DNA of 64,000 nt from Magnolia sinica. Its lineage: Eukaryota; Streptophyta; Magnoliopsida; Magnoliales; Magnoliaceae. The notes under the pieces are model-generated. The model was not told where the DNA came from. It saw only the letters and a list, made by a program, of their open reading frames with translations, and searched no databases. Below are positions 1 through 64,000 of the stretch, piece by piece. The DNA lies in contig NC_080577.1 in the NCBI RefSeq assembly GCF_029962835.1, positions 27,014,501-27,078,500 of the forward strand. Reading direction: 5' to 3'. The position numbers were made by a program, and so were the translations under genes. Each line of letters begins with the position of its first letter. Within the stretch, counting starts at the first letter, position 1.

Positions 1-3000
1 ATAAAAAAAGGCATATATCACAAAATCCACTATGAATTTGAACTTTTACAAGTTTACATAAGGTCTAAAAGGACATACATAAGATAATAGAAGAAAGAAA
101 GGAAGGATGCAATACTGGGTCCTCAAGCTCAGCTCTAATCCAAACTCTGCCACTGCGACACCTGCCTAGGATCTTCTGCACGCATCAATCGTGCATAAGC
201 TTATAGAAGCTTAGAGGGTGGTATAAGTGTGTGATAATAGTGCACAGAAGAATAATAGGAGATACAGGAAGGAGACATGCTCAATGAGAATATCACTAGT
301 CTTACCAAGGCTTATCATGAGTATGATGCAATGAGTACTGGACGCCATACCAAGGCAATGCGTGAAGGGGCTTACATAACCAATACTAATGCAATGCAAG
401 TAATGCCAGTGGTCATAACCAAATCGTATGCCAAGTATATTTCCAATCATAAGGAAATTACCGGGGTCCATTACACTGCTGAATGACTGCCGCTCTACAG
501 ACCCCGTACAGTCAAACGAGCGTAAGAGACATCACTACCCGCCTGTGGACAACCAATCACTAGCAAGGCCTGACGGTAGCGGACCCATTCACGAGCTGGT
601 CAGATTCAGCCTAGCAATGCCCTCTTACATTAGGCGAGTAAGGCCACACCCCTATCCAACCGACTACACGACAATGGGAGTCACGGCCTAATGGTATAAG
701 GCCTTCGTGCGCTCATATATTCCACTCGGTCACGGCGTTGAAGCAGATCCTTGGTACCATGGAAGTTTTGAGAATTTCACCCATGGGCATCCTATGCACC
801 CGGTATGCTCAAGTAACATTTTCGGTGTCCAAACATGGTCGTCCACGATGTATCTGTGGAGGCTACAACCCTGATGAAGTAAGGGTGATAATGCTCATAT
901 ATTATGCAATGCCAGATGCATGAATCACACAATCAACTATGCATCAATTCCAAGCATCCAACATGCTCAAGAGGGAATATTACGTCCCTCGGGAAGACAA
1001 CATGCAATGCCCAATGACACAATCATAACCACACACATAGTGTCATCCAAGCATACAATGATGCACATGGGTTATGAAGATGGGTCTAGGCGCATCACGC
1101 GGTGATATACAAAGTAAATTACATTCCTCCTATCCAAGAAGGAACCAAGACTAGGTACTTAGACAATATCCATAAGGAATCCCACCTCTAGTGGGGGCCC
1201 ATTTACCTGGGGTAGCCCACGAGATTAAGCATACAACTACGGGTCTAAGTAATATAGAAATGAGCCTAGCAACTGTCTAAGATAAGTATCCAATCACTCT
1301 TAAATACAACCGGACCTAAAGGGGTCCATAATGGGGACATTTAACCACCATTCCCCAAAAAGGTATATCAACCATGAACTATATGGATAAAAGGCCCAAG
1401 GAATACATTTAAGATAAAAATAAAAGTAACCACATACATATATTCCTCATAATAGGCCATAAAAAGATATAATACCACTTTTAACAACATGGGCTCTAAG
1501 AGGGGAATTAAGGCCCAAGGCCCAATTCCCAATGGCCATAGAATCCATGCATTAAGTTGGACTTGGTGGGCAGCCCGTGTACACAATGTACGGCTAAAAA
1601 AAATAGGTTTAAGTTTGGATGAAATGGGTCCCACTACATCAGCCCAATAACTAGCGATTTAAGTAGGCAACTGAGGGCCCAATACTATCCTTACCTCAGC
1701 CCACAAGTCCATCAAAATGGTGGAAGTTGGCCCAATGTATGGTTGGGCCAAACTGGGATGTCCCTGCCCAATCTGGGCTCATTGGATGTCCCAAAATTCT
1801 GATCTTAAGATGAGGTCCTCATAAGATCACTAAAAGTGACCCAAAAGAATGCACTGCTTAAGCCCAAAGATTATAAGAAAGCATAAGCATGTAACACGTA
1901 CACAAGTTCTCAATATGGTGAGCCCCACAGCCAAATAAAGTTGTAACCATAAAATTGTACATCGAAGGCCATTTGATAAACTTTTGGCCCGTTTGACTTC
2001 CTGGGCCTGCTAAGGTCCAGAAATTAGTTGAGTATGTGGAAATAATCTCATGAAGGCCAACTATACTCACTGGGGGACCCCACCAGATGGAGAGTGTGTA
2101 TATATCATGAAAAGATCGAGTGGGTCTGCTACTGGATTGTGAGTCCAGCAGCAACCTAAGGCAGAGAGTGCTTCCACAATCGGGCGATCCAAGGCTTGGA
2201 TGGCCTGGACCAAACATGCATTAAGGTAGGTTCCACATACATGCACATTGAGCCTTAAATAAATGGCCTAAGGTCTATGGTGGGCCTTTAACTACCCATA
2301 GAGAAACCTATGAGCTTACCTTAGGATCACCCAGGAGGACATCCAACCTCAACTGGTTTCTAAGAGGTAGCTCACCACTACCCATATAATGAAAGATCTA
2401 AGGCCTAAGCAATGTGTGGACTAGTAGGCCACACACCAAGCCCAACTAATAGGCCATATAGTGGGCCCTCAAGTAAGGTTTGGGCCTAACCACAAAGGTC
2501 ATAATTCCACATATTGTGGTGGGCTTCATGGGCAGCCCAGTAATTCATTTTCATGGGCAAGTTTCACATTTAACACAAGTGAGTTGGGCCTCACTTTTGG
2601 CCTAAGTACAGGGTCAGTTTAGTGGGCAGCCAAGGGCCCGACTTCTTGTGTATCATTGCCCCTAAGCCCATCACAATAAATAGGAGAGTATAAGCCCAAG
2701 ATCAATGGGCCTATCCAAAAGAACTGAGTCCACAAGGCCTACTTGCTAATACAAACATGCATATACTATATCACATAATGGGCCCTAAAGAAATGGCCCA
2801 AAACAAAAGTCATCCAATTCATACATTATGGTGGGCTTGAGGGCAGCCCATAAACCCAAGAATACACATGGGCAAGGCCTATACTGACAGTGTGGGCCTT
2901 GCCACATCAGCCCAAAGACTTAACAAGGCCCTCCACACTATACATTTATGTAGGCCCCGCAAGTCAGCCCATAATTAAGCATTTCATGAGGGCATCACGA

Positions 3001-5860
3001 CTAATAAATACACATGGTCAGCCTGTAGACGGCCCATTGGGCCCGTAAAACAATAAGGTCAGGCCCTGCACGATCTTGGGCTCAAGAAATAGGTTTCCAG
3101 CCCATTGGGCCTATAAACTACCAAAAATCTGGTTAAGGCTAACCCCCAACATCACCACAAAGGTGGGCCTTAAGAGGAACTAATTATGCCCAAAAATGTC
3201 TAAGAAAATAAGGCAAGGAGTGTGTGCAATACTCCCTTAAATCTGGTGGGCCACAACAGCTCCAAAACAATCAACTATGGAGCAAATTTGGGCCCCTTAC
3301 TGGAATTCCAGCCCACCCACTTCCTGGGCCTGCTGGAATCCAGAAATTTATGTAATTCAGATGGGTTACCAGCCCATGGTGACCCACACATATCACAGTG
3401 GGTCCCACCGGATGAGAGGGGAATGCACAACACACATTAGAAGTGGGCCATGCCGCTGGAATACAGGCCCAGCAACAGCCCAAGGTAGGGGCGTCCCGTG
3501 GTGGGTAGTCCTACGGGCCTGAGTATCTGGCCCAAAACTGACCCAAGTTTGCAGGCCACACCACGGTCAGTACAGGGGCCCGATGGCCATGAAAATTTAC
3601 AAGATGGTCCTCCCATAGGTGGACCACGAATCCTCAAAATTTTGTGATTTTTGGACGGTCAGAAGTATTTTAATTAATTTAAATAAAACAGACCATCAAG
3701 AAAATCTGGTGAATCGGGACACCTGAACGTGGTGAGCCAGTCCAGCACTTGCCACGGTGTGCACGGGGCTCCATTGGCCCCAAAAATTTGTAGGTGAGTC
3801 CCACCATGGGTGGAACACCTCCCTGTAAATTTTCATAATTTTATCGTACTCAGAAGTATTTAAATTAATTTAAATAAGACAATCTATCCAGGGTGAAATA
3901 GTGCTGGAATATAACTGTCCTGAATTTGGGCCATCCAATGGGTGAGTTCTGGGCCTCCAAAAATCCTGAAATTTGGACCCAAGGTCCCTCATCAAGTCTA
4001 AAACAAGTTGGGATCCAAAAATATGGCCCACCTTCTTAGAAATTATTTTTTTAATATTATTTTTATGGGACTATGCTGCTGGACTGCACAGCAGAAATTT
4101 CTGGCAGTCCAGTATGTTGGCCCATCCTTTTGGATGCCCAAATAGGATTCCTTGGCCCTGAAATTGTGTGGATAGGTCCCACCATGGGTGGGACACCTCC
4201 CTATAAAAATTTAAGATTTTTGGGATAGTAAAAATATTTTATTTAACTCATGCAATTTATGGACAGCAAGGTCCAAATTTTTATTTTCCTGCTGCAGTAA
4301 TGCTACTGTCCCTGACTTTAGCACCCCATTTGAGTGGGCCCAGGTCTATGTAAATTTGAAAAAATGCAAGGCCAACCTTCCTATACAAGTATACAGTAAG
4401 GTGGGGTCTACAAAGGTGGCCCACCATTTCAAAATCAGGCTGATATTTATGATTTTCCAGCAAACAGTGTGGCTGGACAGTCTAGAAAAATCTGGACCGT
4501 CCACCCTCTTTGGCCCACCCTTTTGGGTGATCAAATAGGGACATTTGAAGGTGAGGTTTAACATACTTTTAGGTGGGGTCCACACGTCAAAGAGAAGTCT
4601 AAGAAATCAGGAAAAATAAGACCACAAACAAGGCCTACAACCCATACATTACAGCATAAAAAAAAAAAAAAATTCCAGCAATCTGGATAGCAACATGTTG
4701 CTGTCTAGATCAGCCCAAAAAAATTAATAAATGGGAAATAAATCATAGATTCTACAAGGTGGGGTCTACCCTGATGTGTCACACAACTCCCAGGCCCAGC
4801 CCCCCCCCCAAGAAAATCCATAAAATCAGGCCCAAAGGCTTTCCAAATCAAGCAGCAAAACTAGGCAGCACAGTTGGGCCTGGGTGTCCAACAACTTGGG
4901 CCAAGATGTCCCAAAAATTTAAAAATTCTGGTTGTATGACACATCAGGTGGGCCACATGATCATTATATCCAAACCTTAGAAAGGGGAGAAGAGGAGAAG
5001 AAATGAAATCTCATCAAGATGGGGTCCATGGAGAATGGCCCCATCAAGATCACATGCATGCAAGTGATGGCTAAAAAGACCTTATCCAAGGAGTGGTGGA
5101 CCTTCACCATTGATGTGGTGAGTCCTACACTTTCCATATGAAGCAACAAAAGATCTATGACAATAAGAACCATGCAATCTATCCTACATGCTCACCCACT
5201 TGTTGGATCTTCAAGATTCTTCAACCACCATGCTCCTTAAGCTTCAAGGAAGGAGGTTCAATGGTGATGATGGATCTTTGATGGTTAGATCTAGGGGGAA
5301 AGAAGAGGAAAGAGGGTTGAAAAAGTTCAGCAATGGAGGATATTAGAGGGCATTTGCAAAGAGGAGAAGTGAGAAATGAAAAAAGAGAGAGGGAGATGAG
5401 AGAGTTTTTAAAGTTGAAATGATTACTTTCTTAGAAAAAGATGAGTTTTTGAAAAGAGAAAATAATCATTGCTCATGGGATAGGGTGGCTCATCATTGCC
5501 TAGAGAAGCTAATCTCATCATGGTTTTCTTGAGAAAAGAAGCCATCATTGCTAGGCTAAAGGTGGCTTACATGGGGAATAATGCACATGGGAAATGTGCA
5601 ATCAGTTGGGTCCCACCAAAAATGCAATCAACAGTCCAAATAATGCGCGCCCCATAACTTTTGATGGACACGCTGGATTTACGCATGAGACGCGGCACTG
5701 GAACCACGGTGACAATGCGGTCGCAATGGCATAGGTCTTGGGTCAATCCGAGTCGGGTCTACGTGAACAAACTCAAGGGTGACCGCAATCACTATCCGAA
5801 GGTCGAGGGTCGCCGAAATTTGACCGGTAGGACCGCGGGACCAAAATACACGAGATGCAT
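1..5860 (-). mobile_element. Long LTR fragment, family LTR-G, reverse copy truncated by the window edge
   Basis: This stretch parallels the solo LTR at 56187-62027 in reverse. Bases 1-230 (words CGTGCATAAGCTTATAGAAGC and CTTAGAGGGTGG) match 31020-31080 and the complement of 61640-61690. Bases 500-920 match 31860-32230. Bases 1140-3540 are filled with short GGCCCA/TGGGCC-bearing repeats. Bases 3545-4600 hold a degenerate tandem repeat of about 190 bp (word TCCCACCATGGGTGG at 3800 and 4180). Bases 5640-5842 match the complement of the LTR start, with CGCCGAAATTTGACCGG and GACCGCGGGACC. The TGTAAGACCC terminus itself is decayed near 5845-5860. No gag or pol is visible. The LTR reading is inferred from the better copy. 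Confidence 0.7.
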
Positions 5861-7274
5861 ACTCACATACACACATGCACACATGCGAACTTGAGACAGG
5901 TCTCACAAAGGACTCAACTGACTCACTTAGGACTCACGTGATTTACAAATAGGTGCACAAATAAGTGTACTAATAAGAGTTATCTCCACCATTATTCCCA
6001 CTGTATCCTCTTTGATCGTTAAACTGGTCAGACCTGATTTTTCATCGAGCTCCCCCATTCTCTTAACTTTGATTATTGTACGGATTGGGGCTTGATTTGT
6101 CTGATGTCCGCTTTCTCCTGATCTGAGTCCGAACTATAACCAGATTTTCTTGGATTTCGGTTCAATTTTTAGAATTTTTGCGATCTTGGCAAACTCTCCA
6201 AGCATCTATGGGAAATATCCAATTTCAGAAGGATTCTGAGAAACAACCTTATCGAGTGTATTATAACTGAATCCATGATATGATTTGTTCTCTATATGGG
6301 TCTTTATAGATGTGCCAGACATACTATCTCATTAATTAACTCCCTGATCGTGGCTACATGGTATGCAATGGTTCATTCCCTTAAAGGCATGTGTAAGAGT
6401 CTATCCCTCTGCATTACCAATGGAATGCATATTGCCAAAGGAATATCAAATGAATATATCTTCAATTGCGAGTATGATTTATGTGAGTATCAAACCCATA
6501 ATGTCCACACATGACAACTTTCCATTGGTTCACGTCACGGTGCTAAAAATGGGCATAAACGCTAGCAATCCAAGCATGGACTAATTGACGTGAAATCGGT
6601 AAAAAAGAAAAAAAGAAACCTCTCGATCCATCCAAGATATCGGGCTTTCGATTTTCTACTGGGCCACACACTCGAGCAATCCGGAAAGCTCGATGGGTAC
6701 ACAGCTTTAGGTTTTGGCAAGATGATCCATACCATGTGTCTCACTAGATATGTGGTAAAATGCATGGTAAGCAGAAGTAGAGTTGTCTCGTGTGGCCAAC
6801 AAACTTCCCAACATGAACTTTGCAATTCACATGATTGAGGATGGTTTGATGTGCCTCATTTACAAAGGGGTGGGAGCATGTGCTAAGGCATGGAGGTTTG
6901 CTAGTGTGTCCCTATTCATTGCTCTAGGATAGGCCTGGACTATGTCGAAATCCAAACCGCTAATCTAGTGAGATGAACGGCTAACGGTGCTGCCTTGATA
7001 ACCTTTAAATTCGGAGACGCTGAACTTGTCCCACCAAACAGTGGTTAAGAAGACAACTCGTATTAAGGGAAATACACTTAAATTAATGATCAACAGGTTA
7101 AAAAACTCTGATCCAAGAGTGCTTTCTTGTGTTCCTCCAATCGAAAGTAAGGTATATCAAACGAACGGTTTGGATCACTGAGACATGATCCTAGACCAAT
7201 CAGATTCAGTCTTGACAAATCCCACGAGCGCATGTATTGAAATAGACTTGTGAGCTGTCTGGTTCATTTTGAAG
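5861..7274. other. No recognised gene or repeat
   Basis: Only short overlapping reading frames occur on both strands, such as 6296-6584 and 6562-6838. None shows a domain, splice context or coding bias that I recognise. It is ordinary unique-looking intergenic DNA next to the LTR-G copy. Confidence 0.5.
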
Positions 7275-8430
7275 GTTGGTGGTAAGGGGCATTTGGATCA
7301 TAAGTTACTTTGAATAAGCTACTTATGTCATAAGTAGCTTACTGTGGTTTCTACTCATTCGGTTCATAATTATTTTTAAGTTTGGTAACCAATGGTACTT
7401 TTCAACCAAAAGTAGAAAACATATTTAGCTTCCAATGTCATAAGTAATTATGCTTCAAATTTGTTTGGTCCCCCTCACATCTACCATCCATCACGAGGGG
7501 CCAACTTTGATATGGACCATTCATTGTGTGAGCCCCACATTTGATGTGGGTTGTCCATCATATGGGGCCCACCTTAGATGCGGTCCATACATCATTATGG
7601 CCCAACCTTTAATATGCATCATTCATTATGTAGGACCACCTTTGATGTTGGTCATCCATCAAGTGGGTCCACTATCAATGTTATTGTCTATCATGTGGGG
7701 CCCACCTTCAATATCTGTCGCCCATTATCTGGAGACCACCTTTGATGTGGATTGTCCATCATGTGGGCCCTGCCTCTAATGTTGGCCTTCCATCATGCAA
7801 GGCCTGCCTTGGATATGGGCCTGTACCATCCATCATGTGGGGCCTACCTTAATGAGGACCGTCCATCATGTAAGGCCCATCTTGATGTGGACCATCCATC
7901 ATGTGTGGCCCACCATTATTAATCAACCATCATGTGGAGCCCACTTTTGATGTGTATTGTCTATCATGCGGGCCCCACCTTCAATGTGGGTCGCCCATCA
8001 AGCAAGGCTCGCTTTAGATGTGAGTGATTCATCATTAGGGGCTGACCTTTAATGTGTACTATCCATCGTGTGAGGCCACTTCAATATAAGCCATCCATCA
8101 TGTGGGGGCCAAATTCATTATCTATTGCCCATCATGTGGAGCCCACATTTGATGTGAACCGTTCATCATGTAGGCCCCACCTTTGAAGTGGGTCGTCCAT
8201 CATACCAGCCCACTATGGACGTGGGCCTTTTATCATTATAGGCTGACCTTTGATGTTGACCATTTATATGTGGGCTCACATTAATATAGAGTCAATCATT
8301 GGCCCACTTTTTATATGGACCGTACACTGTATAGCTCCACCTTCAATGTGGACAGTCAACCATGTGGGGCCTCCTTTGATATAGACTATGAGAGAGAGCC
8401 TTCTTCGATGTGGATTGTGAAATAGAAGTA
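7275..8430. repeat. Degenerate tandem array of about 34-bp GGCCCACC/ATCCATCATG units
   Basis: From about 7489 to 8400 the sequence cycles through variants of GATGTGGACCGTCCATCATG followed by TGGGGCCCACCTTT. Roughly 25 or more copies are present, with a spacing near 34 bases and many substitutions. The flanks (7285-7440 and 8400-8447) share words with the adjacent MITE, such as AAGTAGAAAA and CATAAGTAGCTTAC, so the array may sit inside a larger foldback element. The open frame across 7450-7779 is only a translation of the repeat. Confidence 0.8.
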
Positions 8431-8446
8431 GAAAAGCCATATGTTA

Positions 8447-8954
8447 AGGGCTTGTTTGGATACCACCAAATAAATTACTTTTTCTACTTATAATAGTAGA
8501 TAAGTAACTTATCTTAGATAAGTAAATTTGGTTTATGATCTGTTATAAGTAACTTTTTTACTTAAAATTACTAAATCACTCTAGTTAATTTTTTAAATTT
8601 TTGCTTTTTTACTTTTCATAAGTTGCTAAAAGAGAGGCATCAAGAGAAATGAAAGAGAGGAGAAACTGATAAGTATATTGTTTATCAAAGATAAGCATAT
8701 TGTTTACCAAGCATACTTATCTACTTAACAAGTAGAAATTAAGATAAGCAACTTGAAGCATGACTAACTTAAGTAACTTATGATTCAAATACTCTCTAAA
8801 AAGCTAAAACTAATTACTTATTAAGATAAATAGCTTTTGGCACATAAGTTACTTTTACCATGATGCTTATTAAATTAATTTAAGCAAAAAAAGTAACTAA
8901 ATTATTTAACATAAGTTAAAAAGTAACTTATTTGGTGGTATCCAAATGGGCCTA
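8447..8954. mobile_element. hAT-like MITE with long terminal inverted repeats
   Basis: The left end reads GGGCTTGTTTGGATACCACC followed by AAATAAATTACTTTTTCTAC. The reverse complement of the right end reads AGGCCCATTTGGATACCACC followed by AAATAAGTTACTTTTTAACT. The inside is AT-rich and made of palindromic TAAGTAACTTA words, with no coding capacity. TIRs of the GGGCYTGTTTGG kind are typical of plant hAT non-autonomous elements. An 8-bp target duplication is not convincing: ATATGTTA on the left against AAATGTTT on the right. Confidence 0.75.
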
Positions 8955-9288
8955 AATGTTTTTGTTTTCTATTTTTATTTTGTGCATGTAATCATGCCTA
9001 TATAGCCTATCCTACAATGCAGTGTATGAGGCCCATCATGATGTTTGATTGAAATCCAATACATAAATCTTGTGTGCCCCTATAAACAGAAGGAAATCAT
9101 GTGTGCCCCTTACAAAAAAAGATGACCCTACACTCAAACAGAAAGTTTTAGTGGAGGACTTGCCCCTTATAAATTGGACGACCCTACACTCAATTAGAAA
9201 GTTTCAGTGGTGGACTTGATTTTCTTCGCCGCTAAAGGAGAATATATTTACAACCTTCCGGGGACTTTAACAATAACAATATGTACGT

Positions 9289-9427
9289 TGGGTCCTCGCT
9301 CTTGCTCTAGTGGTAGACTCTCAGGAGTTTCAACACCTGGTCCAGGTTCGAGCACCATAGGCGGTGAAATCCCACTTAAGGCGTGAGTGTGTGGTGGTGT
9401 GTGCGTGTGTTGAAAAAAAAAGAAGAA
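9289..9427 (+). mobile_element. tRNA-derived SINE with 14-bp target-site duplication
   Basis: The body is flanked by the perfect direct repeat AACAATATGTACGT at 9275-9288 and 9428-9441. It carries a box-A-like stretch (TGCTCTAGTGGTAGACTC, about 9310) and a box-B-like stretch (GGTCCAGGTTCGAGC, about 9340), followed by a TG-rich segment and an A-rich tail. This is the layout of Au-like plant SINEs. Confidence 0.85.
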
Positions 9428-9441
9428 AACAATATGTACGT

Positions 9442-10079
9442 CCTTCTCGTACTCTCCTCTCTTTCTCAGATCAGCTATAGAATGCTCGCATGAGCATCTT
9501 TCATTGTGGCCATTAGTTTGGAAGAATGGAGCCCACAGCTACGTAATCCAAACCGTCAATCTTATTTGTAAAATGTAAATGTTGATGTATTTTATTTCTT
9601 AACCGTCTCTTCTTGGGCTACCATTTTTGCAGTTTGGCTGATTTCTATTGCAGTTACCACGAACAGTGAGACCATGATATCAACGTTTTTCTGGATCATT
9701 GTACAATGGCCCACTTTTATTAACTGAAATCCAGACCGTTTATTGTTTGATGGAAAGGGTTCATATGCTCCACATGTGTACTGATGCTTTTTGCTAGCTA
9801 TTGCACGTTTCGACATGCAGACATCAGAATCATTAATCTAGACCGGTCATTATGTACGCCCCACTTTCTGCAAAAAGGATGAAAAAGCTCACAATGATGG
9901 AAGGGAGTTAAATCTTCGAAACAACAGAATGTTCTTTTCACAAACATCAGTTTGCCATGCCACGTATAAGAGGGTTATAGTCACCAATCCAAGGGCTAGA
10001 CTCAAAGGCAAGTTTTTCACATTCTAAAGATGTTAGTAGTTCTACAAGTGCACAGTAACTGCAAAGTAATTTAGATAAA
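9442..10079. other. No recognised gene or repeat
   Basis: No coding region, RNA gene or clear repeat was recognised in these bases. Confidence 0.4.
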
Positions 10080-10620
10080 GGAATTTCATAATGGCAATGG
10101 TAGCCATAACAGCCACCACATTATCATTCCGATACTTTAAAGTACTTTAAAAAAAAAAAAAAACAAACTAGAGAATGTTGCAGGGCGGTTAGCCATTATA
10201 ATAGTGTAACATCAAGGTGTTCTGTAATGGTAACAGTGGCCGTGGCCACGACCGTTACCTTTACGATATGCGGCATATAAGTTGTTACGGCCCCGTAACG
10301 GCTTTCTCTTTCATTTATTGAAAAAAAAAAAAACTGAAAAACCTGTATTTGCCTCGTAATATTGATTAGAAAGTATGAAAAACTTGTATATATCTGGTAA
10401 ATCATTACCGGACTATTACGGCCATTACAGGGGATGTATCGTGCCGTTAACAGCAATTACGGATCTTTTTTCCCATAACGGCTGTTATGGCCATTACGAC
10501 CCGTAATGTATAACAGTTGCCACCGTTACCTTTATATAATGGCTTTCATGGCACACCATGTGTAACACGTAATAGTTGCAATTATTACTGTTGCGTAACA
10601 ACCCCTTGATTCGGACTGTT
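10080..10620. repeat. Imperfect palindromic region rich in TAACGGCCATTACGG words
   Basis: Many variants of GTAACGG, CCGTTAC, GGCCATTACG and AACGGCTGTTATGGCC occur in both orientations between 10080 and 10610. They make a patchy foldback structure interrupted by A-rich runs at 10148 and 10320. It resembles the subterminal repeats of a non-autonomous DNA transposon, but clean ends and target duplication were not found. Confidence 0.5.
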
Positions 10621-12252
10621 CGAATCACTGACCCAACTGTGAACTGATTGAAGTGGAAAACTCTTGCAGCCATTTGAATTTGGACCACTCACTAATTTAC
10701 CTTTAACCTTGGAAGGTTATGATGGATTAATCAGTGTGATTTTGAAATGTGATGGTCGGAATGGCTATACATCAATGCCATATGTGAGGAGTACAAATCA
10801 CCCCCATTTCTCAAATTGTTGAAAACTATATAGAGTCCAGTCCCTCATCCAAAGTGGACAGGATCCATTGGATTATTGCTATTGATTAGTAAACCTTCTT
10901 GGAGTCAAACTGTTAATTTTTACACTGCATCAAACTCTTTTTTGCATGAATTTTCTTTTTACAATGCCCAACAAAAGTAGGGCCTACTTAATAGACAGAC
11001 CAGATGTACAATCTACACCTTCGAAGGAGTCTTGTAAAAATGCACTCAAAGCTCCATTCTTGCAGTTGTACAATCCACAACTAAACCTTCGAAGGAAACA
11101 ACCAGCGAACTATGCATGTGGGACCCATCTTATGGTGATCATAAACTGTTCACATGATGGGCCCCTTGGTGGAAGATACCCCCAAAAATTTCCACCACCT
11201 CATGATCCTAATCATCTGATTGGAACCCTGCTAAATGTAGACCATTGCCTTATTGCAAGTCCATGAATCAGATTGCTAGGATCATTTGATGGGGGAGATG
11301 ATGCGGCATGACCATCCAAGATGGAGCTCACCTGATGATTGGATGAAATTGCTAAAAGGCGAGCCCACCTACACCGATACTGCATTGGAGAAAAACCTTT
11401 CTTTCGATCGAGCATCATAAAACACCTGCATACCTTATTGCTAATGGATTCTCAATTTGAAACAGTTACTATTAGACTTGTATTTTCGGAGGAAGCACTG
11501 GCGAGTGTACTGGAAATCAAAAAAAAAGATGAAACAAACTTACCATTTTTCATGTTTATGATGAAGAAGGTTTTCTAATTCCTCATGCATGTACTTCTCA
11601 GCTCCCAACATTTATGTCCTAGCCCAAGAATCAAGGCAGCCAACTCAGTGAGTGGGCCACGTTGCATGAAACAAATGGATTGATTTATTTTAGCCATCCA
11701 TCTGTTTTGTACATTGTAGTCTGCCAAATGAGTAGACATGCCTGAGCCTTGGGCTAGGGCATCTGCATAGTGGGGCCCACTTGGGTCTTGCACACATGTG
11801 CCATGTTAGGGGAGCATGCAGAGATGCCGGATATACACGTGCGGAATTAGCAAACTTCACCACAGAGAACTCTTCTATTTCTTTTACACATCCATCTAAG
11901 TAGGCATTGATTGCCTCTCAAAAATCAACCTCACAGTTACTGCATTCCAGCCCAAAGCAAACTCAGTGAACTGATTTGGGAGTAGCACCCATACAGGCCC
12001 TTAGTCAATAGACCAAAATGAAATTGCTCTTAGCATGCCAAAGCAAAACACATATATTCAAATCATTCAATATAAAATGCAAAACCAAAAGCTATTTGCA
12101 ATCATTCACTTCACTTATATTATAAAGAGAACAACAATACACAAAGTCCTGCATTTTCTTTTATGACATGCATGAAATGGGTAGGGAAGGTTCAATTACA
12201 AAATCCTGCTTCCCACATATGTAAACATGTGATGATTTTACAAATAGCCGCT
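10621..12252. other. Intergenic, includes the 3' flank of the kinase gene
   Basis: No domain-bearing frame was found. The part just below 12253 must contain the 3' UTR of the kinase gene, which is transcribed leftwards. No convincing AATAAA signal was picked out. Confidence 0.4.
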
Positions 12253-12621
12253 CTAGCCTTGAGATCTCATTTGGAGATCTCTCGAATTCGAACCCCACTC
12301 CATGGCCTCTGCGACAGCCCGCTGGCGCTCGTCCATGCTCTCTTCACCTTTCTCATGATCATTGTCACTCATCATTCTCTCTTGGCTGGGTGGAGCAGGA
12401 GTTGGCAGGGGACCAGAGGTCCCTCCATCTGATGGAGCCGTTGCGAGGAAGCTGAGGGCAGTGACGACATCGGTTATCAAGGGGCGAAGTATGCCCTCCT
12501 CTTGGAGACACATGGCAGAGACAGCGACTGCTTGATTAAGGCCTCTCATAGGGAAGTCCCCTTGAAGGAGAGGGTCAGCCAACTCCATGAACCTCTTTGG
12601 ATTTTTGAAAATGGGTTGAGC
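12253..12621 (-). CDS. Kinase exon 5 (C-lobe end and tail)
   Basis: It follows the acceptor TTCTTACAG and encodes 122 residues up to a TAG. The first part continues the kinase C-lobe ([37 protein letters not shown]). The last 50 or so residues are a low-complexity, acidic tail. Confidence 0.92.
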
Positions 12622-15600
12622 CTGTAAGAAACAATAAGAGCTCAGTGTCACAGACTTGACATTTGCAAGAGGATAAATCTAGGACTTCGCCAATTTGTAT
12701 TCTTCTTGTACGTTAGAGGCTATGTATATAGCCTGTAGAAAATTACAGAGAATTTTAAAGAGGGCTAAAATTATGTAGGGTAGTGTAGAGGTCTTTGGAA
12801 TGTTCTAGAGTTCTCTGTTGTGTTTTTATAATAAAAATAAATTTTAAAAATAAAAGTTTATTTTTAGTAAATAAATAAATATATTGATTATTAAAACTTT
12901 TCATAAAAAGAGTGTATAGCAAGTTGGTAAGAGAAGGGGTTTTTGCTTATGCAATCAGGGTTCAAATCTCCGCGCGTGCGCTGCTTGGGTGCTTTATTAG
13001 GCGCACTTAGCACCTCGCACGTGCGCATCATCTCATGGAGCCAAAAGAGCCTTAGTCTTTTTGGTACATGGTTTAATTTTTTTGAGCCATAGTGCAACTT
13101 GATTTGAACTAGGGTCTACCCTGAAGTATCATTAACCTTAGTGTTGATTGAGAGTGACTGTGACATGGTTGTACATGTGGCACCTATGACATATGTCGCT
13201 TATATGGGAACAATTAGGATGATTAGGACATGTGACTACAGTTTTAAACTGTTGGGTAATTGTTTATCTAAAAGGGTACATAAATAAGTACCATAGGACA
13301 AAAGGTCATGTCCTTTTATGGAAGAATATTGTTTGCTGTGAATGGGTGTGGATGTCTTGAAGACGCACATGAGTATCTCTTCAGGAAGAACTCCATAACC
13401 ATTCAATTGCTATAAATCTTGGATACTATAATCCAAAAGATATTCTCTCAATTTTCCAGCCGCGTTTTTTCTGAACTCAAGTAAAGGCAAATCGGTGTCA
13501 AAACTAGAGATTTGTTCAACACTTAAATGTTCAAATTTTTGTGTTGAAATTTGGATTGAGAGTTTATTGTATCGTGAAGACAATTTGCAGATTTTATTTG
13601 TTTGCATTTGCTGGAACTACCAAAAAAAGGGTAGTAAATCTATCTTGAAAAATTGACTATTCAAGTCAAGCCTTGAACCCGATAGATCTGATTGTCTCAT
13701 TATCTCTTCCCTCTATCCTCCGTTGTGTACAAGATTCATCATTTTTCCAACAGTTCTCTAGTGATTTTTGTAGAGAGAGTAGTGTAGAATAGTCTAAAGG
13801 GTTTGTAGAGGTCTCTAGAATGTTCTAGAGTTCTCTAGCGGGTTTTGTAGAGAGAGTAGTGTAGAATAGTCTAAAGGGTTTGTAGAGCATTCCCGGCTGT
13901 TGGATGATTGCCACATTAGCCATCCATGTAAAGTAACTAGAAGGCTCTTAGATCTATATAAGGGAGAGGGGTCCTATTTCTCACCTCAGAAAGCTATATG
14001 CTTTGGAGATCTTTGAGTAGTAGAAGCATTATTCACTTCAATCCTCTCATATGCTCTCCTTTTCCAAGTACCTTGGCTACAATTGGGCCATAGGGTGACT
14101 CATCCACAATGGGACTGCAAGTGCAAACAATGGCACTGTGAGTGCAAGTGCCATATTGTTTATGCTTGGGGAAGCACTCAGGCTGTGACATCAGGCACTA
14201 AGTACAATGTATAAGGGAGAAAACAGCGCAATTACGATGTATGATCATATGATATACCTCAAAACAGGACTTGTGGCCTGTTTGCACATTGGGTGGAATC
14301 CCAACTTCATGGAATTTTATCCAAAACGACATCAATCTGAAATCCTAGGGTGTTTGGTCTATCAAAAAAAAGCCATGATGATGGGTGGAAACAAAATGGA
14401 TAGGGGGCTATACCATCCAATCGATCGGATACATCCATATACATACTGAAGGGTAAGATAGCTTTAAGTTTTAAAATTTAAGTAGCAACTGAAATATGGT
14501 AACTGATGCAGAACAATTAACCACTTGCTCTAAAAGCTCGAACTGCCCCACTTCACATAGGTTCCGCTTTACACGAGCCATCCGCCTCACATGGGCTGCC
14601 CACCCCGAGTGTGCCCCTGCATCCCATAGGCTACCCCACTCGATCTCGGTGTGAAAATGCCCCCGTATTAATCACCTCTGGTGAGGAGTCTCGAATACAA
14701 GACCTCCCACTTTGATACCAATTTGATGCAAGACAATTAAGCACTTGCTCTAAAAGCTCGAACTGATAGAGTATGGAAAATTAATCTATTTATCTCATAG
14801 CCCAGGCCCCACATCCCATGGGTTAAGACCTCGGTCAAACTCCACTTGTGGGCTCCACTTCACATGGGTTTTGCTTCACACGAGCCACCCGCCTCACACG
14901 GGTCGCCCACCCCGAGTGTGCCCCTGCATCCCACAGGCCACCCCACTTGAGCCCGGTGTGAAAATGCCCCTGCATTAGTAACCTTCTAGAGATGAATGGA
15001 TCATGCGATGGACGACAACAAAGAGACATTGTACGGTCAAACAGAGAGAGCATCCCCAAAAATCATTTGAAAAGCTCACATAAGCTTCCGAGCTATGTTA
15101 TGTGGATATGATTGTATGTCTTGGGTATGGCCTTTAGAATTAAATATAAAAGTTGTATCTGTAGCTTCTCATAATCCAGTTCACTTAGAACAAAATCATT
15201 CTAACAAGATTCAAATCTCAAACTTCATTACAAAACCCATGTCTGAAGCTCGCTGACACAGACGTTAGGAGAAAAAAAAAAACCTTTAGCTCTTGTAATT
15301 TAGCATAATTTATACATACTATTCATATAATTCTGCGAAACATCTCTTACTTGTTCTAAATCTTTTGCATTTATGAACTGAATTTCATGCAATAGCACAT
15401 TTTAAAATCTAGTAATATATCTGTATGAACGTGACCATTTTCGGTGTTTAAGGGGCAAGCAATGCACATTCAGGTTCATGGCAAGTCAGAAAAACATTGT
15501 GTCTATTGGAAAGATATAGGAGAGAAATTACCCAAGTAGCTAGGTTCTGTTCCTCAGTAGGCCTGGTAGTATCAATGGCTCTTCTCCCTGTGATTAGCTC

Positions 15601-18600
15601 CAGCAAAACAACTCCAAAGCTGTACACATCTGATTTCACCGTCAGCTGACCCGTTCTCGCATACTCAGGTGCACAATAGCCATAGGTCCCCATCACTCTC
15701 GAGGAGACGTGGGTCTTATCTCCGATTGGACCGAGCTTAGCAAGCCCAAAATCTGATAGTTTTGGATTGAATTGTTCGTCGAGCAAAATGTTAGATGATT
15801 TCAGATCACGGTAAATGACAGGCGGGTTGGCCTTCTCATGCAAATACTCCAAACCTTTGGCAGCACCAGTAGCTACTTTCATTCTAGTATACCAGTCTAA
15901 TGGTTTCTGGTCTCGTGGAAGATCTGGAAACAAAATGTCATGTGGAATCTATTCAGTTGTAATCATGCATTGCATTGAAAACATATCTATGGTACAAATG
16001 TACAATGTGTTGAACTGGAATGGCCCTTCTAGAGAAGGAGAATTCTGAATGTTGATCGTCCTCTAGCTATATCTAAGGGTATATGCTTGGATGTTCCTGA
16101 CATCAGCATGGTCCAGTACTGCCAAAAAGCAGGAGGAATGGACGACAGAATCCTGCATGATACTGATTCTGTTTCCCATACCTTCCCAAATGCTAATCGC
16201 ACCTTGTTAAGCCCTGAGGCTGGCCAACTGCCATTTTGGTGCTGCTACATAAAATGAAAAAAAAAAAAGAAGGCCCGTCTAGTTACAGTTAAAGTTGTGT
16301 TCTCATTGAACTTTTTGAACACCACTGTCCAACCATTGGTATTTGAACATGTTTGTATGAATGGACTATTTTGTTGTATTTTCTGTTGTTTGTCAAACAC
16401 CATTGTTTAGACAAGCAATGGCTCTTGTACATATTAGGCACATTGGGACGTGTGGATATGACGTGCAATTGTAGATTATTATGGCATTTGTCACACATAT
16501 GGTTACTTGAAGATGCATGGTAACAAATGTCAATATCTTGAACATGCACATCAGCATATTTGGCACATGTACATATGGATGCGGCTCATGTCTCACATGT
16601 GAGGTGCTTGAGGGTCGAATGTGACACATGTGAGGTGGTTGAAGACAAGCGGTCTCACTTATGGCACATTTGTGCATGTGGCTTATGTGGCAAATATGGC
16701 ACGTGTACAAAAGATCACTACTCCTTTTTGTAAAACCAACTATGTGTTTGTACTGCCGAGTCCATAATAATGGCTAGTTTTTTGGAGAGCTCGTCTTTGA
16801 TTTTATTGGAGTTATTGCCATTTCCGAATAATCGTAGCGGACAAACCATGGACATATGCTTTGTCTTGACAAGGTTGTTTGAATGGAACTTTTTCAGTAA
16901 CCAAACGGCCCCTAAGGGGTTCTACAATCAGTTTCTATAATTCAATCGCATATCTCTGACCAAAATAAGAATGATTGGTGTTTCTGAAAATCCATTCTGA
17001 AGTTGCACTAGCAAATAAAAACTAACTGGCAAAATCACACGGTTTGATTAAACGCAGTACAATATGATTACTGCTACTAATTAAATGGCTAGCACTACAT
17101 CAAGATGAAGAAAGCGAGAATGCCATACCAAGCAGATGGTCTTCTAGAGAACCCAAGGACATGTATTCATACACCAAAAGCCTTTGCTCTCCATCTGCAC
17201 AGTACCCGATAAGATTTACCAGATTTTGATGGTGAAGAAGGCTAAGCATCAAAACCTCAACAAGAAACTCTCTGTTTCCTTGCAATCCATTCCTGTCGAG
17301 TTGCTTAACAGCTACAACCTGTCCAAAATAAGCTGAAATTAGTACCGACTCCATAAGCATTCATAGAAGACATCCCAAAATTTTCCAAAATGGTCCAGGC
17401 ATTAGCAGATCTAATCGGTACTTGTAAGGCTGGTGATCTGGACAGTTGGTCCGATGATCATTGGAAGATCCTAAACCTTGGATCAGTGGCCACCAATAGA
17501 TGGTGAAGGAAACGGGAAAATGGGCCACTGGAAGATTAGGATTTTCCTATCTCGGGGATTTTTGGGGCATTCCCATCTATAGCATGGCCCTTCAGAGCAA
17601 CAGTCTGGATCACCAATTCATGGCATGCACATGTATGGAATCCTGCACATAGACAAGCAATATGTTTCGAAGAGGACAAGTAAGGACAGAAAACAAGCTG
17701 AGCAATAAATATACCTGGCCGTTCTCAAGGCGCCCCTTATAAACCCTTCCAAAACCTCCTTCCCCCACGAGACACTCCGGACGGAAATTCTTTGTAGCTG
17801 TAGCTAGCTCACGGAATGTGAAAGTTTGTGCGGCGATGTTTCCATTACCAGAATCTTTTGCCTCTTCACGCTCAGGTGAATTCTTCTCTTTGGGATTCTC
17901 TGCACGTGGAAGAATGGAGTGAGCATGCCATCATCATCCTATAAAATCATAGTCATCAACAACAAAGGTTTGTCCCGGCTATTTGGGATTTTGGGTTATG
18001 TCATCATCATCATCATCATCTAAGCCTTGTCCCAACTAATTGGGGTCAGCTACATGAATTAAAATTTGTGGAAAAAGTTTCACGCCGGCTGCCAACTTGA
18101 CACAACTCACCTCCTTTATGCAGGCTTGGAATGGCAGTGAGAGCACAAAACTCCCACGGGTGTTAGTTCCATGTTGTATCAAACCCATTTTGAGTTATGT
18201 CACACGCGAGAAAATATAATTGAAATTTAAGTCATCTTCTCTGCTTTGTTGTCTACTTCTGTTTGAGTGCAATTCGTAATCGAAATCGATTATGTGGCCA
18301 AGCCAACTTGGTTTATGGGAGTAAGCTTAAGGGTTGTTTGGCTCCTGGGAATCCAGCACCTGGGAAATGGATTCCATTATTGAGAGGGACTGAATTTGTG
18401 TTTGGGTCCTAGGAAAGGATTGCAATGAACTCCCATGGGAATCCAATTTGCAAAATTTGTCCCTTTTAAAATTCCCATCTTTAAGATGGGTTGCAAAATT
18501 TCCCATCCAACAATCATTTATTTGAAGAGGATAAAAAGCCTCTCCTCTCTTCTCCTCTCCATTCCCAGTATCCGAACACAAACTGGTTGCATAAGAATAA

Positions 18601-20059
18601 CTTTTCCAGTACCCAAAAACCATAGACAGAATCTGTTTCCCAGGAACAAATTCATGACCCTTTTAAGATTCTAGGGAGCCAAACAACCCCTCACGGCCTG
18701 TTTGGATTAACTCCATCATAAGAATGAAATGGAGTGAGGCCAGCTTCATGAGTTTTTTTTTTTTTTTTTTTGAAAGATAGCCTCATGAGTATTTTGTGAA
18801 GCAAAACTATTAAATGCAAATGGTGAGATGCGCAAACTACTTCCATCCGCAAAATGTGTCCCAAAATAAGAATGTAATGATAATCAGTTGAACCTGATTA
18901 TCATCTCATTATCATAATGGGCGGTGCATGCTTACTTCTTCCCATATTCTTGGGCAGGTTGAAACTGGCTGCTGGCTCATTGTTGACATATCTACTATAA
19001 ACTCTATACAATGTTGAATATGGTAACAAACACATCAAGTGATGAATGGTTGTCCAGAGTCACGGAAATGAAAAATGCCAAGTACACTGTCCACAGGATT
19101 GGTGGTGGACACAAGACAAAGTGGAACACGTTCCAGATCTACATCGCCCATCAGGCGGGCCCCACGTGTAGATGCCCTGAGCCAAAGATCAGGAAGGTTC
19201 GCATATCTAGTGGGTGACATATGTACGTTGAGTGCACTGTTGGTCAATTTTTGACAATCTGTTTATTTTGTACATGTGTAGCTGACCAGATGAGAGAATC
19301 ACCCTGACGTCCGGCCAGGACCATCTTCTCAGTGGGCCCTGCCAAATGAACAGTTTGGATCGGTGACATGTGCAGGCACTATCCCAATGGTACACGCATT
19401 TGTAAGAACTCACTTAGTAGGGCCCCATGGAAATTACAAGCACAAAGAGTCACATGTGTGGTATGGAATTTGGCATGCGATACTTCATAACAACAATGCA
19501 TATGAAGAATAATAAGCTAAGAGTAAGATTTTAATCGAGATGAGGAGAATATGAGTTTCAGAATTGAAAGGAAATAAAATGTGGATATTACGGAGACTTC
19601 TAACAGCTCTCATGTGTTATCATATCTTGAAAAGGAACTCCATGGTGTTGTGGTATAACATATATTCAGATGGAAGGAGAAAAATCGTCACAAATTTTCT
19701 CATGAACTGTGTGACAGATGGAGCTGTCAAAGCAAACCAGCCATTTACATGACTCTGGAGAGAAGTTCTAATGAACAATGAAAGATGGTAGTATTAACTG
19801 AGACATATCAGTAGTGTTATTTTTTTATTTTTTTTTAAAATAGTTTTTTTAAAAGTTTTTTTAGTTGTTTATTTTATTTTATTTTATTTTTTTGACAATT
19901 TACTATGCTTCCATGATTGACAAGGCAATTGAGAAGCTTACCAGGCTGTTGTTGTGGGGAATTGTCGTTTTGGGGAGCTGGTGGTGACCGCTCCCTCTTG
20001 CTGGCATTCCTTTTTGTCTCTTTCTTTTCACTGGAAGAGAAACAAGGAAAGCAACTCAT
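12253..20059 (-). CDS. Receptor-like cytoplasmic kinase, RLCK-VII PBL27/PBS1-like, five exons
   Basis: This is a Ser/Thr protein kinase of the class that relays signals from cell-surface receptors at the plasma membrane. Arabidopsis PBL27 acts in chitin signalling. Exons on the minus strand are 20059-19942, 17899-17715, 17318-17129, 15923-15532 and 12621-12253, all with GT-AG borders and matching phases, giving about 417 residues. Motifs: glycine loop GEGGFG (residues 85-90), VAVK lysine 106, catalytic YRDLK (Asp204), DFG (222-224), activation segment [10 protein letters not shown] and APE (249-251). The N-terminus MSCFPCF offers Cys3 and Cys6 for palmitoylation but lacks Gly2. The C-terminal tail is acidic and charged. 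An in-frame upstream ATG at 20083 is a possible alternative start. Its 5' flank lies in a large inverted duplication and its introns carry several transposons. The family call is firm; the exact orthologue is not. Confidence 0.92.
12885..13095 (+). mobile_element. Possible tRNA-derived SINE in kinase intron 4
   Basis: A box-A-like TATAGCAAGTTGGTAAGAG at 12914 and a box-B-like GGGTTCAAATCT at 12958 lie about 40 bases apart, as in tRNA-derived SINEs. No target-site duplication was identified, so the limits are approximate. Confidence 0.5.
13752..13888. repeat. Tandem duplication of about 78 bp in kinase intron 4
   Basis: Two copies begin near GTTCTCTAGTGATTTTTGTAG and GTTCTCTAGCGGGTTTTGTAG. 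Both continue with AGAGAGTAGTGTAGAATAGT and CTAAAGGGTTTGTAGAG. A related diverged copy lies at 12770-12820, so about 0.9 kb seems to have been inserted between repeat units. Confidence 0.7.
14504..14977 (-). mobile_element. TRIM/SMART-like mini LTR retroelement with 5-bp TSD
   Basis: The element is flanked by GTAAC at 14499-14503 and 14978-14982. Two direct repeats (14504-14670 and 14724-14977) share TGATGCA at one end and GCATTA or GTATTA at the other. The 53-bp piece between them, read on the minus strand, starts AATTGGTATCAAAGTGGGAG, a primer-binding site close to the complement of initiator tRNA-Met. The right repeat is longer by an internal segment at about 14770-14850. It lies in intron 4 of the kinase gene, on the same strand as the gene. 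Confidence 0.8.
15532..15923 (-). CDS. Kinase exon 4 (catalytic and activation loops)
   Basis: It follows the acceptor TTTCCAG and ends TTGG|GTAATT. It encodes residues 165-295, with [23 protein letters not shown] and [12 protein letters not shown]. All catalytic residues are present. Confidence 0.95.
16271..16913. mobile_element. Possible hAT-like MITE in kinase intron 3
   Basis: The left end GGCCCGTCTAGTTACAG resembles the complement of the right end, GGGGCCGTTTGGTTACTG. The inside holds GCACATGTG-type repeats and no gene. No target-site duplication was recognised, so this is a weak call. Confidence 0.35.
17129..17318 (-). CDS. Kinase exon 3 (catalytic lysine and helix C)
   Basis: It follows the acceptor TTGGACAG and ends CTTG|GTATGG. 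It encodes residues 102-164, with [19 protein letters not shown] and the hinge-region [16 protein letters not shown]. The last base pairs with AT of exon 4 to make Asp165. Confidence 0.93.
17715..17899 (-). CDS. Kinase exon 2 (glycine-rich loop)
   Basis: It follows the acceptor GTGCAG and ends CAG|GTATAT. It encodes residues 40-101, including the family hallmark [20 protein letters not shown] and the nucleotide-binding loop. Confidence 0.92.
18004..18186 (-). mobile_element. Retroposon with (ATG)n tail and 16-bp TSD in kinase intron 1
   Basis: Direct repeats ATTTTGGGTTATGTCA (17988-18003) and ATTTTGAGTTATGTCA (18187-18202) differ at one base. Read on the minus strand, the body ends with ACCCCAATTAGTTGGGACAA and a run of ATG triplets. 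That 3' end is widespread in plant genomes. The long TSD and short tail indicate target-primed insertion of a SINE or a truncated LINE. Confidence 0.75.
18331..18690. mobile_element. hAT-like MITE in kinase intron 1
   Basis: The left end is GGGTTGTTTGGCTCCTGGGA and the reverse complement of the right end is GGGGTTGTTTGGCTCCCTAG. The homology continues inwards (AATCC/AATCT, CTGGGAAA). About 360 bp long and non-coding. A second GGCCTGTTTGG end begins right after it at 18696. Confidence 0.7.
19942..20059 (-). CDS. Kinase exon 1 (N-terminal membrane-anchor region)
   Basis: It encodes 39 residues plus one base, beginning [13 protein letters not shown] and ending QQQP. The donor is G|GTAAGC. The split codon joins AG at the start of exon 2 to give Glu. 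The start at 20059 was chosen because its product resembles the N-termini of PBL27-type kinases. Confidence 0.85.
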
Positions 20060-20149
20060 TTCCCAAATCCGATTTCCGAACAAAGTAACCCTGTAGTTCT
20101 TCCCAGTACTGTAATTTTCAAATCAGAAGTTGAGCCTTTAGCCCCAAGT

Positions 20150-21891
20150 CCTGAATCAAAATCGATTACCGATTCCCTGAAAACAAGCTGGAATGAATGT
20201 AGTGGATCAGAACCCAAATTCCCAAATCCCTAAATTGATTTCCATAATTCATCAAACACATCCCACCAACCCGACCTCCAAAGCCCGGATAGTCACATCA
20301 AAATCTTGTTGACCCAGATAAAGAATACGCCAAAATCCCATCCACCCAATTCCCAATTTCATAAACAAAACAAAAGTACATAAAAATCCGTCGACCCAAT
20401 TCACGATTTCATCAAACAAGATCTAAAACATCAAAATCTCATCGACCCACATCACCATTTCATCCCAAAAAAATATTAGAAAGAAAAAAAATCTCAACAA
20501 ATATCCAATTCCAATCAGAGAAACAAAACCCGATTCTGGAAAGGCCTGACAACTGGAAAACCCTGACAGATTTCACGAATCAGGGCAAGAACTAGTCTTC
20601 AGACCCAACCATGTTTGGGTATGAAAAAGGAAGGGAAGATGGTAAGGTTCTGTCCGTCACTTCTCCACAGAAAAAGGGAGAGATTTTCGGAGATTTGAAG
20701 GTGTCTAAGGAAGGAGACGTGGATCCACATTCCAGCCTATGTGAAGGGTACAATGCCGTTGGAGATTTTGGTTAGGATAGAAAAAAAAAAGAAAAGAAAA
20801 TGATTTGACCGAGAGGAATGAGGAGAGACGAGTTTCTCGTTGCCACAATTTTGAACTGTTTTCTATAAAAATAGCGTGCGAATCTAACCGTTTGAGATGG
20901 AGATTACGTTTGGAGATTTAAATTAGGGGCATGAGAGTAACGTCTATCGGCGCATGTTAGTGGAACCAAGCGTTAGAATATAAAGTGCACCGCGGGTGAA
21001 GTGGGGATGTTCCAGCCGTCGCCTCACGGACGCAGATTGGGTACTACCCCTGCCTGTCCCGAGCTCGAAACAGGCTGGAGTCTGAGGGTCCACCGTGATA
21101 TATGGGTTTCATCCACACCGTCCATCCATTTTTTTTCATATAATTTTAGGGTAAATGAAAAAAATGATTTATATATAATGTTTAAATGGACCACACGATA
21201 GGAATCAGAAATTATAATGACACTCACCGTTGAAGCCTTCCTAAGGCCCACCTTGATGTTTATTTTCCATCTAACCTATTCATAAGGTCACATATACATG
21301 GAAGAAGGTAAAACACAAATATAAGCTTGATCCAAAACTTTTGTGGCCTTTAAGAAGTTTTCAACGATAGAAATTCAATCCCCAATGATTGGTCAACTTT
21401 TTTGGAATTATGCCTTAAAATGATATGAAAATATAGATGGACGGTGTGGATGAAACACAAAATAACAGTGGATCCTCAAGAGTCTCACTGTCATGAGCGG
21501 GGGTGATACCCAATCCGTGTAGCTGTACCTTTTGCAAGCAACTTTCCTATAACCACGGGGAGCGGATGAGGTGAGAGTCTGCCTCACCGAAGAAGGTGCG
21601 GCCCATACCATGGGCCCACCTTCATCTATCTATTATGTATCCACGCCGTCTGTATTTTGAATATTATTTGGCCTTTTTTGGGATGAAAATATCCTCTCGT
21701 GCGGCAATTGCTTTTCGTAAAAGGTGACATGTACTTTTAAGAATGATGGTATAGGCCCTTCTAAATTAATAACTAAGGTCATCCATCATCTGATCTACTA
21801 GGTACACTTTTATCGGATAAGCATGAATCCACGGGAGGTAGGATCATTTCGAAAAATCAAGTTGGAGTTGTCATTGGTCCGCAACTGCATA
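20150..21891. repeat. Left arm of a 3.9-kb inverted repeat (kinase 5' region)
   Basis: This arm is the near-complement of 22311-24036. It starts at CCTGAATCAAAATCGATTAC, about 90 bases above the start codon, and covers the presumed 5' leader, the promoter and a foldback MITE-like segment at about 21000-21610. It ends near GGTCCGCAACTGCAT. Arm differences are scattered single bases and small indels, so it is not a recent perfect copy. Confidence 0.9.
20840..20880 (-). promoter_or_regulatory. Candidate core promoter of the kinase gene
   Basis: On the minus strand the sequence reads CGCTATTTTTATAGAAAACA at about 20855-20876. This is a TATA-like stretch some 800 bases above the start codon, ahead of a CT-rich leader. 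It is duplicated in the other arm of the inverted repeat (23310-23340). The call rests on motif and position only. Confidence 0.35.
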
Positions 21892-22310
21892 CATCAATAT
21901 ATATAATTTATTATAATAATCAATATACATATATTATTGTATATATTATATTACATATATAATATATATAATGAATATAATATAGTTGTTCACAAATAAC
22001 TATATTTATTAGTAATTATTATATATATTAACTATATTATTATATAATATTATACTATATATTAAATATCATAACTATTATAATAATATAGTTATAATAT
22101 ATTATTAATATTATAATATTATTACATAATTAATATATTATTATAATATTATTCATAATAATTATAGTATCATATAATATAATATATAATATATAATATA
22201 ATATTATTGAATAACCAAGCTATAGTATATTAATATATATTATAATTTTACCACAGTTCTTTAAGAAGTTGTCATACCCAATTGAGTTCAGATTTAACAC
22301 ACACAGTTAA
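21892..22310. other. AT-rich loop of the inverted repeat
   Basis: About 420 bases of almost pure A and T made of ATATAATATTAT words. It contains TTGAATAACCAAGCTATAG at 22206, followed by TTTTACCACAGTTCTTT. Both words also occur at 25390-25450, outside the repeat. Confidence 0.8.
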
Positions 22311-24036
22311 TGCAGTTCGGACCAATGACAACTCCAGCTTGATTGTTCGAAATGATCCTACCTCTCGTGGATCCATGCTTGTCTGATAAAAGTGTAGTAG
22401 ATCAGATGATGGATGACTTCAATTATTAATTTAGCAGGGCCTATACCATCGTTCTTAAAAGTACATGTCACCTTTTACAAAAAGCAATTGCTGCAGGAGA
22501 GGATATTTTCATCCCGAAAAAGGCCAAATAATATTCAAAATACAGACGGCGTGGATACATAATAGATAGATGAAGGTGGGCCCATGGTATGGGTTGCACC
22601 TTCTTCGGTGAGGCGGGCTCTCACCTCATCCGCTCCCCGTGGTTACAAGAAAGTTGCTTGCAAAAGGTACAGCTACACGGATTGGGTACCACCCCCTCTC
22701 ATGACAGTGAGACTCTTGAGGGTCCACCGTTATATATGTGTTTCATCCACACCGTCCATCTATTTTTTCATATCATTTTAAGGCATAATTCCAAAAAAGT
22801 GGACTAGTCATTGGGGATTGAATTTCTACCGTTGAAAACTTCTTAATGGCCACAGAAGTTTTAGATCAAGCTTATATTGTTTTTTACTTTCTTCCATGTA
22901 TATATGACCTTATGAATAGGTTAAATGGAAAATAAACATCAAGGTGGGTTTTAGGAAGGTTTTAACGATGAACGTCATTATAATTTCTGATTCTTATCGT
23001 GTGGTCCATTTAAACATTGTATATAAATTATTTTTTTCATTTACCCTAAAATTATATGAAAAAATGGATGGACGGTGTAGATGAAACCCATATATCACGG
23101 TGGACCCTCAGACTCCAGCCTGTTCCGAACTCAGGACAGGCGGGGGTAGTACCCAATCTGCGTCCGTGAGGCGACGGCTGGAACATCCCCACTTCACTCG
23201 CGGTGCACTCTATATTCTAACGCTTGGTTCCACTAACATGCACTAGTAGACGTTACTCCCACGCCCCTAATTTAAATCTTCAAACGTAATCTCCATCCCA
23301 AACGGTTAGATTCGCACGCTGTTTTTATAGAAAACAGCTCAAAATCGTGGTGACGAAAAACTCGTCTCTCCTCATTCCTCTCGGTCAAATCATTTTCTTT
23401 TCTTTTTTTTCTATCCTAACCAAAATCTCTAACGACATTGTACCCTTCACATAGGCTGGAATGTGGATCCACATCTCCTTCCTTAGATATCTTCAAATCT
23501 CCAAAAATCTCTCCATTTTTCTGCGGAGAAGCGACTGACAGAACCTTACCATCTTCCCTTCCTTTTTCATACCCAAACATGATTGGGTCTGATGACTAGT
23601 TCTCGCCCTGATTCGTGAAATCTGTCAGGGTTTTCCAGTTGTCAGGTCTCTCCAGAATCGAGTTCTGTTTCTCTGATTGGAATTGGATATTTGTTGAGAT
23701 TTTTTTTATAATATTTTTTTGGATGAAATGGTGATGTGGGTCGTTGAGATTTTAATGTTTTAGATCTTATTTGATGAAATCGTAAATTGGGTTGATGGAT
23801 TTTTATGTACTTTTGTTTTATTTATGAAATTGAAAATTTGGTAGATGAGATTTTGGTGTATTTTTTATCTAGGTCAACAGGATTTTGATGTGACTATTCG
23901 GGCTTTGGAGGTCGGATTGGTGGGATGTGTTTGATGAATTATGAAAATCAATTTAGGGATTTCGAAATTTGGGTTCTGATCTACTACATTCAGTCTAGCT
24001 TGTTTTCAGGGAATTGGTAATCAATTTTGATTCAGG
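22311..24036. repeat. Right arm of the 3.9-kb inverted repeat
   Basis: It carries the complement of the kinase upstream region: the MITE-like segment at 22590-23190, the promoter-like region at 23200-23400 and the leader up to TTTTGATTCAGG at 24036. It contains no kinase coding sequence. A transcript started from this promoter copy would run rightwards into AT-rich DNA. Confidence 0.9.
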
Positions 24037-26831
24037 TATAATTAATAATTAGTATAGGTCCCTCCATTATAATATTATTACACTATAACTATCATATTTA
24101 TATATTATACTATTATCAATATTATACTAATAATCGATTATAAGTAATACCGTCAATTGATTATAATTAATTAATATATAACTTATATTATAAGTTATAT
24201 TATATATATTAATATAATATAACTTATAATATTAATGGGTCCATAACATATTATAATATTAATTCGCCTTATGAACATATTATATAATATATTATAAAAA
24301 TAATATATATTAAGATATTAATATAACCATAATAGTTATAAATTATAATATAAGCCATGGATCACAAAAAATGCTATTACTAAACAATATGTGTTAAGTT
24401 ATCATAATATAAGTCATGTATCACAAAGAATAATATTACTAAATAATATGTGTTAAGTTATCATAATATAAGCCATGTAATATATTATATCGAAACAACT
24501 AGTATTATAATGGTATAAGTTGTGTTATATAATAATATGATATTATAGTATTTATATAACTTATATTAATCTTTCATAACACATTATATGATAGTTATAA
24601 TATGATAATTGTAATTATCAATATTTCATTGTTAGTATGATGGTCGTATATGTTATATTTTCCAACGGTGTGGCATAATAATATGAATGTGTTAATAGAA
24701 TATGATATATAATAATAGTTACATATATTATTAGATCATAGATGATCTATTAAACTAGGTAATATTATATTATCATGACCTAACCGTTGACTTGTTAGTA
24801 TTAGTTATAAAATATTATAATAATTATCATAATAATTACCATAATAGTTTAATATATATTAACATAATATTATACATTACAAAGTGGATAATATTACTTA
24901 ATATTATAATATAATTATAATATATTATATTTATATATAATACTAATATATTAATACTATAATATATAATTTATTAATAATACTTAATTAAGCTTACTTA
25001 TCTTTAATAAATAGTTTAATTGCTCATTATATAATATTATATGAATTATAATATTATATAGTTATATAATTATTATTAGTGGAGATATATTATAAAGGTA
25101 TATGATAACTTATATGAATTTTATAAATCCAAATCCTTAGATTATTGGGTAATTATGATTATTATAATTATTTTAATAATATATCATATGTGAGATTGTA
25201 ATATGATAATATTATAATTATATATGCCCTGCATTAAGAGAGTTAATATTATTTTTAGCTATTAGTGGACGAGTTAATATTATTATATCATGTAGTATTA
25301 TAATAGTTACGAATAGTAAGTTTAAAAGGGTCACATTTATTGTAGAAATTATAATAATTATAAAGATAGTTGCTATTTTCGTTTATATATAATTTATAAT
25401 TTTACCATAGTTCTTTTGTGATCCCACGGGTTGAATAACCAAGCTATAATATATTAATATATATTATAACTTATATGGTTATTTATATAATTAAATAGTT
25501 ATAGTATTATATATGTTATACTGGTATAATTTCATAGTAATATAATAGTTATATTACTGGCTTATAATATATAAGATCATGACATAATATTTTAACTTAT
25601 ATATATCATATTTGTATTTGATTATAGGTGATAATTATCATATGTGTATAATTATAATATTATATTAGGGCCACACCAGATGAATGACCACACCATCTCA
25701 TAGGATCAATCTGCCACACCTCCGGAGAAGAGAATGACATCAAAATTACGCGTAGCTTTTATACGTACGATTATACTAGCACTAAGCGTGCTTGGGCGAC
25801 CTCATGGGAAGTCCTCGTATCTCACCCCTCCCTTTTTGTCCTTTTTGGCATTCCCGGGTCCTATTTTAACTTTTTTCACATTCTTAGGATCGATAAAAGT
25901 TTTATAATATATGATGATATAGTTAATATTAGGCATACAATAATATAATCTTAATATATTATTATAATTATATAATATTGTGATAATATTATAGTATTAT
26001 TATTTTAATAATTATAATTATATAGGTAATATTATCATATATATTATATGTTATGATTATAATATTATGATAATATATATGATTATAGTTATATAATATA
26101 GTTAACTATCATATCATATTAATTATATATTATATGTATAATTATATAGTTATATGATTATATTATAATTATATAAATAATTTATATAATTAACTATATT
26201 ATATCATGTAGTTAATAATTACTACATGATCCTCCTACTGTAAAATTTTCAGATGAAGCTTGATGAGCTACAGATTAATTATATATTATATGATATAATT
26301 AATATATAATTAACTCATAATATTATACTATTAATACATGATAAAGAAATTCATGATGTGTATTAGAATTATTTTGAGATATTATATAAACAAAATAATA
26401 GTAACCCATAATCCAATGTTATAACATATGTTATACTATAATTAATTTTTACCATAATAGTGGTTTTTATAAATAATAATTATCTTCTGTTATTTGGTTC
26501 AATAATATTATAATATAATGTATCACCTATATTAATCCAGCCGTCTAAAATATTAATAGGTTTCTTCTCATGGATTGGCTCTTCTATAGATATCTTTCTG
26601 CAAATTTCACCATGATAAGATGCACGACTCTTCTCTGGAATGTAGCCAATTCCGTTTTCAAATTTTTTATCCCTCATAAACACATTATGCAATGCTATAT
26701 TAGTGGTAATTAATATATAGTCATAATAATGGAGGGACCTATAGTTATGATATCATCACCAATCTGAATAGAACTATAGTTATGATATGTTATATATAAT
26801 AATCATAAATACTATTATGGTGCTGGAATGA
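24037..26831. other. Very AT-rich, gene-free region
   Basis: Dominated by ATAATATTATA and TATAATTATA words. Small islands of normal composition occur at 25680-25880, 26230-26270 and 26480-26700. Short reading frames occur in the islands (for example 26480-26692 minus) but have no recognisable domain. Confidence 0.7.
24347..24480. repeat. Tandem repeat of a 59-bp unit, 2.3 copies
   Basis: Units begin at 24347, 24406 and 24465 with AATATAAGYCATG and end with GTGTTAAGTTATCAT. The first two copies differ at a few bases and the third is partial. Confidence 0.85.
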
Positions 26832-29800
26832 TGTAACACCCCGTACTTTCTAGTATTCGGGTGTTACCGTATAACCAAACTTATCATAAATACAAGCCAG
26901 GCTTAAGTAAATATTTACGTTTATCCTAGTTTAAATTTGACCATTGAAAGTAGTCCGCACCTATGTATCAAGCTATCCATCCGTTAATCTTCGAGACAGA
27001 CCACTATGTCATCAGCGCAACCCATTGTTAGGACTTTGGTCACCTCGATAGAGGGATTAAACCATCCAGTAATATTTAATAAGTATATTTTCTCTATTTA
27101 TTATATTACGAACATTACACAAACATAAATGTATTTTGATAATTTATTTATCATATAAGAATATATAAAAATGTATCGATATGTATATAGTTAATGTATA
27201 TAAAATATTACGAAAATAATATTACATTAAACAAATATAATGAATAATAGTTTTACAATATACAATGAAATTTTAAATATTAATGTAGTATTAAATATCT
27301 TTATAAATATGTATACAGAAGACTTTAGACATTGTAATAGGATAGTATATTACTTAGCAACGTGATTTTAAATATGATAGTGTACAATTTTCAATTCATA
27401 TATATGTATAATATGATATCGTATATTAAGAATTATATCTTAATAAAATGTGACCAATAACATGTATATAGCAGTATGTTAACACTAAAATTTTTATGTA
27501 TATACATGTATGAGATTTTAATTATTTTACTTATAAGTAATTAAAAAAATAATAAAATTTATATTAATATTAAAATCGGTTAGTAATATATGACGAAAGC
27601 CTTACAAATGGCTCATTGGGATCTTTTAACCGTTGATGTCCAACTTCGGGATAATCCGACCCTTAAACCGACAAGAATCCCCAAGTGAATGACCCACCTA
27701 AGCTTTAGATCCGCCCCATCTTGGGCAAGATATCCTAATAAGACCCATATGGCTAGATGAATGGGTTAGATCTACCAAAACCACTACGATGGACCCCACA
27801 TTGGGGTGCATGTACACCGGTGCTAAAGCACCTAACGTGCACGAGACCGTCAGCCTGGTCAAAACAGAGCTGACCCGAGCCTTCTATTAAAAGGTAAAAC
27901 CTCTCTCTCTGCGTTTTCGTCAGCAAGCGGACTGACGTCCGTTTTGTCGATTGGTGGCCCACCTACACTGGCCATCTGGGAAATCCAAACTGTCCGTCTA
28001 GTTTGGACAACCCCTCTAACCAAAACCTAGTAGGCCTCACATGTAGACGCGACATGGTGGGTGCACAAACGTCGAAAAAAGAGGGTGGTATGCAATGACG
28101 TTTCCAAAAATGGAAACTTTCTCCTCCTATTGCCACGAGGGCGATCTGTATGAAGAGAAAACTTCTCATCTTAGCCCTCCGTTCGGGCACATCTCGGCTG
28201 TCCATTTTAGATATGGTTTGGGGCTTTAAAAACCACGAACGTTCTCCATTCCGCCCACTGTTTTGGAGGCGGTTTCGGCCTGAAGAGATCCAGACCACTG
28301 GCTGTTGATCCGATGGTTCAGGAGGGATTAGGGTGTGCATAAAAGGTGTGGGGATTGAGGAAACAGGAGCTAGCCCCTCTATTTTCACAGCCGCAACCAT
28401 GAAACTAGCCATTTTCTCCTCCTCCCGAACCCACCGCCCAAACTATCTTAAAGATTCGAAAAAGCTTATTCATAAGCTTTTTAGAGCCCATATAAACCAT
28501 CCCATGTGGTCAGATTTGAGAAAGAAGTCGTGGTTGGGAGTCTGCCATGAGAGCCCACCGTCTTCCCCGCCCCCCAAACCGAGCCAAACTCGATTTGAGC
28601 ATGCCGTCTGCGAGCTGGATTGTTCAGTGGTACCGTGGGACCTTCGGCAGGGAGAAATGGAGTGGAAGGTGGGAAGGTGAGGCGAGAGAAGAGAGGAAGG
28701 TGGCCCGTTGCACCATCTCGGCTCGACTCGCTGGATTTCGAATTGGGCCTGACACCTGGGACTAGTCCAGACATTGTTGGACTCGTTTAAACATGGAGAA
28801 GGAGGAGGAACGAGAGAGTGTGGAGAACAAGTCGTTGCCCATTCATCGTGTCACACACACGGTCGAATCATAATTGAGTTAGCCGGTTTGGGTAGTTGGA
28901 TCGAGTTGTGTTGTTGCAGAAAATGGAGGTCGTACATGCTGGTTTAGCTGCACCAGATCAGTTAGTCTTGTGAGCTCTAGACCAAAATCTGTTAGCTCAG
29001 TTTAACTACCGAGTTGACTCAATAAGGTCGATTGAGTCTATCAACCAGATAGCTAAGTGGGGATTGGTTTACTCCAGCAACCTTGCTGACGTGTGGGCCT
29101 GTGATTGGGGTAGAAGTAGAAGAGAGAAGAAGATGAAAGAAATGAAGAAAAGAAAGGAAGAGAGAAGGGTGGTTGGTTGAACCGAGTCAACTTAGTTTTA
29201 AACCGAGCCAACTTATTGAGTCGGGCTAACCCGAATCCCATATTATTTGGGGATTGTACTCAGTCAGCAAATCGATGATATTGGGGCTCCCAGTCCCGAT
29301 CTTAGTGCTAGGCATCGTTATCAGGTAACCTTTCCAACTCAACTGAGTCGACTCAATGAGTCAATGTTTCCTTCCTAGACTAGACATGCCTCATTGTATT
29401 AATAACACTGTTGCACTCTTATTATTAGGATTGCTAATATTATATATGATTAACCATTGACGGATAATTTATAATTAAAATTAGTGAATAGTGTAATTTA
29501 CTTACCATTCTTAAATATTATCATAATATTAATTATCATCATGATGATTACTATTAACATGTTACGATAATATTAATTGTTATGAATGAAACTGCCATTA
29601 GTGATATTGGCATAATGTCCATCACTTGAAAATATTATCTTTAATAATAGGTTGTACTATTTTATTACAATTTTAATACTAATTATTACTAAGGTCACAA
29701 ATAATAGTCCAATTATTACTAGGGTCACAAATAATAGTTGTATCATTAAAGTTAAGTTGTAACTAACTATATTACTATTATATTGTATTTAAGTTGCACA

Positions 29801-30692
29801 TACATCATAAGTTCTACTCCTAGAATTAAACCCTAGGATGTAAACCCTAAATTCTACACTAAAACCCTAAAGGGTAACCCTAGGCGATGATCTTAAACCC
29901 TAGGTGGTATGCAGAACTTGGATCTAATTGTATAAGTTCCTGATTTATGATAGGGATTGGTTCTAAGGAAACACGCATTCTCTAGCAACACTGGTAGGGA
30001 GTTCAAAGTATAAGGTGATGATTCTTCTGCTTGAGCTTTCCGTCTTCTCATTAGCCTAAGTTATAGTTTTTATTTTAATTTATAAATGATATCTCCATTC
30101 TATTAGCATGTGTTAACTGTTGAAATTGAATTGCTATATTACATGCTTAATATTCATCCTGTATATTTGTTCATGCTTGTGGATTATTTGTGGATTGCTT
30201 ATAGACTTTAAGCTGGTAAATTAGTGGGAAACCCCCACCTATAAATGTACACCATATTTGGGATGTAACCCGACTGGTTGTGATTGAAATGGACCTTCGG
30301 CTTAGAGGTTATTGAAGGGTGGTTTAAATTGACCATTGACGTATTGACCATTGACGTGGGCTTACCATCTAGGGTTATTGTGTCCAATGGTTTTCAAGGA
30401 TGATCTTTTATCGGATAGTTTTGATACTCGCCATATGTGGCCTATTTTGGTACTCGCCCTATGCGGCTTGCTTGCTATCGCCCTATGTGGCTTTGTTATA
30501 GTATTTTTCCTATATGGGTTTGATGTTTTATACCGTGTAATCATGCGATGGTAAGCCCTATATACTGTAATATGATTGGCGATTAGTCGACAGGTTCCAT
30601 TAAACATCCTAAGATGGTAGTCTCATGAGCTGGGGATGGTGGTATGAGACATATGCCCAAGCTGTCAGCCTACACTGGGCTCTGAGCTCCCC
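26832..30692 (+). mobile_element. Long LTR fragment, family LTR-T (5' part)
   Basis: It begins TGTAACACCCCGTACTTTC, a classic Ty3/gypsy LTR start. A TATA-like CTATTAAAAGG lies at 27884 and another, CATATAAACC, at 28490. The stretch 30610-30690 (GATGGTGGTATGAGAC, then AGCCTACACTGGGCTCTGAG) matches 42600-42670 in the second LTR-T copy, as GACATGGTGGTATGGGACAC and GGCCTACGCTGGGGTGACG. It is cut off at 30692, where an LTR-G copy starts. Reading frames inside, such as 27963-28412 minus and 28333-28680 plus, overlap each other and look non-coding. Confidence 0.6.
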
Positions 30693-32764
30693 TGTCACGC
30701 CCTAAACCTGAAAATTAGATTCACAGGAATCCCGATCGCCGAATCCGGTGCCGACAGCCTCCGTAGTACCCCATTCCGGCTCCTAGCGTCCATACGCCAG
30801 ATTCCGATCCTGGGATCCTACAAGGAGAATTTTTTTTTAATGTATATTTAACTCGTAATAAGCATAACCACAAGATTACCCATTTAACAAAGACAACATC
30901 ATCATCACATATCCACTAATATAATCATTGAGTACAATACTGAAAGAAAAATACATAAATCGAAAATCAAGCTCCAGAAGACTGCTGTACGCTTCAAGCT
31001 CAACACTGCTGCAACCTAACATCACCTGCACGCATCTATCGTGCTTAAGCTTATAGAAAGCTTAGAGGGTGGTGTAAGTGTGTGCACAAGGTAAGTGCCA
31101 AGTATTCAATACAATGTCATCGTCATACAATACCGAAAATACTGGTAATCCATAAATCGTACATTATCGGAATAAGCAGAAATACTCACAAGATCATGAA
31201 TTATCAGAGTAAGTAAAAATACTGACAAGATCATAAATCATACGATAAGAGAGTAAACGGAAATATGGACAAGTCCATGAGTCAATCAATATCAGAATAT
31301 GCAATATAAAACAGTTAGCAAATGAGGAGTCATAAAGAGCCAAATATCAAATGCCGAGGATGCGATGCAATATGTAATTCTTGATGAGTCCATGAATAGC
31401 ATCAGCCGTATTTAGACCATATAAATGCGAAAACACAGTAACCCAAAGTGTCATATGCTGCGGATGTAATGCAATATGCGGTGCGAATGGAATGACCATA
31501 TTGGAGTGTGAAGTTGGGATGATAGTACGTAATATCGCAGGCTATGGGGTCCATCACAAGAGACTTCTATCCAAACCAGTCCCATACTTAAATTTAGATA
31601 GTTAGACATGATGTGGTAAACTCCTGATCTCAGGTTAATCGCACGCCCCAACTGAAATCCTAGCCTTTGCGAAGGTACATGTAACAAATAGTTACGCACC
31701 ACCAGCCCGAGTGGATAGTGAATGAATGAATGAATGAGTATGCAACTCCTGCTCAATAAGTCCACATATCAGTACGGTTCCTCTCTGGGATCATCACCGG
31801 GGGTCTATTACACTCTATACCAGCTTTCCGCCCTTATCCAAGTGTACAACTGGGTAAGTGGAAGAGACCTCACTATCCACCTACCAATATCGAACCCGGC
31901 TCGTCGATAACGGATCCATTCCTCAAGCTGGTTAAACTCAACCTAGACATTGCCCACTCACTCAGGCGGGTAAGGTTATACCCCCTCCCAACCAACCACG
32001 ACACAGTGGGAGACACGGCCTACTAGTATACGGCCCTCATGCGCTCATATATACTTACTCGATCTCGATGTTGGGGCGTCCTCTGTTACCAAGAGGGTTT
32101 AGGGATTTTCACCCAGGGCCATCTATGACAGCCCGATGCTAGTAACAGATTTTTAGTGTCCCATCTGACCATCCACGATATGCCTGTGGAGGCTACGACC
32201 CTGATGTCGCTAGGGCGTACAGTAATCACAATGCAAGATGCATGAATCATACAATCCAGTCATGCATCAATCCTGCGCATACTGTGCACTTATGTGAGAT
32301 AACCTCCACTTATCTGGGAGTCTCATAACAACCTGCCCAATGTTATATGCAATTGTCAACCACATCTTATAACAAACATGCAGATGATGCGTATGGGCAT
32401 GTATCATGATGCTATGCGGTCACATACTCATAATCGGTATCAATAACCAGCATCGACAATCAACCGCGATAATGTGGACATTTAACCAACATTGTTCCCT
32501 AAGGAATGACCCACATAGAGCCTAACATATAGTGGACCCACGGCCTCACATAAGGCCTAATATATAACACAGTGGGCCTTACCCAAGGGCCACATATACA
32601 CAACAGGTGGGCTCTACTCATGGGCCTTAAATACATGCATGTGGGCCCTACACATGGGTCTCGAATACATCAAATGGGCTATGCATCATGGGCCTAATAC
32701 ATATCACAATGGGCCTTTCCCATAGTCCATGAATACATTACAATGGGCCCCAACTACGGGTCGT

Positions 32765-33080
32765 ATATACATCATGTAGGTCTCGACAGATTGGAATCGG
32801 CAATCGGTCATGATAATCGAAATCGACAAATCGGTCACGTCAATCGGAATCGATCGATAATTAGAATCGGCAATCGGTCACGATGATCGGAATCGATCGA
32901 TAATCGAAATTGGCAATCGGTCACGATAATCGGAATCTATCGATAATTAGAATCAACAATCGATCACGATGATCAGAATCGATCGATAATCAGAATCGGC
33001 AATCAGTCACAACAATCAGAATCGATCAATAATCGGCCTCGATGATCGGAGTCGGCAACCGACATTAATGAGAGTGGCCT
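32765..33080. repeat. Tandem array of about 43-bp AATCGGAATCGATCGATAAT units
   Basis: About six to seven degenerate copies of GGAATCGATCGATAATTAGA followed by ATCGGCAATCGGTCACGATG. The corresponding place in the solo LTR (59705-59870) has the same AATCGG/CCGATT words in fewer, shorter units. Confidence 0.85.
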
Positions 33081-33599
33081 AACAAGGCCTAAGGGAAGGT
33101 CACAATGTGGACATTAAACCATCATTGCCTAACAATGTGGCCATTTAACTAACATTGCTCCCAAGGAGTGGCCCACATAGAGCCAAACATATAGTGGGCC
33201 CATGGCCTCACACAATGGCCTAATGTACATCACAATGGGCCTCACTCAAGGGCCTAATACACATCACGAAGGGCCTCATCATATGGGCATCACATACATC
33301 AAATGGGCCACAATACATGGGTCTCATATACATCAAATGAGCCGCAATACATAACCCATCACATGGGCCTAATACACATCACATGGCTGCATCACATGGG
33401 CCGGAAATGTATTTCAATGAGCCTCATCATATGTGCCATAATCACATTACATCAGGCCCTGCCCATGGGCCTTAAATACATCACAATGGGCCACAACCCA
33501 TGGCCTTCAAATACACAATAGGTGGGCCCTACACATGGGCCTCATACACATCAAATGGGCTGCATCAATGGGCCGCACTAATGGGCCTCATAGATGGGC

Positions 33600-34130
33600 T
33601 ACAAATATATTAAGGTGGACTGCACAGATGGCCACAAAATACATCAAAGTGGGCCTGACGGATGGGCCACAAAATACATCAAAGTGGGCCCGACGGATGG
33701 GCTACTAGAATACACCAAAGTGGGCCCGATGGATGGGCCACTAAAATACACCAAAGTTGGCCCAACAAATGGGCCACAAAATACATCAAAGTGGGCCTGA
33801 CAAATGGGCCACTAAAATACTCCAAAGTGGGCCCGACAAATGGGCCACAAAATACATCAAAGTGGGCCCGATGGATGGGCCACTAAAATACACCAAAGTG
33901 GGCCTGACAAATGGGCCACAAAATACATCAAAGTGGGCCCGACGGATGGGCCACTAAAATACACAAAAGTGGGCCTGAAAAATGGGCAACAAAATACATC
34001 AAAGTGGGCCCGACAGATGGGCCACTAAAATACTCCAAAGTGGGCCCAACAAATGGGCCACAAAATACATCAAAGTGGGCCCGATGGATAGGCGATTAAA
34101 ATACACCAAAGTGTGCCTGACAATGGGAGC
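33600..34130. repeat. Minisatellite of alternating 35/36-bp units (71-bp dimer)
   Basis: About 15 copies of AAAATACATCAAAGTGGGCC followed by CGACGGATGGGCCAC, alternating with a TAAAATACACC variant. The 71-bp dimer is the higher-order unit. Every unit carries GTGGGCC and ATGGGCC words. Reading frames in all three forward phases remain open across it, giving the same recurring peptide, so they are not genes. Confidence 0.93.
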
Positions 34131-34463
34131 TTGGATTACAACTAAAATCATTTCAATAGTTGTAGGTTGCAACATGCGTATCACTGTGCACAATCATTTC
34201 ATGGGGCACACGGCCCACCAATGATGATCAACACCATCTAAACATTGTCCAAGTAAATCAGCACCATCCAAACCTTGGACAACATCGTCCAAATATTGTC
34301 CAGCACCGTCCAACTTAATCTGGATGGTGTAGATTAAAATAAATAAATCAAGGTGGGTCCCGCTGTCGTGATCAAGTGGACGGTGAGGGATATAACACAT
34401 ATCTTGTGACTAAACCCACCGTCCTAGCTTATGGACGATGGGATATAGAATATACACCAAGAT

Positions 34464-37040
34464 TGTAAGACCCGTATCCTAGTCTGTACTATTTCGTCGA
34501 CTCCCACAATCTTTTCCGTCGAATTTCGGCAACCTGCAACGTATAATCGATATTTGCGCGCGACTGTAAGTCGAATCCCGTCGATTTGAGTCAGCTTAAT
34601 CCGAGACTTGTATCATTGCGACTGCACCGTCGCCGCGATTCCAACGCCGCGACTCACGCACATATGTGATACCCTGGCCGGAAGATGTGGGCCGGCGTTT
34701 ATTTCGAAGAAAACACCGCGCGTTGCAATCCTAAGAGAATCTCTACGACATGTCTCATCAATCAATCACTCCATCAATCAATCCATCAATCAATCACTTC
34801 ATGTCAAGTACACATCACCTTTCACCCCATCCCCAATCAACCACCAAGTCAACTCTCTCTTACCCTCTCTCTTACACACCCATACATGTCAAGTACACCA
34901 TCACCTCACCCATCACTCACATCCATCACCCATCTCCCATCACTTCTCTCCTTACATCCTCTCTCTCTCTCTCTCTACACAATTTTCAAGCAACGAAAGA
35001 GAAAAAAAGTGGACGTCCAAGCCATCCCAAGTAAGAGAAAAGTGATTTTTGGTGGCCTACTTTTCCATCCCTTTAACCTTCATCCTAGCCATTCAAACCT
35101 CATCTCCCTCCATCAAAGTGAAGCTCAAGGAGATCGGCTTTCCAACAGACGAAGAGGATCGACGGTGGGTGCTCATTAGGCTAGATTTTTCATGTTTTGA
35201 TGATGGGCCAAGTGAAGCCTACCGATTGATGGTATGGATCTCACTTTGGACCCTAGGTGTGGCCGATGGCCCACTTTGATGCTCATGATCATTCAATGAT
35301 GGGGCCATTTTCCATGGACCCCATCATAATGTTTACTTTCTTGCATAAATAGGGTCATCTAGATCTTTCATCTTGATGGAGAAGGGATCTCCACCGTTAA
35401 TCTTTGATTTGATGGGCCCACATGTTATGGGGCCCACTTGATGTATGATTGGATGCTTGAAACGGAGGGCCCATAGTGCCGGGGTCCCTCCATCACGCGT
35501 GTCCCTCTATCTTTCTCTCTCTCTCCCTCTTTTTATTTTTTTATTTTTGTGTATGGTAATGTGGTTGTGTGGCTCGCTCGGATGAACCCCACCTCGATGT
35601 ATGTCCTACCCACATCATCCGGGTATTTGGTGGCCCACCTGAGCAAGGCCCACCTTCAATATGTGTCCTGCCCTAGGCCGTCCAGCGTTTAGGGATGCTC
35701 TAGACGTGAAGGCCGCTTGTGTAGGCCGCACCTTGATGTAAGTATTCAATCCACTCCGTCCATTCCCTTCCACCACTCATTTTAGGCGTTGAGCCGAAAA
35801 ATGATGTTAATCCGATTTTTCTGGTGGGCCATAGCATAGAAAATATTAATTTTTACCGTTAAAAATCGACCAGGACCCACCTTGAGCTAAAATATACTGG
35901 ATATTGGACTCCTTTGGATGGTATCGGGCCATGGAATCCAGTGGCTAGGGTGGATTCAGCTTAGGCGGGCCCCATGTATCGAAAACCATGATAAAACACA
36001 TTTTTTTAAAATAATAATCAAACATGCAGCAACTGACGCTGCTGCTGTCAGAGGCGCAGGCAGTGCCTACTGCTGTTGGCGGGCGGGCGGTCGTGTAAGC
36101 AGGGACCCACGGCTCCATCTGTGGGCCCCGCCATGATGTATATTTGTCATCCAACTTGTTCATATGGCAGGCCACTTCCAGCAGTGGGCCCACCCCAAAA
36201 TTCAGCCGTATACACGACTCAAGTGGCCCACATCAGAGGAAACAGTGGGATTGAACGTCTACCTTTGAAACCCTTTTCTGGGCCACAGAAGTTTTGGATC
36301 AAGATGAAATTTGTTTTCCCTTTTCACCCAGGTACGTGTGACCTTGTGAACGGATTGGATGGCATATAAACATTATGGTGGGCCCCACAGTGATGTATGT
36401 ATTTTATTCACACCGTCCCCAGTACGGGACGGTGGAACCCACCTGCTGGACGGTGAACCCCACCATGATGTAAATTTGTCATCCAACCCGTGCATATGGT
36501 GGGCCCCTTCCTGAAGTGGGCCCCCTCCAAAGATCAACAACATCCAAGGCTCAAGTGGCCCACATCATAGGAATAACGGTGATTGAGCGGCTGCCATTGA
36601 GCCCCTTTTTGGGTGTACGGGAGTTTTGGGTCAATATGAAATTTGTTTTTCTTTTCATCCAGGTCAGGGTGGCCTTATCAACAAGTTGGACGGCGTATAA
36701 ACATTTTGGTAGGCCCCACATGGGCCCCCTTGGTGTATGTGTTGTACCCACACTACCCACACCGTTGGACAGGGGACCACTATGATGTGTGTGTTTTATC
36801 CATGCCGTCCAGCCACTTTGGCTAGACTGCTAGACAGCCAGGGACCCCCCACCTTGAGGCATGTGATTTATCCATGCTGTCCATCCCTATGGGACCCACC
36901 ATGATACATGTGCTGCATCCAAGCCGTCCATCCACTTTTTTAGATCATTTTAGTGCACGAATCCAAAAATGAAGCAGATCCAAATCTCAGGTGCACCATA
37001 CTATAAGAAACAATGGTTATTGAACACTCCACTATTAAAA
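34464..37040 (+). mobile_element. LTR-G fragment, forward orientation (5' part of the LTR)
   Basis: It begins TGTAAGACCCGTATCCTAG and parallels 56187-58000: the GC-rich start (TATTTGCGCGCGACTGTAAG), GAGACTTGTATCATTGCG at 34600, a run of ATCAATCA words, a CT-rich tract at 34960 and then CACCATGATGTA/CCGTCCA repeats. It fades into AT-rich DNA near 37040 without reaching the LTR 3' end. The frames at 34608-35179 are repeat translations. Confidence 0.75.
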
Positions 37041-37049
37041 CCTTCATGG

Positions 37050-37690
37050 TATTATATAATAATATTACACTACTCCCATAGTGTATATGTGTTTTATCAT
37101 ATGATATGTAATATAGTATTATACATATAATAATTATAATATCATATTATCACATATAGTTAATTATTATAATCATATATGTATAATATGACGTATTCTC
37201 ATATGATTATATGTATAATATTACTATATGAATATAATATTATGAATATATTAATTATTATATGAATATATTATAGTTATATTATAACATGTAATATAAT
37301 GTGTTATAGTTATGATATAATATTATATGATATAATCATATGATATAATAATATATGATTATATATATAACTATAATCATAAGTTAATATTATATAATAA
37401 TTTATATATCATATGATTATAGTTATAAATAACTATGTGGTATATAATAATTATATGATTATAATTATATATAGTGATAATTATATGATAATATATAATC
37501 ACATATAATATAATTTGTATATAGTATTATTAATATTAATATTATAGTCAAATTATAAATATTATCCCTGTATTTCATATCTCAATCAGTCACGTGTGCC
37601 TTTATTATTATATATTATATCACTATACATTGAGGTTATGAGCTCCAAATTGCAGTTATAATATATTATTATATAATCATATATATCATA
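37050..37690. other. AT-rich, gene-free stretch
   Basis: Nearly all ATATAATATTAT-type words, like the 24037-26831 region. Nothing else was recognised. Confidence 0.7.
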
Positions 37691-37959
37691 GGATAAAGAA
37701 TCTTAATTAATCATCCAAAAGACTGCCCAAGCTTGGCAGACAAACAATATCCATCAAAAACCACGGTAACAACCATTTAAAAAAAACAAGGAGTGAAGGG
37801 TGTGCCATATTTAAAAAGTAAAATATGGTAAATAGGAACATCATGCGGGTATCAAAAAAATCAGCCGCAATGTCCAGATATGGCTTCAGTGATACCACAC
37901 ATCCCTGCTGGCACCTAACGCCTGCGAGTATCGCCATTGTTGAGCAACTGCTTGCTGAC

Positions 37960-38660
37960 AAGTATGTTGGAGGGCGTCAACTTTATCCTCATAAAGGAAA
38001 TGTCTCCAGAACTTTAACGCGAAGATAACTGCTGCCAATTCTAGGTCATGCGTGGGGTAGTTTTCTTCGTGTTTCCTCAACTGTCGCGATGCATAGGTAA
38101 TCACTCTATCCTTCTGCATAAGTACACTACCTAAACCAACATAAGAGGCGTCGTAAAACCATTGTCCCTCATCTTAGTAAATAAAAAAGGGCTCGTTATG
38201 GCCCATCTTCTTACAGTAGACGCACCATTGATCTGATCGCCTCTGCTAGGTCAGTGGAGCCATTAGCTTAGGAGGCGAATCTGCATGTAGCCTCTTGTCG
38301 ATGAATGGTCGGTTCGACAATTCAGGCCGAGGCCTCAGGCCCATGGGCATACGTGTCCGGGACAGTCTCTCGCCATCCTGCTCAGCTCGTAAGGACATGT
38401 TCACTAGCTCAGCGTAATTGGGAATGCTAGCGCAACACATCTTTGTGCGGATATCAGGCCGCAGACCCTCTGAAAATCGCTGCATCCTCATTGGCTCGTC
38501 TGCTAGAATCAATGGAGCATATCCGGCTAAATCCGTAAAATGGTTCTTGTTTTCAACTACGGTCATTCCTCCCCATCGAAGGTGTAGAAATTCACATTCC
38601 TTTTCATTACAGTATGTGAGGGGATCTTTTTCTGAGAGATGTTTCATTTTATCATTGTCA
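37960..38660 (-). pseudogene. Ty3/gypsy gag-RNase H remnant with internal deletion
   Basis: On the minus strand, 38647-38246 encodes a retrotransposon gag segment (EFLHLRWGGMTV, RFSEGLRPDIRTKM, SLRAEQDGERL). It is followed by a zinc-knuckle start CVYCKKMGH at about 38212 whose last cysteine is Phe. After a TAA the same frame continues directly into RNase H ([13 protein letters not shown], then [20 protein letters not shown] and [11 protein letters not shown]) ending near 37975. Protease, reverse transcriptase and integrase are missing. The joined frame shows a large in-frame deletion; stop codons make it dead. Confidence 0.85.
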
Positions 38661-39190
38661 CGAAATCAAGATAAGAGATCTGCGCTTACAATGTTGCACT
38701 ACAAACATGAAATCAAGCATGTATGAGGGCTGATCTACTGATTTTTTTAAGTCCTCATCAATTTTCAAAAAATAAAAATTATTTTTAATTAAAAATTATT
38801 AAAATATTATTATTTTTTCAAAATTTTCCTTCAACCAACTATCAATTTAGACTAATTTCGAAGTGTTTGATGAAATGATTATCACATACACTCTAAATGT
38901 TATGCATTCAATTTGAATATAGTTACTTTAGTTAAGTCAGACAGTGCATAACTTAGTACCCTATAGGAAGGAAACCTATTATGTGCACTTCTTTTTTGAG
39001 ATGTTACTATTTAAAAGTGTGTATTAAGGTTTTTTTTTTTTTTTTAAATCATTCTTGAAGTTTCATTGAAAAATTCAACCATTTTCCCAATGTTTACCCA
39101 TGTTTCCCAAAAAATGCGATAAATTACCCAATACAAACAATATATCTCGTGCGATAACAGATGCGTACCTGTATCCCAAGGATGCGATAC
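38661..39190. repeat. Inverted partner of 49690-50430 (dispersed element)
   Basis: The stretch ACATGAAATCAAGCATGTAT followed by GAGGGCTGATCTACTGA is the complement of 49930-49970. The TTTTCAAAAAATAAAAATTA block and the GTTGAAGG/CCTTCAAC words also match. It ends in a GATATCG-type segment at 39140-39190. Probably copies of one non-autonomous element in opposite orientations, 11 kb apart. Confidence 0.65.
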
Positions 39191-40850
39191 CGATATTTCG
39201 AACATTGGCTACAAGTCCACATTTCTAGCTTTTGGGTGCTACTTATGCTTATGTATGATTTTTTTGGTCAATGTATGTGAAGTATATGAACCATCATATA
39301 TGTAGTTATTCTTTTTTATTTTGGCTCAAGATGATATTCCTATGGTAGATCTCTTGGATACGAGCTAAAAATTTTTACTCCAGTTGCTAAATTAAAAAGA
39401 ACATAAGAAAGATTTAGTATAGAAAATATGAACTTTAATTCAACAGAAACTATACCATTACAAGGAAATCAGATTGTGATTCGGATTACATATCTTGGTC
39501 TCAATTACATAGACCTTTGTTTGTAATCAACTATTTGATTGCTTGAAAGATAACAAAAGGTAACAAAGGCTTTTTACCCAAAAAAAAAGTTGCACCTGAA
39601 ATGGGCATCCTTGTCTTTGACAACGCCTTAGAAATTGACTCTTGTTATTTTGGAGATTAGAGCTCTCTTTGCTGATAGGAGGATTGTATGTTTCAATGTT
39701 TTGATGGATGCACGTGATGTAACTCTCTATGGTTTAAAAGAGGAGCGCCAAGAGGGTCACTTGTGATTGGCTCATTTCTGCTCTATTCCAGTCATGAATC
39801 TGCTTTTATTGACTCTAATGAAGTTTAGATTATGATTTAAAGGGATCAAGTCCTAATACAAATCACGGAGCACTTTTTCCCTCTTTAGCTATAGATGGGC
39901 TTCCTTTTTTTTTTCCAACACATTGTTAGCTAATACATTGGCTTTGCCAATAAAATAGGGAATATGAACTATTTAACCTTCCAAGTAGATACAAAATCAG
40001 ACCAATAATAAGTGCTAGAGCTTTGCTACACCCACACACGTGTAAGGCAATTGATGTACATGCCAGAGCTTTGCTAAGCCCACACGTGTATAAGGCATCT
40101 GATGCACACGCCACATGTCCCAACACGGCAAATAGGTACAGTCTACAGATCTGTTCCATCCATCAGAAGTGTACTGGTATGTAGATCTGTGAACCCAGAG
40201 TCAGTTGGGTCCTAGTCAGGTGGGCCACAGTTTGTGAAAAATTGTGCAATTGAGAAGGACTTGACTAGAGTTTTCTCACCTGTCCGCCTATTTCTAATAT
40301 TGTAACTTGCTTGCTTGTGGACTAGCTCTATTTTTGGGCGAGAACATCTGGACTTTCGATGTCCATGCAATCTCCATGCCTACGTAATAATCCAAGCAAC
40401 AAATGAGGTGGTTAATTCCTACTTCAGTAGCCACAACTGATTCTTTCTTATTGGTAACATTATATTCGTCCAATACAAGTCTACATGCGCTCCCTGTTGA
40501 TTCTTTTCTTGCTGTTACTCCAGTTGTTCCTTTTGCTCAGGATCTTTTGTGAAGATGTTCTAGTTTGCTTTATTCGAGTTTGTTCGATTGTCTATCAATC
40601 ATCGTATTCTCTTTCAGCACCAATGAGATTTATTTGATTGGTGAAACGACCTTGGAAATTTTGTGCTAATCTTTCCTTAAGTAGTTGCTTTTGGGGTAAT
40701 TAGCGCTATACTCGATTGCTTGTGAAATTTGCATTAATCACTTTAAATTGTATCTGCATGGCTCAAAACTTATAGAATAGTTAGCGCTATGTTACTCTGA
40801 AATCTGGGATCCATCGCTAAATCCAGTTGTTCTGGAGAATTTTTGGAAGA
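39191..40850. other. No gene recognised; one 48-bp tandem duplication
   Basis: The only clear structure is a direct duplication at 40016-40111, with copies AGAGCTTTGCTACACCCACA and AGAGCTTTGCTAAGCCCACA each followed by CGTGTA and AAGGCA words. No coding frame with a recognisable domain was found. Confidence 0.5.
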
Positions 40851-43735
40851 TCTGGATCGGACCTGGACTGCGCGTCGAAAGTCCGATAGCGATGATCTTA
40901 GGCTGTTGCGGTCACTGTGTTGGGCTTGGTGATCATCTCGAAAATCAAGTCCAGATGATGTTCTTGGTCGATTTGATTGAGTTCGGAGTGAAGAGTGTGA
41001 GAACGGTTGGAAATTTAATAAGCTTTTATAAAATCTGAGTCGTGTCGCTTGCGCGATAATTTTAAGCTATCTGACCGTTGGATTCTGACCCAATTTCACC
41101 CTCTGATCAGGGAAGGTGGCCCAGGCATATCCTTGTGCTTGTGGACCAGATCGAGATTCTGTGACCGTTCAATTGAGTGTGGTCCGCCACGGCTGATTTG
41201 AAGAGCCGGTCGGTACGAAAACTCAGCTTGATCTAGATCCATAGTCAGTGAGTTTAAGTCCGACCTTTCGTGGCATTTGGCCCACCGGAAGTGCTTCGTT
41301 GGATCGCGAGAGTCAGGTTTTGGTTATACTCTAAGTATACCTTGGCCCTGGGGTTATTTTCATCAATAATAGGCCTATTTATAGTCCTTAAACCCTAGCT
41401 CTCTTTTCCATACGAATTTTCTCTAACCCTACCTAAGAAAGAGAGTGGAAAAGAGAGAGAGTGAGAGATAAGTTGGTGAATCATCTTGGATTCTTTCCTG
41501 TTCTTCTGCATCCTTGAACCTTCACTTTGAATCGTTATTCTGACGATTCTGAGTTCATCTTTGGGTAAGTTAACCTAACCCTAATCTGTGTTAGAGCTTA
41601 GATTAGTCTTGGTGTTGTTGTATCTCATTCCTATCCTTGCTTTAGGGTATTCTATCGCCGTTGACGAAGACAACTCGTCTGAAATCAGTTCGATGTTTCT
41701 TTTCTGGCTTAAGGTGCGGACTTTAAGCGTATAGGTTATGGTTTTCAAGGCTTTCAATGCCAGTTAATGATTTATTCTTGTTATGAATGAGATTTCACAT
41801 GCCAAATGTTGTGTTTACGTTACTTTCCTGATGTGCATGTGTTACTTTGAGATTTGTGTATTCTATGTGTATGTATAAAGTACCATATACGTATAAAATA
41901 TGAACATATGATTGCCATGATTATTTGTCGTGTATGTATGCTAGATGTATGTGCGACAACTCCTTGGCAAAAGGAATTGTCTAAATGTGTATTGTTCAAC
42001 ATACGTCACGTATGTTGTTTTATGTATTCTAAGTGTTTGTAGAAATGTCTGAATGATCTAACGTGTGATATTTCAACCTAGTATGGGCGTTGAGAAGCGA
42101 TTCTCAACTCTCTTACTGGTGTGTATGATTTCCTTCTTGCAAGCTACTTTCCTTGTTATTTAATTTCAAGTCTTACTTATGCTTTCATTCATATTAAGCT
42201 GATATTCTTCAAGTGCTTATGTACTACGATTTGAGTTGTTGTTCCTTTACTGTTCTACATTCAATACAGTTATCTGTTGTAGTGTAATGTGGTTGGGACT
42301 ATGCATTAGTCCAGGAAATCGAAAATCTGCCTTAAGGTTGTGGCTTAGATTGCTTTCGCCACAAAGGACATATTAGACGAACCCGAGCCGTATTAGAGTT
42401 GGCGGCAGTGGTTTGGCCACGCGGAGTGTTTGCGCACTCTATGTCGTTCAACCCAACGTGCGCTCGTGCTAGTTGAGTTTGTCAAGAAACCCGATTGTCC
42501 GATGTATGTTCACCATGTATGGACGTTACTGTTTGAATCTAGGGTACCAAACTTACCGTTGAAATCCTCTTAACCATGGTACCTTGATCCGTTAAGACTC
42601 ATGAGTCGGACATGGTGGTATGGGACACCGTGGTCGAGCTGTTGGCCTACGCTGGGGTGACGAGCCTCCCCGTAGTGACCAGTGAGCAACTAAACTCGTG
42701 AGCCGATTATGGTGGTATGGGACACTATATTCGTGCTGTCGGCCTACATTGATTGGTGACGAGCCCTTTGTAGTGACCTCGAGCATACCTAGATACTGCA
42801 AGGAGGCGACGAGCCGAACTGTGGTAATAAAGGTGTGATAGGCGTGCATTGATTGGTGACGAGCCCTTTGCTACGACCTACAACTATATGATCGTATGAG
42901 ATGTCTAGGACTGACGACCTTAGAATGGATCACTGTTTGGATGGTGATATGAGGAAGGTATCTTAGCTTTCCAATCCTGCTATTTGAAACGGACTAATAA
43001 CAACTTGGTAATCATATCCATGCACCGCATTTGCATGTGCTTTGTAGATGTGGTGCACTTTGAGGTGGTGTCATGTGTAACGTAAGATGAAGACGCTGAG
43101 GGTGTACGCGTGAGGGCACGCATCATTTTGCATATATCCTTGCATTAACAAGAGTATTTAGGTTATGTTTACTTATTCTGCTTTATCATTACTGCTTGAT
43201 TGAACTGATAACATATTAACCAATGCCTTATTGTTCTACTGAGTTGATCACTCACTCCCACGTTTCTGAGGCGGTGTTAAACACCCACCAGACTCTGTCT
43301 TAGGTTCTGATGTTGCAGATGTTGATGCGACTTCTGAGGCAGAGCGGGAGATGGATGATGATGAGGCTGCCTTCTCTTATATGCAGTTTTCAGACGGGTT
43401 CTAGCAAGCCTTGGTCTGATGCGCGGGACTCTGGGATTATTTTTGGGATTTAAATGATGTAACCTGATACTTGTAATTTTGATAAGTAACACTTTCATAC
43501 GACCTAGTTTGTATATGTACTTCAGGGATTTGCACTTGTACACATATATTTCTATAAGTCTTCCGCTTGCTTTCTTCACTTATTCCTGAATTATATTCAT
43601 GTTTTGGCTTAATCTATTCCATGTTTTATGCACTAATACAGACAACATACATTCATCATTAAATATGTTGCATAAGTGATGTTTTGGAACACGGGAGCTG
43701 AGTTATGCTCGACCCTCGAATTTCAGGGTGTTACA
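40851..43735 (+). mobile_element. Long LTR, family LTR-T (3' part), ends GGGTGTTACA
   Basis: The end is TTTCAGGGTGTTACA at 43721-43735, the inverted mate of the TGTAACACCC start at 26832. A TATA-like CTATTTATAG at 41367 with a CT/GA-rich leader after it suggests the LTR promoter and forward orientation. Within it, 42590-42875 has a roughly 110-bp motif repeated two to three times (GGTGGTATGGGACAC, then GTGACGAGCC). The left limit is not defined by a TG terminus. No primer-binding site is evident after 43735, so it is a solo or truncated LTR. Confidence 0.6.
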
Positions 43736-44782
43736 GTTGGTGACTTGTTTCATGTGGAAAATCTGAATAAAACAAGGAAAACAATCCATGTCCATACATG
43801 TGCATGTGCGAGCATGTGCATACATATATGTTTAACTAATTCAAATTCGATTTGATGCTATTAATGATGGAAGTGACTTTCTGGTAGTAACAGAATATCG
43901 AACTGAGTGAAATGCGTTCAGAGGTAGAGGTAGGTGTGTGAGGGTTGCTGCACAGAGGTCTTGAAAGGCACTCAAATCGCAATCAAGTCTATAATGGTGG
44001 GAATCTGTAGAAATTTCAAAGACACTAGAATCTAGTACAAATAAAAAGGCTTTGAAGGGGAACATTGAAATGCGGACATGATCATGCGTATAAGTACTAC
44101 ATTGGTGCCTTATGAGGTGTAGCATTTGAGTGTTATAGTATGGATAGTGGTTTCATTTGGGTAGTTTGAGGCTTGTTTTGGATACATGTCTCTCTCACAC
44201 GTTCATGTGTGCCATTTTCGAATATTTGAACCCTTTCATCACATTTGACATCAAACAATTCTTCTGAAATTTCAGGCCCATTATACCATACATGTGTGCA
44301 TATTAGTAGTGTCATTTCCAACCATTCGTGAGGTTCCAACATTTGTCAGGGCCCGTGTAGATCATGAAAAGCATTAAAACACATTTGAACAACTCTCATT
44401 GCCTGAAATGTTTTTTTCTTTCTTTCTTCCTTTCTTTTAACAATTATCTTTTAAGAAATATATTTTTTTCATTTAAATAAATGCTAACTGAAAGAGTATG
44501 AGACTTCTTACCTACAACATTAAAGAGGTGAAGGGGAACATTGAAAAAAGTTATATTGGGCTGTAATGAATAACATATTAGAAAGACAAATGTGGATTCT
44601 CATAGCCCCTTGTTTGAGCACCCCTGATTGAAAATGAGTTAGATCATTTCGGTTATTTATAAAACTGTTGTGCAAATCACAAGAAAGCCTTCATTAAAGA
44701 TAAATGTGTTAATGGTTAACTTGGATAGCGCCGTTGTTAATTAACGAATCATTCTCCTTGAGGTATAGGTGATAGATAAGTA
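43736..44782. other. No recognised gene or repeat
   Basis: Short frames occur on the minus strand (43841-44125, 44133-44342) without a recognisable domain. The left end of the neighbouring Harbinger element may lie here, but no TIR was identified. Confidence 0.4.
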
Positions 44783-45181
44783 ATGGATATCTTGGATGAG
44801 GAAGATATTGCCACGTGCGTATTTATTCTTGATGTGGGAGTTTGCGTAGCTAAAGTTGGTGAATACTGTCGTATTTACATGTTTAGACAACCATCACGTT
44901 ACGGCAACAATGAACAGACCAAATTCATCAACCCTATTGTGCATACGAATAACACAGACTGTATTTCTCAACTTAGGATGACTCATAGAGCTTTTTTCTA
45001 ACTTGCTCAAAAGCTATGAGATAAGACACATTTGCGCCACAGTAGAAATGTAAGTCTGGAAAAGCAGTTAGTCCCCCTCTACACTGTTAGAGATAGTATA
45101 CATAATCGGATTATAAGCCATCAATTTATACGATCTGGTGAAATGGTGAGTCGTCACTTTCGCTGCGTACTAGATGCAATA

Positions 45182-45230
<49 letters not shown>

Positions 45231-46100
45231 GAGTATGTTAAACAAGTTGGACTAGAAACACCTCATGAAATAGCTTCGAATCCCTATCGGGCAACATACT
45301 TTCAGGTAAACTTTAACTTTAAGATTCTTCAAAACAAGGACATGTCAATTAAATTTCAACACCTTAATATATAACCTCGACAATCTCCATTTAGGACTGC
45401 ATTGGTGCAATCGACGGGACATACATTCCTACCTACGTACCAACATTTAACAATACGAGCTTCTAGAATAGGAAATGGTTCATGTCCCAAAATATACTTG
45501 ATTCTTGTTCATTCAATATGCAAGTTTTATATGTTTTGGCAAGTTGGGAGGGTTTGGCTGCAGACGCAAGGTTCTCCATAATGTTCTGACATGTACTGAT
45601 GATCCTCAAAAGGTTCCACACGATAACAATTATATAAAAATAAGCCATGAACTTTCTCCATAATGCTTTTCCTTTTAAATTACACTTGAGCATGTCCATA
45701 CACTAAATATTGTAGGAAAATATTATGTTGTCGATGCTGGATATGCACATTTATTGAGTTTTATGGCTCCCTACCATGGTGTTCGTTATCACCTATAAGA
45801 CTATCGGACTGGGAGAGCTCCCGCGAACAAGGAGTTATTTAACTATCGTCATGTGCAACTCCAAAATGCAATTGAGTATTATTTCGGGGTTATAAAAGTG
45901 TGTTTTCAAATCCTAAAGATGGTGGTGCAATATTCTTTTGAAACACAAGTGAAAATTGTAGTGGCTTGCATTGTACTACATAATTTCATACATTTGGATG
46001 ACGATCCGGATGAAAGTCTTTGTGCTGCTGGGATATCTAAAGGAGATATAGAAACTAACCTGACGTTGTATGAGGTTTTAATAAATGATGAGAGGTAGTA
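44783..46100 (+). pseudogene. PIF/Harbinger DDE transposase, decayed
   Basis: Recognisable pieces in order: an N-terminal part (44783-45001) ending RMTHRAFF; a helix-turn-helix region with HQFIRSGEMVSRHFRCVLDA (45115-45180); then EYVKQVGLETPHEIASNP (45232-45290). The DDE core follows: DCIGAIDGTYIP at 45395 (first Asp), KWFMSQNILDSCSFNMQFLY at 45475, YYVVDAGYAHLLSFMAPYHG at 45722 (second Asp), NAIEYYFGVIK at 45868 (Glu) and VVACIVLHNFIHLDDDPDE near 45957-46012. Introns probably lie at 45306-45394 and before 45717. Stop codons, a one-base loss near 45565 and a CT microsatellite at 45182-45229 break the frame. It paired with the MYB-like gene downstream. Confidence 0.9.
45182..45229. repeat. (CT)n microsatellite inside transposase coding sequence
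   Basis: A CT run with one TT interruption. It falls where family members have a short LSLSPEYVKQ-type stretch, so it looks like an expansion of a small coding CT tract. Confidence 0.9.
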
Positions 46101-46440
46101 GTTGGTTCAAGTTACCCGACGCATGAAGGACGCATGCATCAAAGCGTGCGACGACATTGCCGAACGGTTGTGGGTGGACTCACAAAACAACAGTAGCAAT
46201 ATATAGGCCTTTTCAGCTATATTCTGAATTACATGTAGTTATTTTAAAATGTAGTTAGGCTTGTGAATTTCCTCTGCTATACTATATATATATGACTTTT
46301 TGTATTCAGATCGGAATGTACAACATCCCAATATGACTTTCATCCCAATATGACTTTTTGGGTATTTCTATAGTTGTTGTATGTGCTTTCACTTATAATG
46401 GCTTCTTTGTTTATATGCACGTTTGTGTTTCGTAGGTGAG

Positions 46441-47577
46441 ATGTCTAAAATGTGGAGAACCCCTAACAAGACACCTTCATAATCGCCTGCAAAAACTTTC
46501 ATTGTTCCCACCCATTGTTCACCGTTAAATAGGCCTCAAAAGTCTCTAGCTAAGCCTTCAGCTAGAGGACCAAAAGTTAAGTGGATAAATGCAATGGACA
46601 AAGTGTCCTTTTCCATTTTATTAGAGTAAATTGCACTAGGATGCAAGGTTGATAATGGATTCAAGAGGGAGGCGTACCAAGTTGTAACTGATGAAATTAC
46701 AAAACAAACAAACGTGAGCATCAATTGGATGAATGTCCAAAATCGGATGAGGTATTACAAAAGAGAATACAACAATGTAAAAGAAATGCTTTCGGTGAGC
46801 GGGTTTGGATGGAACAGTGAGCGAATAGTTGTGACGACCCCAGATGAAGTTTGGGATGGATGGTTGAGGGTAACATGTACTTTATCTGCATTGCATATCG
46901 TGAACACTAGTTTGAGCTTAATATATATGAGTAAACTCTTACATACATGATCCTACGGTTTCATAATCATTTTCCCATTGTTCTTTATTGCAGTCCCATC
47001 CATGTGCCGAACGATTGTGGGGCAACAGAATAAATTGGATGGACAATTTAGTTGTAATCATCAGAGATAATCAAGCAACAACATGTTTTGTTAAAGCAAG
47101 TAGGAAAATTGGTGCCTCCTCATCCTGTGTGCAATGGGATTTGAATAACATGTGCTCAGATACATATAACTTCATGAATGACACTGTAGACCTATCGTCG
47201 AAGAATTTAGATGATTCAGAATCAGATTTCAGCACTTCCACCAGCAGTCACCCTTCTTTAAATCAATCCTTTTGCAACACTCCAAACCCAGCCTCGGATT
47301 TTGATAACACTCATAGCGATAGCACTTCGAAGAAAAGGACGCGACCTACTTATCCCTATGAGGTATTCGGTACATCTATAAATAATGTCTGTCGCTGATG
47401 TAATGTGTGATTTTGGCATTCACATGAGTGACGGTAAGAAGGTGAACCGAATGGCTAGAGTGTTGAGTGCCTTGGAAGGAGTAGAGGAACTGACACAAAC
47501 TGAATTTTACAATGTCGGCGACTTACTTTCTAAGGATGAGCGACTTGCAGCCGTATTCATTAACCTACGAGGATAAC
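46441..47577 (+). pseudogene. Harbinger-associated MYB/SANT-like protein, broken
   Basis: This is the usual second gene of PIF/Harbinger elements, a trihelix/MYB-like DNA-binding partner of the transposase. The first exon (46441 to about 46870) contains VKWINAMDK, GCKVDNGFKREAYQVVTDEI and WMNVQNRMRYYKREYNNVKE, then DEVWDGWLR before GTAACA. The second (46994-47395) has SHPCAERLWGNRINWMDNLV and a Ser-rich linker, then a basic KKRTRP. A third block (47385-47576) contains VNRMARVLSALEGVEELTQT. TAA codons near 46480, 46535 and 46627 show it is not functional. Confidence 0.85.
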
Positions 47578-47747
47578 ATTGGATGGAGTGGTTGAAAAAA
47601 ATAGTTCGGGATTTCCAGGGCAATCCTAGTGGAAATAATCCGTGAGACAGTTTCCACATCACATTTGTTGCAACTTCGTTTTCCCTTCTCACTCTAACCT
47701 AGAAGATAATTTGCAAGTTTTAGTTGCCGTGTGTTTTAGTAGATGAC

Positions 47748-47992
47748 TTATTTTGGATTTGATAATATGTTATTATCATTTGCATAGGTGGACTTGTATT
47801 AATGTTATTCTCGTATGTGGTGGGATAGCCATTGAGACTTGTGGACTCCTTTAATTACTCTCATGTTTGTTATTTTGGATTTGATAATATGTTATTATCA
47901 TTTGCATAGGAGGACTTGTATTAAGGTTATTCTCTTATGTTGTGGGATAGCCATCGAGACTTATGGACTCCTTTAATTACTCTCATGTTTGT
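47748..47992. repeat. Tandem duplication of a 122-bp unit
   Basis: Two copies, starting at 47748 and 47870, each begin TTATTTTGGATTTGATAATA and end TTAATTACTCTCATGTTTGT. They differ at only a few positions, so the duplication is fairly young. It lies in the 3' flank of the MYB-like pseudogene. Confidence 0.92.
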
Positions 47993-48085
47993 TGCTTGTT
48001 TGCTTAAAGTAACCGTAGAACCGTATGCAAGTCTAATCCGAATATCCCTCTATTACAATATTGTATGATCTAATTGTTGTTGCAG

Positions 48086-48559
48086 ATGCTGAAGGAAAAG
48101 TATTGTGTTGTATTTGTTGGCCATCGACCTGACATATATTCTTCATGGGAGGAGGAAGGACTGCAGGTCAAAGGATTTAGCTACAGTGATCATCACTCCT
48201 TCGTATATTTTAAGGATGCAACGGATGAGTGGGAGAAATATTGGAGCCGTCGTACAACATTGGACTCAGGCCAACAACGAATAGTGGAGACATCTCCCCA
48301 GGACCACATACCCACACGAGGAAACTGTGACCCTCACCTCGTCATTCTTAACGCAGGTGGAATGTCGGATGCCAACAATGGTTGCAAGGGGTACATCGAC
48401 AGAGGATTTCAATTCAACATTTGGGATGCCAACAATGATTTCAAGGGTTACATAGATAGAGGACTTCTATCTGACCTTTGGAATGACAGTTGGTTCTGTT
48501 TTCATAGCAAACCTAGTTCTTTTTTTTTCTTTTTTCTTTGCATTGTATGTCTTGATTAA
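48086..48559 (+). CDS. RNase H1 N-terminal-like (Cauli_VI-type) domain protein, exon
   Basis: A strong acceptor (TTGTTGTTGCAG) precedes the ATG at 48086, and the frame is also open upstream to 48074. Residues 3-50 or so form the compact fold seen at the N-terminus of RNase H1 and in viroplasmin-like proteins: KYCVVFVGHRPDIYSSWEE, then QVKGFS and a YFKDATDEWEKYW helix. The rest is unfamiliar and includes a near repeat, DANNGCKGYIDRG and DANNDFKGYIDRG, ending in a Phe-rich tail. There is no RNase H catalytic domain. It could be a terminal exon of a small gene, a captured exon in the Harbinger element or a relic. Function unknown. Confidence 0.5.
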   Translation: MLKEKYCVVFVGHRPDIYSSWEEEGLQVKGFSYSDHHSFVYFKDATDEWEKYWSRRTTLDSGQQRIVETSPQDHIPTRGNCDPHLVILNAGGMSDANNGCKGYIDRGFQFNIWDANNDFKGYIDRGLLSDLWNDSWFCFHSKPSSFFFFFLCIVCLD

Positions 48560-49689
48560 ACTCTAGGGACTTAAAGCTTCCAACTCGCATCCCCTCTTCA
48601 ACTTTACATTCCCAAAGACTTTTGGACCAATCTAACCTCTTTCCCCCTTGGCAATGGACTGTATGTTTTGTTTACCTCTTGCATACCTTTTTTGGTTATC
48701 ATTAGCTGGAGATATTAGACTACAGGTGTTGGTCATCACTCAACACACAAACATATCACAGATGAAGACATCCTTCCATTATGTCATGCTCACACCATGT
48801 GGGCTAGGGATTGACGGGTCAGAGGTGGACCCACAAGGTAGGAAGGTGGGGGCCAACGTTGTGATCGTGAACTAGATGGACACCAATCATCCGCTCGACG
48901 ACCTCAATTTATGTAATCCGCTTGACAGCCTCAATTTATGTAATGTGACCGAGAATGAGCAAGGTCCATATTTAAAATGAACCACGTGCTAAGGAAAGCT
49001 GGGGAAACCGATGGCTGCAATTGAAACCATCTAGGCGTACCATGTTACCATTATATACCATCCAAACCGTTATAGTTCCCACTATCCTGATCGATCTAGG
49101 CCATTCATTTGGTAGTGCACATGGTGAACATTACCTGCACCAAAAATGTTATCAGTCTGTTGATCAGGCCGATAAATTTATATGACAAAGAATGGACAGT
49201 TAAAAAGAAGCCCAGTTGCCCAAATCCAATGTACAAAATGGTTCACTTGATGAGTGTATGACCCTTCAATCAGGTACATGTCATGTTCATCATGCGTGCT
49301 GCGAAATGAATTGCCCAGATCAATCACACATGTGCCACCCTACTTCAGCTCTAGCATAAGTTCTTCCAACGAAATACATTGAACTACGCTCTAGTAACCC
49401 CAAACATGGAATATGTTTTACACCACCTAGTAAGATAGTGCCATGTTACGTTCCAAACATGGAATGGGTGAGATACGAGCCTAATACATTGCCCACCTTT
49501 TGTGATCCAAACATGGAATGGTTGTAATACATCGACCCCTGGGCAGTTGCAAACATGGTATTCCAATACGTGGGATATATATGCCCAACTCGCGGACAGT
49601 ACCTGACAAGCATTTAATGCAGCTTTTGCAATTTCATCCAACTTATACCTCGCACAGGATCTTAAGCTATGCAACTAATGCAATTATAT
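48560..49689. other. No recognised gene; scattered CAAACATGG words
   Basis: Between 49400 and 49560 the word CAAACATGG occurs four times at irregular spacing, suggesting a decayed repeat. Otherwise nothing is recognised, and the short frames at 48648-48875 and 49384-49674 lack domain similarity. Confidence 0.4.
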
Positions 49690-50430
49690 TCAAATTGAAT
49701 ACATAACGTTTAGAGTATATGTGATGATCATTTCATCAAAAATTCCTAAATACTTTGAAATTACTCTCAATTGATAGTTGGTTGAAGGGAAATTAAAAAA
49801 ATAAATAAATAAATAATAATTTATTAATTTTTAATTAAAAATTATTTTTATTTTTCAAAAAATGACAATATTAATTTTTAATTAAAATTTAATTTAATTT
49901 TTCAAAAAATGACAAGGACTTAACAAATCAATAAATCAGCCCTCATACATGCTTGATTTCATGTTTGGAGTGTAACATTGCAAACGATTTGGAAGAAATT
50001 GAGAAATTTTTGAATTTTTTTTCAAATTTTCCAAAATCGGATCACCTATGCTCAAATTTTGAGTGTATGTGATGATCATTGCATCAAATACTCCTAAATA
50101 TTTCAAAATTTGTCTTAATTGATAGCTAGTTGAAGGAAAATTTTGAAAAAAAAAATGTGGAGAACATGAAAAACCAATGGATATCGAAATCAAAGCTCCA
50201 ACTCCATGATTTTTCATGCAAAACATGAAAAACTAATGGATTTATAACTATTTGACACTGATTTAACATAATTTCAACAACAACAAAAAAATCAGAAATT
50301 GAAAATGCTCACCGGATCAAACATGTGGGATATATTGGCACTACCTGTGCGTTTCGTATCGCACAGGTGGGATACAAGATATATCGTGGGATATCTAATC
50401 CGATATCGTCAATATTCAAAACATTGGTTA
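49690..50430. repeat. Dispersed non-coding element, partner of 38661-39190
   Basis: It contains two diverged direct copies of GTATATGTGATGATCATTTC followed by ATCAAAAATTCCTAAATACT (49715 and 50065), the second leading into TTGATAGCTAGTTGAAGG. Near its right end are GATATATCG/CGATATC words and a perfect GTGCG-TTTCGTATCGCAC small hairpin. No coding. Confidence 0.6.
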
Positions 50431-50507
50431 TTGCTTTTCCTTTTTGGGTTGCCTTGGCTCACTTTAATAAAGTTTTGCTTCAATCTTCAAAAAAATAAAA
50501 AAATAAA

Positions 50508-51240
50508 AATCTAGTTAAGGGCAACCAAATTCCAATCCCCCGGGGCTTTTTGCCAACTTTTAAGCGAAAAATCTTAGTAAGGACACCTAAATGCCTTTCC
50601 TTGAGGCATTTTTCCCACTTTTTAATTTAAAACTTGGGTAAAAGGCACCAAAATGCCAAACCTTGAGCCCTTATGCCCACTTTCAAGTTAAAAAATCTGC
50701 ATAAGGCCTTCTAAATGCATTTCCTTTAGGCATTTCTCCCAACTTATCATCATTATCTAAACCTTATCTCAACTAATTGGGGTGTTGGCTTATCAAGTTA
50801 AAAATATGGTAAAGGGCACCAAAATGCCAATCCTTCAGGCACTTTGTGCAATTTTCAGGTTAAAAATCTATGTAAGAGTACCTAAATCCCAACCTTGAGG
50901 CATCTTGCCTACTTTCCAATATAAAAATCAAGATAAGGGCACTTAAATCCTTTCCCTGAGGCACTTTTTCCACCTTCAAAGTTTAAAAATCTAGGTAAGG
51001 GCATCTAAATCCCTACCCTTGAAACATTTTGCAACTTCCCAATTTAAAAATCAAGGCTATGGTACCAAATTCCGACCTTTGGGCATTTTGCCTACTTTTG
51101 AAGCCGAAAATTAAGGTAAATGCACCTAAACTTCCATCTGTAAGCCATTTTGCGCTCTTTTCAAGTGAAATTTTTTGGTAGAGAACTTAAATGTCTACCC
51201 TTCAAGATTTTTTCCACTTTTCAAGTTTAAACTCTTAGGT
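50508..51240. repeat. Degenerate minisatellite of about 60-bp units
   Basis: About twelve copies of TAAAAATCTAGGTAAGGGCA, then CCTAAATGCCAACCTTGAGG, then CATTTTGCCCACTTTTCAAG. One copy is interrupted at about 50747-50793 by a fragment carrying AACCTTATCTCAACTAATTG, flanked by CTTATCA on both sides. Confidence 0.88.
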
Positions 51241-51243
51241 TTC

Positions 51244-51345
51244 GTGTATCCTGCTCATTAAATGAGTTGGTGAAGATAGTGTAGTGTGTATGAGTGATCC
51301 AAGGTTCAATCCTTGGTAGTGTTACCTTTAAAATAATAATTAGGT
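51244..51345 (+). mobile_element. Possible tRNA-derived SINE head
   Basis: The box-A-like AAATGAGTTGGTGAAG at 51260 and the box-B-like AAGGTTCAATCCTTGG at 51301 have tRNA-like spacing. The fragment is short and lacks a visible tail or target duplication. It abuts the left TIR of the next element. Confidence 0.4.
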
Positions 51346-51346
51346 G

Positions 51347-54005
51347 TTTAGCACGTAATTTTCATTTTCATTGAAAATTTGTGGTTTTTTCAGCTATCGG
51401 TCATCCACTTATCATTTATCATTGAATGTGGTAAGTAATTTTCCTTTTAAACTTTTGGATGGTTGTTGACGAAAATATCCCTACCAACAACTTTAAATGA
51501 CAACATACCCTTCCATGCTTTCAAAACCTATAATATTCTCTCCCTTTCTCTCATTTGTTCCATGCTATGAATATTGTGTAAGAACTCTGTTTAGTGGGCC
51601 TTACTGATCAACGGTCTGGATTGTCATACAGTTGGACTGCATGATTGAGTAGACCAGTGGGCCCCACTTCAGGTGATGCGCTGTGCAGTCTATCTGCGTA
51701 GCTCTGCATACTAGGGCTGGAATGCTATAGCTGTCTTACGCAGATAACAATTTGAGTTGCACTAGGATGCTACAATGTGGAGTGTGGGAGAGAGAGTTGT
51801 GATGGGTTTCAAACTCTCTCTCCACAGATTCTATAAAAGAGAGCTGGGTCCCCGATCTTACACCACGGCAGAAATTCGAGTCTCATCTTGTGAATTGCAG
51901 AAAGGGTGTGAAGGAAAGGAAGATCCTAGGCTCTACAGGTATTCTGATATTCTTATCCGGCTTCCATGGCGGCGTCTCAGCTGGGTAAGCTGTCCGACCC
52001 CTGATCACCATGTCTCATGCACAGACAAATCCGTGGGCTTATTCCGCATATAGATTTAGTCCCACATATTGCCCTTTCGTTTGATTGTTTTCGATTGTGT
52101 GTATGTGGTGTGAATGGCTTTGATGGAATGTTCCATATTTCAAATGGGTCTCATTGTTTACATGAAATGGGTCATATACATTCATACTGTTGATCAAAAA
52201 ATCATTACATGTTATAAATACCTTGAGGTCCATCATGATGGGCTCAGATTCACCGGAATGATGGTGTTTATTTGAGATCTTGCATCATGAGTTCCACACA
52301 ATCCTTGTGGATCATGGGCCATGGTTATTGGACAAAGAGATGGAGTGCGTAACCTAGGAGTTTATAAGCATAGATAAGAAAATGGTTGGAGGGGATCATG
52401 CCCACGTGGCCTAGAGTAAGGCCCACCGTACAGACAACTTGTATGAATCCAAGCCTGTGCAAGGGGTGCTGTACCCCCTCACACAAGTCACTTTGGAAGT
52501 TTCCTGTTCCAAGTTGTTTTCCCTTAATTATCTCTCTTCATCCAATTCGGATATTGCTCTATTGAGATGTGTTTTATTTTTATTAGAATACTATGGTTTT
52601 TTAATTCATATTTGCTATGGATTTTTCTAAAAATATGGGATTTATATGGGGCCCGCTAAAGGTAATGCAAATTCAGCCCATCCTTGTGCATGTGATCATG
52701 CGTCACTGTGTGGGCCCACGTAAACTGTTCTGTGGGGCTTGGGACATGTGACATGTGGGTCGTGTCTAGATCTGATGTGAGGTGGACCCCATACCCCTGG
52801 GCCCCTTTAAAATTGTGTGGGGCCCAGCTGTTTTGGATGTGCAAACGTCCTGCGCATGCCCTTGCTGGACGTTGCTAGACAGCTGGATTGCGGCCCACTT
52901 TCGACCGACTTATTGAGATCCAAACTAAAATTTTAACCGTACATCTTGTCGCACTCGCCGATACCTTCGTAACGAGTGGTTGCACACCCAAAATGGACAT
53001 CAGATGGCTGAGATCTAGTTGGAACAAGTTGGGCTGTCTAGGTGCATGCATCCCACAATCCTAGGTGACATCATTTAACATGCGGCCCACTTTTAAGCAA
53101 TTTCATGGTCCCCTTTAGAGCATCCAAGTCGATAGGATTGTAGTCCCTGATGTCAACTTCGAAACGTGGGGTTGTTTGCCCCGATTAGAATTCAGACTGT
53201 AAAGTCATTAGATAGATAAGATCGACTCTCTGTTGACTAAGCAATAACCGACATTGGGTAGGCCATATCTCAAGATCTATTGATCCGATTGAGATGATTT
53301 TATCCGAGTGTTCTTTAAGACGCACACATGGGATTGGACAGGTAGATCAGACACTAGGTATCAAGATTTATCCATAGAAATCCGGGACCATCCATTGCGC
53401 AAGCTTGGATCTTTATAGGTTGTCCGTACGGTGGGCTCTACTCTAGGCCAGGTGGGCATGGTCCCCTTTCACCATTCTCTTATCCATGCTTGTAAACCCA
53501 GGATTACGCACTCCATCTTTACTTCCCACAACCATGGCCCATGGATTTATATTGAATGGTGTGGAACTTGTAATGCAAGATCTCACGTAAATACCATCAT
53601 TCCGGTAAATCCGAGCCCACCGTGATGGACCTCAAGGTATTTATAACATGTGAAATGATTTTCTCCTCAAAACTATGAATATATATCCCATCCTATGTAA
53701 ATAATGAGAACCACTCAAAATATGAAACCTTCCATCATGGCCCATCTCCACCGCATTCACACAATTTAAAACCATCGAATGAAAAGAGAATATCCACAAG
53801 ATGGAATAGATGTGAGAGGGAGAGAATGTAAAGCCTAAGAGGATAATGTTGTCATTATAAATTATGGGTATGAATATTTTTGTCAACATCCATCAAAAAA
53901 TTTAGAAGAAAATCATTTACCATATTCAATAATAAGTGATAAGTGAATGGCGTATAGCTAAAAAAACCATGAATTTTCAATGAAAATTAAAATTAAGTGC
54001 TTAAT
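51347..54005. mobile_element. Foldback DNA element with about 620-bp inverted arms
   Basis: The left arm (51347-52470, minus an inserted solo LTR) is complementary to the right arm (53385-54005). Matching words include AGCACGTAATTTTCATTTTC and the right-arm complement AGCACTTAATTTTAATTTTC, TTACATGTTATAAATACCTT at 52200, and CACGTGGCCTAGAGTAAGGC at 52410. About 0.9 kb of unique spacer separates the arms and no transposase is present. The family is unassigned; long-TIR Mutator-like or foldback elements are the likeliest. The outer target duplication was not resolved. Confidence 0.75.
51577..52066 (+). mobile_element. Solo LTR with perfect 5-bp TSD (TATTG)
   Basis: It begins TGTAAGAACTCTG and ends TTAGTCCCACA, flanked by TATTG at 51572-51576 and 52067-52071. 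A TATA box (TTCTATAAAAGAGAG, 51830) lies about two thirds into U3/R. The empty site can be read in the other arm of the host foldback element, where the same position is uninterrupted. TG...CCCACA ends suggest a Ty1/copia-type LTR. No internal domain remains, as expected after LTR-LTR recombination. Confidence 0.9.
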
Positions 54006-54025
54006 TTTTTTTTCAAAAAACCATG

Positions 54026-54281
54026 AATGGCGTTTCTTCGGAATGAACGCGGGCCCACATCTTCTGACCTGGGTATTGGTTCGGAGCGCAAGTCGCGGCG
54101 TTAGAACAGCGGCGACGGCGCAGTCGATAAGATACAAGTTTCGAATCGAGCCGACGTTGGTATGCAGGACTCGGCTTAAGATCGCGCGCAAACGTCGGAT
54201 ACGGGTAGAGAGTTGCCGGAATTCGACCGGGAGGATCGCGGAAGCTTACGGAATGGTACGGACTATGATACGGGTCTTACA
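54026..54281 (-). mobile_element. LTR-G fragment (5' end only)
   Basis: It ends CGGGTCTTACA, the complement of the LTR-G start. It contains the complement of the GC-rich first 250 bases, including GATCGCGCGCAAACGTCGG and GGCGACGGCGCAGTCG. The remainder of the LTR is missing on the left, where the foldback element ends. Confidence 0.8.
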
Positions 54282-54784
54282 CCTTTCGCAGAAATTTCCT
54301 ATGCTAGAAACCTAAGTGGGACCCACCGTGATGTTTTTGAGAAATCCAATCCGTCCATCCGTTTTATGAGATTATTTAAGGACATGCACATAGAAATGAG
54401 CCGAATCCAATACTCCAGTGAACCATATCCAACTCTCAGGTGTGCCACACCACAGGAAACAGTGGTCATTAAAATGCCACAATTAAAAACTTCTTAGGTC
54501 TCGCCATAATGTTTATTTACCATCCAACCCATTGAAAATGTCACATATACACCAATGAAGAGAAAAGAAAAATACCAGCTTGGTCCAAAACCTTTATGGC
54601 CCACAGGAAGTTTTTAAAGGTCAATCACCACTCATTCCTGTGGTATGGTCCACTTTAGATTTGGACCTGCTTTACTTTCATTATCGTGACCCTAATATGA
54701 GCTGGAAAAACTGATGGACAACGTGGATATACACGCATACATTAAGGTGTGCCCCACAGTTAGGGAAACACCCACTACCATGCT
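54282..54784. mobile_element. MITE-like element of the CCACCGTGATG family
   Basis: It starts CCTTTCGCAGAAATTTCC and runs AAACCTAAGTGGGACCCACC. Conserved internal words shared with other copies include CCATCCAACCCATTG, CAGCTTGGTCCAAAACCTT and TGGGCCACAGGAAG-like stretches. The family repeats at 56002-56181, 62033-62325 and 62412-62881. Non-coding, ends approximate. Confidence 0.55.
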
Positions 54785-54793
54785 ACCCTAGTA

Positions 54794-55331
54794 GAAATCG
54801 GATTGCGTACTGAGTTACTCAGTAGGCTCTTATCGTACTGAGTAAACTCAGTTGGGTCCACCACGAATGCACGTGGTTTATCCATGCCGTCCATTCGTTT
54901 TTCCAGATCATTTTATGGGTTCAAACCAAAATTAATGTATATACAAATCACAAGTGGACCATACCACTGGAAAAAGTGGAAGTATTGATTTCAATCGTTG
55001 AAAACTTTCTAAGGCCCCCAATGATGTTTATTTGTCATCCAACCTGTTCATAATATCAGAAAGACATGGATGAAGGGAAAACATAAATATCAGCTTGATC
55101 TAAAACTTCTGTTGTCCCCAAGAATATTTCAACGGCAGATGTTCAATTCACACTGTTTCCGGTGGTGTGGTCCATTTGAGGTTTGAATATGCTCCATTTT
55201 TGGGATAAAGCCTAAAATTATGTGTTAAAAGAGATGGACGGAGTGGATATAATGCATGAATGACACTGGGGCCCACGGAGTTTACTCAGTACGCTTACCG
55301 TACTGAGTTACTCAGTACGCAATCTGCTTCC
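54794..55331. mobile_element. Mutator-like MITE with 9-bp TSD (ACCCTAGTA)
   Basis: Perfect 9-bp direct repeats ACCCTAGTA lie at 54785-54793 and 55332-55340. The left terminus is GAAATCGGATTGCGTACTGA and the complement of the right terminus is GGAAGCAGATTGCGTACTGA. The homology then continues as subterminal TACTGAGTAACTCAGTA palindromes. Nine-base duplications are the Mutator hallmark. No transposase; 538 bp. Confidence 0.85.
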
Positions 55332-55411
55332 ACCCTAGTAACACCTGATCCGCTCCCACACATGTGGACCACTCAAAGCTTCCGCCCGTTCCCAGATATG
55401 GGCAGAGGTAG

Positions 55412-55992
55412 GACTTGACAAGTTGAGTACTCAAGTCTGCTACTGAAGTGACATCACTAAGTTATGTGGGCCCTGCTATGATGTATGTGTTGTATCCACA
55501 CCGTCCATCCATTTTGAAATATCATTTTAGGGCATGAGCCAAAGAATGAGGCAGATAAAAATCTATAGTGGACCCATCACAGAAAATAGTAGGGAGAGTG
55601 ATTCCCACCGCTGAAACTATCCCAAGGCTCACCATAATGTTTATTTGAAATCCAACCTGTTCAAAAGTTTTAAAAAAATAATGAAATAAGGGAAAACATA
55701 AATATCAGCTTGATCTAAAACTTTTGTAGCATTTAGAAGTTTTTAATGATGGCGTCAGTCCCCACTATTTTCTGTGTCGAGGACCATTGGAGCTTTGGAT
55801 TTAACTCATTCTTTGGATATTGCCTTAAAATGATCTCTCCGAATGGATGGAAGGCGTGGATACAGAACATACATCATGGTGGGGCCCACGAAACTTGGTG
55901 ACATCACTTCAGTAGCTAGCTACTCAACCTGTCAGTAGCTAATTAGTGCTCCTCGGTAACTACCTCCCTAATTACGCACGCAATCCGCCTCC
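55412..55992. mobile_element. Related Mutator-like MITE, left terminus degraded
   Basis: The right end, complemented, reads GGAGGCGGATTGCGTGCG, like the termini of the preceding element. The inner inverted repeats match: TGCTACTGAAGTGACATCAC at 55438 against the complement of GTGACATCACTTCAGTAGCT at 55899. The left terminus could not be placed and no 9-bp duplication was found. Confidence 0.65.
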
Positions 55993-56887
55993 AAGATGTC
56001 CAGGATCTTGCTAAGTTAGCTGGAAATCTAGGTGGGGCCCACCATGATGTTTGTGAGAAATTTATCCTATCCATCCATTTTTTGAGCTTATTTTAAGACT
56101 TGAGACCAAAAGTGAGCAGGATACAGTACTTAATTGAGCCGTAGTGAAGGAAAAGGGGTAGGAAAAGTACTTAATTGAGCCGTAGTTGTAAGACCCGTAT
56201 ACTATCCCGTACCGTTCCGTAGGCCTCTGCGGTCCTCTCAATCAAATTCCGGTGACCCGCGATCTGTTATCGACATTTGCGCGCGACCCTGAGTTGTATC
56301 CTGTCGATTTGAGTTAGCTCGACTTGAGACTTGTATCATTGCGATCGCGCCGTCACCGCGATTCCGATGTCGCGTCTCGCACGCCAAGGTGATATCTGGG
56401 CCAGGAGATGTGGGTCCGCGTTCAGTTCGAGAAAAACGCCGCGTGTTACAATCCCGAGAATCCATCACATCAATCCCATCAATCAAGTACATATCACTCA
56501 CCCATCCCCAAGTACAACCCCCATCCCTAAAGTCAACTCTCCCATCATTCATCCATCACTCATAGATCACTCACCCATCTCTCTCTTACAACCTCTCTCT
56601 CTCTCTCATCTCTCTCTCTCCCTCATTCTCTCCAAGCAACCGTCCATGGCTTCCATGGGAGAGAAACTAGTGTGGCCCACTCCCTACCACCCAATCCCAA
56701 TCGTTGAAATCGTACCTTTGGAGCTCTATCATGCATTGGCGAAAGAAGGAAGGGGAGATCAAAGGTGGGTGTTCATCCGTCGATTTTTAAGTTTGATAGC
56801 CCACTTGTGGTGGGACCCAATTGATGTATGCATTGTATCTTGCATGGAGGAGCTCACAGTGGCGGAGTTCCTCCCATCTCCACCATC

Positions 56888-56889
<2 letters not shown>

Positions 56890-56935
<46 letters not shown>
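56890..56935. repeat. (CT)n microsatellite in the LTR
   Basis: A CT dinucleotide run with one TT interruption. The LTR-G copy at 34464 has a much shorter CT tract at the same place (34960). Confidence 0.95.
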
Positions 56936-58739
56936 TGATGTGTGGCCCACCATGATCTTATCCACACCGTCCCATTTGTGGGGCCCACCTTACCAACGTC
57001 CAACAGTAGGCCTCCTGCCTGTCCGCTTGGACAGACCTGGATGGAGGAGAAAATACAAATGTCAGCTCGATTCAAACAGTGGTGGGCCACCACGTGGACC
57101 CACCATGATATATGTATTTTTATCATAGCCGTCCACCATCCAGACGGTGCTGGACGTGGACCCCAGAGTGATGTATGTGTATGATCTACGCCGTTCGTCC
57201 GTACATGGGGCATGGGACCCATGATATATGGGCTGCATCTTCACCATCCAGCAGCAGGCGCTGCTGGAGAGGCAGATCCAAATATCTGTTTGAACCAATG
57301 CTGGTGGGCCACCACGTGGCCCCACCTTGATTTATATGTTGTATCTGCTACCGTCCAGCAGATAGGACGTGGGATCCACCGTGCTGTGTATGTTTCATCC
57401 TCACCGTCCAATCCCGTATCGTGGAAAACGGGTTGGCTGGGTATCTCACACCAGTCACTGGTGCATTAACGCCACCAAACTCTATGGGTCCCATTGCTGT
57501 GACGTTAGCAAGGTCTGTGGGACCCATCTGAGGTATGTGTTTCACATCCATACCATCCATCCACGTGTGTGAAACCACATGTGTGGGGCCTACCATCCTT
57601 CCACATGTGTGGGCCTACCATGATTGCATGGGTCTCATCTCCACCGTCCAACTGTTGGACGGTGGCAACCCACCTTGATGCATGTATTTTTAATCCCCAC
57701 CGTCCAAAGATGTCTGGACGGTGCAGTGGCTCTAGACGGTGTAGTGGGAATCCCACCATGATGTGTGCTGATGCGCACCGTCCATTTGTAGAGCCTCACA
57801 CGTGATGTAAGTGTTTTATATATATGCTGTCTAACAGCGTAGGCCCCACACACATGGAAACCACGTGATGCATGTGATGTGGCGTGTGGACCCCCCTTGA
57901 CGTTTGTACAATATCCAGGCCGTCCGTCAGTGCTCCTGGACGCTGGACTTATGCAATATTTTATTTTGTATATATGTATTTTTTAATATAATATTATGGT
58001 GGGCCCTGATGTACGTGGGACCCACCTCATATGAAAGCAGATTGGCTGCTGTAACTCACACCAGCTATATGGCTGATGTTATGACATCAGCAGGCCCATG
58101 GGACCCACCAAATGTATGGGTCTGATCCAGACCGTCCAACATGTTGAACGGGTGGAACCCACCTTAATGAATGTATTTTATATCCACCCCGTCCATCTGT
58201 TGTGGACGTGGGACCTGCCCCATACGCATGACATGTGTGGGCAGGTGGGGGCCCACCTTGATATATATCCAGCCGTCCATCTGTTTTGTTATGTGGGGGC
58301 CTGCCTTTATATATATTTTTTAATCCATACCGTCCAATGTTTGGATGGTGTTGGAGTGCTATGAACCCCACCATGTTATATGTATTTCATCCACACCATC
58401 CACATATCTGGACGAAGCTGTTCAATGTTTGGATAGTGTTGTGGACCCCACCTTGATGTATGTTCATATCCACACCGTCCACAATGTTTGGATGGTGCTG
58501 GACATGCTTGGACGGTGTTCGGATAGTGTTTGGGTGGTGCTGCCGACCCCACATCAATGTATGTTTCGTATCCACACCATCCAGAGTGTTTAGATGGTGC
58601 TGGGCAATGTCTGGAAGGTGTTGATTCACATGGACAATGTTTGGACAGTGTAGATCATCATTAGTGGGCCATGTGCCCCATAGAACGATGTGTACAGTGA
58701 TACACATGTTGCACCTGTCATTATTGAAGTGATTTTAGA

Positions 58740-59600
58740 TGTAATCCAAGCTCCCATCTATGAGGCCCACCTTGATGTATTTTGTGGCCCATCCATCAGG
58801 CTCACTTTGAAGTATTTTGTGGCCCATTCGAGAGGTCCACCTTGATATATTTATAACCCATCTATGAGGCCTATTAGTGCGGCCCATTGATGCAGCCCAC
58901 TTGATGTGTATAAGGCCCATTGGGGTAGCCCATTGATGTGGCCCACTTGTCATATATGAGGCCCATTGGGGCAGCCCATTGATGCGGCCCACTTGTCGTA
59001 CATGAGGCCCATTGGTGCGGCCCAATGATGCGACCCACCGTGATGTATATGTTGTATATTCACACCATCCATTCATGTGACCCCCACGTGATGTACGTAT
59101 TTAAAGCCTAGAGGCGAGGCCCGATGTAATGAAATGAGGCCTATTGATGCGGCTCACTTGATGTATTGGCCCATTGGTCTGGCCCATTTGATGTATGTTG
59201 GCCCATTAGTGCGGCCCATTGATGTAGCCCACTTGATGTGTACGAGGCCATTACTGCGGCCCATTGATGTAGCCCACATGCTGTGTATTTGGGGCCCATG
59301 TGTTGGGCCCACCTGTTATGTATTTAAGGCCCACGAGTGAGGCCCATTGTGATATACTTTCGACCCATATGATGAGGCCCGTTATGATGTATTTCCAGTC
59401 CATTTGGTAAGGCCCGTAATGATGTATTTCCAGTCCATTTGGTAAGGCCCGCTATGATGTATTTCTGACCATGTGATGCAGCCCATAGGGATGTATATAG
59501 GGCCCATGTATTGCGGCCCATTGTGGTGTACATGAGGTCCATGGGTGAGGCCCAATGCGATGAATGTGTGGACCAATGTAAGGTGTGATTTCACTATAAT
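58740..59600. repeat. Tandem GGCCCATTGATG-type array inside the LTR
   Basis: About 20 or more units of 30-40 bases, with variants GAGGCCCATTGATGCGGCCC and ACTTGATGTGTA, related in reverse to 32500-34130. Nearly every unit has one or two GGCCCA or GCCCAC words. Confidence 0.85.
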
Positions 59601-62411
59601 GTATGAAACAATGTTTATGTGGGCCACTCCTTAGGAGCGATGTTGGTTAAATGGCCACATTGATAAACAATGATGGTTTAATGTCCACATTGTGACCTTC
59701 CCTTAAGCTTTATTCGGTCGATTCCTATTACTGAGGCCGATTCTTAAAACTGATTCTGGTTCTGATTATCAAGGCCGATTCCGATTGTCGATTCCAATTC
59801 TAATTGTCGAGGCCGATTTTGATTGTCGAGACCGATTTTGATTGCCGACGCCGATTGTCGAGACCTATATAATGTATTCATGGCCCATGGGCAAGGCCCA
59901 TTGTGATGTATTTGAGGCCCATGGGCAAGGCCCATTGTAATGTATTCATGGCCTATGGGCAAAGCCATTGTGATATGTATTAGGCCCATGATGTATAGCC
60001 CATTTGATGTATTCGAGACCCATGTGTAGGGCCCACATGTCATATATTTAGGGCCCGTGAGCAGGGCCCACCTATTGTGTATATGTGGCCCTTGAGTAAG
60101 GCCCATTGTATATTAGGCCTTTATGTGATATCGTGAGCCCATTATATGTTTGGCTCTATGTGGGTCATTCCTTAGGGGCAATGTTGGTTAAATGTCCACA
60201 TTGCCGAGGCCGATTGTTGATGCCAGTTATTAATATAGATTATAAGTATGTGACTGCATAACATCATGACACATGCCCATACGCATCATCCGCATGTTTG
60301 TTATGAGATGTGGTTGATCATTGCATATGTCATTGAGCATGTTGTTATGAGACTCCCTGATAGGCAGAGGTTATCTCACATGAGCGCACGGTATGCGCAG
60401 GATTAATGTATGACTGAATTGTATGACTTATACATCTTGCATTATGATTACTGTACGCCCTAGCGACATAAGGGCCATAACCTCCACAGGTATATCGTGG
60501 ATGGCCAGACGGGACACCAGAAATTTGTTCTAGCATCTGGCTGTCATAGATGGCCCTGGGTGAAAATCCTTAAACCCTCTTGGTACCAGAGGGTGCCTCA
60601 ACGTCGAGACAGAGTGGATACATTAGCGCCCGAGTGCCAAATACTAGGAGGCCGCATCTCCCACTGTGTCGTGGTCGGTTGGGAGGGGATGTGGCTTTAC
60701 CCACACGAGGGTATGGGGCAATACTAGGCTGAGTTTGACCAGCTCGTGAATGGGTCCGCTATCAACGTGCCGGATAGGTATTGGCAGACTATTGGCCAGG
60801 CGAATAGTGAGGTTTCTTACGCTCACTTGGACTGTGCTGCTGGGAGAGGGGCAGTGCCATTTGGAGTGTACTAAACCCCGGTGATGATCCCAGAGAGGAA
60901 CTGTACTGATATGTGGACTTATTGAGTAGGAGTTGCATACTCATTCATTCATTCATTCACTATCCACTCGGGCTGGTGGTGCGCAACTATTTGTTACATG
61001 TGCCTTCGCAATGGCCAGGATTTCAGTTGGGGCGCGCGACTAACCTAAGATCAGGAGTTTACCACATTGAGTATGACTATCCAAATTAAGTATGGGACTA
61101 GTTTGGATAGAAGTCTATTGTGATGGACCCCATAGCCTGCGATACTTCGTACTACCCTCCCGACTTCACACTCCAGCGTGGTCATTCCATTCGCACTGCA
61201 TGTTGCATTACATCTACGGCATATGGTACGGCTGATGTTATTTGTGCTACTCATCAGGAATGTATATTGCATTGCATTCTTTACATCTGATATTTGGCTC
61301 TTTATAACTCCTTATTTGCATAGTTGATTTGTATTGCGTATTCTAATATTGTATGACTCATGGACTTGTCAGTATTTTCGCTTACTCTGTTATCGTGTGA
61401 TTTATGATTTTGTCAGTACTTCTGTTTACTCTGATGATTCCTGATCTTGTCAGTATTTCTGTTTACTTTGATAATTCCTGATCACGTTAGTATTTCTATT
61501 TACTCTGACAATTCATGAACTTGTCAGTATTTCTGCTTATTCCAACATTGTACGATTTATGGATCACCGGTATTTCCGGTATTGTATGATTATGACATTG
61601 TATTGAATACTTAGCACTTACCTTGTGCACACACTTATACCACCCTCTAAACTTTATATAAGCTTATGCATGATAGATGCGTGCAGGTGATGCTAGGTTG
61701 CAGCAGTGTTGAGCTTGGAGCGTACAGTGGTCTTCTGGAGCTTGATTTTCAATTTATATATTTCCCTTTCAGCATTGTACTCAAATGATTATATTAGTAG
61801 ATATATTATGATGATGTTGCCTTTATGAATTGAGTAATCTTGTGGTTATGCTTATTATGAGTTAAATGTATATATATATATATATATAAATCCTCCTTGT
61901 AGGATCCCAGGATCGAAATCTGGCATATAGATGCTAGGAGCCGAGAATGGGGTACTACGGAGGTTGTCGGCACCGGATTCAGCAATCGGGATTCCTGTGA
62001 ATCCGATTTCCGGTTTGGGGCGTGATAGTAGTGAAGGAAAAGGGGACAAGGAAATTCCTACCGTTGAAACCTCCTTGGGGTTGACAATAATGTTTACATG
62101 CCATCTATACCATTCATAACGTCATTCCTACTGGGATTATTTGAGAACACAAATTTTACCCTGATTTAAAACTTTTGTGACCTACGAATATTTCAATTGT
62201 GTAAGTTCAATCTTCACGTTTTCGGCCCACTTGAGTATTAGATTTGGCTCATTTTTATACGGATGTCCTGAAATGATCTTATAAAACGGATTTCTCAAAA
62301 ACATCACGGTGGGTCTCACTTAGGTTTCCAACGTAGGAACTTCCTATGAAAGGCTTTTGCAGCAAATCTGCAGCATGATTTTTTCAAACACGGATTTCCT
62401 GCGAAAGCCTT

Positions 62412-62881
62412 TTACGCGCTCGAAACTTAGGTGGGGCACATCATAATGTTTTTGAGAAATCTACCCCATCCATCCATTTTTCCTTATCATTTTAGGGCAT
62501 TATCCCAAAATTGAGGCAGATCCAAATCTCAAGTGGACCACACCACAGGAAGCAACGGTGATAATGATTCTCACCGTTAAATATTTTTTAGGGCCCACCG
62601 TGATATTTATTTGACATCCAACCTATAGATGAGGTCATACAGACGTAGATGATGGAAAAAATAAATAAATATCAACTTGATCCAAAAATTTGGTAGCCCC
62701 AGGAAGTTTTTAATGGTGAAAGTTCAATCAACGCTGTGTGGCCCACTTGAAATTTTGATCTAAGTTTTGGGTTCATACCATAAAATTATTTTTAAAAATG
62801 TATAGACGGCATGGATTTATGACTAACATCTTGGTGAGAGCCACTTACATCCCAGCGGAAGAATTTCACGTGAAAAGGCAA
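62412..62881. mobile_element. MITE-like element of the CCACCGTGATG family
   Basis: The left side reads GCCTTTTACGCGCTCGAAAC then TTAGGTGGGGCACATCATAA. The complement of the right side reads GCCTTTTCACGTGAAATTC and continues to GTAAGTGGCTCTCACC. Internal words (CATCCAACCTATAGATGAGG, CTTGATCCAAAAATTTGGTA) are shared with the sister copies. Confidence 0.6.
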
Positions 62882-62993
62882 CTACCGCATCCTTGAGAGA
62901 GTTAGAGAATAGGGTGAAGAGGCGTGCGAGAGAAGGAAACTCGCTCTTTCAAGCTCGCGCTAAGAGCACCTTCATCCAAACCGTCTGCCTTAT

Positions 62994-63044
<51 letters not shown>

Positions 63045-63594
63045 AAACCAAATAAACCATTTAAAATAAAATGCTTGCTAAATATCAATTAAAATAATGA
63101 GAGACAACTCTAGCTGTTTGACTGTTGAACTTTTTAACATTTCCATTGAAAACGGAACTTTAAACCATCCACTCCATGAGGATTTAGTAGGGGTTTTCCA
63201 TGTCCACAATTTTGGATTCTTCATATCCAAACGATGGTCAACATCACTCCACGGAGCGTCAATTGAGCGAATACTGGAGAGATTGTTCATTACGATTCCA
63301 GCCACTGTCCATCCAAAGAGGCAGCATATGAATTTGGACCGTTCCGATTGATGTCTCTATAATCTAATCACATCTCAGACCAGAAAATGCACGTCTGGCA
63401 TGAGCCCAAATGAGAAAATAATCTTTTTATTGGTTTGGAACGTTCTTGCTCGTGAAGGTAAGCAAAACTTTTGAATTCGCATTTCGAAATCCTTTTGTGG
63501 GGTAAGCTACAATGAGGAAACCAAAAACTTCCATGCCTACCCACTGCAATTATCCAAATCAACACAAGGTTACGCAGGCGCTGTGTTCTGGTTG
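62882..63594. other. 3' flank of the PPR gene, with an (AT)n tract
   Basis: Contains an AT dinucleotide run at 62997-63039 and otherwise unique DNA. Frames on opposite strands at 63078-63351 overlap and show no domain. Part of it is likely the 3' UTR of the PPR gene. Confidence 0.5.
62997..63039. repeat. (AT)n microsatellite
   Basis: About 21 uninterrupted AT dinucleotides. Confidence 0.97.
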
Positions 63595-64000
63595 CTAGCC
63601 AAATTCCATGGGGTCAGGCGATTCTATTCCCACCTTTGGCCTCTCTGCCAATCCATCCATCATCATATATATCTTCTCCATCTCTGGTTGTGATCTATCT
63701 CCTACTTTAAATTCATGGACGATTTCATTCAAGTCTATAAGACTACTCCCGGGTGTTACTCTCACCCCTCTTTCCTTCATCATTCCCTTCACCTTAGCAA
63801 CATCCTCCCATCGACCCGCAACTGCAAACACATTCCATAGCAAAGCATAGCGAGAGCCGTTGTATGGTTCCAACTCAATTAGGCGCTTCGCTATCTGCTC
63901 TCCCAATTCAACATCCCCACGGAACCGACATGACCCAAGTAAGCTACTCCACACCATTGATTCTGACCCCTCAGGCATGTTCCTTAAGACCTCCTCTGCC
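63595..64000 (-). CDS. PLS-class pentatricopeptide repeat protein, C-terminal part
   Basis: The frame enters from beyond 64000 and ends at a TAG at 63595-63597, giving the last 134 residues. The sequence is that of the E and E+ motifs that follow the last PPR of plant RNA-editing factors: MPEGSESMVWSSLLGSCRFR, ELGEQIAKRLIELEP, YALLWNVFAVAGRWEDVAKV, then MMKERGVRVTPGSSLI and VHEFKVGDRSQPEMEKIY. It stops soon after E+ with no DYW deaminase domain. Such proteins bind organelle RNA in mitochondria or chloroplasts and recruit editing or processing partners. The PPR array and targeting peptide lie outside the window, so the target is unknown. Confidence 0.93.
   Translation of the reverse strand, partial: AEEVLRNMPEGSESMVWSSLLGSCRFRGDVELGEQIAKRLIELEPYNGSRYALLWNVFAVAGRWEDVAKVKGMMKERGVRVTPGSSLIDLNEIVHEFKVGDRSQPEMEKIYMMMDGLAERPKVGIESPDPMEFG

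Follow-up and report, generated by a model that had tools for sequence, protein, structure and literature searches.

How does a plant gene come to carry its own promoter twice, head to head, and what becomes of the second copy? The question is raised by a palindrome in the window (the whole stretch of Magnolia sinica DNA that was analysed, 64,000 nucleotides), where the upstream part of a kinase gene is repeated in reverse. The palindrome is real, an inverted segmental duplication of a type that is already known. The features on which the argument draws are, from left to right:

12253..12678, minus strand: open reading frame resembling the last kinase exon, recognised by eye, without a Pfam match
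15448..15948, minus strand: kinase exon-bearing open reading frame with catalytic loop, DFG and APEY; Pfam Pkinase, 1.4e-26
17100..17930, minus strand: kinase exon-bearing open reading frames with the glycine-loop and VAVK regions; Pfam match for 17100-17360 only
19942..20059, minus strand: first coding exon of the kinase, with the ATG at 20059 and a donor-like GTAAGC from 19941
20150..21890 (1,741 bases), minus strand: left arm from the inverted-repeat alignment, running on into the kinase coding exon; read leftwards, distal and proximal promoter, first part of the leader and a probable 5' UTR intron
20150..20539, minus strand: region of the probable 5' UTR intron in the left arm, T-rich in the sense direction, with putative limits
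21083..21478, plus strand: high-copy MITE-like element, mirrored at 22717-23110 in the right arm; its genome matches reach about 21020-21502
21558..21651, plus strand: TIR-like piece of about 93 bases from another dispersed MITE family, mirrored at 22545-22638
21891..22309 (419 bases), no strand: AT-rich loop with 11.8% GC (measured over 21891-22307)
22310..24036 (1,727 bases), plus strand: right arm, the inverted orphan copy, with the same sense when read rightwards; it stops after CAGG at 24036
24037..26831, no strand: AT-rich island with 20% GC to the right of the right arm, proposed as the second part of an island split by the inverted copy

A kinase promoter in two head-to-head copies

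The whole palindrome is recovered as one BLAST alignment (E printed as 0.0), far above chance. The initial annotation had described arms of 1.74 and 1.73 kb around a loop of 420 bp, and these sizes hold at 1,741, 1,727 and 419 bases. The distance of about 90 bases that it gave between arm and kinase ATG is equally accurate, as the left arm ends, on the kinase side, 91 bases upstream of the ATG (20059, minus strand), and the inverted-repeat alignment of the arms bears out its central claim that the promoter and leader of the kinase are present twice, head to head. Over 1,727 ungapped columns, one of which is a matching base just beyond the arm, the arms are 93.5% identical, with the differences fairly evenly spread (identity 0.90-0.97 per 100 bases). 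The 113 differences consist of 96 transitions and 17 transversions, corresponding to a Kimura distance of 0.0695, and there are eight indels of 1-4 bases each within the arms; a further 10-column alignment gap at the outer edge is outside the arm and was left out of this count.

The gene beside the repeat is likely an RLCK-VII kinase. By eye, the open reading frames left of the repeat contain the glycine loop, VAVK, catalytic loop, DFG and APEY motifs. Pfam recognises a kinase domain in two of the four frames tested; with the frames tested singly, 17610-17930 and 12253-12678 gave no match. The closest solved chains are PBL2 (4.8e-51), followed by RIPK and BIK1, all of which we take to be RLCK-VII kinases, and it is from these relatives that the assignment derives. 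Together with the Pkinase match, they uphold the earlier naming of the gene in the form RLCK-VII-like.

Outward from the gene, the left arm holds the probable intron (with a 51-base tandem repeat at 20331-20464), the leader exon, a TATA-like site near 20865 seen by eye and the proximal promoter. Beyond the latter lie the high-copy MITE, the TIR-like piece and the distal part. The TATA-like site and leader sequence are, again by eye, also retained in the right arm. The genome in which we searched for further copies comprises 1,838,573,281 bases in 127 contigs, and because the search passes over very common words and scores the best candidates only, all copy counts are lower bounds. With 20060-21070 as query, 20150-21015 matches just the two arms among the best 40 of 56 candidates, the other matches listed being to the last ~55 bases (the edge of the MITE) or to the first 87, outside the arm. 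Among the best 40 of 529 candidates, the distal part matches just the two arms, apart from the ~93-base TIR-like piece, which is matched elsewhere as well. The loop matches dispersed AT-rich DNA at 68-75% among the matches listed (best 40 of 1,503 candidates). None of 4,227 known RNA families reached its gathering score in 19000-26500.

Probable unequal decay of the arms

We take the left arm as the original copy. Among the transition differences between C/G and T/A, the T/A state is found in the right arm at 62 sites and in the left arm at 34 (p=0.006). Read as guides, since the region was picked from the inferred intron after the alignment had been looked at, the p-values for C/G loss set the outer 390 bases (22 losses in the right arm versus 2 in the left; p=3.6e-5) apart from the rest of the arms (40 versus 32; p=0.41), with a Fisher p=0.0012 for the difference in asymmetry; by the same measure, the rate of C/G loss in the right arm is higher in the outer part (22/143 versus 40/563; p=0.004), and that in the left arm is lower there, not significantly (p=0.07). 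The sites within the MITE could be polarised with 28 other copies as outgroup, giving 14 derived states in the right arm, 7 in the left and 5 unclear cases, and a ratio of 14 to 7 is by itself not significant (p=0.19). Thirteen of the 14 sites derived in the right arm are C>T or G>A. We read the right arm as a putative orphan that appears to be decaying beside heterochromatin-like DNA, and the left arm as apparently better kept at its gene-proximal end.

Origin of the inverted copy

The origin that we consider probable is a single inverted segmental duplication, in which a reverse copy entered an AT-rich island upstream, likely by fold-back or template switching. A stretch of 1.74 kb, from the 5' leader of the kinase back to the distal promoter, would have been copied in reverse. 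Its target would have been an AT-rich island then lying directly upstream, of which a piece of 419 bases would have stayed behind as the loop. A break or stalled fork in the hairpin-prone AT-rich DNA would likely have been repaired by fold-back or template switching. Today, the left copy would most likely serve the kinase as before, and the right copy would be a decaying orphan promoter facing a transposon-rich stretch without kinase sequence. We infer the left-to-right direction of copying, the mechanism, the date and the single-copy ancestor. The MITE-like element predates the duplication, and across five parts of the arm its Kimura divergence (K 0.069) is similar to that of the other four (0.060-0.080), so that one event suffices.

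The island enters this reconstruction through one short word. The 18-mer TTGAATAACCAAGCTATA occurs in exactly two places in 1.84 Gb, at 22207 in the loop and at 25431 in the right island, on the same strand, and its reversed pattern, used as a control, occurs at none in the genome. It sits within a 42-base match of 95% between 22207-22248 in the loop and 25431-25472 in the right island. A word found in the genome only at these two places suggests that loop and right island were once one AT-rich stretch above the promoter, into which the inverted copy was inserted. As similar AT-rich DNA is widespread in the genome and also present elsewhere in the window (37 kb), the argument turns on this single 42-base match: over longer spans the loop is as similar to the AT-rich stretch near 37 kb as to the island, and the order of the neighbouring motif TATAATTTTACCA[C/T]AGTTCTTT differs between loop and island.

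Fold-back duplications carry two published marks in the available text of PMC3907307, a single-copy spacer and short inverted homology. The spacer is present here, in that the loop is separate from the arms and related to the right island. Inverted homology at its edge amounts to at most 2-3 bases, as judged by eye in AT-rich DNA without an unduplicated ancestor. The human fold-back inverted duplications likewise have inverted copies around a single-copy spacer; unlike the 1.7-kb, interstitial structure in Magnolia, those described are of megabase scale, many with a terminal deletion (PMC3907307).

Several other sources of the palindrome were considered and given up. A transposon of the foldback or long-TIR type is rejected on present evidence: 20150-21015 has its two arms only among the best candidates scored, and by eye there is no target-site duplication at the outer ends (agccccaagt left of 20150, tataattaat right of 24036). 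Among the matches listed there are no dispersed copies of a whole element, just the MITE and the ~93-base TIR-like piece being dispersed. We do not claim a palindromic MITE as the centre. A TIR-like piece does lie in each arm in the orientation that such a centre would require, a fit with a one-in-two chance, and the sequence inside the piece matches no other copy among the matches listed. In Drosophila, duplications at inversion breakpoints leave their copies at the two ends of an inversion; with copies 419 bases apart, we set this type aside.

Foldback chimeras occur in long-read data, which lends something to the idea of an assembly artefact, be it from a foldback read or from two haplotypes assembled head to head. 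Nevertheless, we regard such a mirror as extremely improbable and reject it: the arms differ by 7%, with a transition-rich divergence and small indels, the right flank is unrelated, the window is free of N, and the assembly was built from about 100x nanopore and about 110x Illumina reads, as far as the available text of its description goes (PMC10999834). The scattered differences between the arms had already been held against an assembly mirror, and the divergence, the flank and the long-read assembly bear that judgement out. It is also unlikely, although less so, that a complete head-to-head kinase duplicate once existed, of which the right arm is the remaining 5' part, the coding part having later been deleted or displaced by AT-rich and repeat DNA. 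Promoter and leader do follow each other in the correct order in the right arm, and a high-copy repeat starts at 26832, beyond the AT island. Against this stand the word common to loop and right island, which makes the island the likely ancestral neighbour, and the absence of kinase sequence from the window right of 24036, where no DNA match to the kinase region was found at 1e-10 and five kinase exon frames had no protein match better than E=0.05. On the same results, a second kinase gene on the right is rejected.

The outer end of the homology deserves separate attention. It breaks exactly at CAG|G. On the right, the sequence CAG|GTATAATT resembles a strong splice donor and, at 8.19 with a home-made matrix, outscores every other donor-like site in 23290-24100. 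Chance explains this exact coincidence only poorly, and it counts against a simple inverted duplication. Precise intron loss would account for it: CAG|GT at 24035/24036 would be the true end of the leader exon, the AT island would be the old intron, and the gene on the left would have lost it exactly, leaving CAG|GACTTGG. The donor-like site favours such a loss, as does the fact that kinase copies captured by a transposon also start 4-9 bases from the same point. However, a loss through cDNA must spare more than 1 kb of untranscribed promoter in both arms, and a different leader intron is equally plausible from the acceptor-like TTGTTTTCAG; we consider precise intron loss distinctly improbable, more so than a gene remnant. 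The captured copies are an observation in their own right. A dispersed element has captured an unspliced piece of the kinase gene, present in at least four of its copies. The piece begins close to the CAG|G break, and two breaks so near each other may be due to chance, to a fragile point or to the edge of a former exon.

For a single inverted duplication, the distance between the arms gives a rough date. The mutation rate of 1.2e-7 per generation of 30 years, printed as per locus in the available text of PMC10999834 and taken here as per site, converts 0.0695 into about 8.7 million years, and we place the event roughly 9 million years ago. The replication instability inferred in the initial annotation, if present, is unlikely to be strong now, as the structure seems to have survived for millions of years and gained no more than small indels.

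Outward promoters and the question of silencing

The two promoter copies face outward, away from the loop. If the bidirectional transcription inferred in the initial annotation took place, it would yield leftward and rightward leader transcripts of the same sense; they would not pair with each other, and neither would cross the loop. This anatomy weakens the case for the hairpin RNA that the initial annotation also inferred, which would depend on antisense initiation or on transcription reading through the loop.

Might the palindrome nonetheless silence the gene beside it? Read-through over the 419-base loop would yield a foldback RNA of 1.7 kb, from which diced siRNAs would methylate the kinase promoter in cis, after the manner of VIM4-VIM2 or PAI1-PAI4. 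This concerns present function and is possible; it is compatible with an origin by inverted duplication and required by nothing that we see. The length of the arms (1.74 and 1.73 kb), their identity of 93.5%, the short loop and the position 91 bases above the ATG fit such a hairpin. About 486 of 634 Arabidopsis inverted repeats give 24-nt siRNAs according to a review (PMC12595863), and siRNAs also arise from the head-to-head pair VIM4-VIM2 (PMC13213937). In the available text on that pair, the Cvi-0 form has 99.86% identity, a spacer of ~50 bp and siRNAs attributed to read-through, and the Col-0 form has 92.2% identity with ~2.8 kb in between, the small RNAs being called Cvi-specific (PMC13213937). 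With 93.5% identity and a spacer of 419 bases, the Magnolia arms fall between the siRNA-producing form and the Col-0 form. The outward promoters, giving RNAs of the same sense, also count against silencing, as does the one-sided loss of C/G over the probable intron (right 22, left 2); a hairpin with arms 93% identical should give siRNAs that leave their mark on both of them. We therefore regard an active silencing hairpin as doubtful. A palindrome maintained for regulation, with a stress-dependent read-through hairpin and siRNAs that tune the immune kinase in cis, common to related Magnolia species, would be a long shot; the gene would then possess a dimmer of its own, built from its promoter.

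Known plant systems each resemble the locus in part. VIM4-VIM2 in Cvi-0 is likewise an endogenous locus whose inverted arms stand head to head around a short spacer, but consists of two complete genes with measured siRNAs, whereas the second arm in Magnolia comprises promoter and leader and is known from sequence alone (PMC13213937). PAI1-PAI4 is likewise an inverted duplication at an endogenous plant gene, with coding genes tail to tail according to the text available, unlike the outward promoters of Magnolia (PMC13213937). The tail-to-tail layout should allow gene transcription to run into the second copy, which the Magnolia promoters would not do. In Antirrhinum, the niv-525 allele is reportedly an inverted duplication near a promoter. 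Maize Mu killer, at ~1.3 kb, is like our repeat a partial inverted duplication and has promoters at its ends; as far as the accessible text goes, it differs in its source, a transposon that it silences in trans, and a read-through hairpin model has been questioned for it (PMC3440606).

If siRNAs are made at the Magnolia locus, it would be a roughly dated, natural magnoliid case of a promoter carrying its own inverted copy, and, lying between the Col-0 and Cvi-0 forms of VIM4-VIM2, it would test up to what arm decay and spacer length such silencing still works. If none are made, it would be a clean example of gene-adjoining AT-rich DNA receiving an inverted segmental copy, and hence of an orphan promoter. 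Inverted repeats near genes have been surveyed in Arabidopsis, reportedly by Arce in 2023. That class shares with our locus the position near a gene and the MITE content; in the available text it is a surveyed class with siRNA data, and the Magnolia repeat differs as a segmental copy of the promoter itself (PMC12595863). None of the titles and abstract openings listed in literature searches concerns this locus, and no paper was found on an inverted duplication of a kinase promoter in Magnolia.

How rare such palindromes are in the Magnolia sinica genome is weakly tested, in a small sample of 63 loci (238,870 bases) that represent 57 distinct places, six locus pairs overlapping. Nearly all of these, except four unselected 10-kb stretches, were chosen as matches of repeats or of this locus, and just 6 of the 63 are at least 4 kb long and could contain a palindrome this large. 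Inverted pairs whose arms reach 300 bases and 85% identity were found in none of the 63 loci, the four unselected stretches included. Below 85% identity there are 45 inverted pairs, in 30 of the 63 loci, and two of the four unselected stretches contain old pairs of 70-73% over 1.4-1.7 kb.

Kinase gene fragment within a dispersed element

A fragment of the kinase gene is carried inside at least four copies (L018, L019, L020 and L021) of a dispersed element. The captured fragment is unspliced and includes the first coding exon, and it matches these parts of the window:

18309-18452 and 19743-20146, captured kinase fragment

The four element copies are about 90% alike, with a common length of some 2.8-3.1 kb among L018-L020 and of 1.6 kb with L021. 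The intervening stretch of the kinase intron (18453-19742, 1.29 kb) is absent from all four captured copies examined, and the junction left there has an overlap of about 7 bases. Either the window gained this stretch by insertion or the element lost it by deletion.

Outer edge of the arms and the adjoining island

The homology between the two promoter arms ends exactly at CAG/G (24035-24036 vs 20150-20151, the slash marking the break). The right side reads CAG/GTATAATT, which is strongly donor-like, and the left side CAG/GACTTGG. Within the AT-rich island that adjoins the right arm, 24571-24982 has 93% identity to two places on another contig, C17 (54479173 and 54597913).

A second inverted repeat and domain-bearing reading frames

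A further inverted repeat, larger than the promoter palindrome, pairs 30692-34293 with 58589-62028. Its arms are about 3.5 kb each and lie 24 kb apart (best 2.1 kb at 81%), and possibly represent the termini of a long transposon. The repeat takes in tandem arrays. The window has arrays of two unit lengths:

33592-34127, 71-base unit, 7 copies from 33630
47748-47993, 122-base unit, 2 copies, 95%

Open reading frames (ORFs) that encode these domains are also found:

45799-46098 and 46630-46950, DDE_Tnp_4 and Myb/SANT-like
48074-48559, ribonuclease H1 N-terminal (Cauli_VI), 3.4e-7

The first two carry domains of the kind found in PIF/Harbinger transposons.
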